From Sandaracinaceae bacterium (lineage in GTDB: Bacteria > Myxococcota_A > Polyangia > Polyangiales > Sandaracinaceae): 40,028 nt of DNA. Location: positions 1 to 40,028 of the forward strand of contig JAHBWG010000084.1 of assembly GCA_019637095.1 (NCBI GenBank), written 5' to 3'. This document shows positions 1 through 40,028 of the stretch, in pieces. Every line of letters begins with the position of its first letter. Within the stretch, counting starts at the first letter, position 1. The position numbers and the translations under genes were made by a program. The notes below the pieces were generated by a model, which did not search any database, was not told the origin of the DNA, and was given only the letters and a program-made list of their open reading frames with translations.

Positions 1-132
1 GGCGGGCGGGGCGACGCGCGGGCGCACCGGCCGCTCGGTCGCGACGGGGGTGCTGGGAACCGGCGCGGGAGGCGGGGTGACGGTGATCGCGCCGGGCGAC
101 CGGGTGCCGAGGACGAACGGGGGACGAGCCAT
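1..132 (-). CDS. 5' end of a leftward gene, Pro-rich N-terminus
   Basis: An open frame runs from an ATG (complement of cat at 130-132) leftward off the window edge, giving 44 codons. The product begins MARPPFVLGTRSPG and is rich in Pro, Val and Thr, like a low-complexity linker or the N-terminus of a surface or signalling protein. I see no clear Shine-Dalgarno sequence before the ATG. The codon pattern is the usual GC-ending one, so it reads as coding, but the domain that would identify it lies outside the window. Function unknown. Confidence 0.45.
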   Translation of the reverse strand, partial: MARPPFVLGTRSPGAITVTPPPAPVPSTPVATERPVRPRVAPPA

Positions 133-436
133 GCAGTCGATCGTACGTGGTTCCGCGCGCGCCGACCACGCGGCCGCGCCGCGGTCGCGCGCTCACGTGA
201 GCACCGCGGGGTCGGCGTCCACGGCGTCGAGCGCGATGGCGGCGCCGAGCGAGGCGAGCGGTCGCGCTCGGGCCGCGGGAGCTCCCATTCGACGACGGCC
301 GCGCGGTCCGCGCGGTGTAGGCTCTCCCGTGCACGAGGGTGTGACGCACGAGCGCTCGGCTCGATGGCCGAGCTCATCCATGGGCGTCCAGCCTCGTGCC
401 GGTCAGGATCGAGCGCGGCGGATCGGAGGAGCGACG
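133..436. other. Intergenic region, no convincing gene
   Basis: These 304 bases separate the leftward gene at the window edge from a rightward small gene, so they should hold divergent promoters. I could not pick out a good -35/-10 pair. A leftward frame ending near 193 has a plausible-looking tail (ASLGAAIALDAV) but a poor, Arg/Pro-rich beginning, so I do not call it. Confidence 0.4.
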
Positions 437-658
437 ATGCAGAATCCCAAGGTGCTCGGGCGCGTAGGCTTGCTTCTGTCGTTGCTGGGCTGCGGCTCGT
501 ACGGGCTCCTCTACACCTTCGAGGAGGTGTCGCGGGAAGCGCTCGAGCTTGCGGCCGGCAGCGGGATCCTCTGCGCGCTCGGCCGCTCGACGCTGGCGAT
601 CACGGGCCTCGAGCACCTCGAGCTGCGCGTCCAAGCGCTCGAGCGCGCGAAGGAGTAG
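437..658 (+). CDS. Small hydrophobic protein, 73 aa
   Basis: The start is an ATG with a good Shine-Dalgarno sequence (ggagga, 425-430) six bases upstream, giving 73 residues. Residues 8-27 are hydrophobic (GRVGLLLSLLGCGSYGLLYT) and can form one membrane helix, followed by an amphipathic stretch and a short charged helix at the C-terminus. No family recognised. The downstream membrane-protein gene probably starts only five bases after this stop, with its ribosome-binding site inside the end of this gene, so the two are likely translated together and may act in the same membrane complex (inference). Confidence 0.6.
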   Translation: MQNPKVLGRVGLLLSLLGCGSYGLLYTFEEVSREALELAAGSGILCALGRSTLAITGLEHLELRVQALERAKE

Positions 659-663
659 CTCGG

Positions 664-1523
664 TTGCGCAGCGAGCGTGGGGCCCCGTGCGACGTCCACC
701 GAGCCGAAGGGCGGCGGTTGGCTCCCCGACGCGACGACGCGCTCGCTCGGCTCCCGACGCGGCGGGTCTGGCAGATCATGACCGCCGGCGCCGTCGTGGT
801 CCTCGGGTGCGCGGTCTGGACCGACGTCGTCGATCCGGTCCGCTGGACCTTCGCCGGCGGCAAGGGGCTCTGGGAGCCGGCGCCCGAAGACCTCGACCTC
901 TGGGACGGCGAGGAGCCGGAAGACGGGTGGGAGTCGCTCGAGTCGCTGCTTCGCGCCGAGGACGTCGACGAGGATCTCGACGAGGGACGGCTCGAAGACG
1001 ACGAGGGGTGGCGCGACGACGACGACGACGACGGCGGCGAGCTCGCGGACCGGGACGAGGCGTCCGATGCGCGCGAGGGTCGCGCGATCACGATCGGCGG
1101 ACGCGACCTCGGCGCCGAGCCGAGCTCGCGGCGTGAGATGGACCGGGCCGCCATCGAGGCGTTGATCCGGCGCGGGCTCGAGGAGCAGCGCTCGCGCGAC
1201 GAGCCGGAGCTGGCGGCGCACGACATCGACCCGCTCGAGGCCGACGATCCAGAGCTCGATCTGGACGCGCTGTTCGACACGCCGAGCCCGCCGCCGCCCC
1301 TCCTCGTCATGGAGCGCTCGCCGAGCAACCGGATCTGCACGTTCGTGATGTACGGGGTCCTCGCGCTGCTCGGCGCGGCGCTCCTGTTCCTCGCGCGAAG
1401 GCACCGCGATCTGCGGCTCGGCTTCGCCGGCGGCGTCCTCGCGCTCATGGCCGCGGCCTCCGTTCTCGTGGAGCTCGAGCTCTCGCTCGTGGTGTCGACC
1501 GTCGCAGGCTTCGTCGTGCGGAC
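664..1523 (+). CDS. Acidic membrane protein, N-terminal part before a frame break
   Basis: Start chosen at TTG 664, eight bases after an aaggag at 650-655. The alternative is ATG 778, with a weaker upstream context. The product has a hydrophobic segment near residues 40-52 (TAGAVVVLGCAVW), then a very acidic region of about 150 residues with a six-Asp run encoded by six GAC codons at 1015-1032, then two membrane helices (YGVLALLGAALLFLA and AGGVLALMAAASVLVEL). After about 1520 this frame turns into Arg/Ser-rich nonsense that stays open to 2223, while the next frame continues as a sensible polytopic membrane protein. A single missing base near 1500-1560 would join the two. I therefore treat 664-2453 as one gene with a frameshift, either real or a sequencing error. 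No family recognised. Confidence 0.5.
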
Positions 1524-2453
1524 GTGGCCGGTCGCGACGTGTTCGTCGCGCTCGCGACCGGGAGCCGAGCGGTCACGCGGCTCGCGGTCGCGGCGGTGTT
1601 CGCGCTCGAGCTCGTCCACGTCGGGGTGTCGCACCAGCTCACCGAGGCGGTCGACCGCGCGCGCTGGGACGCGATCGAGCCGATCATCGGCCTCGTGCCG
1701 GTGCTGGGCCTCGCGCTCCTCGCGGGCCTCTTCGCGACCCATGCGTGGCGCAGCGGCGCTCCGCTCGCCGCGGCCGCTCCCTCGATGGGCCCCTACCGCG
1801 AGCCGGCCCTCGCCGACGAGCGCGGGGTCGACGAGGCGGACGCGCGGGCGCTCCTCTTCTGTGGCGCGGCGTGGCTCGGCGGCCAGCTCGTCATCGTCGT
1901 GCTCGGGTGGCTCCGCTGGCTCTCGTACTCGAGCGCGGGAGACCTCGTGCTCCTGGCGGATCTCGCGCTCGCGGGGATCGTGGCGCTCGCGTGGGCCCGG
2001 ACCCCGAGCCCCGCGCCGCGGCGCAGCCTGCGAGCGGGATCCCTCGCGCTGTTCGGGCTGGCCTGCACCACCTTCGTCGAGCGCGTCCTCGATTCCCTCG
2101 AGCGCGTCGAGGTCGAGCCCGGGTCGTCCACGGCGGCGCTCGCCGTCCAGGTCGCCGCCGCAGCGCTGGCGGCCCTCGCGGTCGGCGCGCTCGCGCGCGC
2201 GCTCGACCGCCGCGACCTGGTGACGCCGCGCGCCGTCTACGCCGCGGTGCTGATCGGCTCGGGCGCCGGCGCGCTCCGCGCGCTCCTCGGCTCGCTCGTC
2301 CTCGCGCCCTCCCTTCAGATCGGCCTCTGCCTCGGCGCCGCGGCCCTCGGCGCGGCCGGGCTCCTGCTGCGCCGTCTTCGCGCCGAGCCCACGCGGGCCG
2401 AGCCGAGCCCGCGCCGCCGTCCCGCGCGCCGCGCCTCCGAAGAAGAGGAGTGA
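1524..2453 (+). CDS. Polytopic membrane protein, C-terminal part after the frame break
   Basis: In this frame a GTG at 1524 opens a 309-residue reading frame with about seven hydrophobic segments, for example IIGLVPVLGLALLAGLFAT, LVIVVLGWLRWL and GLCLGAAALGAAGLLLRRL, and a charged Arg/Glu-rich tail. It could be a separate overlapping gene. However, the upstream frame has no stop codon nearby and its hydrophobic pattern runs straight into this one, so one broken gene is more likely. No conserved domain or motif recognised; probably an inner-membrane protein of unknown role. Confidence 0.55.
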   Translation: MAGRDVFVALATGSRAVTRLAVAAVFALELVHVGVSHQLTEAVDRARWDAIEPIIGLVPVLGLALLAGLFATHAWRSGAPLAAAAPSMGPYREPALADERGVDEADARALLFCGAAWLGGQLVIVVLGWLRWLSYSSAGDLVLLADLALAGIVALAWARTPSPAPRRSLRAGSLALFGLACTTFVERVLDSLERVEVEPGSSTAALAVQVAAAALAALAVGALARALDRRDLVTPRAVYAAVLIGSGAGALRALLGSLVLAPSLQIGLCLGAAALGAAGLLLRRLRAEPTRAEPSPRRRPARRASEEEE

Positions 2454-2546
2454 CCGCCCGAGCGCCGACTCCTGACGGACCTCGCGGCTCGGACCACCCA
2501 GCGGATAGCCCGCAACTCCTCTTGCGAGATACCATCGCGTCGCCGC

Positions 2547-3059
2547 TCAGCGGGTGAGCTCGCGGATGACGTCGTCGAGGTGCTCCCGCAGATCGGCCAG
2601 CCCCTTCCGAACCGAGGGGTGGATCTCTACGAGCCGCTCCGCCTGCGCGCGGACGCGAGCCGGGTCCAGCTCGAGGACGTACGCGTTGCGGAAGAAGTGG
2701 CGAAAGCGGCGCAGCTCGTGGAGCTCGGGGAGGATCGACGCCGCGACGACCGCGGGCCGGAGCGAGGGGACCTCGACCCGCATCTGCGCCAGGAGCTCCG
2801 CGTGCCAGCCGGGCCCCGCCGGCACGTGGTCGTCCACGACCCGCGCGATCCGCTCGAGCGCCGTCTCGAGGGCGGTGTAGTAGCCGTGGACGTTCGTCGC
2901 CACGAGCACGAGCTCGGCGCGCGGCAGGCCTCGCTCGGCCTCCCAGCGCTCGAGGAGCTCCGCCGTCTCCTCCCGGCGCGCGTCGAGCGCCTCGCGTTCG
3001 ACGTCGAGCTCGAGGGCGAGCCGCGCGAGGCGCGAGAGGGTCGCCGGCTCACCCACCAC
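2547..3059 (-). CDS. hepT: HepT-like HEPN ribonuclease toxin
   Basis: An all-helical protein of 170 residues whose C-terminal third carries the HepT-family region LHELRRFRHFFRNAY (residues 113-127). HEPN toxins of this type cleave RNA, and in characterised HEPN/MNT pairs the nucleotidyltransferase partner AMPylates a Tyr in the RX4HXY motif to silence them. Here the motif reads R120-x4-N125-A-Y127, so the Tyr is kept but the His is Asn. The start is a GTG overlapping the stop of the upstream mntA-like gene by 11 nt, so the two are translationally coupled in the usual antitoxin-then-toxin order. The family call is good. Whether the toxin is active is open, because some HepT-like subfamilies may naturally have Asn here. 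Confidence 0.75.
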   Translation of the reverse strand: MVGEPATLSRLARLALELDVEREALDARREETAELLERWEAERGLPRAELVLVATNVHGYYTALETALERIARVVDDHVPAGPGWHAELLAQMRVEVPSLRPAVVAASILPELHELRRFRHFFRNAYVLELDPARVRAQAERLVEIHPSVRKGLADLREHLDDVIRELTR

Positions 3060-3405
3060 CGAGCCGAATCCCCTCGCGCGTCACGCGCTCCTGGAACGCC
3101 GCCGGGAGCTCCTCGAGCCGGAGCACCTCGACGGCCGCGCCCTCGATGACCCCGAGCGAGCGCTCGAGCGCTGCGGCTTCGGCCTCGGACAGTCCCTCGG
3201 CCACGACGTCGATGTCGCTACGCGTTCCGAACCCGCCCCACGCCAGCGAGCCGATGAGCCACGCGGCCCCGCGGCCCGGGAGGCACGCCGCGAGTCGCCG
3301 ATCGAGCTCCTCCCGCGCGGCACGCGCGCGGCGCTCGCGCGCCTCCCGCGCACGGGACTCGCGCAGGCGCAGCGTGTGGGCGGCCCGTTGCGCGTCTGCG
3401 GCCAT
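3049..3405 (-). CDS. mntA: MntA-like nucleotidyltransferase antitoxin
   Basis: A 118-residue protein with an N-terminal Arg/Glu-rich helix and a minimal nucleotidyltransferase fold. The signature is exact: WLIGSLAWGGFGTRSDIDVV contains GS, ten residues, then D-x-D (GSX10DXD), which binds metal and nucleotide. In known HEPN/MNT modules this enzyme transfers AMP to HepT and neutralises it. Start chosen at the ATG at 3405, because upstream codons are Arg-rich and not protein-like. It lies directly upstream of the hepT-like gene and overlaps it. Chromosomal role is probably phage defence or plasmid/locus stabilisation (inference). Confidence 0.8.
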   Translation of the reverse strand: MAADAQRAAHTLRLRESRAREARERRARAAREELDRRLAACLPGRGAAWLIGSLAWGGFGTRSDIDVVAEGLSEAEAAALERSLGVIEGAAVEVLRLEELPAAFQERVTREGIRLGGG

Positions 3406-3958
3406 CGTGCCCAGTCTGCCATGACGCCGGTCGCGCACCAACGCGCCGGATGTGGGGCTGCGGCGCCGGACGCACAGACGAACGAGCCGAGATGGACGCG
3501 CGCGTCGAGCGTGCGCTGCTCGCCGCCGAGCATCGTCCTCACCCGCTCCGACGCAGCGCGCGCTCGTCCTCGCGCTCCAACGAGGCGCGCGGTTCGCGCG
3601 GCGTCCCTCAGGGGTCTCCCAGATCACCTGCTCTCGGACTTGACGGCGGGCCACCGTCCGCGCCGCGAAGGCGAGCGTCGAGAGCGTGGCGAAGCGCCGC
3701 AGGAGCGCGCCCGCGCTGGCGTCGAGGCCGGCCGCGGCTCGACCGTGAGCGCGCCCGCGGCGCCGACGAAAGCGCCCGGCGACACGATGCGGTAGAACGG
3801 GGAGGCGAGGAGCGGACCCACGGCGCCCCAGTGTACGCCGCGACGACGGCGGCGCATTCCGTCGGGCCGGTGGTTCGCGTCTCGCCGGAGGGAACGATCG
3901 CCGGCAGAGGACGAGGGCAAGAGTCGGAAGACAGTGCTCCCGCTACCCGGGGGCGGGC
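3406..3958. other. Intergenic region with a possible small ORF (3624-3857, minus)
   Basis: About 550 bases between the mntA-like gene and the end of the kinase-cyclase gene. On the minus strand an ATG at 3857 opens a 77-codon frame with a hydrophobic core (GAVGPLLASPFYRIVSPGAF) that becomes Arg/Ser-rich after residue 42. A neighbouring frame then looks more protein-like (RRFATLSTLAFAARTVARRQ), so this may be a decayed or frameshifted small gene. I see no other gene, repeat or clear promoter. Confidence 0.3.
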
Positions 3959-6900
3959 TCACTTCGTGAGGAGGCGCTCGACGCCGGTCCAGCCCTCGGG
4001 CGGCGGCTCGGCTTGGTAGCGCGTGCAGCGGTTGGCGAGGATCATCGGCAGGCGGTCGCGGGGGGAGAGCGCGAGGCACTCGCCGCAGAGCTCGAGCGCG
4101 CTCTCGAAGTCGCGGGCGAAGTAGTCGTCGAGGGCCTGCTCCCAGAGCGTGCGCGTGCGCTCCTTGAGCTCGCGCATCGGGCCGGTCTCGGCGTCGAGGA
4201 TCTCGTAGAGGGTGACCGGCGTCTCGGCGCCCTTGACGATGACGCGGTCGATGCGGCGCGCGACGAAGGCGCTCGGGTCCTCGAGCGCGGTCCAGGTGGC
4301 CTCGCCGACGATCGCGGCGGCCCCGTACTGGCGCGTGAGCTGCTCGAGGCGCGAGGCGAGGTTGACCGCGTCGCCGACGACGCCGCACTTGATGCGGTCC
4401 TTGCCGCCGACGATGCCGAGCAGGAGCGGCCCGGTGTTCACGCCCACGCCCATCTGGAGCGCCGGCCGGTCGGTCCCGACGCCGCGCGCGTTGAAGCGCG
4501 CGAGCGCGCGCTGCATGGCGACCGCCGCGTGGACCGCGCGGTCCGCCGGGCCGTCGAAGAGCGCCATGATCTCGTCGCCGTTGAACGAGTCGATGAAGCC
4601 GCCGTGCGCGACGATCGGCTCCTCCATCGCGGCGAAGTAGTCGTTGAGGATCTCGACGATGGCGCGCGCGCCGAGCCGCTCGACGAGGTGCGTGAAGCGG
4701 CGCAGGTCGGAGAAGAGGACCGTCATGGTCTTCTCGACGTGCTGGCCGAGCGCGACCTCGGCGAGGTCGCCCTTGCCGAGGCTGACGAGGAACTCGTGCG
4801 GGACGAAGCGCGACTGCTGCCGCGTGAGCTGGCGCTGCGCCTCGTAGAGCTTCGCGTTCTCGAGCGAGACGGCGGCCTGCGAGATGAGGAGCTGCATGAG
4901 GCCGGCGCCGCGCTCGGTGAAGACGCCGGGGAGGTTGGCGTGCTCGAGATAGAGCACCGCGGAGGTGGCGCCGCGGTGCGCGAGCGGCAGGCAGTGGACC
5001 GAGCGCGTGTGCTTGGCGACGACGTACGGGTCGGTCGCGAAGAGGCCGCCGCGCTCGGTCGCGTCGGCGACGAGCGTGGGCCGGCCGGTGCGCAATACGT
5101 AGCGGAGGATCCCGACGGGATCCTCGGCCGGGTCGCAGTCGTCGAGCGGCCGCGCGACGCGCTCGGGCTCGCCGGTCGCGTAGCCCTCGAGCGTGATCTC
5201 CCAGCGGCCCGCGTGCTCGATCAGGAGGAGCGCGCGCTCGGCGCCCGCCGCCTCGACCGCGGTGCGGAAGAGCGCGCGCAAGAGCTCGTCGAGCTCGATG
5301 CTCGCCGACAGGCTCTGCGCCGCGCGGACCATCGCGGCGGCGTCGAGGTCGAGGCCGACGACGCTGCCGAGCGTCACGTCGATCCCCGCCCGCGGGCCGC
5401 GCGCGCGCCCGAGCACGTGCGGCAGCTCGGCCTCGAGCGCGGCGGTCTTCGCCGCGGCGCCCCAGCGCTGGTACGCGAAGCGCGCGTCCTCGAGGAAGGC
5501 GCGGCCGATCGACGCGTCGGCGCCGCCGCGGCCGAGGTGGAAGCGGCCGGTGAGCTCGGCGATCAGCGCCTCGTCGTTGACGAAGTCGGTCTCGCGGGCC
5601 GCGTCGAGCGCCTCGCGGTACAGGCGCTCGGCGTCCTTCGGCGCGCCGGTGACGCGCGCGCGCTCCGCCCGCACGAGCAGGAGCCGGTGCCGGAAGTTCG
5701 CTGGCCCCGCCGCGCTCCACGCCTCGAGCTGCGCGAGGCTCGCGTCCATCCGCGCGATCGTGGCCGCGCGCAGCGCCTCGTCCGCGGCGGCGCGCTCGTA
5801 GCACCGCGCCGCGGCGAGCGGGGCGTAGGTGTGGAAGGTCGTGAGGTGGTGCGTCGAGGCGGCGCCCGCCTGGTACGGCGCGGCCTGCTCGGCGACGCGC
5901 CACGCCTCGTCCGCGTCGCCGAAGTGGTAGCGCGCGACGAGCATGTCGGTGAGCACGACGAAGGCGAGGCTCGCGCTCCCGGCGCGCTCCGCGGCGGCGA
6001 GCGCCTCCGCCTCGTCGTAGCCGTCGAAGCTCAGCGAGGCGGGCGTCTCGGTGTGGCCGAGGAACGCGCGCACGAGCTGCTCGAGCGGGCGGTGGAGCGC
6101 GAGCGCGGTGTTCTGCTGGTAGCTGCGCATGAAGCCGCCGAGCTCGGTCGCGGTGCGCTCGATCTCGGCGAGCGGGAAGCCGGCCACGAACGCGTTGGTG
6201 GCCCAGGCCTGGCCGGCGATCGCCGCGAACTCGAGGTCGCCGCTCGCGCGCCCGACGCGGTAGGTGTCGAGCAGGTCGTCGAGCGCGCGCTGGAGCGGGA
6301 CGGTGAAGACGCAGACGTTGTTGTGCACGACCAGGCGCGTGCGCGCCTCGAGGTGGCGGTCCTCCCAGCGATCGAGCAGCCGATGCGCGAGCCGGCCGAT
6401 CTCGTGCGCCTGCGGGAGCATCCCGATCGCGTTCAGCACGATGCCGTACACGGCGAGGCCGAAGGGCGTGCCGACGGACGGCCCCTCCTCGACGGAGGTC
6501 GCGACGAGCTCGCACGCGATGATCGGCAAGAGCGCGGGCAGGGCGTAGTACGCGGGCGAGCTGACCTCGACGAGGAGCGTCGTCGCGGCGAGGACCCGCG
6601 GGTCCTCTGCGTCGGGGAGCGCCTCGATGCGCGCGGCGCCGGCCTCGCCGAGCGCGGTCATCGCGCGCCCCACGGCGGCCCCGACCTCCGCGTCGCCCGG
6701 GTGCTCGGGGAGCGCGACGCCGAGCTCGGCGAGCGCCGCGCGCGCGACCGCGATGGCGCCGTGCAAGTCCTGTTGCGCGATCCGCGCGGCGATGTCGACG
6801 CGCCAGGCGCCCACGCGATCGAGGGTCGTGGCGGCGTGCGCGTGCACCTCCTCGAGGCGCCGGTTCGAGAGCGCGAAGTCGGCGACGAGGTAGGCGCACT

Positions 6901-9283
6901 CTGCGGCGCCGAGGGTGAGGTCGAGGGTCAGCGCGTAGTCGCGCGCCCAGGCGTCGGCCGGCAGGGCGGCGAGCCCGGCCTCGAAGAACACGGAGGCGGC
7001 GCCGAACGCGGCCGCGCGCCGCGCGCGGCGGCCGGCGTCGAGGTTCGAGACCGCGAGCGCGTAGAGCGCCGGCCCGTCGAGGAGCTCGCGCGCCTGGTTG
7101 AGGTGGCCGACCGCCTCGAAGGCGCGCTCGCCGCCCTGCGCGAGGAGGCGCTCGCCGAGGGCGCGGTGGGCGCGGCGCGCCTCGCCCGCGTCGAGGATCC
7201 CGTACGCGGCGCCGAGGATGCGGTCGTGCTCGAAGGCGTAGCGGAAGGCCTCGTCCGGCGTGGCCTCGATCGCGTCGGTCGCCTCGAGCCGCCAGCCCTT
7301 GCCGCGCGGCGCGACCAGGCCCGCCCCGACCGCGGGCGCGAGGTCGCGCTGGAGGCCGGCCGGCGTGAGCCCGAGCAGCGGCGCGACGTCCCGCAGGTCG
7401 AACTCGCCGCCCACGCAGGCCGCGTGCGAGAGCGCGGCGCGCGTCGGCCCGGGCAGCTCCTCGAGCCGCTCGACGAGGAACGCGACGAGGTTCTCGGTGT
7501 GCTCGAGCTCCTCGAGCGCGGCGAGATCCCAGGTCCAGCGCCGGGCGTCCGCGTCCCAGCGCACCGCCTCGCGATCGACGAGCTCGGCGAGGAAGCGCTG
7601 GAGGAAGAACGGGTTGCCCCCGGTCTTGTGGATGCAGCGCTCGGCGAAGGCGTCGAGCTCCGCGTCGTCGCGCGCGAACGCGTCGGCCAGGAGCTGGCGC
7701 AGCGCCGCCTCGCGCGGCGGGCCGAGCTCGAGCACCGGCACCGCGACGCCGGCGTGCTCGAGGCGCCGGCGTGTGATCGTGAGCGGGTGCGCGTCGTCCA
7801 CCTCGTTGCTGCGGTAGGCGCCGACGAGGAGCAGGTGGCGCGTCGCCTCGTCGCACGCGAGGCCCTCGAGCAGGCGCAGCGTCGGCAGGTCCGCCCACTG
7901 CACGTCGTCGAGGAAGAGCACGACCGGGTGCTCGGCCGTCGCGATCGCCGCGACGAGGGCGCGGAACGTGAGCTGGAAGCGGTTCTCGGCCTCGCCCGCG
8001 GGCAGCTCCGGCGAAGGGGGCGAGCCGCCGAGCAGGAGCTCGAGCTCCGGCAAGAGCTCCGCGAGCACGCCGGCGTTGTGGCCGACCGCCTCCGCGAGCC
8101 GCCTGCGCCAGCGCGCGATCTCGGCCTCGTCGCTCGTCAAGACGGATTGCAGGAGTCGACCGACGGCGTTCCCGAGCGGCTCGTACGTGATGCCGAGGCG
8201 CAGCGGATCGAACTTGCCCGCGAGGAACGCGCCGCGCCGCGCGGTCACCGGCTCGAGCAGCTCCTGGACGAGCGAGGTCTTGCCGATGCCCGAGTAGCCG
8301 CCGACCAGCACGAGCTCGCGCGCGCCGCCGGCGACGCGCTCGAACGCCTGCGCGAGCGCCGCGACCTCGGCCTCGCGCCCGTAGAGGCGCTCGGGGGCCT
8401 CGAGGCGCGCCGGGCGATCCGCGGCGCCGAGCGGGAAGGGCTCGATCCGCCCGCTGGCGCGGAAGCGCGCGAGGCACTCCTCGAGGTCCACCGCGAGCCC
8501 CTCGGCGGTCTGGTAGCGGTTCTCCGCCGACTTCGCGAGCAGCCGGGTCACGAGGGTCGACAGGACCTCGGGGAGGCTGTCGTCGTGCGCGTTCATCGGC
8601 AGCGGCTTGCGCGCGAGGTGCGCGTGCACGAGCTCGAGCGCGTCGTGCGACGAGAAGGGCCGCCGGCCGGTGAACAGCTCGTAGAGCGTGACCCCGAGCG
8701 AGTAGAGATCGCTGCGGCGGTCGACGCGCCGGCTGGTGCGTCCGGTCTGCTCGGGCGCGATGTAGTGGAGCGTCCCCTCGAGCCGGTGCACGTCGTCGAG
8801 GATGGGGCGCTCGCGCTCGAGCTCGGTGGCGATGCCGAAGTCGATCAGCCGCACCTCCCCCGTCGCGCGGGACAGCACGATGTTCGTGGGGTTGACGTCC
8901 TTGTGGATGACGCCGCGCTCGTGCACCGCGGCGACCGCGCGCGCGATCGCGCAGGCGAGCTCGAGCTTGCGGCCGAACGCGGGCGGGTCCTGGGCGAGCA
9001 CGCGATCGAGCGCGACTGCGTCGGCGTCCTCCATCACGAGGACGGGCACGCCGTCCCGCTCGACCGACCCGAGCATCTGCACCGTGCGAGGGCCGCTCGC
9101 GCGCCGCGCGAGGCGCAGCTCGCGCACGAGCGCCGCGATCGTCGCCTGCGACGGATGCGGGTGGTTCGTGGTCTTGAGGACGACGCGCCGGCCGTCCTCG
9201 TCGCGGATCGCGCGCAGCACGAGCGAGGTCGCGCCGCGGTGCAGCTCTTCGAGACCCGAGAAGCCGGTGACCGCGACGCTCAT
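3959..9283 (-). CDS. Ser/Thr kinase-AAA ATPase-GAF-class III nucleotide cyclase, 1774 aa
   Basis: A single large signalling protein. Residues 5-270: protein kinase with K37, catalytic HKD (D129), N134, DFG (148-150) and APE (176-178). Residues 300-600: ATPase with Walker A GGYSGIGKTS (328-337) and Walker B-like VVLFLDDVQWAD, as in AAA/LuxR-type regulators. A long helical, TPR-like middle follows. GAF domain about 1318-1480. Class III cyclase about 1518-1700, with metal Asp in LFSDLRRF (D1526) and NGDEIMALF (D1570), and GDAVNLASR (1637-1645). The plan matches the kinase/ATPase/GAF proteins that often end in a histidine kinase; here a cyclase takes that place. No signal peptide or membrane helix, so cytoplasmic. 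The usual substrate Lys three residues before GD is Ser and the Asp of DxxG is Gly, so ATP or GTP use is unsettled. It begins 3 nt after the last lipoxygenase gene. Confidence 0.9.
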   Translation of the reverse strand: MSVAVTGFSGLEELHRGATSLVLRAIRDEDGRRVVLKTTNHPHPSQATIAALVRELRLARRASGPRTVQMLGSVERDGVPVLVMEDADAVALDRVLAQDPPAFGRKLELACAIARAVAAVHERGVIHKDVNPTNIVLSRATGEVRLIDFGIATELERERPILDDVHRLEGTLHYIAPEQTGRTSRRVDRRSDLYSLGVTLYELFTGRRPFSSHDALELVHAHLARKPLPMNAHDDSLPEVLSTLVTRLLAKSAENRYQTAEGLAVDLEECLARFRASGRIEPFPLGAADRPARLEAPERLYGREAEVAALAQAFERVAGGARELVLVGGYSGIGKTSLVQELLEPVTARRGAFLAGKFDPLRLGITYEPLGNAVGRLLQSVLTSDEAEIARWRRRLAEAVGHNAGVLAELLPELELLLGGSPPSPELPAGEAENRFQLTFRALVAAIATAEHPVVLFLDDVQWADLPTLRLLEGLACDEATRHLLLVGAYRSNEVDDAHPLTITRRRLEHAGVAVPVLELGPPREAALRQLLADAFARDDAELDAFAERCIHKTGGNPFFLQRFLAELVDREAVRWDADARRWTWDLAALEELEHTENLVAFLVERLEELPGPTRAALSHAACVGGEFDLRDVAPLLGLTPAGLQRDLAPAVGAGLVAPRGKGWRLEATDAIEATPDEAFRYAFEHDRILGAAYGILDAGEARRAHRALGERLLAQGGERAFEAVGHLNQARELLDGPALYALAVSNLDAGRRARRAAAFGAASVFFEAGLAALPADAWARDYALTLDLTLGAAECAYLVADFALSNRRLEEVHAHAATTLDRVGAWRVDIAARIAQQDLHGAIAVARAALAELGVALPEHPGDAEVGAAVGRAMTALGEAGAARIEALPDAEDPRVLAATTLLVEVSSPAYYALPALLPIIACELVATSVEEGPSVGTPFGLAVYGIVLNAIGMLPQAHEIGRLAHRLLDRWEDRHLEARTRLVVHNNVCVFTVPLQRALDDLLDTYRVGRASGDLEFAAIAGQAWATNAFVAGFPLAEIERTATELGGFMRSYQQNTALALHRPLEQLVRAFLGHTETPASLSFDGYDEAEALAAAERAGSASLAFVVLTDMLVARYHFGDADEAWRVAEQAAPYQAGAASTHHLTTFHTYAPLAAARCYERAAADEALRAATIARMDASLAQLEAWSAAGPANFRHRLLLVRAERARVTGAPKDAERLYREALDAARETDFVNDEALIAELTGRFHLGRGGADASIGRAFLEDARFAYQRWGAAAKTAALEAELPHVLGRARGPRAGIDVTLGSVVGLDLDAAAMVRAAQSLSASIELDELLRALFRTAVEAAGAERALLLIEHAGRWEITLEGYATGEPERVARPLDDCDPAEDPVGILRYVLRTGRPTLVADATERGGLFATDPYVVAKHTRSVHCLPLAHRGATSAVLYLEHANLPGVFTERGAGLMQLLISQAAVSLENAKLYEAQRQLTRQQSRFVPHEFLVSLGKGDLAEVALGQHVEKTMTVLFSDLRRFTHLVERLGARAIVEILNDYFAAMEEPIVAHGGFIDSFNGDEIMALFDGPADRAVHAAVAMQRALARFNARGVGTDRPALQMGVGVNTGPLLLGIVGGKDRIKCGVVGDAVNLASRLEQLTRQYGAAAIVGEATWTALEDPSAFVARRIDRVIVKGAETPVTLYEILDAETGPMRELKERTRTLWEQALDDYFARDFESALELCGECLALSPRDRLPMILANRCTRYQAEPPPEGWTGVERLLTK

Positions 9284-9286
9284 CGC

Positions 9287-11020
9287 TCAGGAGTTGATGC
9301 TCGCGGTGATGCGGGACGGGAGCAGGCAGGTGTACGGCAGGCGCCGCGCGCGGTTCCTCGCCTCGATGATCGCCTCGGCGTCCGCGAGCTCGCGGCGGAA
9401 GCGCTCGAGCAGCGGCGCCACCCGCGGGTCCGTGAAGTGCCCGTCGGGCACCTCGCCGAGGAAGCTCACGTGGATCGAGTCGACGGAGTAGACCTGCGCG
9501 AGCTGCTCCCAGCCCAGGCCGCGCGGCGGCAGCATGTCGAGGAGCGTCGAGTCGTCCACGGGGACGCCGGGCGGCGGCATCGGGATGCGCTGGACGGCGG
9601 GCATGTTGGGCACGAACGCCATCCAGTCGAACCAGTCGTAGTTGATCGCCGCGTGGTAGCTCGACGCGCGGTGGATGATGCGCGCCGCGAGGTCCGCGAG
9701 GCCCGCGCGCGAGTCGAGCCGCACCCCGCCGACGAGGCGCGGCAGGCGCCCGCCGTCCGGCGACGCGATCTCGGCGACCATCGCGCGCAGCTCCACGTCG
9801 GCCGCGACGTCGGCGTCGCGCGGGTAGTAGAGCGCGAGGTAGCCCTCGACCCAGCGCCGCAGCGCGGCCCACACGGTGAGCTGGTCGTCGCGGAACGGGT
9901 GCTCGAGCACGGCGGCGTCGTCGACGCCGGCGGCCGCCGCGGCGAGCGCGGGATCGAGATCGTCGAAGCTCACCTCGCGGATCGACTCGCGCAGCACCGC
10001 GAGCGTCGCCTCGAGCGCGGGCGCGAGCACGCGATCTTGCGTCCCGTTCGGCGTCACGAGCTCCTTCTTCGAGTAGTCGTTCGCGCCGAGCGTGTAGCGG
10101 AAGTGCGGGCTCAGCAGCGCGAGCACGGGGTGGCGCGCCGAGAGCTGCCGCCGCGCCGCGAGGATGAACCGCTGCACGATCATGTGCGTGTAGCCGAAGT
10201 GGACGACGATGCCCTCGAGGTTCGCGTCCGCGACCTGCACGACGGTCTTCGCGAGGCGCCAGCGCGCGCCGTCGGCGGGCGTGTAGATCGGCTCGCGCGG
10301 GCCGGGCCGCTGCCCGCACTGGATCGCGACGGGCAAGAGCCCGCGATCCGGCGTCGCGCAGAAGAGCGCGAGCGGCGCCGCCATGTGCTTCTGCACCGCG
10401 TCCTTCTTCGCGTCGGGCGGGTAGACGCCGCAGGGGATCCCGTCGAAGCGCGCGTAGTCGGCGAGGAAGAGGCGCCCTTCTTCGCGCGCCGCGTCGAGGG
10501 TGAGCCCGGGCCCGAGCGCGGCCTCGAGGTGCGCGCCGGTGACCGGCAGCCGATCGTCGGCCGCGTCGAGCCGGCACAGCAGCGTGGGCACCGCGCCCGC
10601 GACGCGCTGCCACGCGAACGCCCAGTCCTCGCGCCACACGTCGATCGAGGCGGGCCGGCGGATCGCGCGGAACATGCCCTCGTACTCTTCGATCGAGCCC
10701 ACGCGGCCGGTGTCGCCCGCGTTCTCGAGCGCGGCGACGAGCCCGCGCATCGACGGCACCTCGTGCACCAGCGCGCCGCCGAGCTCGACGCCGAGCTCGA
10801 CCACGGACGCGCCGGCGCGGTTGGCCTTCAGCGCGGCCGTCGCCTTCACCGACTGCTCGATGTACGGCAAGTCGAATTGCTCGCTCTTCGGGAGCTCGCC
10901 GGTGAAGCAGAGGTCCTGGTAGGAGTAGTCGTAGGTGTAGGCCTCGCGGGCCGCCTCGAGCGTCCGGGCGCGGCCCTCGGCGTCCGGGTCGTTCGCCGGG
11001 GTGGTGGGCGGCGCGCTCAC
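9287..11020 (-). CDS. Lipoxygenase 1 (third gene of the operon)
   Basis: A 577-residue lipoxygenase: non-heme iron enzyme that adds O2 to polyunsaturated fatty acids. Metal ligands are visible as H274-x4-H279 (HFGYTH), H456 and N460 (YHAAINYDWFDW), in the order and spacing of plant and animal enzymes; WRLAKTVVQVAD and PHFRYTL are also family-typical. It lacks the N-terminal PLAT domain, as bacterial lipoxygenases do, and has no signal peptide. The chain ends SINS, so the C-terminal residue, whose carboxylate is the fifth protein ligand, is Ser instead of the usual Ile. Start chosen at GTG 11020, which overlaps the stop of lipoxygenase 2 as GTGA. The kinase-cyclase gene follows 3 nt after the stop. 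Confidence 0.88.
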   Translation of the reverse strand: MSAPPTTPANDPDAEGRARTLEAAREAYTYDYSYQDLCFTGELPKSEQFDLPYIEQSVKATAALKANRAGASVVELGVELGGALVHEVPSMRGLVAALENAGDTGRVGSIEEYEGMFRAIRRPASIDVWREDWAFAWQRVAGAVPTLLCRLDAADDRLPVTGAHLEAALGPGLTLDAAREEGRLFLADYARFDGIPCGVYPPDAKKDAVQKHMAAPLALFCATPDRGLLPVAIQCGQRPGPREPIYTPADGARWRLAKTVVQVADANLEGIVVHFGYTHMIVQRFILAARRQLSARHPVLALLSPHFRYTLGANDYSKKELVTPNGTQDRVLAPALEATLAVLRESIREVSFDDLDPALAAAAAGVDDAAVLEHPFRDDQLTVWAALRRWVEGYLALYYPRDADVAADVELRAMVAEIASPDGGRLPRLVGGVRLDSRAGLADLAARIIHRASSYHAAINYDWFDWMAFVPNMPAVQRIPMPPPGVPVDDSTLLDMLPPRGLGWEQLAQVYSVDSIHVSFLGEVPDGHFTDPRVAPLLERFRRELADAEAIIEARNRARRLPYTCLLPSRITASINS

Positions 11021-12735
11021 GAGTGGATGCTCGCGCGGCTGACCGAGGGGCGCAGCCACTCGTAGGGCGAGGGCCGCGTCGCGTTGCGCGCGACGATGCG
11101 CGCGTCCGCGGCGTCGAGCGCCTCGCGGAAGCGCGCCTCGAGCGGGCCCACCCGCGGGTCGTCGAACGTGCCCGGCGCGTAGGCGCCGAAGCGGTTCTCG
11201 TCGAGCCGCGTCTGCTCGTAGAAGAAGGCCCACTGGCTCATCGACAGATCCTCCGGCAGGTAGCTGGCGTGGCGATCGCCCTCGGTCGCCCCGGCCGCGG
11301 GCGGCGGCCCGAAGAGCGCCACCGGCATGCTCGTCGAGTCGCTCATCATCTCGTACTGCGAGTAGTTGCAGATGGTGTGGAGCGGCCCCGCCGACCAGAG
11401 CGCGAACGTCACGAGCTCGACGAGCGCGTCGCGATCCTCGACCTCGGGGATCGACGCGAGCCGGCCGCCCCAGTGGCCGCGCAGATCGCGGCAGAACGCG
11501 CGCAGCTCCTCGTCCTCGCGGACGTCCGCGTCGGCCGCGTAGTAGAGCCCGACGTAGTCGCCGGCGAACGCGTGGATCGCGTCCCACACGTCGAGCCCGT
11601 CGTCGCGGTACGGGCAGTGGCGGAGGGTCCTCGGATCGCCCAGCCCGCGGTCGCGCACGCGCCGCGGCGGCAGCGCGGCCGCGTAGTCGAAGCGCTGCAC
11701 GGCGGCTTGCACGATCCAGAGCGCTTGGCCGCGGCTCACCGAGAGCAGCGTCTCGAGGTCGCCGCCGGGCTTCATCAGGGTGTCGCGCACCTGCGCGTTG
11801 ATCGCGAGCGTGTACTCGGTGTGCGCCGCGAGCAGGCGCCGCAGCGGGTGCGCCGCGGCCAGCTCGCGCCGCGTCGCGAGCGCGAACGCCTCCATGAGGA
11901 AGTGGCAGTGGCCCAGGTGCCAGACGAGCGCCTGCTCGTGCAGATCCGCGGTCTGCGCCGACAGCTTGGCCATCGACCACGCGACGCCGTCCGCGGGCGT
12001 GAGCACCGCGCGCTCCGGCGCGGTGCGGATGGCGACCGGCACGAACGCGCCGCCCGGCGCGGTCGCGAACAGCGCCGCCGCCGGATCGAGCCGCTTCGCC
12101 TCGCCGTCGGGCGTCGCGCCGGTGTGCGCGCCGGCGAGCCAGCGCCAGTCGGCGACGAACAGCCGGCCCTCGCTCGCGGCGCGCGCGAGCGAGTCGCCCT
12201 CGCCCGCGGCCACCGCGTAGGCCGCCTCGTCGGCGGGGACCGCGTCGGGGAGCTCGCGGACCGCGCGGAGCTTCATCGGGTTGGCGCCGCCGAGGCGCTG
12301 CCACGCGAAGAGCTCGTCGTCGCGCGCGGGCTGCGCGTGCCGCGCCGCGACGAGCGGCGGCACGTCCTGTCCGAACCAGCGCAGCGCGGTCGCCGGATCG
12401 GCGCGGCGCCGCGCGTCGCGCTCCGTCGCGGCCTTCACCGAGCCGACGAGCCGCGAGAGCCACCCCTCGCTCGCCGGCGCCGCCGCGCGGGCCTCCTCGG
12501 CGTGCGCGGCGCGGTTTCGCAGGCTCACCGCGGCCTCGTGCGCCTTCATGCGCGCGATCACCGCGCCGAACTGCGCGAGGTAGCTGGCGGAGAAGGCGTC
12601 TGCGCGCGGCACCTCGGCGGCGGTCGCGACGCCCTCGGGCCGGTGCCAGGTGTAGCGGTACGTCGCGCGCGCGCGGGCGCGCTCGGCCTCGCGGTCGGCG
12701 GCGCGCGGATCGTTCTGCGGCAACAGCGTCGGCAC
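11017..12735 (-). CDS. Lipoxygenase 2 (second gene of the operon)
   Basis: A 572-residue paralogue of its two neighbours. Iron ligands: H273-x4-H278 (HLGHCH), H453 and N457 (PLHTICNYSQYE). The N-terminal quarter is Ala/Arg-rich and diverges most. The chain ends SIHS, so again the terminal residue is Ser rather than Ile. The segment after the third His (CNYSQYEMMSDSTSMP) departs from the family's NYxQxxWxxxxPN pattern more than in the other two copies, suggesting altered substrate binding (inference). Start is a GTG seven bases after the stop of lipoxygenase 3; I see no good Shine-Dalgarno sequence, so translation may depend on coupling. Confidence 0.85.
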   Translation of the reverse strand: MPTLLPQNDPRAADREAERARARATYRYTWHRPEGVATAAEVPRADAFSASYLAQFGAVIARMKAHEAAVSLRNRAAHAEEARAAAPASEGWLSRLVGSVKAATERDARRRADPATALRWFGQDVPPLVAARHAQPARDDELFAWQRLGGANPMKLRAVRELPDAVPADEAAYAVAAGEGDSLARAASEGRLFVADWRWLAGAHTGATPDGEAKRLDPAAALFATAPGGAFVPVAIRTAPERAVLTPADGVAWSMAKLSAQTADLHEQALVWHLGHCHFLMEAFALATRRELAAAHPLRRLLAAHTEYTLAINAQVRDTLMKPGGDLETLLSVSRGQALWIVQAAVQRFDYAAALPPRRVRDRGLGDPRTLRHCPYRDDGLDVWDAIHAFAGDYVGLYYAADADVREDEELRAFCRDLRGHWGGRLASIPEVEDRDALVELVTFALWSAGPLHTICNYSQYEMMSDSTSMPVALFGPPPAAGATEGDRHASYLPEDLSMSQWAFFYEQTRLDENRFGAYAPGTFDDPRVGPLEARFREALDAADARIVARNATRPSPYEWLRPSVSRASIHS

Positions 12736-12742
12736 GGCGCGC

Positions 12743-14506
12743 TCAGATGTGGATGCTCGCCGCGATGAGCGACGGGCGCAGGAACGGGTAGGAGAGCAAG
12801 CGCCCGCCGTCGCGCGCGCCGATGAGGAGCTCGAGGTCCTTCAAGTGTTTCGCGAACGCGTCGGCGAGCGCCTTGGCCGGCCGGTGCTTCCAGTGGAGCA
12901 GCGGGTAGTCGCCGAGGAAATTCCGCCGGATGTTCGAGAGCTGGTAGGCGAGGGTGAAGTGCTCGGTCGCGACGTCGACGGGCGGCAACAGATCCACGAG
13001 CGAGCGCTCCTCGTCCGGCGTCGCGGCGGTCGGCGCGGGCGCGTAGCCGGCGCCGGGGAGGTTCGGGATCATGCCCATGTAAGGGAACTGCGCGTAGTTG
13101 AGCGCGGAGTGCTGCGCGCTCGCGGTCCAGATCATCACCGACAGCAGCTCCGCGAGCTGCGCGCGCCCGCGCGCGACGGGCACGCCGCGCAGGCGCCCGC
13201 CGTCCTCGCCGCCGAGCTCGGCGAGGAACGCCGCGAGCTCCGTGTCGGCCGCGACCGCCGCGTCGTCGGGGTAGTAGAGCTCGACGTAGCCGCCGACGAA
13301 CTTCGTGATCGCGCCCCACACGTCGAGCGCGTCGTCGCGGTAGGGGAACACCGGCAGCGCGCCCGTGTCGGCCACGCGCCGCTTCGCGAGCTGCGTGGGC
13401 GGCGCGCCCTCGTCGAGCCGGAACTCCCCGAGCCCGAGCGCGGTGAGCGTGACGCTCGTCTCGAGCGTGCCGCCGAGCACGTGGTCCACGCCGCCGCCCG
13501 GCGCGATGAGGCTGTTCTTCGCGGAGTCGTTGATCTGGAGCGTCGTCTCGAAGTGCGGCGTGAGCAGCGCGTAGAGCGGGTGGGGCGGCGGGAGGTTGCG
13601 CATCGCCGCGAGGATCACCGCCTCCATCACCGCGTGCGCCTTGCCGAGGTGCTGCCGCGTCTCGTGATCGTTGCCGTCCGAGATCTGCACGATCGTGCGC
13701 GCCATCCGCCAGCGCGCGCCGTCCCGCGGCGTCCAGATCGGGAACGCGTCGCCCGGCTCCTGGCCGCACTGGATCGCGACGGGGAGCAGCGCCGCGGCGC
13801 CGCGCTTGGGCCGCGCGAAGAGCGCGATCGGCGCGTAGAGGTACTTCGGCGCGTCGCCGCTCTTGCCGCTCGGGAGCCCGTCCATGTGGCGGTAGTCGGC
13901 GACGAAGAGGCGGCCCTCCGCGAGCGCCGCCTCGAGCGAGTCGCCCTCGGCCATCGCGCCCAACGCGGCGGCGAAGTGCGCCTCGGTCACCGGCATGCGC
14001 TCGGGCCGCGCGTCGAGGCCCTCGAGCATCATCGGGTTCGCGCCGGCGAGCCGTTGCCACGCGAAGAGCTCGTCCTGCGCCGCGTCCAAGCCCAGGAACG
14101 CGCTCATCAGCGCGGGCTCCTCGAGGATCCCGAAGAAGCGCCGGAAGTCCTCCACGGACTCGAACCGCGTGCGCCTCATGCGCGCCGCGATGCTCTGGCC
14201 GAGCGAGAAGAGCTCGTGCCGCAGGTGCTCGGGCGAGAAGCCCTCGCGCTCCTCTCTGTGCTGCTGCTCCGAGAACTCCTCGAGCCCGCCGAGATCCGCG
14301 GCGACGTGGTTCGCCTTCAGCGTCGCCTCGATCTTCAGGTAGTCGGCGACGTACGGGATGGAATAGCCCTCGCCCTTGGGCACCTCGTCGGCCCACGCCG
14401 CGCCGGGCGGGTACGTGTACGAGTAGCGGTAGCGCGCGCGGGCGGCGTCGAGCGCGGCGCGGCGGGCCGGGCCGTCCGTCGCGTCCTGCGGCAGCGTCGG
14501 GGTCAA
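12743..14506 (-). CDS. Lipoxygenase 3 (first gene of the operon)
   Basis: A 587-residue lipoxygenase with the most canonical active site of the three: H286-x4-H291 (HLGKAH), H466 and N470 (AQHSALNYAQF), and a C-terminal Ile (ends SIHI), as in classical enzymes. Also typical are WRMARTIVQISD and TPHFETTLQIND. No PLAT domain and no signal peptide. The start is TTG 14506, supported by a strong ggagg four bases upstream; the ATGs inside would remove family-conserved sequence. As first gene it should be the best translated. Myxobacterial lipoxygenases acting on linoleic and arachidonic acid are known, so production of hydroperoxy fatty acids is likely, but the position oxidised cannot be read from sequence. 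Confidence 0.9.
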   Translation of the reverse strand: MTPTLPQDATDGPARRAALDAARARYRYSYTYPPGAAWADEVPKGEGYSIPYVADYLKIEATLKANHVAADLGGLEEFSEQQHREEREGFSPEHLRHELFSLGQSIAARMRRTRFESVEDFRRFFGILEEPALMSAFLGLDAAQDELFAWQRLAGANPMMLEGLDARPERMPVTEAHFAAALGAMAEGDSLEAALAEGRLFVADYRHMDGLPSGKSGDAPKYLYAPIALFARPKRGAAALLPVAIQCGQEPGDAFPIWTPRDGARWRMARTIVQISDGNDHETRQHLGKAHAVMEAVILAAMRNLPPPHPLYALLTPHFETTLQINDSAKNSLIAPGGGVDHVLGGTLETSVTLTALGLGEFRLDEGAPPTQLAKRRVADTGALPVFPYRDDALDVWGAITKFVGGYVELYYPDDAAVAADTELAAFLAELGGEDGGRLRGVPVARGRAQLAELLSVMIWTASAQHSALNYAQFPYMGMIPNLPGAGYAPAPTAATPDEERSLVDLLPPVDVATEHFTLAYQLSNIRRNFLGDYPLLHWKHRPAKALADAFAKHLKDLELLIGARDGGRLLSYPFLRPSLIAASIHI

Positions 14507-14516
14507 GCTTCCTCCC
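14507..14516 (-). promoter_or_regulatory. Strong ribosome-binding site deciding the TTG start of lipoxygenase 3
   Basis: On the minus strand the leader reads gggaggaagc directly before TTG. The ggagg core (14511-14515) sits four bases from the TTG, a little close but functional. It is the clearest Shine-Dalgarno sequence in the operon and fixes this unusual start codon. Confidence 0.6.
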
Positions 14517-14726
14517 AGGGTTTCGGAGCCGGAGCGAGCGCGGAGGATCGCACCCCCGCCGCCGCGAGGTCAACGGCGCCCGAGGCCGGAGCGGCGCGGG
14601 TCGCGCTGCGCGCGCGGGTCGCGGCGCCGCGTGCTTCGCTCCGGTCCCGCGATCGGACCTCGACGGCCCCGTCGCGACGAGCATGCTCTGGCCCGCCGCC
14701 GCCGAGGGGGTCCCGCGCCGCGCCGT

Positions 14727-14845
14727 TCACTGGATCGCGACGGTGATGGGTCCCCTCGAGCCCATCGCGGTGGCGACGCGATTGGCGCAGGTGACCGGGT
14801 GCAGCTCGGCCCAGATCCAGCGCACGGAGCGTCCGCCCCGCGGTT
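14727..14845 (-). other. Possible gene remnant next to the inverted repeat
   Basis: On the minus strand a stop at 14727-14729 closes a frame whose last 33 residues look like real protein (VRWIWAELHPVTCANRV, then ATAMGSRGPITVAIQ), unlike the surrounding Arg/Pro-rich translations. It has no start of its own before the inverted repeat just upstream (14859-14947). It may be the tail of a gene cut by the repeat. The rest of 14507-15151 holds no gene I can support. Confidence 0.2.
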
Positions 14846-14858
14846 CCTTCGAGACTTC

Positions 14859-14947
14859 AACCGCAGAGGGCCGCCGAGGGCCGCGGAGGGAACGACGAAG
14901 TCCGGCCAGTACCCATCTCTCTGCGGTCCTCGGCGGCCCTCGCGGTT
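14859..14947. repeat. Imperfect inverted repeat (REP/MITE-like)
   Basis: The left arm 14859-14888 and the reverse complement of the right arm 14919-14947 agree at 27 of 30 aligned positions (one gap, two mismatches) around a 30-base loop. Each arm is built from a loose short unit of the type ccgcagagg / ccgccgagg, resembling the dispersed cgcagagg-type repeats I know from other GC-rich environmental genomes (from memory, not searched). It lies between the lipoxygenase operon and the DUF2330 gene and could form a long hairpin in RNA from either strand. Confidence 0.7.
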
Positions 14948-15151
14948 CATCACCCTCTGCACCCTCCGCAACCGGCTCGTGCACGAAGGCAGGTCGTCGC
15001 TCGCGCTCGACGACGAGACCGCCTTCCCGATGTGGAGTGGGGAGCCGCCCCACTACGATGCGTGCGTGGCGGCGGTGCGCGGGTCCGGCTCCGAGCGCTG
15101 GATGGGGAGCGCCAACGAGCGTCCTCGCCGACATCGGGTGAGACGGACCGC

Positions 15152-16795
15152 TCAGCGGCGGCGCCACGCGAGGAGCGCGAGGGCGAGCAGCGCGCCGAGG
15201 CCGAGGGGCGATGGGCGCGGCTCGATCGCGCAGCCGCCGCAGCCGCTCGGCGGCGTCGCGGGCGCGGGCGTGAGCGCCGGCGTGGCGGGCGCCTCGGGCC
15301 CTGGCTCGGCTTGGGCCTCCGCGGTCGCGGCGCCCGACAGGATGTCCGCGATCGACGCGAGCCTCGCCTCGAGGCCGACCTCCGGCGCGCTCGTGCGCAG
15401 CACGGGCTCGAGCTGGAGGGTGCCGCGCGGCGCGTACGCGGTGTTCTCCGCCGCGGCGGTCGGGCCGGCGCCGGCGTTGACGCGTCCCTCGGCCGGCGGC
15501 CCGCCCCAGCGACCGCGCACCGGGTCGTCGCACGCGATGGGCCCCGTCCACGGGTGGCGGATCGCGTAGCGCGCCTGGAAGTTGTTGTCGGAGGCCGGGC
15601 GCGAGCGCTCCTCGAGCACGCCGTTCTCCTGCATGAACTCGCGGCCGCCGACGATCGGCGCCGCGCGGCGGAAGACGAGGTCCTCGTCGAGCCCGCTCGC
15701 CGCGTAGCGGTAGTGCAGGCGCGTGAGCACCCAGGGCGAGCTGCCGAAGAAGCCCATGCCGCCGAAGCGACCCCCGCCCGCCGGCGCGCGCAGGCTCGGG
15801 TCGTCCGGCGCGGCGACGTCGCCGCCGAGCGTCACGAGGTCTTGCGACGTCACGACCGGGCCGGGGCACGGATCGCAGCTCGTCGCCTGCCACGCGTACT
15901 CGGTCACGACCGCGCCCGGGTTGCGCTCGAGCGTGCGGTCGAAGAGCGTCGCGTAGAACTCCGCGAAGCGCCCGCGCACGCTCTCGTCGACGTCGAGGTT
16001 CGTCGGGATCGTCACGTTCTCGTAGTTCGCGACGTCGAAGCGCCCCTCGCGCGAGAGGATGTGCACCAAGAGGTCCTGCACGCCCGGGCTGTTCAAGAGG
16101 CCGAGCCGCACCGGCAGCGCGAACGTCTCGGAGGTGTAGTGCACGCGGATCGGCGACAGGATCGCGCGCCCGTTCTCGAACGTGACGCGCTCGACGTTCA
16201 CGCGCGCGACGAAGAACTTGGTGCCCTGCTCGACGTAGGGCCGCAGCGCGCTCGAGGCGCCCTCCGGGATGTTGTACTGCTCGCGCCGCAGCCACGTCTC
16301 GAGCCCGTCGGAGTCGCGCGCGCTGAGGATCACGATCTCGTACTCGCCGACCTCGAACTGCGCCTCGATGCGCACGCCGAGATCGCCGCCGCCCGGGCGG
16401 CCGCCGCCGCCGGCGGAGCGCATCACCGAGCTCGGCGCCGGCGCCGGCATCGGCGGGATGGGCGCGCACGGGTCCTGCTCCCAGTACTCGACGAGCCGCG
16501 GCGAGGCGAGCGTGTTCACGCGCGCGAACACGTCGCGCGGCAGGATGCGCACCTGCTCCTCGCGGATCACCACGGGCACGGGCACGACGAGCGCGAACGC
16601 GGCCGGCGGGCCCTCGTAGTCGTTCTGCATCGAGAGCACGGTCGTCGTACCGTCGCGCATCATCACGACCATCGACGCGTTGTTCGTAAGCCCCTCGTCG
16701 CTGCCCGCGACGTAGAAGCCGCAGAACGCCGAGGCGCTCGCCGGCAGCGCGAGCGCGGCGAGCGCGAGCGCGGTGAGAGTCTTGTGTCCGAGCAT
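15152..16795 (-). CDS. DUF2330 exported protein with MYXO-CTERM-like tail
   Basis: A 547-residue secreted or surface protein. Residues 1-23 are a signal peptide (ALALAALALPASASA), with mature start near FCGFYVAG, the family's hallmark. The N-terminal third has the DUF2330 pattern (VLSMQNDYEGPPAAFALVVPVPV, positions about 53-75; WEQDPC near 105). The C-terminus has a Cys-rich motif (GCGGCA), a hydrophobic stretch (LGLGALLALALLA) and RRR, the layout of the MYXO-CTERM sorting signal that is cleaved to anchor proteins at the cell surface. Start is an ATG with ggagggg upstream. Molecular function of DUF2330 is unknown. The gene stands alone. Confidence 0.85.
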   Translation of the reverse strand: MLGHKTLTALALAALALPASASAFCGFYVAGSDEGLTNNASMVVMMRDGTTTVLSMQNDYEGPPAAFALVVPVPVVIREEQVRILPRDVFARVNTLASPRLVEYWEQDPCAPIPPMPAPAPSSVMRSAGGGGRPGGGDLGVRIEAQFEVGEYEIVILSARDSDGLETWLRREQYNIPEGASSALRPYVEQGTKFFVARVNVERVTFENGRAILSPIRVHYTSETFALPVRLGLLNSPGVQDLLVHILSREGRFDVANYENVTIPTNLDVDESVRGRFAEFYATLFDRTLERNPGAVVTEYAWQATSCDPCPGPVVTSQDLVTLGGDVAAPDDPSLRAPAGGGRFGGMGFFGSSPWVLTRLHYRYAASGLDEDLVFRRAAPIVGGREFMQENGVLEERSRPASDNNFQARYAIRHPWTGPIACDDPVRGRWGGPPAEGRVNAGAGPTAAAENTAYAPRGTLQLEPVLRTSAPEVGLEARLASIADILSGAATAEAQAEPGPEAPATPALTPAPATPPSGCGGCAIEPRPSPLGLGALLALALLAWRRR

Positions 16796-16972
16796 GCGGG
16801 TCCCCTCCGTCGAGCGCGACGGTACCGCATCGCCGCGCGGACGGGGCGTCCTCCGCTGCGGTCCCCGCTCCCACCCCTCGGACGAATTTCCTGGCGCGCG
16901 CCGCGCGGGCGCCTACCTGCGCTCGGTGGCTCGCACCGTGTCGCCGGGTGGGGAGCCACGGGGGAGGCGGCG

Positions 16973-17122
16973 ATGGTCGAGATCGAGTGCGAGGGCGTGG
17001 AGCTCGACGACGCGACGCGACGAACGCTGTGGGGCCCGCTCCGCGGGCTCGTCCGTCTCGTAGACCCCGAGGGGGGCCGGACGGCGAGCGCACGCGGTCT
17101 CGACGCGCTCGCGAGCCCGTGA
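16973..17122 (+). CDS. Small protein, 49 aa
   Basis: An ATG preceded by ggagg at 16963-16967 (five-base spacing) opens a 49-codon frame: an acidic N-terminus (MVEIECEGVELDD) and a basic middle (RRTLWGPLRGLVRLV). The stop abuts the end of the convergent VapC-like gene. No family recognised; too short for confident assignment, but the ribosome-binding site is among the better ones here. Confidence 0.5.
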   Translation: MVEIECEGVELDDATRRTLWGPLRGLVRLVDPEGGRTASARGLDALASP

Positions 17123-17500
17123 TCACAGCTCGACGAGCGGCACGCTCCGATCGAGGCGGCGTAGGTCGTCGGGATCGCTCGTCACGACCGCGTGCCCGTG
17201 GCCCCGCGCGCACAGGATCACCGACGCGTCGACGACGTCTGCCGTCCGCGCGACGCCACACAGTTGCCCGGCCGCCCGGGCGCGGGCGTCATCGAGCGCC
17301 TCGACTCGGACGACCGGCGAGCCGAGCAGCCGCGCGAGGCGCGCCTGGGCGCGGCCGTCGCGCCACACCTGGCCGACGACTCCGGCCGGGACCGCGATGG
17401 TCCCGCCCGTCTCCGCGACCCGCGCGACGATCTTCACCACGCGGCGATCCCCGCGCTCGAACGCGATCAGCGCGCCCGCGTCGAACGTGAAGCCCGTCAT
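17123..17500 (-). CDS. VapC-like PIN-domain ribonuclease toxin
   Basis: A 125-residue PIN-domain protein. Expected acidic residues: D7 in FDAGALIAFERGD, D88 and D91 in ADVVDAS, D109 in VVTSDPDDL. The position that usually carries the second acid (Glu in typical VapC) is Gln44 in VPAGVVGQVWRDG, a pattern I associate with one PIN subfamily, so weak or altered metal binding is possible. PIN toxins cut tRNA or rRNA; the partner antitoxin lies just upstream and overlaps by 4 nt (ATGA). Together they form a type II toxin-antitoxin operon. Confidence 0.8.
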   Translation of the reverse strand: MTGFTFDAGALIAFERGDRRVVKIVARVAETGGTIAVPAGVVGQVWRDGRAQARLARLLGSPVVRVEALDDARARAAGQLCGVARTADVVDASVILCARGHGHAVVTSDPDDLRRLDRSVPLVEL

Positions 17501-17766
17501 CGCCGCGCGCGAGCCTTGCGCGCTCTGGGTCGGCCGCCGCGCCGCGCGAGCTGGTCGACCTCGCGCCGCTCGGCGGTCGTGAGCGGGCCGCCGCTCTCTT
17601 CGAGCATCGTCTCGAGCAGCGACGCGAGGTCGTCGAGCTTCGCCTTCTCCGCGAGCGCGTCGGCGACGTAGGCGCTCACGCTCGCCGCGCGCCCCTCCTG
17701 CACCGCCGCGCGCGCACGCGCGACCGCTTCAGGGGGAAGGCTGACGGCGATCTTCGACGCAGTCAT
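17497..17766 (-). CDS. Ribbon-helix-helix (VapB-type) antitoxin
   Basis: An 89-residue protein. Residues 4-45 fit a ribbon-helix-helix DNA-binding fold: a beta strand (SKIAVSLPPEAV), helix (ARARAAVQEG) and second helix (ASVSAYVADAL). The C-terminal half is acidic then basic (KARARR) and would wrap the toxin. The ATG at 17766 is preferred; an in-frame ATG at 17778 would add MLAG. The chosen start lies only a few bases past a -10-like box, suggesting a leaderless mRNA. It probably represses its own promoter with VapC as co-repressor, as in known VapBC pairs. Confidence 0.75.
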   Translation of the reverse strand: MTASKIAVSLPPEAVARARAAVQEGRAASVSAYVADALAEKAKLDDLASLLETMLEESGGPLTTAERREVDQLARRGGRPRARKARARR

Positions 17767-17802
17767 ACCGGCGAGCATACCGGGGCGAGCGCCCACCGGC
17801 AA
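17764..17802 (-). promoter_or_regulatory. Promoter and direct-repeat operator of the vapBC-like operon
   Basis: Reading the minus strand: ttgccg (17802-17797), a 17-base spacer, then tatgct (17779-17774), matching the sigma70 consensus at four of six positions in each box. The eight-base sequence ccggtatg occurs twice, 12 bases apart (17783-17776 and 17771-17764); the first copy covers the -10 box and the second ends in the start codon. Such tandem short sites are what a ribbon-helix-helix repressor would bind. Confidence 0.45.
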
Positions 17803-18083
17803 CGCGCCGATGGCGCTCGAGGCGCGCGCGTCGACGCGCTCGCCGACGAGCCCGCGCTGCGCCGCGCTAGGCGCGCACGCTCGGGGCGAGGGTGCAAGTG
17901 AGTTTGCTGTGATAGCGCGAGAGCGGGGGCGCGCGATTGGCGCTCGCGGTGGCTGCGCCGGGCGGGCGAGCGTCGCGATCGGCTCGCGACGTCGGCCCGC
18001 CGCTCCGGGATCTTGGCGGAACGCGCCGCGCAACGAGTCACCCTCGCTCCGCCGACCGACGGCGTAGCCGCTGACGCCGACTG
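17803..18083. other. Intergenic region, nothing recognised
   Basis: The space between the vapBC-like promoter and the next leftward gene. It contains a slightly AT-richer stretch near 17895-17915 (caagtgagtttgctgtgat), but no gene, hairpin or promoter pair that I can support. Confidence 0.35.
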
Positions 18084-18392
18084 CTACGACTCGTCGCGAG
18101 TGGCGAATCCGTCGTGCTCCTCGAACAGGTCGCGAGCGCACTCGCCGCTCCCCAGCGCGAGTGCTCGCGGAGACTCCCAGGCCGTGTTCGCTCCGACGAA
18201 CCACGTCGGTTCGCGGAGCGGAAACTTGCGACCCGCGCGCGTTTGCTCGGTGACGAGCACGGCGGGGACGTCGGCGCTCGGCTGGACGCGGGTTCCGTAC
18301 GCGACGCGCACCAGGGCCTCGCGAACCTCGATCACGACTGCGGGGCGTTGCTTGTCCGCGAGGTCGATCCAGACCGTCGCGCGCTCACGCAT
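18084..18392 (-). CDS. Small protein, possibly PemK/MazF-like
   Basis: A 102-residue protein from an ATG at 18392 to a TAG. The N-terminus ATVWIDLADKQRPAVVIEV resembles the start of PemK/MazF toxins (a V/I-W-x-D strand followed by RPAVV), and the later EPTWFVGANTAW resembles a strand seen in some PemK-like proteins. If correct it is an mRNA-cleaving toxin or its inactive relative. I cannot place the catalytic Arg and Thr with confidence. It overlaps the upstream gene by 61 nt, so the two are probably a coupled pair. Confidence 0.5.
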   Translation of the reverse strand: MRERATVWIDLADKQRPAVVIEVREALVRVAYGTRVQPSADVPAVLVTEQTRAGRKFPLREPTWFVGANTAWESPRALALGSGECARDLFEEHDGFATRDES

Positions 18393-18694
18393 CGCGCGCG
18401 AGCCGCCTCGTACGAGCGGTCGGCGTGCGCCCGCGCCCGCGCGTGTCGCTCGAAGATCCGCGCTAGATCGAGCCGGTCTTCGGCGGGCAGCACATCGTCG
18501 GGAACCGAGACGCCGGGGTACGCAGCGAGCAGACGGAGATGCGCGTGAACACCCGCGACGAAACGCTCGACGAGCGCGAGCGCGAGCCAGGGCTCGATCG
18601 ACTCCGCCGACTCTGCCGCCCGTCCGAGCGCGAGGAGCACGAGCCCCGCCCGGAATGCCCCTGCGAGGGCCGCGATCGCGTGGCCGGCGCACAC
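18332..18694 (-). CDS. Helical hypothetical protein upstream of the PemK-like gene
   Basis: GTG 18694, with ggag seven bases upstream, opens a 120-residue frame. Residues 1-95 are convincing amphipathic helices (AIAALAGAFRAGLVLLALGR, then PWLALALVERFVAGVHAHL). The last 20 or so residues lie in the overlap with the next gene and look out of frame (Ser/Arg-rich), so the true end may be earlier and a frameshift near 18390 is possible. Not recognised. By position it could be the antitoxin of the following gene, but that is only inference from gene order. Confidence 0.45.
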   Translation of the reverse strand: MCAGHAIAALAGAFRAGLVLLALGRAAESAESIEPWLALALVERFVAGVHAHLRLLAAYPGVSVPDDVLPAEDRLDLARIFERHARARAHADRSYEAARARCVSARRSGSTSRTSNAPQS

Positions 18695-18773
18695 GGGGCG
18701 CTCCGGCTGATACGAGCGTGCGCACCCGAGCGCGGCGCCACCTCCCGCGCCCGATCGGCCGGCGCTACGGCGC

Positions 18774-19922
18774 TCAGAACCTCGCCTCGAGCTCGAACGA
18801 CAGCGACGGACCGACCCGCAGCGCGAGCCGATCGAACATCGGGCGCGCCACCATCCCGAACACCCCGGCCGTGAACGTCAGGAAGATCGAGCGCTGCCAC
18901 CCGTTGCCGAGCACGAGCGCGCGCGCGCCCACCTCGCCGTAGCCGAACCCCGCCGCGCCCCCGCCGCCGCGCGCGATGAGCCACCAGTCGCGCGCGACGT
19001 CGAGCGCCTCGAGCGGGAGCTGCGCACGTCCCGACAGCGACATCAGCGTGACGCCACCGTCGAACCCCTCCACGGCGGTGAGCTCGACGTGCAGCCCGTC
19101 GAGACCGCCGAAGCGGACGCGCTGCGAGATCACGAACTGCAACGTGCCTCCGCAGCAGGTCTGTCGCGGGTGCGTCGCGATGCCGAGGCCGGCCGCGAAC
19201 TCGAAGTGCCGCGTGTCGATCCCGAGCAAGCCCATCGCCACCGTCGCCACGTCCGTCCCGCCGAGCCCCGAGCCCGTCAGCGCGATCGGATCCCACTCCG
19301 CCGAGATCGAGAACGGGATGCGCGCGCGGTAGCGCAGCGCGGTCCACGGCGCGAAGCCGAACGGCGGCAGCCCGAACGGGTCGTCGTTCACCGCGAGGAA
19401 CGGGCGCGCGCCGAAGACCGCCTGCCACACGTTGCCGTACCACGGAGGCGCCCACGGATCGGCGGTCTCGCGCAGCTCGGTGGGTCGCGCGGTCGCGTCG
19501 CGCGGGACCACCTCGCCGACGCCGAGCTCGACGTGCGTCACCGCCGCGCCCTCGTCGTCGACCGACCGCCGCGCGCGCCCGACCGCCACCGCCGCGCCGT
19601 TGCGCGGGTTGATCCACGCGACCCGCTGGTCGTCCGCGAGCCCACCCCCCGCGACGCGGACGCGGCGCCCGTCAAGCGAGGCGACCCGCGCGACGTCCTC
19701 GGCCGGCGCGTCGTACGCGGCCGGCCGGCATCCGTCGATCGAGGTGCTGTCCCCCGGACCGGCGGTGCGGAACGACACGCTGCCGTCCGGCCGCGTCTCC
19801 ATCTCCACGGTGCGTCCGCCCGGGCAGGCGTAGACGGTCACGCGGCGCGCCTGCGCGTCCGCCGAGCCCGGCAGCGCGGCGGACACGACGAGCCACGAGG
19901 CCAAGAGCGCTCGCGCGCGCAT
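18774..19922 (-). CDS. Exported, probably outer-membrane beta-barrel protein
   Basis: A 382-residue protein with a signal peptide (ALLASWLVVSAALPGSADAQA, cleavage near residue 25). The mature N-terminus has a small Cys-containing region (VYACPGG, DGCRPA) and the rest has alternating strands rich in Gly and aromatics, ending FELEARF, with a terminal Phe as in outer-membrane barrels. It resembles the divergently transcribed protein at 20512-21888: similar length, position of a GVGEVVPRD / GLGERVPDG motif and C-terminal strands. Its ATG overlaps the stop of the upstream lipoprotein gene by one base, so the two are coupled. Role unknown. Confidence 0.7.
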   Translation of the reverse strand: MRARALLASWLVVSAALPGSADAQARRVTVYACPGGRTVEMETRPDGSVSFRTAGPGDSTSIDGCRPAAYDAPAEDVARVASLDGRRVRVAGGGLADDQRVAWINPRNGAAVAVGRARRSVDDEGAAVTHVELGVGEVVPRDATARPTELRETADPWAPPWYGNVWQAVFGARPFLAVNDDPFGLPPFGFAPWTALRYRARIPFSISAEWDPIALTGSGLGGTDVATVAMGLLGIDTRHFEFAAGLGIATHPRQTCCGGTLQFVISQRVRFGGLDGLHVELTAVEGFDGGVTLMSLSGRAQLPLEALDVARDWWLIARGGGGAAGFGYGEVGARALVLGNGWQRSIFLTFTAGVFGMVARPMFDRLALRVGPSLSFELEARF

Positions 19923-20491
19923 CACGGATCGGGTCGCACGCACGCGCGCACGTCCACGACGGCCCCGTCGCCGCCGAGCCACAGCTCGAGGAGTCCGTCC
20001 GCGTCGAGCGTCTCGTCGAAGCGCCCGCCGAAGCCGCAGTCGGTCGCGATGACCTGGTCGGCGACCGCGCAGGTGCTCCGATGCGCGAGGAGGAGCGCCT
20101 GGCGCGCGTCGTTGAAGAAGGGACGGCAGCGCACGATGACCTCGACGTCGGTGAGGCGGTCTCCGGCGCGCACGACGCGGATCGGCGTCGCCGACGCGGG
20201 GACGGAGACCCTCGAGCGGGAGAACGGGTCGTCCGTGAACAGCGACTCGAAGCGGACCTCGCCGCCGCCCGCGATGCCTTCGATCGCCGCGCAGCCCGGC
20301 TCGGGCCCGACGACCACCGTGAAGCCCTCTCTCGTGCACGTGAGGCCGACCGCCTCGGGCGGATCCGGGAACCCCGCCGTCTCGGGGTGCGCGACCGCGG
20401 ACGAGTAGGCCTCCGGCGCGACGGGCCACCGACACCCGCCCGCGAGCGCGCCCGCGCACAGGATCCATCCGAGGGTCGCGAGTGACCGCAC
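19922..20491 (-). CDS. Lipoprotein, 189 aa
   Basis: A lipoprotein with signal peptide MRSLATLGWILCAGALAGGC; the lipobox LAGGC puts lipidation at Cys20. I chose GTG 20491 because it gives this compact signal peptide; a TTG at 20527 would add 12 residues and overlap the divergent gene. The mature part has six cysteines (for example LTCTREG, PGCAAIEG, VRCRPFF, STCAVAD, TDCGFGG, VRACVRP), which suggests disulfide-bonded structure outside the cytoplasm. No family recognised. Coupled to the following envelope protein gene. Confidence 0.65.
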   Translation of the reverse strand: MRSLATLGWILCAGALAGGCRWPVAPEAYSSAVAHPETAGFPDPPEAVGLTCTREGFTVVVGPEPGCAAIEGIAGGGEVRFESLFTDDPFSRSRVSVPASATPIRVVRAGDRLTDVEVIVRCRPFFNDARQALLLAHRSTCAVADQVIATDCGFGGRFDETLDADGLLELWLGGDGAVVDVRACVRPDP

Positions 20492-20511
20492 GCGGGATAC
20501 TCTTCGCCGGG

Positions 20512-21888
20512 ATGCGCTCGGTTGCAACGACGCGATTCGCGCTCGCGCTCGCGGTGGCGAGCGCCGCGGGCGTCGGGCGCGCTCAGGACGCCGCGACGAC
20601 GCCGGACGCGGGCGGCGACGAGCGCACGAACCTCGAGGGATCCGCGCCCGGAGACGGCGCGCCGAGCGCCGCGCCCGACGAGCGCGACGAGCGCGACGAG
20701 TTCGACGCGCACTTCGCGGACGAGCCGGATCCGCGCGCGATCGCCGCGGGCTGCGACGCCGTGAGCGTGATCGAGGGACCGGACGTCGTCGTCGTCGGCT
20801 GCCGCGATCGCCTCGTCGCGCTCGCGCCGGGGACGCTCGAGGTCCGCTGGCGCGCCGACCTGCGCGAGGCGCTGCGCCGCGTCGAGCGCGGCGTCGACGG
20901 AGCGATCCTCGCGATCACGCCCACCGGGATCGCCTCGCCGTGCGACGACGCCGAGCCGGTGCGCGTCACGGCGGAGTCGGGGACGTGCGCGGGTCGCGTC
21001 GCCCGGAGCGAGCGCGATCGCGCGTGGGTCCGCCCCGCGCCCCACGTCCGCCTCGCGCCCTCGGAGGCGCTCGCGTTCTTCGTCGACGGCGCGGGCGGCC
21101 TCGAGCGGGTGGCGACGGGCACGGTGCGCGCGCTCGTCGACGGCGCCGCCGTGGTCGAGCTCGGCCTCGGCGAGCGCGTGCCCGACGGCGCGCTCGCGCT
21201 GCGGACGCGCGCGACCGATCACAGCGCGTGGTTCCCACCGCGCACCGGCGGGCGCGTCCTCTTGCGCGGCGCGCTCGACGCGCTCGTCCCGCTCGACGGC
21301 GCGCCCGGCGGCCTGGTCGCGCTCGAGGCCGCGTGGTTCCTCGACGCGCCGGTGGTCCTGCGCGCCGGCGTCGCGCCCATCGCGTTCGGCGTGCGCGACA
21401 CGCTCGGCATCTTCGCGATGCTCGGCTACGCGAGCGCGGGCCTCGACCTCGAGTGGCTCGAGCTCTCGCTCGGCGTCGCCGGGACCACGATCAACCACCG
21501 CCCGCGCGGCCAGGCGACCTCCGCGTTCGCGCCGCTCTTCGGCGTGCGCGTCGGCGCGGAGGAGGGCGCCTCGCTCGCCGCGCAGCTCTTCTTCACGATC
21601 GACGACGTGGGCGTCGACCTCGGCGCCGGCCGCGTGCGCCTCACGCTGCCGATCACGCGCGGGCACCGGCTCATCTTCCGGGCCGACGTCGGCCGTCATG
21701 GCGTCTTGCGCGTGGACGCCGGGTTCCGCACGTACCTCGAGGGGGCGGGCGATCGCGGCTCGATAGCGCTCGGCTTCTTCGCCGGGGTCGCGCACGTCTT
21801 CTACCAGCGGGTCTGTCCGATCGGCGAGTGCTCTCGGATCGCCGTGCTCGCGCCGAGCGTCGGGGTCGAGCTCGATTGGTCCCCTTGA
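20512..21888 (+). CDS. Exported envelope protein, paralogue of the one at 18774-19922
   Basis: A 458-residue protein; ATG 20512 chosen because it yields a clean signal peptide (MRSVATTRFALALAVASAAG, cleavage near GRAQ). Residues 26-70 are acidic low complexity. Residues 75-220 resemble a beta-propeller or quinoprotein-like segment (VIEGPDVVVVGCRDRLVALAPGT). The C-terminal 220 residues have strand-rich, Gly-rich sequence that looks like an outer-membrane barrel, ending ELDWSP. A GTG 30 bases upstream is an alternative start. The divergent lipoprotein gene begins only 20 bases away, so the promoters must be very compact or lie inside the coding regions. Confidence 0.7.
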   Translation: MRSVATTRFALALAVASAAGVGRAQDAATTPDAGGDERTNLEGSAPGDGAPSAAPDERDERDEFDAHFADEPDPRAIAAGCDAVSVIEGPDVVVVGCRDRLVALAPGTLEVRWRADLREALRRVERGVDGAILAITPTGIASPCDDAEPVRVTAESGTCAGRVARSERDRAWVRPAPHVRLAPSEALAFFVDGAGGLERVATGTVRALVDGAAVVELGLGERVPDGALALRTRATDHSAWFPPRTGGRVLLRGALDALVPLDGAPGGLVALEAAWFLDAPVVLRAGVAPIAFGVRDTLGIFAMLGYASAGLDLEWLELSLGVAGTTINHRPRGQATSAFAPLFGVRVGAEEGASLAAQLFFTIDDVGVDLGAGRVRLTLPITRGHRLIFRADVGRHGVLRVDAGFRTYLEGAGDRGSIALGFFAGVAHVFYQRVCPIGECSRIAVLAPSVGVELDWSP

Positions 21889-21911
21889 CGTCCGTTGCTA
21901 GACTCGGAGCC

Positions 21912-23741
21912 ATGTCTATCGCCCTTCGGGTCGCCTTGGCCTCGACGCTCCTCGCGGGCTGCGCGTCCATCAACTCGGATGACCCGCCTCCTCCGGGGCC
22001 CGATCCGTCGTTCCGGCCCGGCTTCGACGTCCCCTTCAACGGCACGACGTGGCGCGCCGACGAGGCGCCGCCCCCGGTCACCGGCGGACACCTCGCGGTG
22101 CTGCCGAGCGGCGACATCGCCGCGGCGGATCCGAGCACGCGCCGCCTGTTCATCGTCTCGTCGGGGACTCACTCGCTGGTCGAGACCCACGCGCTCGGCG
22201 GTGAGCCCGGCCGCGTGGTCGCGGACGGCGATGGAGGAGTGCACGTCGTCTTGCGCGACGCCGCGGCCATCGCCTCGGTGCATCCGATCACGCGCGGCCT
22301 CACGACGCGAGCGGTGTGCGCCTCGCCCCGCGGCCTCGGCTGGAGCGCTGCGCACGACGCGCTCTTCGTCGCGTGCTTCGACGGCCGCGTCCAGCGCCTC
22401 GCGCGCGAGGGCGGCGCGGTGGAGACGATCGCGACGCTGGCCGCCGGCGATCTGCGCGACGTCGTGCCGCAGCCCGAGGGCCTCTGGGTCACGCACTTCC
22501 GCGCCGCGCGCGCCGTCCTGCTCTCCTACGAGGGCGAGGTCCTGCGCGAGGTCGGCATCCCCGCGATCTCGACCCCGCGCGAGGACCGCATCGCGTCGAT
22601 CGCGTGGCGCGCGGTGCCGCACCCGGAGGGCGGCATCCTCATCGCGCATCAGCGGCACACGAACCGCACGGTCTCCACCGTCGCGCGGCCCGAGGACCCG
22701 TTCGCCCAGAACGGCGGCGCGTACGGCGGCTTCGACCCGAGCACCGGGCAGTGTCACCCGCCGCTCGTGACGTCGGCGGTCACGCACGTCGGCGCGGACG
22801 GATCGATCCGCGCGATCCTGGACGCGATGGCGCCGATGCCCGTCGACCTGGCCGTCGACCCGTACTCCTCCGCGTTGTACGGCGCGCCGCAGGTCATGGT
22901 CGCCTCGGCGGCGCTCATGGCCGACTCGCTCGCCATCCACGGGGCGTTCGAGGGGCGGGCCGAAGACGCCGTCGGCTTCGACGTCCGCTGCGGCGCGTTC
23001 TTCGGGCCGCCCAGCGCGGGCCCCGAGGGGCAGGTGATCTCGCTCGCGTACGCGGGCGAGACGCAGATCGTGCAGACGCAGTTCCCCTCTCGCCTGCGGA
23101 TCGGCGGGCACATCGTGTTCCTCGGCCCTCGGTCCTCCGTGGACGGCGGAGACGTGGGCCACGCGCTCTTCCACGCCGGCACCAGCTCGGGGCTCGCGTG
23201 CGCGTCGTGTCACCCCGAGGGCGGCGAGGACGGCGTGCGCTGGTCGTTCTTCGGCGTCGGCTCGCGCCGCACCCAGGAGCTGCGCGGCGGCCTGCTCGGC
23301 ACCGCGCCGTTCCACTGGAGCGGCGACCGCCCCGAGATGGTCGACATCATGGACGACGTCTTCCGCGCGCGGATGGGCGGCGGCTCGCCGACCGAGGCGC
23401 AGATGGAGGCGGTGGGCCTCTGGCTCGATCGCGTCCCGCTGCCCGACCTCGAGCCCGCCGGCGCGCTCGCCGCCGAGGGCCTCGCCGTCTTCTCGCGCGC
23501 GGGCTGCGCCGAGTGTCACTCCGGCGCGATGGGCACGAACAACGACTTCGCCGACTTCGGCCGCGGCCTGTTCCAGGTGCCGCCGCTCGCCGGCGTCTCG
23601 TTCCGCGGCCCGTGGATGCACGACGGCTGCGCCCGCACGCTCGAGTCGACGGTGCTCGCGTCGTGCGCGGGCCCCGAACACAGCGTCGAGCTGCCCGCCT
23701 CCGAGGTCGAGGCGCTCGTCGCGTACCTGCGCACCCTCTGA
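21912..23741 (+). CDS. Di-heme c-type cytochrome lipoprotein with beta-propeller-like N-terminus
   Basis: A 609-residue lipoprotein (signal MSIALRVALASTLLAGC, lipidated Cys17) of the cell envelope. Residues 45-330 have repeating segments like a YVTN/NHL-type beta-propeller (GHLAVLPSGDIAAADPSTRR). The C-terminal part carries two c-type heme sites, CASCH (430-434) and CAECH (535-539), and the layout resembles MauG/di-heme peroxidase-like C-terminal halves. It therefore probably moves electrons or acts as a peroxidase-like enzyme outside the cytoplasm. The start is 23 bases after the upstream stop. A weak promoter (ttggtc, 17 bases, tagact at 21899-21904) lies just ahead, which would give a nearly leaderless transcript. 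Confidence 0.85.
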   Translation: MSIALRVALASTLLAGCASINSDDPPPPGPDPSFRPGFDVPFNGTTWRADEAPPPVTGGHLAVLPSGDIAAADPSTRRLFIVSSGTHSLVETHALGGEPGRVVADGDGGVHVVLRDAAAIASVHPITRGLTTRAVCASPRGLGWSAAHDALFVACFDGRVQRLAREGGAVETIATLAAGDLRDVVPQPEGLWVTHFRAARAVLLSYEGEVLREVGIPAISTPREDRIASIAWRAVPHPEGGILIAHQRHTNRTVSTVARPEDPFAQNGGAYGGFDPSTGQCHPPLVTSAVTHVGADGSIRAILDAMAPMPVDLAVDPYSSALYGAPQVMVASAALMADSLAIHGAFEGRAEDAVGFDVRCGAFFGPPSAGPEGQVISLAYAGETQIVQTQFPSRLRIGGHIVFLGPRSSVDGGDVGHALFHAGTSSGLACASCHPEGGEDGVRWSFFGVGSRRTQELRGGLLGTAPFHWSGDRPEMVDIMDDVFRARMGGGSPTEAQMEAVGLWLDRVPLPDLEPAGALAAEGLAVFSRAGCAECHSGAMGTNNDFADFGRGLFQVPPLAGVSFRGPWMHDGCARTLESTVLASCAGPEHSVELPASEVEALVAYLRTL

Positions 23742-23743
23742 CG

Positions 23744-23761
23744 GCGCGCCCCGCGGCGCGC
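23744..23761. terminator. Hairpin between convergent genes
   Basis: Directly after the cytochrome stop, gcgcgcc pairs perfectly with ggcgcgc (7-bp, all G-C) around a four-base loop ccgc. There is no T-run, as is common in very GC-rich genomes. Its place in the 81-base gap between convergent genes suggests a shared terminator. Confidence 0.4.
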
Positions 23762-23822
23762 ACGCGCCCCCGGCACCAGCGCCCGACGCCCGCCGCGGCC
23801 GCCCGCGCCGCAGGGAGCCGAC

Positions 23823-26018
23823 TCAATCGCCGACGACGAAGCTCTGGCGGGGCGACTCGACGGTGTGGGTGCAGTCGGTGGCTCGCGCGTACCAGTCATA
23901 GGTGCCTCGCTCGACGCCCGACCAGGTGAGCTCCGCCGTCGCGCCGGCCTCCACCCGAGCCACCCCGATCCGCACGAACGCTCCACCGCCGCGGTCCAGG
24001 TCGAGCTCGAGGGTGTGCTCGTAGTGACCTTCTCGCCAGTGCATGTCACGGGAGGGAGAGTAGGTCTCGACCCGCACCTGGTTCTCTCGTGGAGAGAACG
24101 TCAGGATGCGCATCTTCCCGTCTCCGCCGGTGCGGTGGTTCTGAGACGCGAGCGCATAGGGAGAGCTCGGATCTCGGTCGAACTGGTAGTCCTGCAAGAG
24201 CGAGTGCACCGTGCTCGCGGCGACGTCCGTGCGGCGCCCGTGGATCGGCGTATGCCCCCCGAACATCATGCGCAGACCCGGCTCGCCGCGGAGCGCTCGG
24301 TAGGTGGGGTCCCCCTGCGTCGAGAACGGCGTCTGCATGAACGAGCGCCCGCTCGGACCCGCGTCGTCCGTCGTCCAGGTGCCGAGCAGACACGAGTGCA
24401 TGCTCGCGAAGACCATGCGATCGGAGTGGTCCCGCACCAACCGCCGCGCCCACGCCAACACATGTGGCTTGCTGTGAGGCAGGTCCCAGTTGAAGAAGAA
24501 CGCGAGGAACTTCAGCTCCCCCGCCTCGAACAGGATGTAGGAGTCGTCGTTGCGGGTGCCCTCGTGCCCACCGTAGTAGGCGCGGCCCTCGAAGCGCTCC
24601 ACGCCGAACCACTGGTTGAAGCGTGTGGTCGGGCACTGGCTGCGCGTGTCGGTGTCCGTGTTCGTGTTGCAGTCCTGATCGTGGTTCCCCACCGCGATGC
24701 CGTAGGGGACGCCGTCCGGGTGGCCCTCCAGGGGACGCTCGAGCGTCGACATCGCGCGGTCGGCTCTCTCCCACTCGAGCACGCGGTTCACGCCGCCGGC
24801 TTGGTTCACGATGTCGCCGAGGTGGAAGACCGCACGGATGTTGCGGGTGGCCGCGTTGTCCGCCGTCCAGCGCGTCTGGTCGTAGAAGAGCTGCGGGAAG
24901 TGGTTCCAGTCGTCACGGACGTAGACCTGCGTGTCGGGGAGGACCACGATCGTGAAGGGCTCCGCCTCCAAGCGCCGCCGCGCGAAGACCTCGACGATCA
25001 CGGCGTCGCCGTCGGCATCCGTCGTCTCTACGTCGAAGCGCACCTCCGAGCCCGACGGGGACGCGAGGGAGGGCTCCACCGTCGGCACCGCGCTCGCGCG
25101 GTGCGGCCGCCCCACCGCCTGCCACCGCGCCCCGGTGACCTGGCCCTCGAGCCCCGCCACGCGATCGGTGACCGTGCTCCCGGAGCCCTCGCTCAGCGGG
25201 AAGTGCGCCACGAGCCCGAGCGGTCCCGGCGAGCGCTCGAACATCCCCGCCCGGAGCTCCTCCTGGCTCAACGCGCGGTCCCACACGCGCACGTCGTCGA
25301 TCAGCCCGTCGAAGCCCCCGGCGGGGACGCCCATCGAGTTGTAGGCCGCGCCGATCCCGAAGTGCTGGATGGAGTCGTGCCTCGGCACCGCCCCCGTCGC
25401 CACTTCGCGCCGTGCGTCGAGCGCTCCATCGACGTAGAGGCACCACTCGCGCCCATCGAAGGTGGCGGCGACGTGCGTCCACGCGCCGATGCGGATCGTC
25501 GCTTCACCTCGGATCGGGTGGTTGGCTCCCGACGCCATGTCCTCGAAGTCGGCCGCCAGCTTGCCGTCGGCGTCCACGACGAAGAGGTAGTTGCAGTCCA
25601 CGCGGCTTCCGTCGGACTCCCCGCGACCCTTGCCCACGATCGGCTCTCCCACGACGCCGCCGACTCCCGAGCCGGTGCTGGTCCCGTAGCCGTCCCAGCG
25701 GATCCAGGCCTCGAGCGTGAACGTCGCGAGGCCGAGCGCGGGCGCGACCCCCATGCTCACGCCGTCGCCGAGCCCGTGCGAGCCGTTGAACGTCCCCAAG
25801 AAGTCGAGCGCGTGGCCGCTCGTCGGCTCTCCGCAGGTCGGCGGGACGCCCGCGTCCTCGAGCCCGGCGTCCTCGAGCCCGGCGTCGGCGGCGGCCTCGG
25901 CGTCCCGCCTCGGGCCCGCGTCCGCTCGCGCGCCCCCGTCGGCGGGGTCGGAGGGCGCATCCGGCGCGCAGCCGACGGCGAACAGGAAAGGCACCGCGAG
26001 CGCGAGCGAGCGTGTCAT
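23823..26018 (-). CDS. LamG plus metallophosphoesterase lipoprotein, 731 aa
   Basis: A lipoprotein (signal MTRSLALAVPFLFAVGC, Cys17) with an Ala/Asp-rich linker (18-60) containing a duplicated AGLED unit. Residues 65-270 form a LamG/concanavalin-A-like domain (FTLEAWIRWDG; WTHVAATFDG; DDVRVWDRALS), usually a sugar or ligand binder. Residues 355-640 are a calcineurin-like phosphoesterase with PDTQ (D362), HLGDIVN (399-405), GNHD (444-447) and, later, MHS and GGHTPIHG, a full set of metal ligands. A short C-terminal beta domain follows. It should hydrolyse phosphoesters at the cell surface; the substrate is not readable from sequence. GC is visibly lower here than in neighbours (68% in line 24421-24480). 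Confidence 0.85.
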   Translation of the reverse strand: MTRSLALAVPFLFAVGCAPDAPSDPADGGARADAGPRRDAEAAADAGLEDAGLEDAGVPPTCGEPTSGHALDFLGTFNGSHGLGDGVSMGVAPALGLATFTLEAWIRWDGYGTSTGSGVGGVVGEPIVGKGRGESDGSRVDCNYLFVVDADGKLAADFEDMASGANHPIRGEATIRIGAWTHVAATFDGREWCLYVDGALDARREVATGAVPRHDSIQHFGIGAAYNSMGVPAGGFDGLIDDVRVWDRALSQEELRAGMFERSPGPLGLVAHFPLSEGSGSTVTDRVAGLEGQVTGARWQAVGRPHRASAVPTVEPSLASPSGSEVRFDVETTDADGDAVIVEVFARRRLEAEPFTIVVLPDTQVYVRDDWNHFPQLFYDQTRWTADNAATRNIRAVFHLGDIVNQAGGVNRVLEWERADRAMSTLERPLEGHPDGVPYGIAVGNHDQDCNTNTDTDTRSQCPTTRFNQWFGVERFEGRAYYGGHEGTRNDDSYILFEAGELKFLAFFFNWDLPHSKPHVLAWARRLVRDHSDRMVFASMHSCLLGTWTTDDAGPSGRSFMQTPFSTQGDPTYRALRGEPGLRMMFGGHTPIHGRRTDVAASTVHSLLQDYQFDRDPSSPYALASQNHRTGGDGKMRILTFSPRENQVRVETYSPSRDMHWREGHYEHTLELDLDRGGGAFVRIGVARVEAGATAELTWSGVERGTYDWYARATDCTHTVESPRQSFVVGD
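25853..25882. repeat. Two perfect 15-base tandem repeats
   Basis: The unit cgtcctcgagcccgg occurs twice in tandem inside the lipoprotein linker and keeps the frame, encoding AGLED twice. It is a likely site of copy-number change that would lengthen or shorten the linker without breaking the protein. Confidence 0.7.
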
Positions 26019-26119
26019 GCCGAGACCCTACACCCCCGACCGGATCACGGGCACCTCGCCGACTCCGAGGCTCCGCGGGCAGCCTTGCGCGCCTCGCGGT
26101 CGCCCGCGCACGATGGGGC

Positions 26120-26680
26120 ATGCGATGGGAGCCTTCGCGCGCGGTCTGGATCGCGCTCTGTCTGGCCGCGGTGTTCGGCGCCCGCGCGTCGATCACGCGC
26201 GCCGACGCCGTGCCGGCCGACTACGAGCCGCCGCGCTGCGCGGTGCCCGCGTGTCCGCCGGGCACGCACCCCTACGGCGTGGTGGGCCACGGGACGTGCG
26301 GTGAGGGCTGCACGCTCCCGCGCGAGTGCGGAGATCCCGAGCGCTGTGGGCCCGAGAGCGAGTGCCGCGAGACGCGCCTCTGCGTGGTCCCGCAGCTCGT
26401 GCAGGGGCGCGTGATCGCCGACACCGTCTTCGGGGAGTGCGGCGCGGACGGCGCGTGCGCGCGCGGGGAGTGCGTCGTCGCGCGACGCTGCGCGAGCACG
26501 CGTCCTCCGCCGGCGCCGCGGCCGGCCGGTGAGCCACTTCCCACGGAGCTCGGATGTGGCGCCTGCGCGATCCACGCACGGCGAGGGCCGAGCGCAGCGC
26601 TCATCGCGCTCGCGGCGTGGGCCCTCGCGTGGGCGGCGCGACGAGGCCACCGCCGCGTCGCGGCGCGCCGCTCGTCATGA
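26120..26680 (+). CDS. Cys-rich exported protein with MYXO-CTERM-like tail
   Basis: A 186-residue protein. ATG 26120 gives an N-terminal hydrophobic signal (VWIALCLAAVFGARAS). The mature region (30-135) is rich in Cys and Gly (CAVPACPPGTHP, GTCGEGC, CGDPERCGPESEC), as in small disulfide-bonded surface proteins. The C-terminus has GCGACA, a hydrophobic stretch (ALIALAAWALAWAA) and Arg residues, the MYXO-CTERM arrangement also seen in the DUF2330 protein here. Its stop meets that of the convergent kinase gene in the palindrome tcatga (26675-26680), so the genes end back to back with no spacer. Confidence 0.65.
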   Translation: MRWEPSRAVWIALCLAAVFGARASITRADAVPADYEPPRCAVPACPPGTHPYGVVGHGTCGEGCTLPRECGDPERCGPESECRETRLCVVPQLVQGRVIADTVFGECGADGACARGECVVARRCASTRPPPAPRPAGEPLPTELGCGACAIHARRGPSAALIALAAWALAWAARRGHRRVAARRSS

Positions 26681-27994
26681 GCACGCGGCGCGCGTCGCGC
26701 GGCGGCGCTCGAGCACCGCGCGCGCGAGCGCGATGAGCTGCGCCGGCTCGAAGGGCTTGGTGAGGAAGCCGTCGGCGTCGAGGCGGCACAGCAAGCGCCA
26801 GTCCGTCGCGCCCGCGACGGCGCTCGCGACCACGATGGGGAGCGTCTCGCCGCGCGGCCGCGCGCGCAGCGCCCGGGTGAGCGCGGCGCCGTCCAGGCCG
26901 GGCATGTCGAGGTCCGTCACGACGAGGTCGGGCCACAGGTGCTCGGCGGCGGCGAGCGCGGTCTTGCCGTCGGGCGCCGCCTCGATCGTCGCGCCGGGGA
27001 ACGCGCGCGCGAGCATCAGCCGCGTGAGGTCGCGGTACATCGGGTCGTCGTCCGCGACGAGGACGCGCCCCGGCGAGCGGGGCCGCGTCGCGCGCTCTTC
27101 GAGCGCGGCGAGCAGCTCGCGCCGGAACGCGTCGGCCCCGTGCGTGCGCTGATCGGGGAACAGCGTGAGCGCGCGCGCGAGGACGCGATCGACCGCGGCG
27201 GGCAGCTTCGTGTTCTCGCCGCTCGCGGGGGGCGGCTCCGTGAGCCCGCCGATGCGCGCCTGCCGGTAGGGCAGGCGCCCGGTCAGCAGCTGGTAGGCCA
27301 TCACGCCGAGCGAGTACACGTCGGCGCGCGGCGCGAGCTCGGGCGTCGAGCCGGCGCCGAGCCGCACCTCGGGCGCCATGTACGACGGCGTCCCGGACGT
27401 CACCCTCGCGTCGCGCGCCGCCTCGCTCGCGGGCTGCGCGATCCCGAGGTCGCCGATCGCGACGCGGAAGCCGGGGCCGATCAGCACGTTGGCCGGCTTC
27501 AGGTCGCGGTGCACGAGGCCGGCCGCGTGGATCGCCGCGAGCCCGCGGCACACCTGGTCGAGCACGAACGCCGCCTCGTCGATCCCGAGCGGCCCCTCGC
27601 GCTCCTTCAGCAGCGCGCCGAGGGAGCGGCCAGGGATGTGCTCCATCACGAGGTAGGGCACGCCGTCGAGCTCGCCGACCGCGTACACGCCCACGACGTT
27701 CGGGTGGACCAGGCGCGCCATCGCGCGCGCCTCGGAGACGAACGCCGCGCGCGCCTCCGGGAGCTCGACGAGCTCGGGGTGCACGACCTTGACCGCGACG
27801 TCGCGATCGAGCTGCTCGTCGTGCGCGAGCAGGACGTGGCCCATCCCGCCGGTCCCGAGCGCGCTCACCACGCGGTATTGGCCGTCGATGAGGGTGCCGC
27901 GCGCGATCGCGGCCGCGCGCGCCTTCGGTGGGCGAGGGGGCTCGGAGATCGTCTCCGCCTCCCGCGGGTCTCCCTCGCGCGCCCGACGGCTCAC
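26675..27994 (-). CDS. Ser/Thr kinase with C-terminal receiver domain
   Basis: A 439-residue cytoplasmic protein. Residues 35-285: Hanks-type kinase with a Gly-rich loop (LGTGGMGHV), K69, HRD (142-144, catalytic D144), DLG in place of DFG (162-164) and APE (187-189). Residues 288-425: response-regulator receiver with D295/D296/D297, phospho-acceptor D341 in VTDLDMPG, and the KPF loop. A Ser/Thr kinase fused to a receiver lets a two-component signal control Ser/Thr phosphorylation (inference). There is no membrane anchor, unlike many PknB-type kinases. Start is GTG 27994, overlapping the stop of the upstream histidine kinase as GTGA. Last gene of a four-gene cassette. Confidence 0.88.
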   Translation of the reverse strand: MSRRAREGDPREAETISEPPRPPKARAAAIARGTLIDGQYRVVSALGTGGMGHVLLAHDEQLDRDVAVKVVHPELVELPEARAAFVSEARAMARLVHPNVVGVYAVGELDGVPYLVMEHIPGRSLGALLKEREGPLGIDEAAFVLDQVCRGLAAIHAAGLVHRDLKPANVLIGPGFRVAIGDLGIAQPASEAARDARVTSGTPSYMAPEVRLGAGSTPELAPRADVYSLGVMAYQLLTGRLPYRQARIGGLTEPPPASGENTKLPAAVDRVLARALTLFPDQRTHGADAFRRELLAALEERATRPRSPGRVLVADDDPMYRDLTRLMLARAFPGATIEAAPDGKTALAAAEHLWPDLVVTDLDMPGLDGAALTRALRARPRGETLPIVVASAVAGATDWRLLCRLDADGFLTKPFEPAQLIALARAVLERRRATRAACS

Positions 27995-29130
27995 GCGGCG
28001 TCTCCGTGCCGGCTCGCGCGCGCGGGCAGCCACACCGAGAAGGTCGAGCCCTCGCCGGGCGCGCTCTTCACGGCGAGGCGCCCGCCGTGCGCGTCGACAA
28101 TCCGCTTGACGATCGCGAGCCCGAGGCCCGTGCTCTTCTCGCCCGCCGTGCCCGACGTCCCCTCCTTCGCGAACGGGGTGAACAGCGTCGCGAGGAACTC
28201 GGGCGAGATCCCGCGCCCGCGATCGACGACGTCGAAGCGCACGTCGGCGCCGTCGGCGCGCACGCGCACGCGCACCGGCGCGCCCGGCGGGGAGTACTTC
28301 GTCGCGTTCGACAGGAGGTTGTTGAGGACCTGGTCGAAGCGCTCCGCGTCCGCGTCGACGAGCGGCAGCCCCTCGTCCGCCTCGAGCTGGATGTCGATCG
28401 ACTTGCCGGCGGCCAGGATCTTGTTGAGCGCGACGTTCTTCTGCGCGAGCTCGAGCGGATCGGTCGGACGCACGGTGAGCCGCAGCGTGCCGGCCTCGAT
28501 CGAGGCGAGGTCCAGGAGGTCGTCGATGAGCCCGCGCATGAACGCGGAGCTGCGCGCGATGATCTCGACCATCTCGCGGATCTCCGCGGTGGAGTAGGTG
28601 TCGAGCCCGCTCAGGAGCAGGCTCGCGTAGCCGTACACGACGCCGAGCGGGTTGCGCAGGTCGTGCGCGGCCATCCCGAGGAGCTGGTTCTTCTCCGCGT
28701 CGAGCCGCTCGAGGCGCTCCTTCTTCGCCGCGAGCTCGCGCTCGAACCCCTTGCGCGCCATCGCGTAGCGGATCGCGCGCTCGAGGACCCGCGCGTCGAT
28801 GGTGCCCTTCTCGAGGTACTCGGCCGCGCCCTCCTTCATCGCGGCGAGATCCACGCTGCGATCGCCCGTGCCGGTCAGCATGATCACCGGCACGTCCGAG
28901 CCGCGCGCCTGCGCCTCGCGCAAGACGTCGAGCCCGGTGTCGCGGCCGAGCCGGTAGTCGAGCAGGCACACGTCGTGGCGGTTCGCGCAGAGCGCGGTGA
29001 GCGCGCTCCGTGCGTCGGACGCGCGCTCGACCGAGAAGCGCGCCTCGGTCGCCTCGCTCAAGAGCTCTCGGGTCAAGAGGGCGTCCTCGTCGTCGTCGTC
29101 GACGAGGAGCACCTCGATGCGCTCACTCAT
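27991..29130 (-). CDS. Hybrid receiver-histidine kinase
   Basis: A 379-residue cytoplasmic protein: N-terminal receiver (acidic pocket D11-D14, phospho-acceptor D58 in CLLDYRLG, conserved K108), a short coiled-coil (residues 125-150, ERELAAKKERLERLDAEK), HisKA with H156 in AAHDLRNPLG, and an HATPase domain (N275 in LLSNATKYS, GRGIS, STGLGLAIVK). With its receiver at the N-terminus, it can accept phosphate from the upstream kinase and signal on through its own His. Its ATG overlaps the stop of the upstream response regulator by 8 nt. Confidence 0.9.
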   Translation of the reverse strand: MSERIEVLLVDDDDEDALLTRELLSEATEARFSVERASDARSALTALCANRHDVCLLDYRLGRDTGLDVLREAQARGSDVPVIMLTGTGDRSVDLAAMKEGAAEYLEKGTIDARVLERAIRYAMARKGFERELAAKKERLERLDAEKNQLLGMAAHDLRNPLGVVYGYASLLLSGLDTYSTAEIREMVEIIARSSAFMRGLIDDLLDLASIEAGTLRLTVRPTDPLELAQKNVALNKILAAGKSIDIQLEADEGLPLVDADAERFDQVLNNLLSNATKYSPPGAPVRVRVRADGADVRFDVVDRGRGISPEFLATLFTPFAKEGTSGTAGEKSTGLGLAIVKRIVDAHGGRLAVKSAPGEGSTFSVWLPARASRHGDAA

Positions 29131-29575
29131 CGGGCAGCTCCACGATCTCGAACCAGTACCGGCCGATCATCGCGATCTTGTCGACCATCGCTTCGAACGT
29201 GACGGGCTTGCACACGAACGAGCTCACGCCGAGATCGTACGAACGCAAGATGTCTTCCTCCGCTTGGGACGTCGTCAGGACGATCACCGGGATCTTCTTC
29301 AACGCCTCGTGCGACTTGATCTCCGCGAGCGCCTCGCGGCCGTCCTTCCGAGGCATGTTGAGGTCGAGCAGGATGATCCCCGGCCGCGGCGAGCTCGCCG
29401 GGTCCGTGTACGCGCCGCGGCGCAGGAGGTAGTCCATGAGCTCTTCGCCGTCCGCCACCGTCCGGAGGTCGTTGCGGAGCTTGGCCTCCTCGAGCGCCTC
29501 GCGCACGAGCAGCCGGTCGTCGGCGTCGTCGTCGGCGTAGAGGATGGTGATGGGGCGCGTCTGGGGTCGGGTCAT
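29123..29575 (-). CDS. Rcp1/CheY-like single-domain response regulator
   Basis: A 150-residue receiver without an output domain: acidic cluster D15-D17, phospho-acceptor D71 in LLDLNMPRKDG, and K123 in VCKPV. The LNMPRKDGRE motif and the extended loop (MDYLLRRGAY) are typical of Rcp1-type regulators that pair with phytochrome-like kinases. It overlaps the genes on both sides (4 nt ATGA upstream, 8 nt downstream), so it is made together with them and probably shuttles phosphate between the two histidine kinases. Confidence 0.9.
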   Translation of the reverse strand: MTRPQTRPITILYADDDADDRLLVREALEEAKLRNDLRTVADGEELMDYLLRRGAYTDPASSPRPGIILLDLNMPRKDGREALAEIKSHEALKKIPVIVLTTSQAEEDILRSYDLGVSSFVCKPVTFEAMVDKIAMIGRYWFEIVELPDE

Positions 29576-31398
29576 GCGGCGCTCTCGGGTTGCGTGAGGG
29601 GGAGGGTGGTCACGAACGTCGTCCCGACGCCGGGCGCGCTCGTGACCGTGATCTCGCCGCCGTGGCGGCGGACGATCTTCTTGCAGAGGGCCAGGCCGAT
29701 GCCGGTGCCCTCGTACTCGGTGCGGCCGTGGAGCCGCTCGAACACGTCGAAGATGCGGTCGGCGTACTTCTGCTCGAAGCCGATGCCGTTGTCGCGCACG
29801 ACGAGGCGGTAGCGGCCGGCGCCGGCCGGCTCGCCGCGCACCTCGATGACCGGCGCGCGCGCCTCGTCGCGGTACTTGATCGCGTTGCCGATCAGGTTCT
29901 GCAAGAGCTGGCGCATCTGCGGCGCGTCGGCGTCGAGCGTGGTGAGCGGCCCGATGTCCACCGTCGCGCCCGCCTTCTCGATCGCCACCTCGAGATCGTC
30001 GAGGACCTCCTTGGCGATCGCGTCGAGGTCGACGGGCGTGAACGGCTCGGCGCGCGTCGTCAGCCGCGACCAGCGCAACAGATCGTTGATGAGGAGCTGC
30101 ATGCGGCGCGCGGCGCTCTGCATCCGCGCGAGGTAGTCGCGCCCGCGCTCGTCGAGCGCTGCGCCGTGGAGCTGCTCGATCCGACCGCCGAACGCGATGA
30201 TCTTGCGCAGCGGCTCCTGCATGTCGTGCGAGGCGGCGAACGCGAACTGCTCGAGCTCGGCGTTGCGGGCCTCGAGCTCCGCGTTCGCGCGCTCGAGCGT
30301 GGCCCCGAGCTCCTCGAGGCGCCGGCGGCTCTCGCGCCGCTCGGTCACGTCGCGCGCGCTCGCCACGACGACGCGGCGCCCCTCGATCGTGACGGGGCTC
30401 AGCTCGACGTCCGCGTAGAACGTCGTGCCGTCCTTGCGCCGGCCGCGGATGTCGAGCGCCTGCCCCATCGGGCGCATGTGGGGGTCGGCCGCGTACTCGG
30501 CGCGCACGCCGGCGTGCCGCGCGCGCGCCGCCTCGGGCACGAGCGCCTCGATCGGCTCGCCGACGAGCTCCTCCGGCGCCCAACCGAAGAGCCCCTCGAC
30601 GTGCGCGTTCGCGTACTCGATCACGCCGCTCGCGCCGACGACCACCACGGCGTCGGGGACCGCCTCGAGCAGCTGCGCCACGCGCGTGCGCTCCGCCTCC
30701 TCGGCCTCGCGCAGCGCCTCGAGGCTCCGCGCGACGGCGCGCGCGACCGCGGCGACCTCGTCGGGGCCCTGCGCGAGCGGGCCGAGCTGCGCCCCGGGAT
30801 CCTCGGCCTCCGCGGCGTCGCGCACGCGGCGGATGCGCGAGAACACGTCCCCGACGAGGAGGCCGGCGAGCACGAGGAGCAGCACGCCGCCGCCGGTCGC
30901 GAGCGCGCCCTGCCGCTCGAGCGCGTCGACGTCGCGCTGCGTCGCCTCCGCCATCGCGCCGACGGTCGCGTCGAGCGCACGCAGCTCGTCTGCGACGAGC
31001 GCGTCGAACGCCTCGGTCGGCGCCTGGCCGCGCGCGCCGGGGACGATCGCCCCGCTCCAGCGCGTGCGGTGCGCCTCGAGCCGCGCGCACGCGCCCGCGC
31101 GCGCGCAGCCGGGCAGCCCCTGCTGGCCCTCGATGACGCGAGCGAGCGTGGCGCGCTGCCCGGCGTCGATCCGCGCGAGCTCGGCGTCGGGGGCCCCGCG
31201 GGCGTGCGCGAGCGCGAGCGCGAGCAGGCGGTAGCGGAGCGAGCCGACCGCGTCGAGCTGCCGCGCCGCGCCGTCGAGGTGCGTGCGCGCCGAGCGCGAG
31301 ACCGCCCACGGCGCGAACGAGAGCACGGCGAGCACCCCGAGCAGCAGCGCGATCCTGCGGCCCAGCGAGCCGAACGCACGCTCGAAGACGCGCCGCAT
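29572..31398 (-). CDS. Membrane sensor histidine kinase with PAS domain
   Basis: A 608-residue kinase and the first gene of the cassette. ATG 31398 is preferred; a TTG at 31434 would add 12 residues. Two membrane helices (about 14-33 and 169-183) bracket a helical periplasmic domain of about 130 residues resembling nitrate/PilJ-type sensor domains (SLRYRLLALALAH). Then come PAS (about 239-365: VPDAVVVVG; GRRKDGTTFYADVELSPV), a coiled coil, HisKA with H391 in FAASHDMQEPLR, and HATPase (LIGNAIKYRD, DNGIGF, GTGIGLALCKK). The SHDMQEPLRK box is typical of phytochrome-like kinases that use Rcp1-type regulators, matching its neighbour. The signal sensed is unknown. Confidence 0.88.
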   Translation of the reverse strand: MRRVFERAFGSLGRRIALLLGVLAVLSFAPWAVSRSARTHLDGAARQLDAVGSLRYRLLALALAHARGAPDAELARIDAGQRATLARVIEGQQGLPGCARAGACARLEAHRTRWSGAIVPGARGQAPTEAFDALVADELRALDATVGAMAEATQRDVDALERQGALATGGGVLLLVLAGLLVGDVFSRIRRVRDAAEAEDPGAQLGPLAQGPDEVAAVARAVARSLEALREAEEAERTRVAQLLEAVPDAVVVVGASGVIEYANAHVEGLFGWAPEELVGEPIEALVPEAARARHAGVRAEYAADPHMRPMGQALDIRGRRKDGTTFYADVELSPVTIEGRRVVVASARDVTERRESRRRLEELGATLERANAELEARNAELEQFAFAASHDMQEPLRKIIAFGGRIEQLHGAALDERGRDYLARMQSAARRMQLLINDLLRWSRLTTRAEPFTPVDLDAIAKEVLDDLEVAIEKAGATVDIGPLTTLDADAPQMRQLLQNLIGNAIKYRDEARAPVIEVRGEPAGAGRYRLVVRDNGIGFEQKYADRIFDVFERLHGRTEYEGTGIGLALCKKIVRRHGGEITVTSAPGVGTTFVTTLPLTQPESAA

Positions 31399-31503
31399 CG
31401 GCGAGAGAGGTAAACCCCCACCCGCGGATGCCAACCGCGGCGTCCCCGACCCACCTGCGCCGCGTACTACACCTCGCGCGCACCGTGGGGTGCGCGCTCG
31501 CGA

Positions 31504-31680
31504 TCAGCGGTGCGCGACGAAGCGGCGGTAGGCGGCGCCGAGCGCGGCGTGCACCGACCCGGGCGCGTGGCGCTCGACCGCGGCGGTGACGTGCGCGTCC
31601 CAGCCGACGAGGATCTCGGCGCGGCCTCCGCGGATGGCCCGATCGGCGACCCGGCGCGGCGGCGTGCCGAAGCGCAGCAT
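31504..31680 (-). pseudogene. C-terminal relic resembling a short-chain dehydrogenase
   Basis: A minus-strand frame ends at a TGA (31504-31506). Its last 58 residues from ATG 31680 read TPPRRVADRAIRG, AEILVGWDAH and YRRFVAHR, which resembles the C-terminal tail of SDR-family dehydrogenases. The frame stays open for about 40 codons further upstream without a start codon, and no Rossmann-fold motif (GxxxGxG) or catalytic YxxxK precedes it. Most likely the remains of a deleted gene; a small unrelated protein is possible. Confidence 0.4.
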
Positions 31681-31810
31681 CAGCTCGCTCTGGGGGCGTC
31701 GGGCTGCTTCGACAGCGTCGCCACCGAGCTCCCGTCCGGCCTCGAGCCCTTCGAGGAGGAGAACGCCGCGAGAGCAGCGCTCGTTCGTGCGCCGCCGCTG
31801 GACCGGCGGC

Positions 31811-32278
31811 GTGACGAGCGAGCACGCGCGTGCCTACGTCCACGCCGGCGTCGCCACCACCCTCGCCGCGGTCCGCGACCCGCTCGCCGGCGCCGACCGC
31901 CGCCCGTCGACGACGATCACCTTCGAGGAGGGCGTCGACCCCGACGACCGCCGGAGCCACCGCAGCCACCGCGTCGTCCCCGACCTCGTGGCCGTCGAGC
32001 TCCAGCTCGAGTGGCGCTCCGACGTCGTCTCGGGGCCGCTCGACGCCCCGACCCTCACCGCGACGCGCTGGCAGAAGGTGTGGGGCACGAGCGCCATCTC
32101 GCTGCTCGAGGGCCCGATCGTCTGCCGGCAGGTCGCGCCCTCGGTCACGCTGCTCGAGATCCAGTACCACCTCGACGCGCTCGCGCAGGGCTACGAGACG
32201 ATCGAGGCGTACCTGTCCGGCTACTACGACTCGATCCTCGCGCTCGTGCGCGGCGAGCCGCTCCCGCCCCAGGAGTGA
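31811..32278 (+). CDS. Hypothetical protein, 155 aa
   Basis: Start placed at GTG 31811, because upstream codons in this frame are Arg/Ser-rich and unlike protein. The product is soluble with no signal peptide: a helical start (SEHARAYVHAGVATTLAAVRD), a central strand-rich part (LVAVELQLEWRSDVV) and a helical end (YHLDALAQGYETIEAYLSGYYDSILALV). No family recognised. It converges on the RADAR operon across a 119-base gap that holds a GC hairpin. Whether it belongs with RADAR cannot be told; orientation argues against a shared transcript. Confidence 0.55.
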   Translation: MTSEHARAYVHAGVATTLAAVRDPLAGADRRPSTTITFEEGVDPDDRRSHRSHRVVPDLVAVELQLEWRSDVVSGPLDAPTLTATRWQKVWGTSAISLLEGPIVCRQVAPSVTLLEIQYHLDALAQGYETIEAYLSGYYDSILALVRGEPLPPQE

Positions 32279-32301
32279 GCGCGCGAAGACTGGCGATGGA
32301 T

Positions 32302-32320
32302 CGCGCGGCCAGGCCGCGCG
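32302..32320. terminator. Perfect GC inverted repeat between convergent genes
   Basis: cgcgcggcc and ggccgcgcg flank a single A, so a 7- to 8-bp stem with a small loop forms after the hypothetical gene and after rdrB on the other strand. No T-run. A bidirectional terminator is the simplest reading. Confidence 0.4.
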
Positions 32321-32397
32321 CCGCGATCGCCGTCGGTCGAGGGGCACGATCGCGGGGGACGTGCATGCCGCGTCCTCCGCTTCGAGCCCAGGCGAGG

Positions 32398-35034
32398 TCA
32401 CCGGACGGGCTTCGCCCGGCGGAGCTGCGCGAGCAGCTCGGCCTTCTTCCTGAGGTCGATCGTGAATCGGGACTCGAGCCCGGTCTGGCGCGCAAGATCG
32501 ATCGCGCGCAGGGCTTCGCGCGATCGTTCGGCCGGTGTGTCCGTGCTCGGCCCTGCCGGCCCTCGGCGCCGGGCCTTCGCAGCTTCCACACAGTGCCCCG
32601 CCCACCAGTACGCGTACTCGTCCTCGAGGCGGGTGGAGAACGTGATGGGGTCGTCGTCGTTCACGCTGAGCCGGAGGTCGTCGGCGTCGTCGCCCGGCGG
32701 CGGATCCTGCCGGCTCGGATGGCGACCCAAGAGCCCGAGGTCACCGATGAGCAGATTGCTGCTTGGGTTCGTCTCGACCACGAGGCGTCGAGCCGCGATC
32801 TCGCGGCGCACGCAGCGCTGGAGAGACGCCGCGGCGTCTTCGTCGTCGCGCGCCCACCGAACCCAGAGCGGGCGGCGTGCACGCCGGGCCATCGGCTCCT
32901 CGCCGAGCAGCCGATGGATCGACTTCCACTTTGGCTCGGCGGGGATGCACCGCGTGAGCCTCGGGTATCCCAAACGGCCGACGAGACCACGGCTGTGGAG
33001 CGCCTCGTAGACGTCGACGAGCAGCTCCGTTCCTGGCAGGTCGATCTCCTCCCACGCGATCGCTCGCCAGATCTCGCGGACCTCCTGCCGGACTCGCAAG
33101 ACCCTCGTGTTGGGGGTCTCGAGAAGGCCGCGACGGACCAGTGCCAGCTCGAACGAGAGGTCCCAGAGGCGCTCCTCGGCGGGCTGGAGCACGCAACCGT
33201 CCTCGTCGCAGGAGACGCCCCGCGGCATGCCGAGCGCGAGGGCGTGGCCGATCCTGTCGCCCTCCCGCAGGATCGGCTGGTGTCCCCAAGCCGACGCGTG
33301 AGCGCCCGACCTCCCGGTGAAGCGCCTCGGCTCACCCAGCAAGAGCTCGCCGAGGCGGCGGACTCCGTCGTGCGGCGTGAACCACTCCTCCCCGGCGTGC
33401 GCGGTGGCGCGAAACCCGCGGTCCAGCCCCACCTGCGCGAGCGAGGGGTCACACCGTCGCACGTACGTCGCCGCCGCCTCGAAGATCTCGCGCGCCTGGG
33501 CGTAGAGCGGCCTCACCGCCCACGTCGGGACCCCGAGCTCGTTGCTGGCGACGTCCGCGCCTCGCAGGACGAGCACGGCCCAGGGCTCGGCCCTCGACAC
33601 GCGCTCGAGAACCTCCAGATGCGCTTGTTGGTCCCGAACCCAGTCCCCGTAGCGGACCAGCGTGCGCCGGTTGTCGGAAGGAAGATCGCGCCCGGGCTCC
33701 TTGATCCAATGCAGCGAGACGCCGACCTCGACCTGCGGAGCGTGCTCGTAGGCGTCAGCCAGCAACCCGCGGTACGCGGAGCGGGAGCGCTTGAAGCCCT
33801 TCCTGCCCTCCAGGGCCACGAGCCGCAGCCCGGTCGAGCGCTCGAGGTCCAGTGCCTCGCTCAGCTCCGATCGCTTCGGGTCGGCGAGAAGCTCGATGCG
33901 CTGATAGTATCGAGCGAACCACCCGAGTCCGGGCGTCCCGGGCTCGAGGACGAGCCATTCGAACGTCGCCGTGCGGAGTCGCTGATACTGCCAGAAAAGG
34001 CGGCGCCAGACCCCCCGGAGCTCGCGCATCCCGTAGAACGTCAGCAGAAGCTCGCCCCGATCCTGCCGGGCTCGATCGGGAACGTCGATCCTCCCGCGGC
34101 CGGTGGCGGCGAAGAGGTCGGTCAGGCCCTTTCGTCTGCGGACCTCGTGCGCGAGGCTCGTGAGTGCGCTCCTCGGGCCAGACTCCAAGGCTCCGCGCGC
34201 CAGCGCTCCCACCCATATGGGCAACGTACGTTTCCAGTCGCGTCCACTTGCTGGCGCGATGCGGCGCGCGAGCGACTCGGCAGCGCTCGACACCGCGTCG
34301 TCATCGTCCGAGAGCGCATGGCCGGCCGTCAGTCGCCACGCGAGCAGGACGCGCGCCACGCAGGCTTGGCCGAGCGCCGTCGCGAACGCAGCGCCCGACG
34401 CGAACGGAGGTGAATGTCGATCGAGCTTCTCGAGCTCCGAACGTTGCATCAGCGACGCGGCTCGATCCATCGCCTCGCACCAGAGCTGCGTGAAGCTCAC
34501 GGCGGCGCCGAGGTGCAGGTGCGTCTCGGCGACGCCGCGTCGAAGCACCTCGCGGAGCGCCGCTGGAGCCAGGGTGACCCACGGCCTCGACGGTGGCACC
34601 TCCGCGTAGGCCGCGTGAAGGAGATCGGGCGGCACGGCGAGGCTCGCCCACCGCCATCGCCGGACCGCCGCCGCGTGGGCGTTCGAGAGCGTCTCCTCGG
34701 CTGGCGGGAGGACCTCGTGGGCCCAGTCCTTCAGGTATTGGTACAGAGAGCCATCGCGGGCCTGCTCGCCGCTCCACGCGTTCGTGCGGATGAGCTGGAG
34801 ATGCTCGAGGGAGAGGCCGCGAGAGCATCGTTGAAGCTCCTCGTCGAGCTCCCCGGCCAGATGGTCGGCGCGCGGGGTGACCGGGGGCGGGCCGCGTGGC
34901 ACCTGGGACGGCGGCAGCGAGGCGGCCTTGCTGAACGGTGCGATGGTGTCGAGCGCCCAGCGGCGCGCGAGCTTCGAGCGCAGGGGCCATGCCTTCGCCA
35001 GCGCGTGGAGCCACTCCGTCGGGACGTCCGCCAT
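32398..35034 (-). CDS. rdrB: RdrB: divergent adenosine deaminase of a RADAR system
   Basis: An 878-residue deaminase, far longer than housekeeping adenosine deaminase (about 350) and in the size range of RdrB. Deaminase motifs are all present: HLH (172-174, Zn), HAGE (546-549), GH (596-597), and NDDDP (792-796) matching the family NTDDP, with D794 as probable metal ligand and D795 as catalytic partner; NPSSN (756-760) also fits. A large insertion separates HLH from HAGE. Known RdrB forms big hollow shells and, on phage infection, deaminates adenosine (reported on RNA, and on ATP/dATP), with RdrA required. Start is ATG 35034, 17 bases after the rdrA stop. RdrB usually follows RdrA, as here. 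Confidence 0.85.
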   Translation of the reverse strand: MADVPTEWLHALAKAWPLRSKLARRWALDTIAPFSKAASLPPSQVPRGPPPVTPRADHLAGELDEELQRCSRGLSLEHLQLIRTNAWSGEQARDGSLYQYLKDWAHEVLPPAEETLSNAHAAAVRRWRWASLAVPPDLLHAAYAEVPPSRPWVTLAPAALREVLRRGVAETHLHLGAAVSFTQLWCEAMDRAASLMQRSELEKLDRHSPPFASGAAFATALGQACVARVLLAWRLTAGHALSDDDDAVSSAAESLARRIAPASGRDWKRTLPIWVGALARGALESGPRSALTSLAHEVRRRKGLTDLFAATGRGRIDVPDRARQDRGELLLTFYGMRELRGVWRRLFWQYQRLRTATFEWLVLEPGTPGLGWFARYYQRIELLADPKRSELSEALDLERSTGLRLVALEGRKGFKRSRSAYRGLLADAYEHAPQVEVGVSLHWIKEPGRDLPSDNRRTLVRYGDWVRDQQAHLEVLERVSRAEPWAVLVLRGADVASNELGVPTWAVRPLYAQAREIFEAAATYVRRCDPSLAQVGLDRGFRATAHAGEEWFTPHDGVRRLGELLLGEPRRFTGRSGAHASAWGHQPILREGDRIGHALALGMPRGVSCDEDGCVLQPAEERLWDLSFELALVRRGLLETPNTRVLRVRQEVREIWRAIAWEEIDLPGTELLVDVYEALHSRGLVGRLGYPRLTRCIPAEPKWKSIHRLLGEEPMARRARRPLWVRWARDDEDAAASLQRCVRREIAARRLVVETNPSSNLLIGDLGLLGRHPSRQDPPPGDDADDLRLSVNDDDPITFSTRLEDEYAYWWAGHCVEAAKARRRGPAGPSTDTPAERSREALRAIDLARQTGLESRFTIDLRKKAELLAQLRRAKPVR

Positions 35035-35051
35035 CGCGCGCTCGAGGTCGC

Positions 35052-38000
35052 TCAGTCCTCGAGGAGTCTCCTCAGCTCCTCGTCCACGTCGAAGGGGGGA
35101 GGCTCCGGCGACCGAGTGCTCCGATCGAAGACCTCGGCGAGGGCTCCCGCGAAGTCCTCCGATACCCCCGAGAGCTCGGGCCGGCTGAAGAACGCGCGCG
35201 CCACGCTCGCCCATTGACCGATGAACTGGCGGTGGCCGGCCGGGGCGCGATGCTGGTTGAAGAGATTCGACAACATCCCGCCGGCGAGCTGACCGAGCTT
35301 GGACGGGGTGTCTCGGTAGGGTCGAAGTCGCGGCAGTTCGTCTCGGCCTGCCTCGCTGTCCACGGTCACGATCCATGCCAGCGCGAACCCATCGATCCAA
35401 GCCTGCGTCGATCGCGGCTCCCTCAGCGTGCGCCAAATCCCCAACCATCGCTCCCATCGGTAAAGCTCGGGGTAGGCGGGGAGGAGCCAACGCGAGAAGC
35501 GCGCCGCGTTCACCGTACGCACGCTCAGGCCCGGCCAGGGAACGACCCGCCCCGTCAGAGCGTGGCGATCCACCGCGCAACGCGTGACGGAGCCCGCGGC
35601 GACATGCGCGTCCCAGAGGAGGCGGAGCGCGTAGTCCTGCAACGGGGTCAGCTCCTCGTCGGACGAGTCCCCCAGGACTTGGACTTCGACCCTTCGACGA
35701 AGCCGTACGGTGGTCGCCTCGACCTCGAAGGCTTGGGCCGCGCTGAACGGTCCACCCACCAACCTGGCCACCGGCGCCATCACCTGGTCGTCGAGACCTC
35801 GTGGCGGGGGCGGTCCACCGAGAGCGCCGTAGACCTGCTCCATCACATCGGGTCCGACGACGCCAGCGTCCTCGCGAGCGTCGGCGCTTTCAACCGCCTC
35901 CCGCAGCTCGCGGAGCGCAGGCGGGGAGAAGCTCTCGAAGGTTCGGCGACGCTGAGGGGAGGCGGTCGCGAGCCTCGCCAGCGACTCCGTACGCGCTGAA
36001 CATCTACCGAGCATCTCGAGCAAGGCTTCGCGAATCGTGCCGGGTTCGTACTCGGATGACCAGCGATGCTCGGCGTACGTTCGGTCCATGATGCGAGCGA
36101 AGCTCTCGACCTGGCCCTGCGAGGAGTCCCCGTGGACGCGCCTCGTCGCGAGCAGCCAACGCCGCCGTCGTGCTTGTGCGTCGCTCGGGATCCACTCGTC
36201 CGCCTGGAGGCGACCCAGCAGGTCATTTGCGCTCGCGGGGTCGAGGCCGGCCTCGGGGAGGGCCAGGAGAAACAGAGCCTCGCGACACCACTCGGCGACC
36301 GCGCCCTTGGGAACCTCCGCGAGCTGGGCGATGAGGTCGCTCCAGGCTCTTGCGCCTCCAACTTGGACGTGGTGCTGGCTCCCCGTCTCGACGGCGAGCA
36401 GCAGGTCCGCATACCTTCGCGCCAGAAAGGCGGGTGACTCGACCTCGGCGGACTCCGCGATCCCGCGCCAACGGTGGAAGAACTGCAAGTAGGTCTCGAA
36501 GTCGCGCCATCGCGGAAGTGGCCAAGCCGCCCGAGAGATCTCGCCCTCGACATCGTGGTCGCAGAACACGACGTAAGCACGCTGGACGTCCGCCAGGAGG
36601 ATGCGCGCGTGGTCCTCGTGGAGGTCACCGTGGTTCGCCAGCAGCAGACCGTAGGCGTGTGCGAGCCGCTCCGGGAGGGGCGGTTCCGCGTGCGCCACCA
36701 GAGGAGCTGGGTGGACGGAGGCGGTCTCCACGCCGCTCTCGGTTGCCGCGCGATCGAGGTCGACGGGCTCGCCGTCGTCCGCGAGGTCCGCGCTCCCCTC
36801 CGCTACCCCCGGCTCGAGCTGGTCGAAGAGATTGCCGACGGTCGTGCGGCGGCGTACCTCCGGTGAGGGGGGCGGCCGATAGCGTACCGGGCTCAGGTCC
36901 GTCAGCTCGGCGTGGAGGGATGGAGACCACTGCACCCAGAGAGCTCCCGGTTGCCCAGGGCGGGCGCGGGCACGACCATCGAAGGTGACCCGCAAGCGGA
37001 CCACCCCGGGTCGGGCGGTGAAGCCACCCGTGGTCGGTCGCACGGACTTGCGCAGGATCCGCCGCGTCGACTCGGTGACCGTGGAATGCTCGAGCGCCGT
37101 GTTCCAGACGTGCTTCACCCAGAGCGCTGGCGAGCGCGACGGCAGCCGCTCGAGCTCCGCTTTCAAGGAAACCGCTTCGCGCAGGTTCTCGGGCAGGCCC
37201 TGCGCGAGCAGGTGGTCCGCGAGCCCGAGGCGTCGCCGGAGTGCATCGTACCCGCTCTCGTCGTCCCCCGCGGCGCGGGGTAGGAGGAGCTCGAGGCGCT
37301 CCTCTGGCGTCAGCGGAGGCAAGGTGGCGCGGTCAGTGACCGGGAGGTGCTTGTCGAGGTACTGGCGCGCGAGGGTGTCGGCGAGCTCGGAGACTTCCGG
37401 CACGCGCGCGGTCAAGAGCGCGGGCGGTGAGCGGTGTCCGAGCGATCCGCGAAAGGCATCCCGCAGCACGGCGTCGAACAGCTCGAGGTGGCCGGTGAGC
37501 ACGTACGCGACGCGAGGGTGGCGCAGCATCCGCAGCATGTCGAGGAGTTCGAGGCAACGCCGCGGCTGCATGTCGGCGTCGTCGATCGGGATGACGAGCA
37601 GGGGTCTCTTGCGCCTGGGATCGAGCTCGCGCAGCGCTTCGACCGTCGCGTTCACGAGATCATGGAAGCTCGCTTCGACGTCCGCGCGGCGCGCTCCGGC
37701 CTCTTCGAGCTCCTCGACGAAGGCGTTCGCGTCCGCGGCGCGGCCACTCCCGGGGCGCGCGAAGCCTAACGCCGCATCGCGGGCGAAGCGCCGCCAGGCG
37801 GTTCGCGCCGCGTGCTCGTGGCCCAGCCAAGACGCCGGGGGCTCACGCTCCGCGGCGGGGGCGGAGCTCGACCGCGCTTCCAGGTGCTCCACGATGCCCA
37901 GGAGGGCGGAGGGAATCTCGAGCACGAGGCTGCGGCCCTCGGGGAACGGTCGCAGGTCGAGGATCCGGAGCGGGTACACCGCGACGTCGGCGAGCCTCCC

Positions 38001-38378
38001 GGCGCGTGCGACTCGCGCGCTGGTGGGGTGGGGCGGCGGAGCGATGGGAGGCGCGTTGATTGCGTGGCGGAGCTCGTCGAGCAGGGCGATCAGCGCCGTC
38101 GTCTTGCCCGACCCGCGCGCGCCGTCGATCAGGAAGCACTGGTTGTAGCGGATGGCATCCGGGACGAACAGGAAGGACCGCAGCTCCGTAGCGGGGTCGT
38201 GGCGCTCGCGCACCGTTGCCCCTGCCCGGGGCAGGCTCGCCGAGGGATCGCTCGACGCCAGCCAGACGAGGTGCCCGACGAGCTTCGCGACGACGTCCTC
38301 CTGCGATTGCGTGAGCGGATCTTCCGCCGTCGGCAGTGCCGTGTCGACGTGCGGGCGGTAGGCTTGGTCGTCACTCAT
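35052..38378 (-). CDS. rdrA: RdrA: large P-loop ATPase of a RADAR system
   Basis: An 1108-residue cytoplasmic ATPase. Walker A is GARGSGKTT (86-94) and Walker B-like LLVIPIDDAD (260-269), with a sensor-like YVLTGHLELF segment near 292-301. After residue 400 the sequence is helical and lacks familiar domains, which fits RdrA. Known RdrA assembles as a ring and associates with RdrB shells to trigger deamination during phage infection. No signal peptide or membrane segment. This is the first gene of the operon. GC is lower than in the lipoxygenase genes (65% in line 36061-36120), suggesting horizontal transfer. The identification rests on the pair of genes rather than on this protein alone. Confidence 0.82.
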   Translation of the reverse strand: MSDDQAYRPHVDTALPTAEDPLTQSQEDVVAKLVGHLVWLASSDPSASLPRAGATVRERHDPATELRSFLFVPDAIRYNQCFLIDGARGSGKTTALIALLDELRHAINAPPIAPPPHPTSARVARAGRLADVAVYPLRILDLRPFPEGRSLVLEIPSALLGIVEHLEARSSSAPAAEREPPASWLGHEHAARTAWRRFARDAALGFARPGSGRAADANAFVEELEEAGARRADVEASFHDLVNATVEALRELDPRRKRPLLVIPIDDADMQPRRCLELLDMLRMLRHPRVAYVLTGHLELFDAVLRDAFRGSLGHRSPPALLTARVPEVSELADTLARQYLDKHLPVTDRATLPPLTPEERLELLLPRAAGDDESGYDALRRRLGLADHLLAQGLPENLREAVSLKAELERLPSRSPALWVKHVWNTALEHSTVTESTRRILRKSVRPTTGGFTARPGVVRLRVTFDGRARARPGQPGALWVQWSPSLHAELTDLSPVRYRPPPSPEVRRRTTVGNLFDQLEPGVAEGSADLADDGEPVDLDRAATESGVETASVHPAPLVAHAEPPLPERLAHAYGLLLANHGDLHEDHARILLADVQRAYVVFCDHDVEGEISRAAWPLPRWRDFETYLQFFHRWRGIAESAEVESPAFLARRYADLLLAVETGSQHHVQVGGARAWSDLIAQLAEVPKGAVAEWCREALFLLALPEAGLDPASANDLLGRLQADEWIPSDAQARRRRWLLATRRVHGDSSQGQVESFARIMDRTYAEHRWSSEYEPGTIREALLEMLGRCSARTESLARLATASPQRRRTFESFSPPALRELREAVESADAREDAGVVGPDVMEQVYGALGGPPPPRGLDDQVMAPVARLVGGPFSAAQAFEVEATTVRLRRRVEVQVLGDSSDEELTPLQDYALRLLWDAHVAAGSVTRCAVDRHALTGRVVPWPGLSVRTVNAARFSRWLLPAYPELYRWERWLGIWRTLREPRSTQAWIDGFALAWIVTVDSEAGRDELPRLRPYRDTPSKLGQLAGGMLSNLFNQHRAPAGHRQFIGQWASVARAFFSRPELSGVSEDFAGALAEVFDRSTRSPEPPPFDVDEELRRLLED

Positions 38379-38664
38379 CGACCGCGCTCCGGGGTCCAGG
38401 CGTTGGCGTTCGCGAGTCGACCGTCGGGCTCGCGCCGGTCGTCGGCTGCACCCGCGCCGTTCGTGAGCTCGTGAGTTGGGCCGCGGACATCGTTGGAGCC
38501 GAGCATGCGACTCCTCGTAGAGTACCAGCGCAGCGCAGCGGTGCGCTGCGAAAGTTCGAGTCGGCGGAAGCGCACCGCACCCTCGCGCGTGGAGCCTCGG
38601 AGTCGGCGGTCGACCGAGCGTCTTTGCTCATGTCGAGCTTGGTGATTCCGCGCGAAGTCTTTAC
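38379..38664. other. Intergenic region upstream of rdrA
   Basis: The divergent spacer between rdrA (leftward) and the terminal gene (rightward); it should hold the rdrA promoter, which I could not locate. It contains a 7-bp perfect hairpin (cgcagcg, loop gtg, cgctgcg; 38534-38550) without a T-run. This could be an operator or simply GC-rich chance. No gene here. Confidence 0.35.
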
Positions 38665-38696
38665 CTTGACATCTGTTCAGGCGTCTGCCACGTTAT
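38665..38696 (+). promoter_or_regulatory. Promoter overlapping a LexA-box-like site
   Basis: A perfect -35 box TTGACA (38666-38671) is followed by a weak -10 candidate cgttat (38691-38696, 19-base spacer). The stretch CTTGACATCTGTTCAGG (38665-38681) agrees at 15 of 17 positions with the Myxococcus xanthus LexA motif CTRHAMRYBYGTTCAGS as I remember it, including the full GTTCAGG end. A repressor bound here would cover the -35 box. The driven gene starts at 38719. Confidence 0.45.
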
Positions 38697-38718
38697 CCCT
38701 GGTTCTGTTGGGGGCTCG

Positions 38719-40028
38719 ATGCTCGAACCGCTCTCTCTCGACGACGATGAGCTACGCGCGATGGACGAGGAGCTCGCGCGCCTCGCGCGGTGCAACGTAC
38801 GTGACCGGCTCGCGCTGGGCGTGGCGCTCCATCGGCTCGGCAAGGGGTTTCAGGAGCTCGGGTTCCGCTCCTTCGCGATGTACGTTCGCGAGCGGGTGTC
38901 GCAGGGTGCGCGCTGGTGCGGTGACACGCGCGCGCTCGCGCGGCGGCTCGAGGAGCGGCCCGTCATCCGAGCGGCGCTGGTCTCGGGGCGCATCGGCTGG
39001 TCGATGGCCGAGATGCTGGCGCGCCACGTCGGCCCGGACGACGAGGCGGAGCTGCTCGCGGCGGTCGAGGGTGCGACCGTGCGTGAGGTGCGCGAGGCGC
39101 TGCGCACGGCAGGAGGCGAGGTCGCGGCCGAGGAAGACGAGGCGTACTGCACCGTCGATCTCCCGGTGACGGCTTCGGAGCTGCTCGCGCTGGAAGCCAC
39201 GAAGGCGGCCATCGAGCACGTCAACGGCGGGGTGGTCGAGCCGGGGCACTGGCTGGAGTGCCTGGTCTTCGAGGGCGCCTCGACGCTCTTCGCGAAGCGG
39301 CCGGACCTCGCGTCGCAGTACGAGCGGTTCGCGCCCACGGCGCGGCGGGAGCGAGGGCTCGTCGAGGAGCCGGTGCCGGCGCGGCGCGCGGTGACGGACG
39401 AAGCGTGCGTCGAGGAGCCCGTCGAGGCCGACGACCCGGTGGCGCTCGACGCGGTCGTGCGCGACGTGGGCGCGCGGCTCGCGAGCCGTGACCTCTGGCT
39501 CGGCGCGCTGCTCTCGCGCTTCATGCTCGCGCGCGGATGGGTGGCCCTCGGCTACGCGTCCGAGCAGTCGTACTTCGACGAGCGGCTCGGGCTCGCGCGC
39601 TCGACCGCCCGCGGGCGGATCACGCTCGCGCGGCGGGTGGAGCACTTGGAGCGGCTCGGCGACGCGGTGCGCGACGGCGAGGTGGGCTATGAGCAAGCGT
39701 CGCTGATCGCGCGCGTGGCCGGGCCCGACACGATCGACGCGTGGGTCACTCGCGCCAAGGCGCGGACCTACGTGCACCTCGCCGAGGAGGTCCGCGCCGT
39801 CGAGCTGCTCGCGCGGGTCGAAGGGGCGCCCGCGCGGCACCTCGCGCCGCCCGACGACGACGAGCTCGAGGCCGTCATCGCCTTCGAGCGCGCCGTGCTG
39901 AGCGGCGAGCTGCTCGCGAACGCGGCCCGCGAGGCGGGCGCGGACTCGGAGGTGCGCAATGACGCGGTCCAGATGTCCGGGAGTGCCGCCGAGGACGCCG
40001 GCGCAGTCCAGATGTCCGTAGGTCTCCC
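38719..40028 (+). CDS. DUF222/HNH-type family protein, 5' part (runs off the window)
   Basis: An ATG at 38719 opens a frame that stays open through the window end, at least 436 codons. The protein is helical with two similar halves: RDRLALGVALHRLGKGFQEL with FRSFAMYVRERV (about 27-59), and RDLWLGALLSRFMLARGW with YASEQSYFDERL (about 258-291). The second half is followed by RSTARGRITLARRVEHL, a helix-turn-helix-like segment. I recall this layout from myxobacterial proteins annotated as HNH endonucleases, which carry the nuclease motif at the C-terminus, beyond this window. No HNH motif is visible here. Transcribed divergently from rdrA behind a LexA-box-like promoter. Confidence 0.7.
   Translation, partial: MLEPLSLDDDELRAMDEELARLARCNVRDRLALGVALHRLGKGFQELGFRSFAMYVRERVSQGARWCGDTRALARRLEERPVIRAALVSGRIGWSMAEMLARHVGPDDEAELLAAVEGATVREVREALRTAGGEVAAEEDEAYCTVDLPVTASELLALEATKAAIEHVNGGVVEPGHWLECLVFEGASTLFAKRPDLASQYERFAPTARRERGLVEEPVPARRAVTDEACVEEPVEADDPVALDAVVRDVGARLASRDLWLGALLSRFMLARGWVALGYASEQSYFDERLGLARSTARGRITLARRVEHLERLGDAVRDGEVGYEQASLIARVAGPDTIDAWVTRAKARTYVHLAEEVRAVELLARVEGAPARHLAPPDDDELEAVIAFERAVLSGELLANAAREAGADSEVRNDAVQMSGSAAEDAGAVQMSVGL
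39967..40018 (+). repeat. In-frame repeat at the window end
   Basis: gtccagatgtccg occurs at 39967-39979 and again 39 bases later at 40006-40018, in the same frame, so the peptide AVQMS recurs every 13 residues. Because the window ends here, the number of copies is unknown. It looks like a repeat-built linker ahead of the missing C-terminal domain. Confidence 0.5.

Follow-up and report, generated by a model that had tools for sequence, protein, structure and literature searches.

The window analysed here is a 40,028-nucleotide stretch of DNA from Sandaracinaceae bacterium (GCA_019637095.1, contig JAHBWG010000084.1, positions 1 to 40,028, forward strand). On its minus strand three lipoxygenase (LOX) genes and the gene of a large kinase-cyclase protein, here called the partner, stand head to tail in the order LOXa, LOXb, LOXc, kinase-cyclase:

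12743..14506, minus strand: LOXa, A-type lipoxygenase, gene 1 of the putative operon, 587 aa, TTG start, C-terminal Ile
11017..12735, minus strand: LOXb, B-type lipoxygenase, 572 aa, GTG start, C-terminal Ser
9287..11020, minus strand: LOXc, C-type lipoxygenase, 577 aa, GTG start, C-terminal Ser
3959..9283, minus strand: kinase-STAND-cyclase partner, 1774 aa, ATG start, named from its Pfam domains

A 7-nt gap separates LOXa from LOXb (TGA-7 nt-GTG, 12736-12742), LOXb and LOXc overlap by GTGA (11017-11020), and 3 nt lie between LOXc and the partner gene (TGA-GCG-ATG, 9284-9286). The first-pass annotation had described three LOX paralogues with complete His/His/His/Asn ligand sets tightly joined to a 1774-aa protein, and the frames, ligands and gaps were confirmed. 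The scan listed three of the genes, LOXa, LOXb and kinase-cyclase, each with a third-position GC of 0.98. Neither a sigma70-like promoter nor a minus-strand terminator-like site was found within 3000-15400, and we infer that the LOX genes and the kinase-cyclase gene are co-transcribed.

All three lipoxygenases belong to the PF00305 family (Pfam E-values of 3.5e-54 for LOXa, 7e-41 for LOXb and 1.3e-48 for LOXc), with scores of 141-185 bits against a curated cut-off of 23.6. The iron ligands are H286/H291/H466/N470 in LOXa, H273/H278/H453/N457 in LOXb and H274/H279/H456/N460 in LOXc, and in the alignment this His/His/His/Asn set is conserved throughout the A, B and C types. In known lipoxygenases the carboxylate of the C-terminal residue, an Ile, is the fifth iron ligand. 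That residue is Ile in LOXa and Ser in LOXb and LOXc, C-type relatives usually having Val, and since the carboxylate is there regardless of the side chain the activity predicted for LOXb and LOXc would be compatible with a Ser end. The Ser termini are a point absent from the first reading of the sequence. No signal peptide is evident in the LOX. The 9.25-Mb genome holds these three PF00305 genes only, and their mutual identity of 32-40% rules out a recent triplication. In the LOX tree the A-type clade of LOXa has 12 rows (support 94/95) and the B-type clade of LOXb three rows (99/95), while the C-type rows, LOXc among them, are separated from all other rows with support of 91/93.

The partner is composed, from its N-terminus, of the following regions:

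8498..9250, minus strand: Ser/Thr protein kinase domain, residues 12-262 (PF00069, 5e-38)
7823..8389, minus strand: AAA_16 or STAND-type NTPase, residues 299-487 (PF13191, 3e-37)
5309..7486, minus strand: all-helical repeat region, about residues 600-1325, TPR-like by shape only
4862..5296, minus strand: GAF domain, residues 1330-1474 (PF01590, 3e-9)
4205..4732, minus strand: class III cyclase domain, residues 1518-1693 (PF00211, Guanylate_cyc, 1.6e-16)

The kinase domain keeps the beta3 Lys K37, the H127-K-D129 motif, N134 and the DFG Asp D148, and judged by these residues it is predicted to be an active-form Hanks-type protein kinase. The NTPase has a Walker A motif, VGGYSGIGKTSLV, with K335 and a Walker B motif, LFLDDVQWAD, with D459-D460, both of the AAA_16 kind, by which it would be classed as STAND-type. 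The repeat region is modelled as all helices, with a confidence (mean pLDDT 51) too low to support a search by fold; it is conserved among the linked partners and has no match to any Pfam family, including the Pfam repeat families. An alignment of partners shows that the cyclase keeps the metal-binding D1526 and D1570 together with the catalytic N1641 and R1645. The pair that specifies adenine (Lys and Asp/Thr) is replaced by the non-canonical S1566/G1634, so that the nucleotide is not predictable; the label of adenylate cyclase was rejected on this ground and the domain is filed as a class III cyclase, nucleotide unspecified. A search of the PDB by sequence with the cyclase end gave no match. 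An orthologue of the partner sits at the same place in locus L025.

The pairing of LOX and kinase proved to be conserved among relatives, the point on which the first-pass annotation had let its proposal stand or fall. A kinase-AAA (STAND-type) gene adjoins the LOX in 24 of the 74 LOX loci that we surveyed in Myxococcota, a statistic that ignores kinship, and these linked loci come from 12 families and vary in gene order and in LOX lineage; the remaining 50 LOX loci, some of them on short contigs, have no such partner in view. The frames of LOX and partner overlap or lie no more than about 60 nt apart in 17 of the 24 loci and no more than 1.7 kb apart in all 24. A relative of the partner was found within 10 kb of a LOX in 13 of 26 LOX genomes against 0.31 expected, again with kinship ignored. 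The linkage survives altered order and orientation, with divergent arrangements in L044, L061 and L063. We consider it very probable that LOX and kinase make up one functional unit. A contig scan with one LOX as the query gave the G001 contig as its sole match, and no kinase neighbours the LOX on two cyanobacterial plasmids (Acaryochloris and Nostoc, two loci only). The earlier remark that this arrangement is not known as a described system was borne out by a literature search, with most subscription journals outside its reach, in which no description of a LOX-kinase operon was found.

Judged from the sequences, what stays constant in the partner is the kinase-STAND-repeat portion, with the cyclase as a recurrent output. 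In L027, L028, L029 and L060 the partners contain Pkinase and AAA_16, with GAF and cyclase absent, and neither GAF nor cyclase was found in L070, L058, L068 and L086. Because several linked partners are without GAF, that domain is ruled out as the shared sensor, and the suggestion of the first-pass annotation that oxidised fatty acids may be sensed through it is not supported as a general rule. The accompanying idea of an oxylipin-cyclic nucleotide circuit is supported in part, in that most partner versions retain a class III cyclase, which thus recurs as an output, but the cyclase is missing from several partners. In L072 the partner has an STK-AAA-GAF-HK layout ending in a histidine kinase, with a receiver-cyclase gene adjoining, which suggests that the cyclase output has been retained there via another route.

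The linked partners are not monophyletic, with at least seven changes on starred branches of the partner tree, and kinase distances show no correlation with LOX distances after close pairs are removed (r -0.06). This absence of co-variation, together with partners that do not form one clade, implies that the partner has been exchanged, which speaks against a receptor finely tuned by co-evolution to a single oxylipin. On the kinase side, the same tree and distances rule out descent of one ancestral LOX-kinase pair as a unit.

The LOX side of the locus has associations of its own. A pair of A and C lipoxygenases occurs in 11 loci from eight families, and the A and C distances are correlated without close pairs (r 0.84, p 1e-4, a statistic that ignores kinship); by sequence, LOXa and LOXc appear to belong to this old, co-inherited pair. 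Elsewhere among the linked loci the place of the second LOX is taken by a homologue of the coral allene oxide synthase domain or by a P450. The former is present in seven linked loci, two members of which were tested and gave E-values of 1e-38 and 1e-62, and a P450 or an aldehyde dehydrogenase in further ones; no allene oxide synthase homologue was found anywhere in the window genome. That genome does encode a complete PUFA (Pfa) synthase, with PfaD and PfaA over curated cut-offs plus a Pfa3-like protein, so the LOX substrate is probably endogenous, made by the host cell. LOX and PfaD co-occur in 44 of 60 against 80 of 317 genomes, a count that ignores kinship, and PfaD is absent from some linked genomes.

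There is, in our judgement, about an even chance that the locus is a signalling module in which PUFA oxylipins are coupled to a STAND-kinase transducer. PUFA supplied by the cell's own Pfa synthase would be converted by the LOX into hydroperoxides in the cytosol, LOXa and LOXc forming a working pair in which the second enzyme probably processes the product of the first, an order that we infer. The helical repeats, with the GAF domain where present, may respond to the oxidised lipid itself or to the redox or membrane state that results, the AAA domain would act as the switch of a STAND-type transducer, and the output would be Ser/Thr phosphorylation plus, in most versions, the class III cyclase product. 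The LOX product would thus be the signal; we regard it as evenly balanced whether this product is sensed or the kinase instead controls the LOX. The opposite direction, possible if on balance doubtful, is that the STAND-kinase senses a stimulus such as prey, stress or membrane damage and turns the LOX on by phosphorylation or expression control, the oxylipins being antimicrobial or membrane-remodelling effectors and not signals. The constancy of the kinase-AAA-repeat end beside a variable GAF and cyclase is in keeping with such a direction, as is the retention of most kinase catalytic residues among partners, and STAND proteins classically sense via their repeats. However, if kinase and LOX met at a dedicated enzyme-substrate interface their distances would tend to co-vary, which they do not, and a cyclase kept in most versions and once re-created as a receiver-cyclase is needless for a mere LOX switch.

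Shared regulation without coupling, in a stress or predation operon whose LOX and signalling proteins are needed together but do not interact directly, is improbable. The incongruent LOX and kinase trees would fit it, as would the large signalling superfamily from which partners come: the repeat region has 28 matches in genome G361. Yet only kinase-AAA proteins recur beside LOX, even divergently, and since divergent arrangements break a simple operon co-expression alone is not a ready explanation. As for adjacency by chance or by neutral hitch-hiking in genomes rich in kinases, the window genome does have well over 100 kinase-domain matches, but partners of such domain make-up are few, with one repeat-region match in G000 and in many LOX genomes, and where a genome has exactly one repeat-region match it lies at a LOX in nine of 11 cases; with 13 genomes found, the linkage numbers refute this explanation in practice and we give it hardly any weight.

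Returning to the signalling module, a broader form of it, which we advance only tentatively, is a Myxococcota-wide bacterial eicosanoid-like system, in which PUFA from Pfa would feed an oxylipin pathway of two enzymes (LOX-A and LOX-C, or a LOX plus either a coral-type allene oxide synthase or a P450) and a dedicated adjacent STAND-kinase-cyclase receptor. By analogy, it would be a functional counterpart of eukaryotic lipid-mediator signalling with a second messenger. The role of LOX in bacteria is an open question, and the conserved link of LOX with hydroperoxide-processing enzymes, PUFA synthesis and a kinase-cyclase makes it testable in culturable myxobacteria. If the partner does sense the product, bacteria would possess lipid-mediator signalling that involves a second messenger, and new LOX and allene-oxide-type enzymes could be drawn from these loci. 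The recurring pairing, with its shifting gene order and extra enzymes, points to an undescribed bacterial system tying oxidised fats to internal signalling.

Several known systems resemble parts of this locus. Myxococcus xanthus and M. fulvus have two LOX isoforms each (PMC6612559), and genomes with two or more LOX are common in Myxococcota, contrary to the first-pass statement that bacterial LOX are usually single copy. These enzymes share family and phylum with those of the window and were characterised as single enzymes, no mention of a kinase-cyclase partner being found in PMC6612559; unlike them, LOXb and LOXc end in Ser rather than Ile. The oxylipin-dependent quorum sensing system (ODS) of Pseudomonas aeruginosa, diol synthases acting on oleic acid with the LysR-type regulator OdsR (PMC6377657), likewise places bacterial oxylipin genes beside a regulator and is a candidate for a system that works alike. 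The window instead has LOX, which are PUFA enzymes, and a STAND-kinase-cyclase; its putative operon holds no diol synthase or OdsR-type LysR gene and in gene content is not ODS-like. An N-terminal Ser/Thr kinase, a GAF domain and a C-terminal signalling output, comparable to the L072 partner, are found in cyanobacterial dual kinases of the HstK kind (STK-GAF-HisKA; PMC2176072) and in the fungal histidine kinases Mak2, Mak3 and Chk1, of which Mak2 and Mak3 have reported roles in the signalling of oxidative stress (PMC5383687); no LOX linkage of these kinases was seen in the two papers, and the output in the window is a cyclase. The TOMM system kinase/cyclase fusion (TIGR03903) is also a kinase-AAA-cyclase fusion at a biosynthetic locus, but the window partner scores 130 bits against an equivalog cut-off of 705.75, so that it was rejected as a member of that family and counts as a distant relative. 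The coral Plexaura homomalla joins LOX to a catalase-related allene oxide synthase, a hydroperoxide-processing enzyme of the catalase type, in one fusion (1u5u/3dy5; PMC5617202), and the seven linked relatives noted above pair the same two functions, in contrast to the coral as separate genes beside a kinase-cyclase. A catalase-LOX fusion of Anabaena is cited in PMC11719350.

The four genes of the operon were found as open reading frames on the minus strand where the first-pass annotation had placed them, with the junctions that it had described: a 7-nt gap between LOXa and LOXb, a GTGA overlap between LOXb and LOXc, and a 3-nt gap between LOXc and the gene of the kinase-cyclase protein, referred to here as the partner.

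Genes of the lipoxygenase (LOX) operon
14506-12743, minus strand, LOXa (A-type), first gene of four
12735-11017, minus strand, LOXb (B-type), second gene
11020-9287, minus strand, LOXc (C-type), third gene
9283-3959, minus strand, kinase-cyclase gene, fourth gene

The three enzymes, each of which matches PF00305 far over the cut-off, do carry the complete iron-ligand sets claimed for them, and Pkinase, AAA_16, GAF and Guanylate_cyc were all matched in the partner. At the C-terminus, which in known LOXs supplies the fifth iron ligand through its carboxylate, LOXa has Ile, but LOXb and LOXc have Ser. The paralogues are only 32-40% identical, and the 9.25-Mb genome holds no PF00305 gene besides these three. 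A DUF2330 protein with a MYXO-CTERM sorting domain is encoded 645 nt upstream of the operon (15152-16795, minus strand), and a separate signalling cluster of kinase-receiver, receiver-histidine kinase and PAS-histidine kinase proteins lies at 26675-31434, minus strand.

The pairing of LOX with a kinase, first noticed in this single operon, is conserved across Myxococcota. PF00305 matches were collected from 377 Myxococcota genomes and near relatives, and the surroundings (up to 20 kb) of most of them, some of the weakest being omitted, were searched with the window's proteins, which gave 74 LOX loci including the window. A kinase-AAA gene adjoins LOX in 24/74; the two open frames overlap or are at most about 60 nt apart in 17 of these 24 linked loci, and they are no more than 1.7 kb apart in any of the 24. 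The entire orthologous operon, LOXa-LOXb-LOXc-kinase-cyclase, is present in a genome of another genus of the same family (G001), and LOX-LOX-kinase-cyclase in the window's order in a genome of another family (G055). The partner can also lie upstream of LOX, as in L028 and L072, or be divergent from it (L044, L061 and L063).

Kinase-domain matches number well over 100 in the window's genome, so bare adjacency to some kinase means little. The partner's repeat region is much rarer than kinase domains. A repeat-region match lies within 10 kb of LOX in 13/26 LOX genomes against 0.31 expected, genomes being taken as independent although they are related, and in 9 of the 11 genomes with exactly one such match it is located at LOX. 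The linked loci come from 12 families (f1, f4, f5, f12, f16, f25, f26, f32, f36, f41, f48 and f60).

A tree of 78 LOXs places the window's LOXa in one group (A) and its LOXc in another (C), and at 11 loci from eight families an A and a C member share a cluster. A second, mixture-model tree recovers group A (94/95) and group B (99/95) and separates C from all other LOXs (91/93), although a sister relationship of A and C is unsure. With close pairs removed, A-type and C-type distances agree (r 0.84, p 1e-4), whereas kinase and LOX distances do not (r -0.06), and the kinase tree, a quick one with long branches, requires the linked state to have changed at least seven times on starred branches. 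Together these comparisons argue that the A/C pair is inherited together and that the kinase is exchanged within its superfamily. L082 is the sole A+C locus that has no kinase neighbour; there, a 306-aa protein that lacks a Pfam match (11411-12331, plus strand) overlaps the stop of the C-type LOX.

The constant portion of the linked partners comprises the kinase, AAA and repeat parts, with Walker motifs and kinase catalytic residues mostly intact. No Pfam family matches the repeat region, whose structure model is all-helical, but weak (mean pLDDT 51). Most partners also have GAF and cyclase; these domains are absent by Pfam from those of L027, L028, L029 and L060, and were looked for and not found in those of L070, L058, L068 and L086. 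The L072 partner ends in HisKA-HATPase and the adjoining upstream gene encodes Response_reg and Guanylate_cyc, so that cyclase output appears to be retained there via a phosphorelay. The metal Asps are kept in the window's cyclase domain, as are its catalytic Asn and Arg; because its adenine-specifying pair is S1566/G1634, we do not name it an adenylate cyclase.

All-against-all ORF comparison within linked loci revealed a third recurrent gene in seven of them (L045, L048, L051, L063, L067, L073 and L077). Its product lacks a Pfam match but is similar to the Plexaura homomalla catalase-related allene oxide synthase (L048 member, E 1e-38; L067 member, E 1e-62); the other five members were assigned by sequence grouping with these two. 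The alignment shows counterparts of the Arg, His and Asn that PMC5617202 gives for the distal haem side. Of five aligned homologues, four have an R-x-x-x-Y motif resembling the proximal haem site; the L063 homologue has Gly at the position expected for the proximal haem Tyr. In L067 the gene lies between LOX and kinase. LOX-kinase pairs of another LOX lineage (L029, L068, L086) are flanked by P450 or ALO-type oxidase genes (P450 in L029, FAD oxidase in L029 and L068, homologues in L068 and L086), and an aldehyde dehydrogenase occurs in L044 and L058.

P450 and FAD-dependent ALO-type oxidase genes
L029, 14385-15947, plus strand
L029, 7399-8859, minus strand
L068, 7788-9164, minus strand

The allene oxide synthase homologue occurs in 0/10 linked loci with at least two LOXs versus 7/14 with only one (uncorrected p 0.019), and in 0/12 genomes with the A/C pair, the window's included. 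This distribution suggests that the second LOX may take the role of the hydroperoxide-processing enzyme. A likeness is found in skin, where ALOXE3 processes the hydroperoxide after ALOX12B.

As to substrate, the window's genome has a complete PUFA synthase (Pfa) cluster (contig C120, 7239-22305; L126 4239-19305), in which PfaD scores 611 bits (cut-off 449), PfaA 1273 (cut-off 1010), and a Pfa3-like protein has FabA(-like) and acyltransferase domains. Such clusters have been linked to PUFA production in myxobacteria (PMC8436480). Across 377 genomes LOX and PfaD tend to occur together (44/60 versus 80/317, kinship ignored). PfaD is missing from some linked genomes, so the substrate may also be PUFA from another source, or lipid taken from prey.

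We think that the operon is an oxylipin module coupled to a STAND-kinase transducer, and we put product sensing slightly ahead of control of the LOX enzymes by the kinase. The adjacency of the genes and its conservation are observed directly, and we infer the order of the enzymes, the ligand, the direction and the second messenger. LOX pairs are already known in Myxococcus (PMC6612559), and no description of LOX with a kinase-cyclase-type partner was found in the literature searched. In Pseudomonas aeruginosa, oxylipins act as signals and a regulator gene lies close to those of the enzymes (PMC6377657), but its enzymes differ from those of the window operon and its regulator is unrelated. The cyanobacterial STK-GAF-HK proteins (PMC2176072) have a layout like the partner's, as do the fungal Mak2/Mak3/Chk1 kinases (PMC5383687), except that the partner has a cyclase where these have the histidine kinase.

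Follow-up and report, generated by a model that had tools for sequence, protein, structure and literature searches.

A putative operon in a Sandaracinaceae bacterium linking two-component signalling to a Hanks-type Ser/Thr kinase with its own receiver

To our knowledge, the inputs of bacterial Hanks-type kinases are mostly unknown. HstK of Anabaena combines a Ser/Thr kinase with two-component parts, as does the protein described here, but it joins Ser/Thr kinase and histidine kinase in one polypeptide and, unlike our protein, has no receiver. Three other described systems come close. In Pseudomonas aeruginosa, a phosphorelay driven by HptB is described as ending on the receiver of HsbR (PA3346), which controls Ser/Thr phosphorylation (PMC6482189, PMC12189002). 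The fungal protein Rim15 consists, according to PMC8510515, of a protein kinase followed by a C-terminal receiver, whose role is apparently unstudied. RedCDEF of Myxococcus xanthus is reported as a four-gene myxobacterial cluster with two transmitters, T1-R1R2-T2-R3 (PMC3018481).

The locus analyzed here lies on contig JAHBWG010000084.1 of a Sandaracinaceae bacterium (assembly GCA_019637095.1), of which we considered positions 1-40,028; this stretch of 40,028 nucleotides is referred to as the window. Translation and Pfam searches identified four overlapping genes, A to D, all on the minus strand at 26675-31398 (Table 1). A and B overlap by 4 nt (29572-29575, ATGA), B and C by 8 nt (29123-29130), and C and D by 4 nt (27991-27994, GTGA), with D starting at a GTG inside the stop of C. 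The sequence GGAG precedes the start codons of C (ATG) and D (GTG) by 7 nt. Because the named domains of all four proteins exceed their Pfam cut-offs and contain their catalytic motifs, chance does not explain the domain calls. An earlier note on this DNA had reported the overlap lengths and the four product types, and both are borne out by the translated coordinates and by Pfam. Its numbering of His391 in A, Asp71 in B, and Asp58 and His156 in C was also right; the receiver aspartate of D, given there as Asp341, is in fact Asp361 (the motif TDLDMP begins at residue 360).

Table 1. Genes A to D and the two domains of the gene D product, in window coordinates.
Feature	Coordinates	Strand	Description
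Gene A	29572..31398	-	Membrane PAS-histidine kinase, 608 aa (translation, Pfam)
Gene B	29123..29575	-	Single-domain receiver, Rcp1 type, 150 aa, Response_reg (translation, Pfam)
Gene C	27991..29130	-	Receiver-HisKA-HATPase, hybrid response regulator, 379 aa (translation, Pfam)
Gene D	26675..27994	-	Soluble Hanks-type Ser/Thr kinase with C-terminal receiver, 439 aa (translation, Pfam)
D kinase domain	27260..27877	-	PF00069; Lys69, Asp164, Asn169, Asp182, APE 207-209
D receiver domain	26726..27064	-	PF00072; Asp315/Asp316, phospho-acceptor Asp361, Ser391, Lys413

Protein A contains a PAS domain, a HisKA domain (residues 382-447) with the phospho-acceptor His391, and a HATPase domain (491-602) by Pfam. 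Two hydrophobic segments (16-34 and 164-182) support its assignment as a membrane kinase; a search for such segments in B, C and D found none. The nearest solved structures to B, a receiver with its phospho-acceptor position at Asp71, include RcpB, Rcp1 and RcpA (E about 1e-30), placing it in the Rcp1 type. These relatives are phytochrome response regulators. In A, by contrast, there are transmembrane segments and a PAS domain, but Pfam detected no phytochrome domain. C carries an N-terminal receiver (Asp58) followed by HisKA (His156) and HATPase domains (Pfam), the architecture by which PMC9239204 defines hybrid response regulators. Its N, G1, F and G2 boxes are all intact and form a complete kinase core, and thus C is presumably able to autophosphorylate.

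In D, Pfam places a Pkinase domain at residues 40-245 and a Response_reg domain at 311-423. The kinase has the Gly-rich loop, the VAxK Lys, HRD, Asn, DxG and APE elements of the Hanks type, and its nearest solved relatives are StkP, PknA and PknB. A structure prediction (pLDDT 83.3, pTM 0.81) and subsequent structure search again returned a PknA/PknB-like kinase. Assignment of D to the PknB-type PASTA kinases was rejected: the match to NF033483 covers residues 33-303 only and scores 229.7 bits, with a cut-off of 450, and D has no hydrophobic segment. The receiver scores 79.3 bits against PF00072 (cut-off 30.2), with acidic pocket, phospho-Asp, Ser and Lys complete. Relatives of D keep the catalytic residues of both domains. 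Nearly all of them also preserve the receiver pocket, the receiver aspartate being lost in one (L068). D is thus a putative two-component response regulator, as judged from its complete receiver residues, with genomic linkage suggesting a His-phosphate donor.

The earlier note had considered a kinase-receiver (STK-REC) fusion at the end of such a chain unusual. As regards the fusion, this is wrong for the lineage: D has 24 further matches at E ≤ 1e-92 in 20 of 56 genomes, ruling out a one-off fusion, and close full-length relatives occur in all 10 genomes of its family that were searched. Hanks-type kinases are numerous in myxobacteria; the home genome has 153 matches. Note that the collection-wide scan for D used kinase-only patterns and mostly returned kinases that lack a receiver; its best four matches (L109-L112) align with D across both domains. 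Two of them, L111 and L109 (on the same contig as G009:C441), have an Hpt-receiver neighbour, and L110 and L112 do not. These four were left out of the locus counts below, as was L117 from Gemmatimonadetes, where the receiver comes first and the kinase second, in separate matches 210 nt apart.

We then compared the neighbours of STK-REC genes. A histidine kinase or Hpt gene lies within 1 kb at 26 of 50 STK-REC loci (a count that excludes the window itself) but at none of 20 kinases without a receiver, all taken from the home genome (Fisher p 1.1e-5). Seven of these 50 loci had supplied the Hpt profile, making the Hpt part of this contrast partly circular. For histidine kinases alone, the counts are 7/50 versus 0/20 (p 0.08). 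The other 24 loci, some of them at contig ends, have neither gene within 1 kb; they include the D relatives in two genomes (G005 and G008). When the loci were clustered at 80% identity, with neighbour labels assigned by hand from homology searches, a donor neighbour was present in 20 of 32 STK-REC clusters; of the 17 clusters outside the main clade, 7 had one. In the largest clade, 18 of 20 loci carry a divergent Hpt-receiver gene (16 complete, 2 cut by contig ends). Two of the four Hpt domains of the home genome adjoin its two other STK-RECs: at one locus (C156) an Hpt gene precedes the STK-REC with a GTGA overlap identical to that of C and D, and at the other (C133) an Hpt-receiver gene is divergent to it. 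In another genome (G015), a histidine kinase gene overlaps the STK-REC gene by 4 nt. Since related genomes repeatedly place STK-RECs beside histidine-phosphate donors, the wiring of His-Asp signalling to a Ser/Thr kinase is probably real and recurrent. This recurrence, among STK-REC genes of Polyangiales, of histidine kinase, receiver-histidine kinase or Hpt neighbours, together with the preserved receiver pocket, supports the core proposal of the earlier note, that His-Asp signalling would feed a Ser/Thr kinase via its own receiver.

The same neighbourhoods bear on the direction and the source of the phosphate. Signalling might run in reverse, with D phosphorylating A, B or C and its receiver acting as a docking site or phosphate sink; phosphorylation of response regulators by Ser/Thr kinases is described in other bacteria (PMC12189002, PMC12471899). 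However, the conserved pocket and the recurring Hpt neighbours fit a receiver whose phosphorylation regulates the protein that carries it, although a sink is conceivable, and we regard reverse flow as very unlikely. Alternatively, the direct donor of D may be A, or an unlinked kinase may act on D via Hpt proteins encoded elsewhere in the genome, leaving B and C as sinks or a parallel branch. The C133 paralogue, which has no kinase within 3 kb, suggests that unlinked kinases may drive STK-RECs. Against this, C and D lie side by side in three genomes, each time arranged differently, and the best relatives of C are D-linked, whereas no comparable linkage of A with D was seen. We consider such a donor quite unlikely.

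The linkage of C and D emerged from a search of 55 other genomes, in which the two best relatives of C both lie directly beside D relatives. One (G003:C100; 50% over residues 4-371) is convergent with its D relative, and the other (G014:C1001; 53% over the kinase part) is in tandem and has a PAS domain in place of the receiver of C. In the D tree, the D relatives of these two genomes group with the window D (98/94). In the C tree, the window C groups first with the D-linked C of G014 (95/87) and next with that of G003 (80/88), and lies outside a clade (99/99) of the C genes from nine other genomes that have the order A-B-C without D. C is therefore not merely the third gene of this trio. The A-B-C-D order, for which the earlier note had suggested a neighbourhood search, was found in none of the other genomes searched, so that the exact order is not conserved. 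A-B-C recurs without D, yet the window C falls among the D-linked Cs; the operon therefore resembles two modules spliced together, a sensor trio and a C-D pair.

Could D then have come to lie next to a three-gene two-component operon by chance? The trio does stand alone in the nine genomes, and the gene after its C is convergent, and not D, in 6 of 6 readable cases, a figure that rests on crude GC-position gene calls. Note that this calling merged or missed genes (no D was called for L046 and L044, and B was overlooked in some trios); all other counts rest on homology searches. However, C-D linkage in two more genomes, the position of C in the D-linked branch and the 4-nt GTGA overlap that couples C and D make a chance association extremely improbable.

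The conservation of both the A-B-C trio and the C-D pair would also suit a strictly linear relay, close to the one that the earlier note had proposed with Asp71 or Asp58 as first acceptor, from His391 of A through Asp58 and His156 of C to Asp361 of D, with C mainly a phosphotransfer protein. A precedent is RedCDEF, a four-gene myxobacterial system described in PMC3018481, in which a second transmitter receives phosphate by Asp-to-His transfer. However, that second transmitter appears unable to autophosphorylate, whereas C keeps a complete kinase core, and for this reason the strict relay is not required and not favoured. Moreover, the PAS domain of the D-linked C relative in G014 implies that driving D does not require a receiver in that case. 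We consider the strict relay possible but unlikely.

In conclusion, the reading we favour, and hold to be reasonably likely from these genomic patterns, is that A to D form one translationally coupled operon in which C phosphorylates Asp361 of D, A tunes C and B, and the output is Ser/Thr phosphorylation. Judging from its domains, A would sense a periplasmic or membrane signal and autophosphorylate; as part of a conserved trio, it would pass phosphate to B and to the receiver of C. C, controlled by its own receiver, would autophosphorylate at His156 and, consistent with the conserved C-D linkage, transfer phosphate to Asp361. The phosphorylated receiver would switch the attached soluble PknA/PknB-like kinase on or off, and D would act accordingly on its Ser/Thr targets. 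D would belong to a class of STK-REC response regulators that is spread across Polyangiales and whose other members neighbour Hpt, Hpt-receiver or histidine kinase genes. More tentatively, Polyangiales may maintain a standing class of Hanks-type-kinase response regulators, each with a dedicated donor (Hpt, Hpt-receiver, histidine kinase or receiver-histidine kinase). In the window, a widespread sensor trio would then have been combined with a C-D pair of donor and kinase, so that a single operon holds the complete switch from membrane signal to Ser/Thr kinase.

If STK-RECs are true response regulators, two major bacterial phosphorylation systems would be joined, and the input of a set of these kinases could be predicted from a neighbouring Hpt or histidine kinase. 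The described systems differ from this arrangement. RedCDEF, in the account of PMC3018481, lacks a Ser/Thr kinase, and A-D departs from its architecture: by Pfam, B is a single receiver where a Red-type system has a two-receiver protein between the kinases, and the last receiver, which in such a system has no output domain, is here part of a kinase protein. HsbR resembles D in ending a phosphorelay on a receiver that controls Ser/Thr phosphorylation; in the descriptions cited above, however, its receiver is N-terminal, it has a PP2C phosphatase and a GHKL anti-sigma kinase as outputs, and it acts in sigma factor partner-switching, whereas the receiver of D is C-terminal and its output is a Hanks-type kinase. 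Rim15 shares the domain order of D but is eukaryotic, and its receiver Asp is reported to be replaced in Ascomycota (PMC8510515). The STK-REC class would provide a bacterial counterpart for this fungal kinase-receiver protein.

Pfam assigned PAS-HisKA-HATPase to gene A, Response_reg to B, Response_reg-HisKA-HATPase to C and Pkinase-Response_reg to D, bearing out the make-up that the earlier note had given for these four minus-strand genes, as well as their overlaps of 4, 8 and 4 nt. Two hydrophobic segments were found in A and none in B, C or D, and N, G1, F and G2 boxes are present in both histidine kinases, A and C. The sequence GGAG lies 7 nt upstream of the start of both C and D. The nearest solved relatives of B include RcpB, Rcp1 and RcpA, and the kinase of D is closest to StkP, PknA and PknB. 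The note had proposed a relay from His391 to Asp71 or Asp58 and then from His156 to Asp341 of D; the first four residues are numbered correctly, but the aspartate in D's receiver should read Asp361.

A kinase-receiver fusion ending such a chain had been called unusual. In this lineage the fusion is not: Ser/Thr kinases with a C-terminal receiver (STK-REC) are ordinary in the order Polyangiales. At E ≤1e-92, D had 24 further matches in 20 genomes (56 searched, the window's own included), with relatives in all 10 genomes of the window's family; at E ≤1e-60, 16 of 282 phylum genomes had a match, the window's own among the 16. When D was aligned with 40 relatives, kinase residues Lys69, Asp164, Asn169 and Asp182 were kept throughout, Lys166 was replaced by Gln in one relative (L070), and the receiver Asp was retained in 39/40 (lost in L068). 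The main clade of the D tree (20 rows; 100/97) lies apart from the group holding the window's D. It mixes RD and non-RD kinases, since HGD replaces HRD at the catalytic loop in many members (e.g. L054, L055, L056, L057 and L058).

The home genome (9.25 Mb) contains three STK-REC genes, on contigs C133, C156 and C181 (the 40,028-base window), and one gene of reverse order, with receiver and kinase in a single open frame, on C161. A Gemmatimonadetes contig possibly carries the reverse order outside Myxococcota. The home genome has at least 153 PF00069 matches (150/282 candidates scored), 119 PF00072 matches (140/140 scored) and only 4 matches to Hpt, PF01627 (51/51 scored).

The point of interest is the recurrence of His-phosphate partners beside STK-RECs, rather than the fusion itself. 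STK-REC genes of the main clade have an Hpt-receiver protein encoded divergently next to them. Pfam matched Hpt and Response_reg in 5 of 10 STK-REC neighbours, the remaining five being genes of other kinds. A profile made from seven Hpt-receiver proteins and run on the 20 main-clade loci found the Hpt-receiver complete at 16 and partial at two where contigs end (L041 and L049); it found none at L059, a second copy in its genome (G039), and the contig of L062 stops 160 bases upstream and cannot show one. Of these 18 neighbours, 16 match the Hpt motif H-K/R-L-K/R-G; those at L053 and L058 do not. Two of the four Hpt domains of the home genome adjoin STK-RECs. On C133, the Hpt-receiver is divergent from the STK-REC, its Hpt domain being weak alone (22.8 bits) and passing the cut-off only with its in-frame neighbours. 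On C156, the Hpt and STK-REC genes share a GTGA overlap identical to that of C and D. The STK-REC of another genome (G015, L074) has a 4-nt overlap (ATGA) with a histidine kinase gene.

A histidine kinase or Hpt lay within 1 kb at 26/50 STK-REC loci (window left out, several at contig ends, rows related), compared to 0/20 receiver-less kinases picked along the PF00069 list of the home genome alone (Fisher p 1.1e-5). Within 3 kb the counts were 27/50 and 1/20, the Hpt profile behind both comparisons having been built from seven of the test loci. Histidine kinases alone gave 7/50 against 0/20 (p 0.08). At 24/50 STK-REC loci, no histidine kinase or Hpt was found within 1 kb. Clustering the D tree at 80% identity (41 rows, window included) left 32 clusters, of which 20 had a histidine kinase or Hpt; outside the main clade the count was 7/17 (p 0.0019).

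The best two matches to gene C among 55 other genomes were G003:C100 (50% over residues 4-371) and G014:C1001 (53% over residues 133-371), and in both genomes a relative of D directly adjoins. A receiver-histidine kinase gene and the STK-REC gene converge in G003; in G014 both genes lie on one strand, with a PAS-histidine kinase after the STK-REC. The window's D groups with these two D relatives and with two identical sequences, one from G005 and one from G008 (98/94). No histidine kinase or Hpt was found within 3 kb of that pair, which counts against the linkage. In G226, a match to gene C residues 5-369 comes after an STK-REC and shares its strand.

A search for the same gene order, as the earlier note had suggested, recovered part of it. 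Nine other genomes (G043, G182, G222, G135, G114, G237, G131, G228 and G148) carry relatives of A, B and C with order and strand unchanged, and the five best A matches in other genomes (282 searched) belong to these trios. D, however, is absent after C in all six trios with a readable next gene; that gene is convergent, making C the last. A tree of 25 C relatives unites the nine trio Cs in a single clade (99/99). The window's C is not part of that clade and groups with the D-linked C relatives from G014 (95/87) and G003 (80/88). Thus, the window operon looks like a trio-type A-B joined to a C-D pair, as judged from one tree with weak deeper forks.

The order and overlaps of the genes, their domains, the intact active sites and the recurrent linkage are established; the operon is real and coherent, and the earlier idea was partly right. 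In the proposed scheme, A would phosphorylate B as well as the C receiver, and C would autophosphorylate and pass phosphate to Asp361 of D, which would switch its Ser/Thr kinase. We prefer a modulatory role for the C receiver over a strict relay, because the kinase core of C is complete and a PAS domain replaces that receiver in G014.

Coordinates of the four genes, their flanking frames and related loci
Sequence	Position	Strand	Feature
Window	26675-31398	-	Genes A-D
Window	26012-26680	+	222-aa open frame, convergent with D, 6-nt overlap with D end; C-terminus with cysteine, hydrophobic stretch and arginines, presumably a MYXO-CTERM-type surface anchor
Window	23823-26018	-	731-aa open frame, lipoprotein-like start; presumably a LamG-like region, then a calcineurin-like phosphoesterase
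Home genome, C161	27542-29843	+	Four consecutive receiver domains (27542, 27896, 28273, 28653), the last sharing its open frame with a Ser/Thr kinase domain (29070-29843)
L117 (Gemmatimonadetes)	850-2373		Receiver match ~210 nt ahead of kinase match, same strand
L040 (G003)	4125-4135		11-nt overlap of the open-frame ends of the convergent receiver-histidine kinase and STK-REC
L236 (G226)	5846-9057		Another receiver match beyond the receiver-histidine kinase match, same strand
L236 (G226), STK-REC	residues 420-532 of 553		Receiver, after a long linker

Our literature search brought up no work on bacterial Hanks-type kinases that carry a receiver at the C-terminus and have an Hpt or histidine kinase as partner; the architecture may be listed in Galperin's 2010 output-domain review. 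An Azospirillum survey lists a Ser/Thr kinase domain among sensing domains (PMC4618731). HsbR is a receiver that is driven by way of HptB; its PP2C domain and GHKL kinase give it control over Ser/Thr phosphorylation (PMC6482189; PMC12189002). RedCDEF is a relay of four genes that has no Ser/Thr kinase (PMC3018481). Rim15, from fungi, shares with D a kinase followed by a C-terminal receiver (PMC8510515).

What the first reader, a model, noticed from the sequence alone, without database searches (positions are those of the whole stretch)
32398..38378. RADAR (rdrA-rdrB) anti-phage locus in a probable myxobacterium
Seen: a 1108-residue ATPase with Walker A at 86-94, then 17 bases later an 878-residue deaminase with HLH, HAGE, GH and NDDDP motifs. 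Known: RADAR is an RdrA ATPase plus an oversized adenosine deaminase RdrB that halts phage infection by A-to-I chemistry. Inference: this is a complete two-gene RADAR operon, longer in RdrA than the enterobacterial versions I know, and without a recognisable accessory gene beside it. It may represent a divergent lineage.
Basis: partly seen in the sequence, partly recalled or inferred. Interest (0 to 1): 0.8.

Follow-up and report, generated by a model that had tools for sequence, protein, structure and literature searches.

The report
Divergent RADAR anti-phage gene pair
A myxobacterium carries a complete but very divergent copy of RADAR, a two-gene system known from other bacteria to stop viruses by converting ATP to ITP, and it belongs to a large, little-described branch of that system found across many bacterial phyla.

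Summary
On the minus strand lie an intact 1108-aa AAA+ ATPase (35052-38378) and, 17 bases on, an intact 878-aa deaminase (32398-35034), with every motif at the positions named. The RADAR interpretation is supported by several tests. A profile of relatives built without the window finds both proteins. A profile made only from RdrB of the branch holding the studied types finds the deaminase at E=2e-52. The predicted RdrB model matches E. coli RdrB at Z 29.4 over 671 residues, against Z about 22 over about 300 for ordinary adenosine deaminases. The ATPase domain matches RdrA at Z 23, against 13 for the next family. In relatives, rdrA lies directly upstream of rdrB in 59 of 62 testable loci. The deaminase falls in a 72-member branch (Myxococcota, Planctomycetota, Methylococcales and others), split with full support from the branch of the E. 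coli and Citrobacter types. Peculiarities: a 19-residue insertion between two active-site segments, His instead of Asp at sensor 1, lower GC3 than neighbours. NCBIfam cut-offs are missed, but an E. coli-type control misses them too. Defence, ATP-to-ITP chemistry and shell assembly are inferred, not shown. A divergent new member of a known system.

The parts
35052..38378 (-). rdrA: 1108-aa AAA+ ATPase, first gene of the pair
   Evidence: NCBIfam RdrA 57 bits and PADLOC RdrA 2e-8 on the single sequence; family profile to PDB RdrA 8fnt E 1.6e-19; leave-window-out profile 380 bits
38097..38123 (-). RdrA Walker A GARGSGKTT (residues 86-94)
   Evidence: K92 in 61 of 63 rows of the window branch and 21 of 21 rows of the other branch
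37572..37583 (-). RdrA Walker B DDAD (residues 266-269)
   Evidence: D266 invariant apart from gapped rows, D269 in 59 of 63 rows of its branch
37488..37490 (-). RdrA sensor-1 position, His297 where E. coli RdrA has D253
   Evidence: D in 39 and H in 5 of 63 rows of the window branch; D in 19 of 21 of the other
37179..37181 (-). RdrA sensor-2 arginine R400
   Evidence: R in 58 of 63 and 19 of 21 rows; probable equivalent of E. coli R377 (PMC9994260)
32398..35034 (-). rdrB: 878-aa ATP/adenosine-type deaminase, second gene of the pair, 17 bases after rdrA
   Evidence: family profile to E. coli RdrB 8fnw E 3e-61; fold Z 29.4 over 671 aa
34513..34521 (-). RdrB zinc ligands H172 and H174 (HLH)
   Evidence: invariant in all 71 aligned rows of its branch and 20 of 21 of the other; equal to E. 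coli H152/H154
33388..33399 (-). RdrB HAGE: zinc ligand H546 and catalytic E549
   Evidence: H546 and E549 invariant in 92 of 92 rows; equal to E. coli H498/E501
33283..33339 (-). insertion of about 19 residues (about 566-584), peculiar to this RdrB, between HAGE and RIGH
   Evidence: HxGE to R-GH spacing 48 here, 29 in 61 of 71 rows of its branch and 18 of 21 of the other
33244..33255 (-). RdrB RIGH with zinc ligand H597
   Evidence: R594 and H597 invariant; H597 equal to E. coli H530
32647..32661 (-). RdrB NDDDP with active-site D794
   Evidence: D794 invariant in 92 of 92 rows

Best explanation
This is a complete, probably horizontally acquired RADAR operon of a divergent branch. After phage infection, RdrA, a ring-forming AAA+ ATPase whose fast-evolving C-terminal part probably senses the phage, docks on a hollow shell of RdrB. 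RdrB then deaminates ATP and dATP to ITP and dITP, which poisons the nucleotide pool and stops phage replication. Shown here: both intact genes, their order, homology of both proteins to RdrA and RdrB, conserved catalytic residues, and the RdrB fold beyond the deaminase core. Inferred from the E. coli and Citrobacter systems: ring and shell assembly, triphosphate specificity, activation by phage and protection of the cell.
For: Profiles: relatives without the window find RdrB (455 bits) and RdrA (380 bits). Profiles from the studied-type branch alone find P0002 at E 1.7e-52 over residues 123-871 and P0001 at E 4.4e-19. The family profile matches E. coli RdrB 8fnw at E 3e-61 and RdrA 8fnt at E 1.6e-19. 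Fold: RdrB model pLDDT 77.6 and pTM 0.82; 8fnv_A Z 29.4 over 671 aa against Cad1/ADA Z about 22 over about 300-320 aa. RdrA AAA+ domain: 8hr8 Z 23.3 over 310 aa, S. suis RdrA Z 18.1, next family BrxC Z 13.0. Zinc tetrad, catalytic Glu and active-site Asp conserved; Walker A/B and sensor 2 conserved. rdrA directly upstream of rdrB in 59 of 62 testable loci of the branch and 21 of 22 of the other. GC3 0.84 (rdrA) and 0.86 (rdrB) against 0.92-0.98 in neighbouring genes, and patchy presence in the family.
Against: Single-sequence scores are far below the NCBIfam cut-offs (57/600 and 27/800 bits). However, a Pantoea RdrB 92% identical to E. coli RdrB also scores only 115/800. RdrA's C-terminal two thirds shows no detectable similarity to the structurally known RdrA, and its model is poor there. 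The E. coli crown residues K150/E151/R162 are not conserved in this branch. Sensor 1 is His. The 19-residue insertion next to the active site could alter substrate or docking.
Confidence: 0.9

Rival explanations
1. The pair is a RADAR relative whose deaminase has shifted substrate (AMP, adenosine, a modified nucleotide or RNA), so that it is defence-related but does not make ITP.
For: Only 16-20% identity to the studied-type RdrB proteins, a unique 19-residue insertion between the catalytic HAGE and the last zinc His, and a long tree branch of 1.74 changes per column.
Against: All active-site residues conserved, and E409/R411, N756, S759 and N760 shared with both branches. The RdrA partner is retained, as in known RADAR.
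Confidence: 0.12
2. The pair is not defence: a housekeeping or secondary-metabolic nucleotide deaminase with an ATPase partner.
For: No other defence gene was recognised among the neighbours tested, and the genome could not be phage-tested.
Against: Present in only 19 of 379 Myxococcota genomes and in scattered lineages, with atypical codon use. Several genomes carry two or three divergent copies, one rdrB (in G353) is split by a transposase gene, and some copies are on plasmids. The fold is RdrB and not Add.
Confidence: 0.04
3. A decayed or inactive RADAR remnant.
For: Sensor-1 Asp replaced by His, and a long branch.
Against: Both frames open over 1108 and 878 codons, all catalytic residues retained, and His at sensor 1 also in four other members of the branch.
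Confidence: 0.04

Closest known systems
RADAR of E. coli P0304799.3 (RdrA 8fnt, RdrB 8fnv/8fnw; PMC9994260)
   Same: Two genes, rdrA then rdrB; AAA+ domain; RdrB fold including the extensions beyond the deaminase core; zinc tetrad of four His with catalytic Glu and active-site Asp.
   Different: About 19% identity to the Pantoea homologue in RdrB; RdrA longer (1108 against about 947 aa) with a C-terminal part that shows no detectable similarity; crown residues K150/E151/R162 not kept; 19-residue insertion between HAGE and RIGH; sensor-1 His.
RADAR of the Citrobacter/Aliivibrio type that NCBIfam NF041743/NF041744 describe
   Same: Same gene order and catalytic residues.
   Different: 16-17% identity in RdrB; does not reach the equivalog cut-offs.
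Uncharacterised RADAR branch in Myxococcota, Planctomycetota, Methylococcales and others (this work, 72 rows)
   Same: 25-34% identity to the window RdrB, rdrA adjacent, no recurring third gene.
   Different: Most members lack the insertion (spacing 29 residues); nearest row L091 of Sandaracinaceae MED-G138.
Cad1, the CARF-fused ATP deaminase of type III CRISPR (PMC11645235)
   Same: Adenosine deaminase-fold domain; ATP-to-ITP chemistry in the known member.
   Different: Cad1 aligns only from model residue 155 on, about 320 residues; no CARF domain found here; the partner is an AAA+ protein, not a CRISPR system.

Membership tests
RADAR | RdrA: AAA+ ATPase of the RdrA kind with Walker A/B and sensor 2 | tested here: met
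   Fold Z 23.3 over 310 aa to 8hr8, next family 13.0; motifs conserved; profile E 4.4e-19 from the studied-type branch
RADAR | RdrB: adenosine deaminase-fold active site with four zinc-binding His and catalytic Glu | tested here: met
   H172, H174, H546, E549, H597 and D794 present and conserved in the family
RADAR | RdrB larger than a plain deaminase, with the extra parts (insertions 1-3) of the RdrB fold | tested here: met
   671 aligned residues over model 13-860 to 8fnv_A, Z 29.4, against about 300-320 residues for plain deaminases and Cad1
RADAR | rdrA and rdrB in tandem | tested here: met
   17-base gap; 59 of 62 testable loci in the branch
RADAR | Interface residues shown to matter in E. 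coli (RdrB E595-597, RdrA crown K150/E151/R162) | tested here: inconclusive
   RdrB has EE near the aligned place (residues AWEEID) but most of the branch does not; the crown residues vary even inside the studied-type branch
RADAR | RdrB shell, RdrA ring and their supramolecular complex | not testable with these tools
   No multimer prediction or electron microscopy here
RADAR | ATP/dATP to ITP/dITP conversion and phage protection | not testable with these tools
   Needs biochemistry and phage assays
NCBIfam equivalogs NF041743 (RdrA) and NF041744 (RdrB) | Curated score cut-offs 600 and 800 bits | tested here: not met
   57 and 27 bits. Control: Pantoea RdrB, 92% identical to E. coli RdrB, also fails with 115 bits, so the cut-offs bound one subtype and not RADAR
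Housekeeping adenosine deaminase (PF00962/Add) | Gathering score of PF00962 and length of about 330-370 aa | tested here: not met
   14 against 27 bits, 878 aa
Cad1 (CARF-ADA) | N-terminal CARF domain fused to the deaminase | tested here: not met
   No CARF family hit in Pfam or PADLOC for P0002; model residues from 13 on align to RdrB, while Cad1 aligns only from residue 155

The most novel reading that the evidence does not exclude
The window belongs to a second major type of RADAR, in which the same ATPase-deaminase machine uses a different sensing C-terminus. In the window's own sublineage a loop inserted beside the active site has remodelled substrate choice or RdrA docking.
Probability: 0.25. 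Interest if true: 0.55.

Novelty: new member of a known kind. Interest (0 to 1): 0.35.

Why it matters
The RADAR systems studied closely so far (E. coli, Citrobacter, S. suis) appear, from their nearest relatives here, to lie on one side of the family tree. The branch described here (268 relatives, counting both sides, in one scan of genome contigs) includes bacteria that can be grown, such as Myxococcus, Pyxidicoccus and Archangium, and annotation by strict equivalog cut-offs overlooks it. It gives natural variants with which to separate what RADAR needs (catalytic residues, AAA+ core) from what varies (sensor domain, docking surface), which bears on the open question of how RADAR recognises phage.

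Tried and rejected
The search for related loci with the single window RdrB found nothing in genome contigs or viral contigs; an alignment was needed. phmmer of the single proteins against the PDB missed the RdrA and RdrB entries; only profiles found them. RdrA has no match in phage genomes. The idea that low NCBIfam scores argue against RADAR was rejected by the Pantoea control. The idea that rdrA length marks a new type was rejected by the length range in the branch. A recurring third gene (SLATT or other) was looked for by clustering neighbours and not found in this branch; a SLATT gene does follow rdrB in Aureibacter. The RdrA C-terminus could not be modelled (pLDDT mostly under 50), so nothing is claimed about its fold. 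A careful bootstrap tree was not run: the tree has SH-aLRT support only, and the window is a long branch in it. The paper's Table S1, which lists 270 RADAR systems in 7 phyla, could not be read, so whether members of this branch are already in it is unknown.

Full report
What is there. The two genes are real, intact and placed as described. rdrA is 35052-38378, minus strand, 1108 aa. rdrB is 32398-35034, minus strand, 878 aa, starting 17 bases after the rdrA stop. The longer ORF listed for rdrB (1060 aa, TTG) overlaps rdrA and is not needed. The genome (9.25 Mb, 197 contigs) holds one such rdrB.

Single-sequence tests are weak but point one way. PADLOC gives RdrA 2e-8 and RdrB 2.5e-5. NCBIfam gives RdrA 57 bits (E 1e-15) and RdrB 27 bits (E 1e-6), far below cut-offs of 600 and 800. 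Pfam gives only subthreshold AAA and A_deaminase. The cut-offs mean little here: a Pantoea RdrB whose matched part is 92% identical to E. coli RdrB scores 115 of 800, and of the ten proteins tried only the Aliivibrio and Salmonella types pass.

Family tests are strong. Relatives were collected from the phylum and aligned (A1 for RdrB, A2 for RdrA). The A1 profile matches E. coli RdrB (8fnw) at E 3e-61, and plain deaminases reach at best 3e-9. A2 matches RdrA (8fnt) at E 1.6e-19. To avoid circularity, profiles without the window were built: 455 bits for RdrB and 380 for RdrA. Profiles built only from the branch that holds the studied types gave E 1.7e-52 (residues 123-871 of RdrB) and 4.4e-19 (AAA+ part of RdrA).

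Structure. The RdrB model (pLDDT 77.6, pTM 0.82) matches E. coli RdrB first in Foldseek (E 1e-22). VIA-align gives Z 29.4, rmsd 3.9, 671 residues, model 13-860. Plain deaminases and Cad1 give Z about 22 over about 300-320 residues. The parts of RdrB outside the deaminase core are therefore matched as well. The RdrA model is good only in the AAA+ part. There it matches E. coli-type RdrA (8hr8, Z 23.3 over 310 aa) and S. suis RdrA (Z 18.1), then BrxC (Z 13.0).

Catalytic residues. RdrB H172, H174, H546, E549, H597 and D794 correspond to the zinc tetrad, catalytic Glu and active-site Asp; the first five are described for E. coli RdrB in PMC9994260, the Asp follows from the adenosine deaminase family. 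They are invariant or nearly so in 92 aligned rows. RdrA Walker A K92, Walker B D266 and sensor-2 R400 are conserved. The sensor-1 position is His297 instead of the usual Asp, which is also seen in four other members of the branch.

Operon. In the branch of the window, 59 of 62 rdrB with room upstream have rdrA adjacent on the same strand, mostly with gaps under 60 bases or short overlaps. Two of the remaining three also hold rdrA close by, one with a larger gap (L114) and one in an overlapping frame (L089); the third (L059) has an RdrA-like ORF next to rdrB on the opposite strand. No third gene recurs. No PADLOC defence gene was convincing among the window's tested neighbours.

Phylogeny. A scan of GTDB-species contigs with A1 found 268 relatives, 80 fetched. 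In the tree of 94 RdrB the window lies in a branch of 72 rows (Myxococcota, Planctomycetota, Acidobacteriota, Pseudomonadota including many Methylococcales, Actinomycetota and others). That branch is split with SH-aLRT 100 from 22 rows that hold the Pantoea/E. coli, Rhizobium, Aliivibrio/Salmonella and Clostridia types. The window pairs with Sandaracinaceae MED-G138 (97), at 30% identity. It is a long branch, so its exact place inside the larger branch is unsure. Identity to the other branch is 16-20%, to its own 25-34%. Among 379 Myxococcota genomes 19 hold an RdrB at E 1e-30, about 5%. The published figure over all prokaryotes is under 1%, by other criteria (PMC9994260).

Peculiarities of this copy. 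The spacing between HAGE and the RIGH zinc motif is 48 residues. It is 29 in 61 of 71 members of the branch and 18 of 21 of the other, and 35 in one other row of the branch. The extra 19 residues (about 566-584) fall in a low-confidence stretch of the model (residues 572-579 under pLDDT 50). Their role is unknown; effects on substrate entry or RdrA docking are possible and untested.

Origin. GC3 is 0.84 (rdrA) and 0.86 (rdrB) against 0.92-0.98 in the neighbouring genes measured. Presence is patchy within the family. Both suggest acquisition by horizontal transfer. The host is a member of the family Sandaracinaceae: its family code is shared with genome G381, whose 26465-base contig with the same rdrA/rdrB pair is SHBB01000049.1, Sandaracinaceae bacterium MED-G138. 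This rests on the match of contig length, gene lengths and profile scores.

How it most likely works. By homology: phage infection is sensed by RdrA, probably through its variable C-terminal part, RdrA docks on the RdrB shell, and ATP/dATP become ITP/dITP (PMC9994260, for E. coli RADAR). Shown here are genes, homology, residues and fold. Assembly, substrate and protection are inferred. The branch is a large and little-studied part of RADAR, but the window itself is a new member of a known kind.

Noticed in passing
window 38661-40028: The gene divergent from rdrA (38719 to the contig end) belongs to a dispersed repeat of this genome: a 92% identical copy on contig C140 (L159 5965-7337) whose complete protein ends in an HNH-like motif, plus shorter pieces on C155, C15 and C73. 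The similarity begins 58 bases before the gene.
   Followed up: partly
L052 5081-10879 (genome G353): An rdrB of this branch is split into two pieces by a stretch that holds an ISXO2-like transposase (379 aa, named by eye); rdrA beside it is intact.
   Followed up: partly
L152 8571-10172 (Rhizobium leguminosarum plasmid pRLN3): An adenylosuccinate synthetase gene lies 0.9 kb downstream of rdrB; the enzyme consumes IMP, so a link with inosine nucleotides made by RADAR is conceivable.
   Followed up: no
L074, L096, L107 (Myxococcus sp. RHSTA-1-4); L073, L087 (Archangium lansinium); L062-L064 (G394): Single myxobacterial genomes carry two or three RADAR pairs from different sub-branches.
   Followed up: partly
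L070 8905-9612 (Aureibacter plasmid pAT1): A SLATT-domain gene directly follows rdrB; SLATT genes have been described beside RADAR (from memory).
   Followed up: no
L059 3941-12258 (G025): rdrB and an RdrA-like ORF of 1885 aa lie on opposite strands, 26 bases apart, instead of in tandem.
   Followed up: no
L089 5015-10618: A single 1867-aa open frame contains rdrB and overlaps the rdrA-like frame; probably a chance open frame in GC-rich DNA, not checked.
   Followed up: no
window 9284-14074: Diverged internal repeats (66-76% identity) around a lipoxygenase gene at 12743-14506 suggest a duplicated or decayed gene.
   Followed up: no
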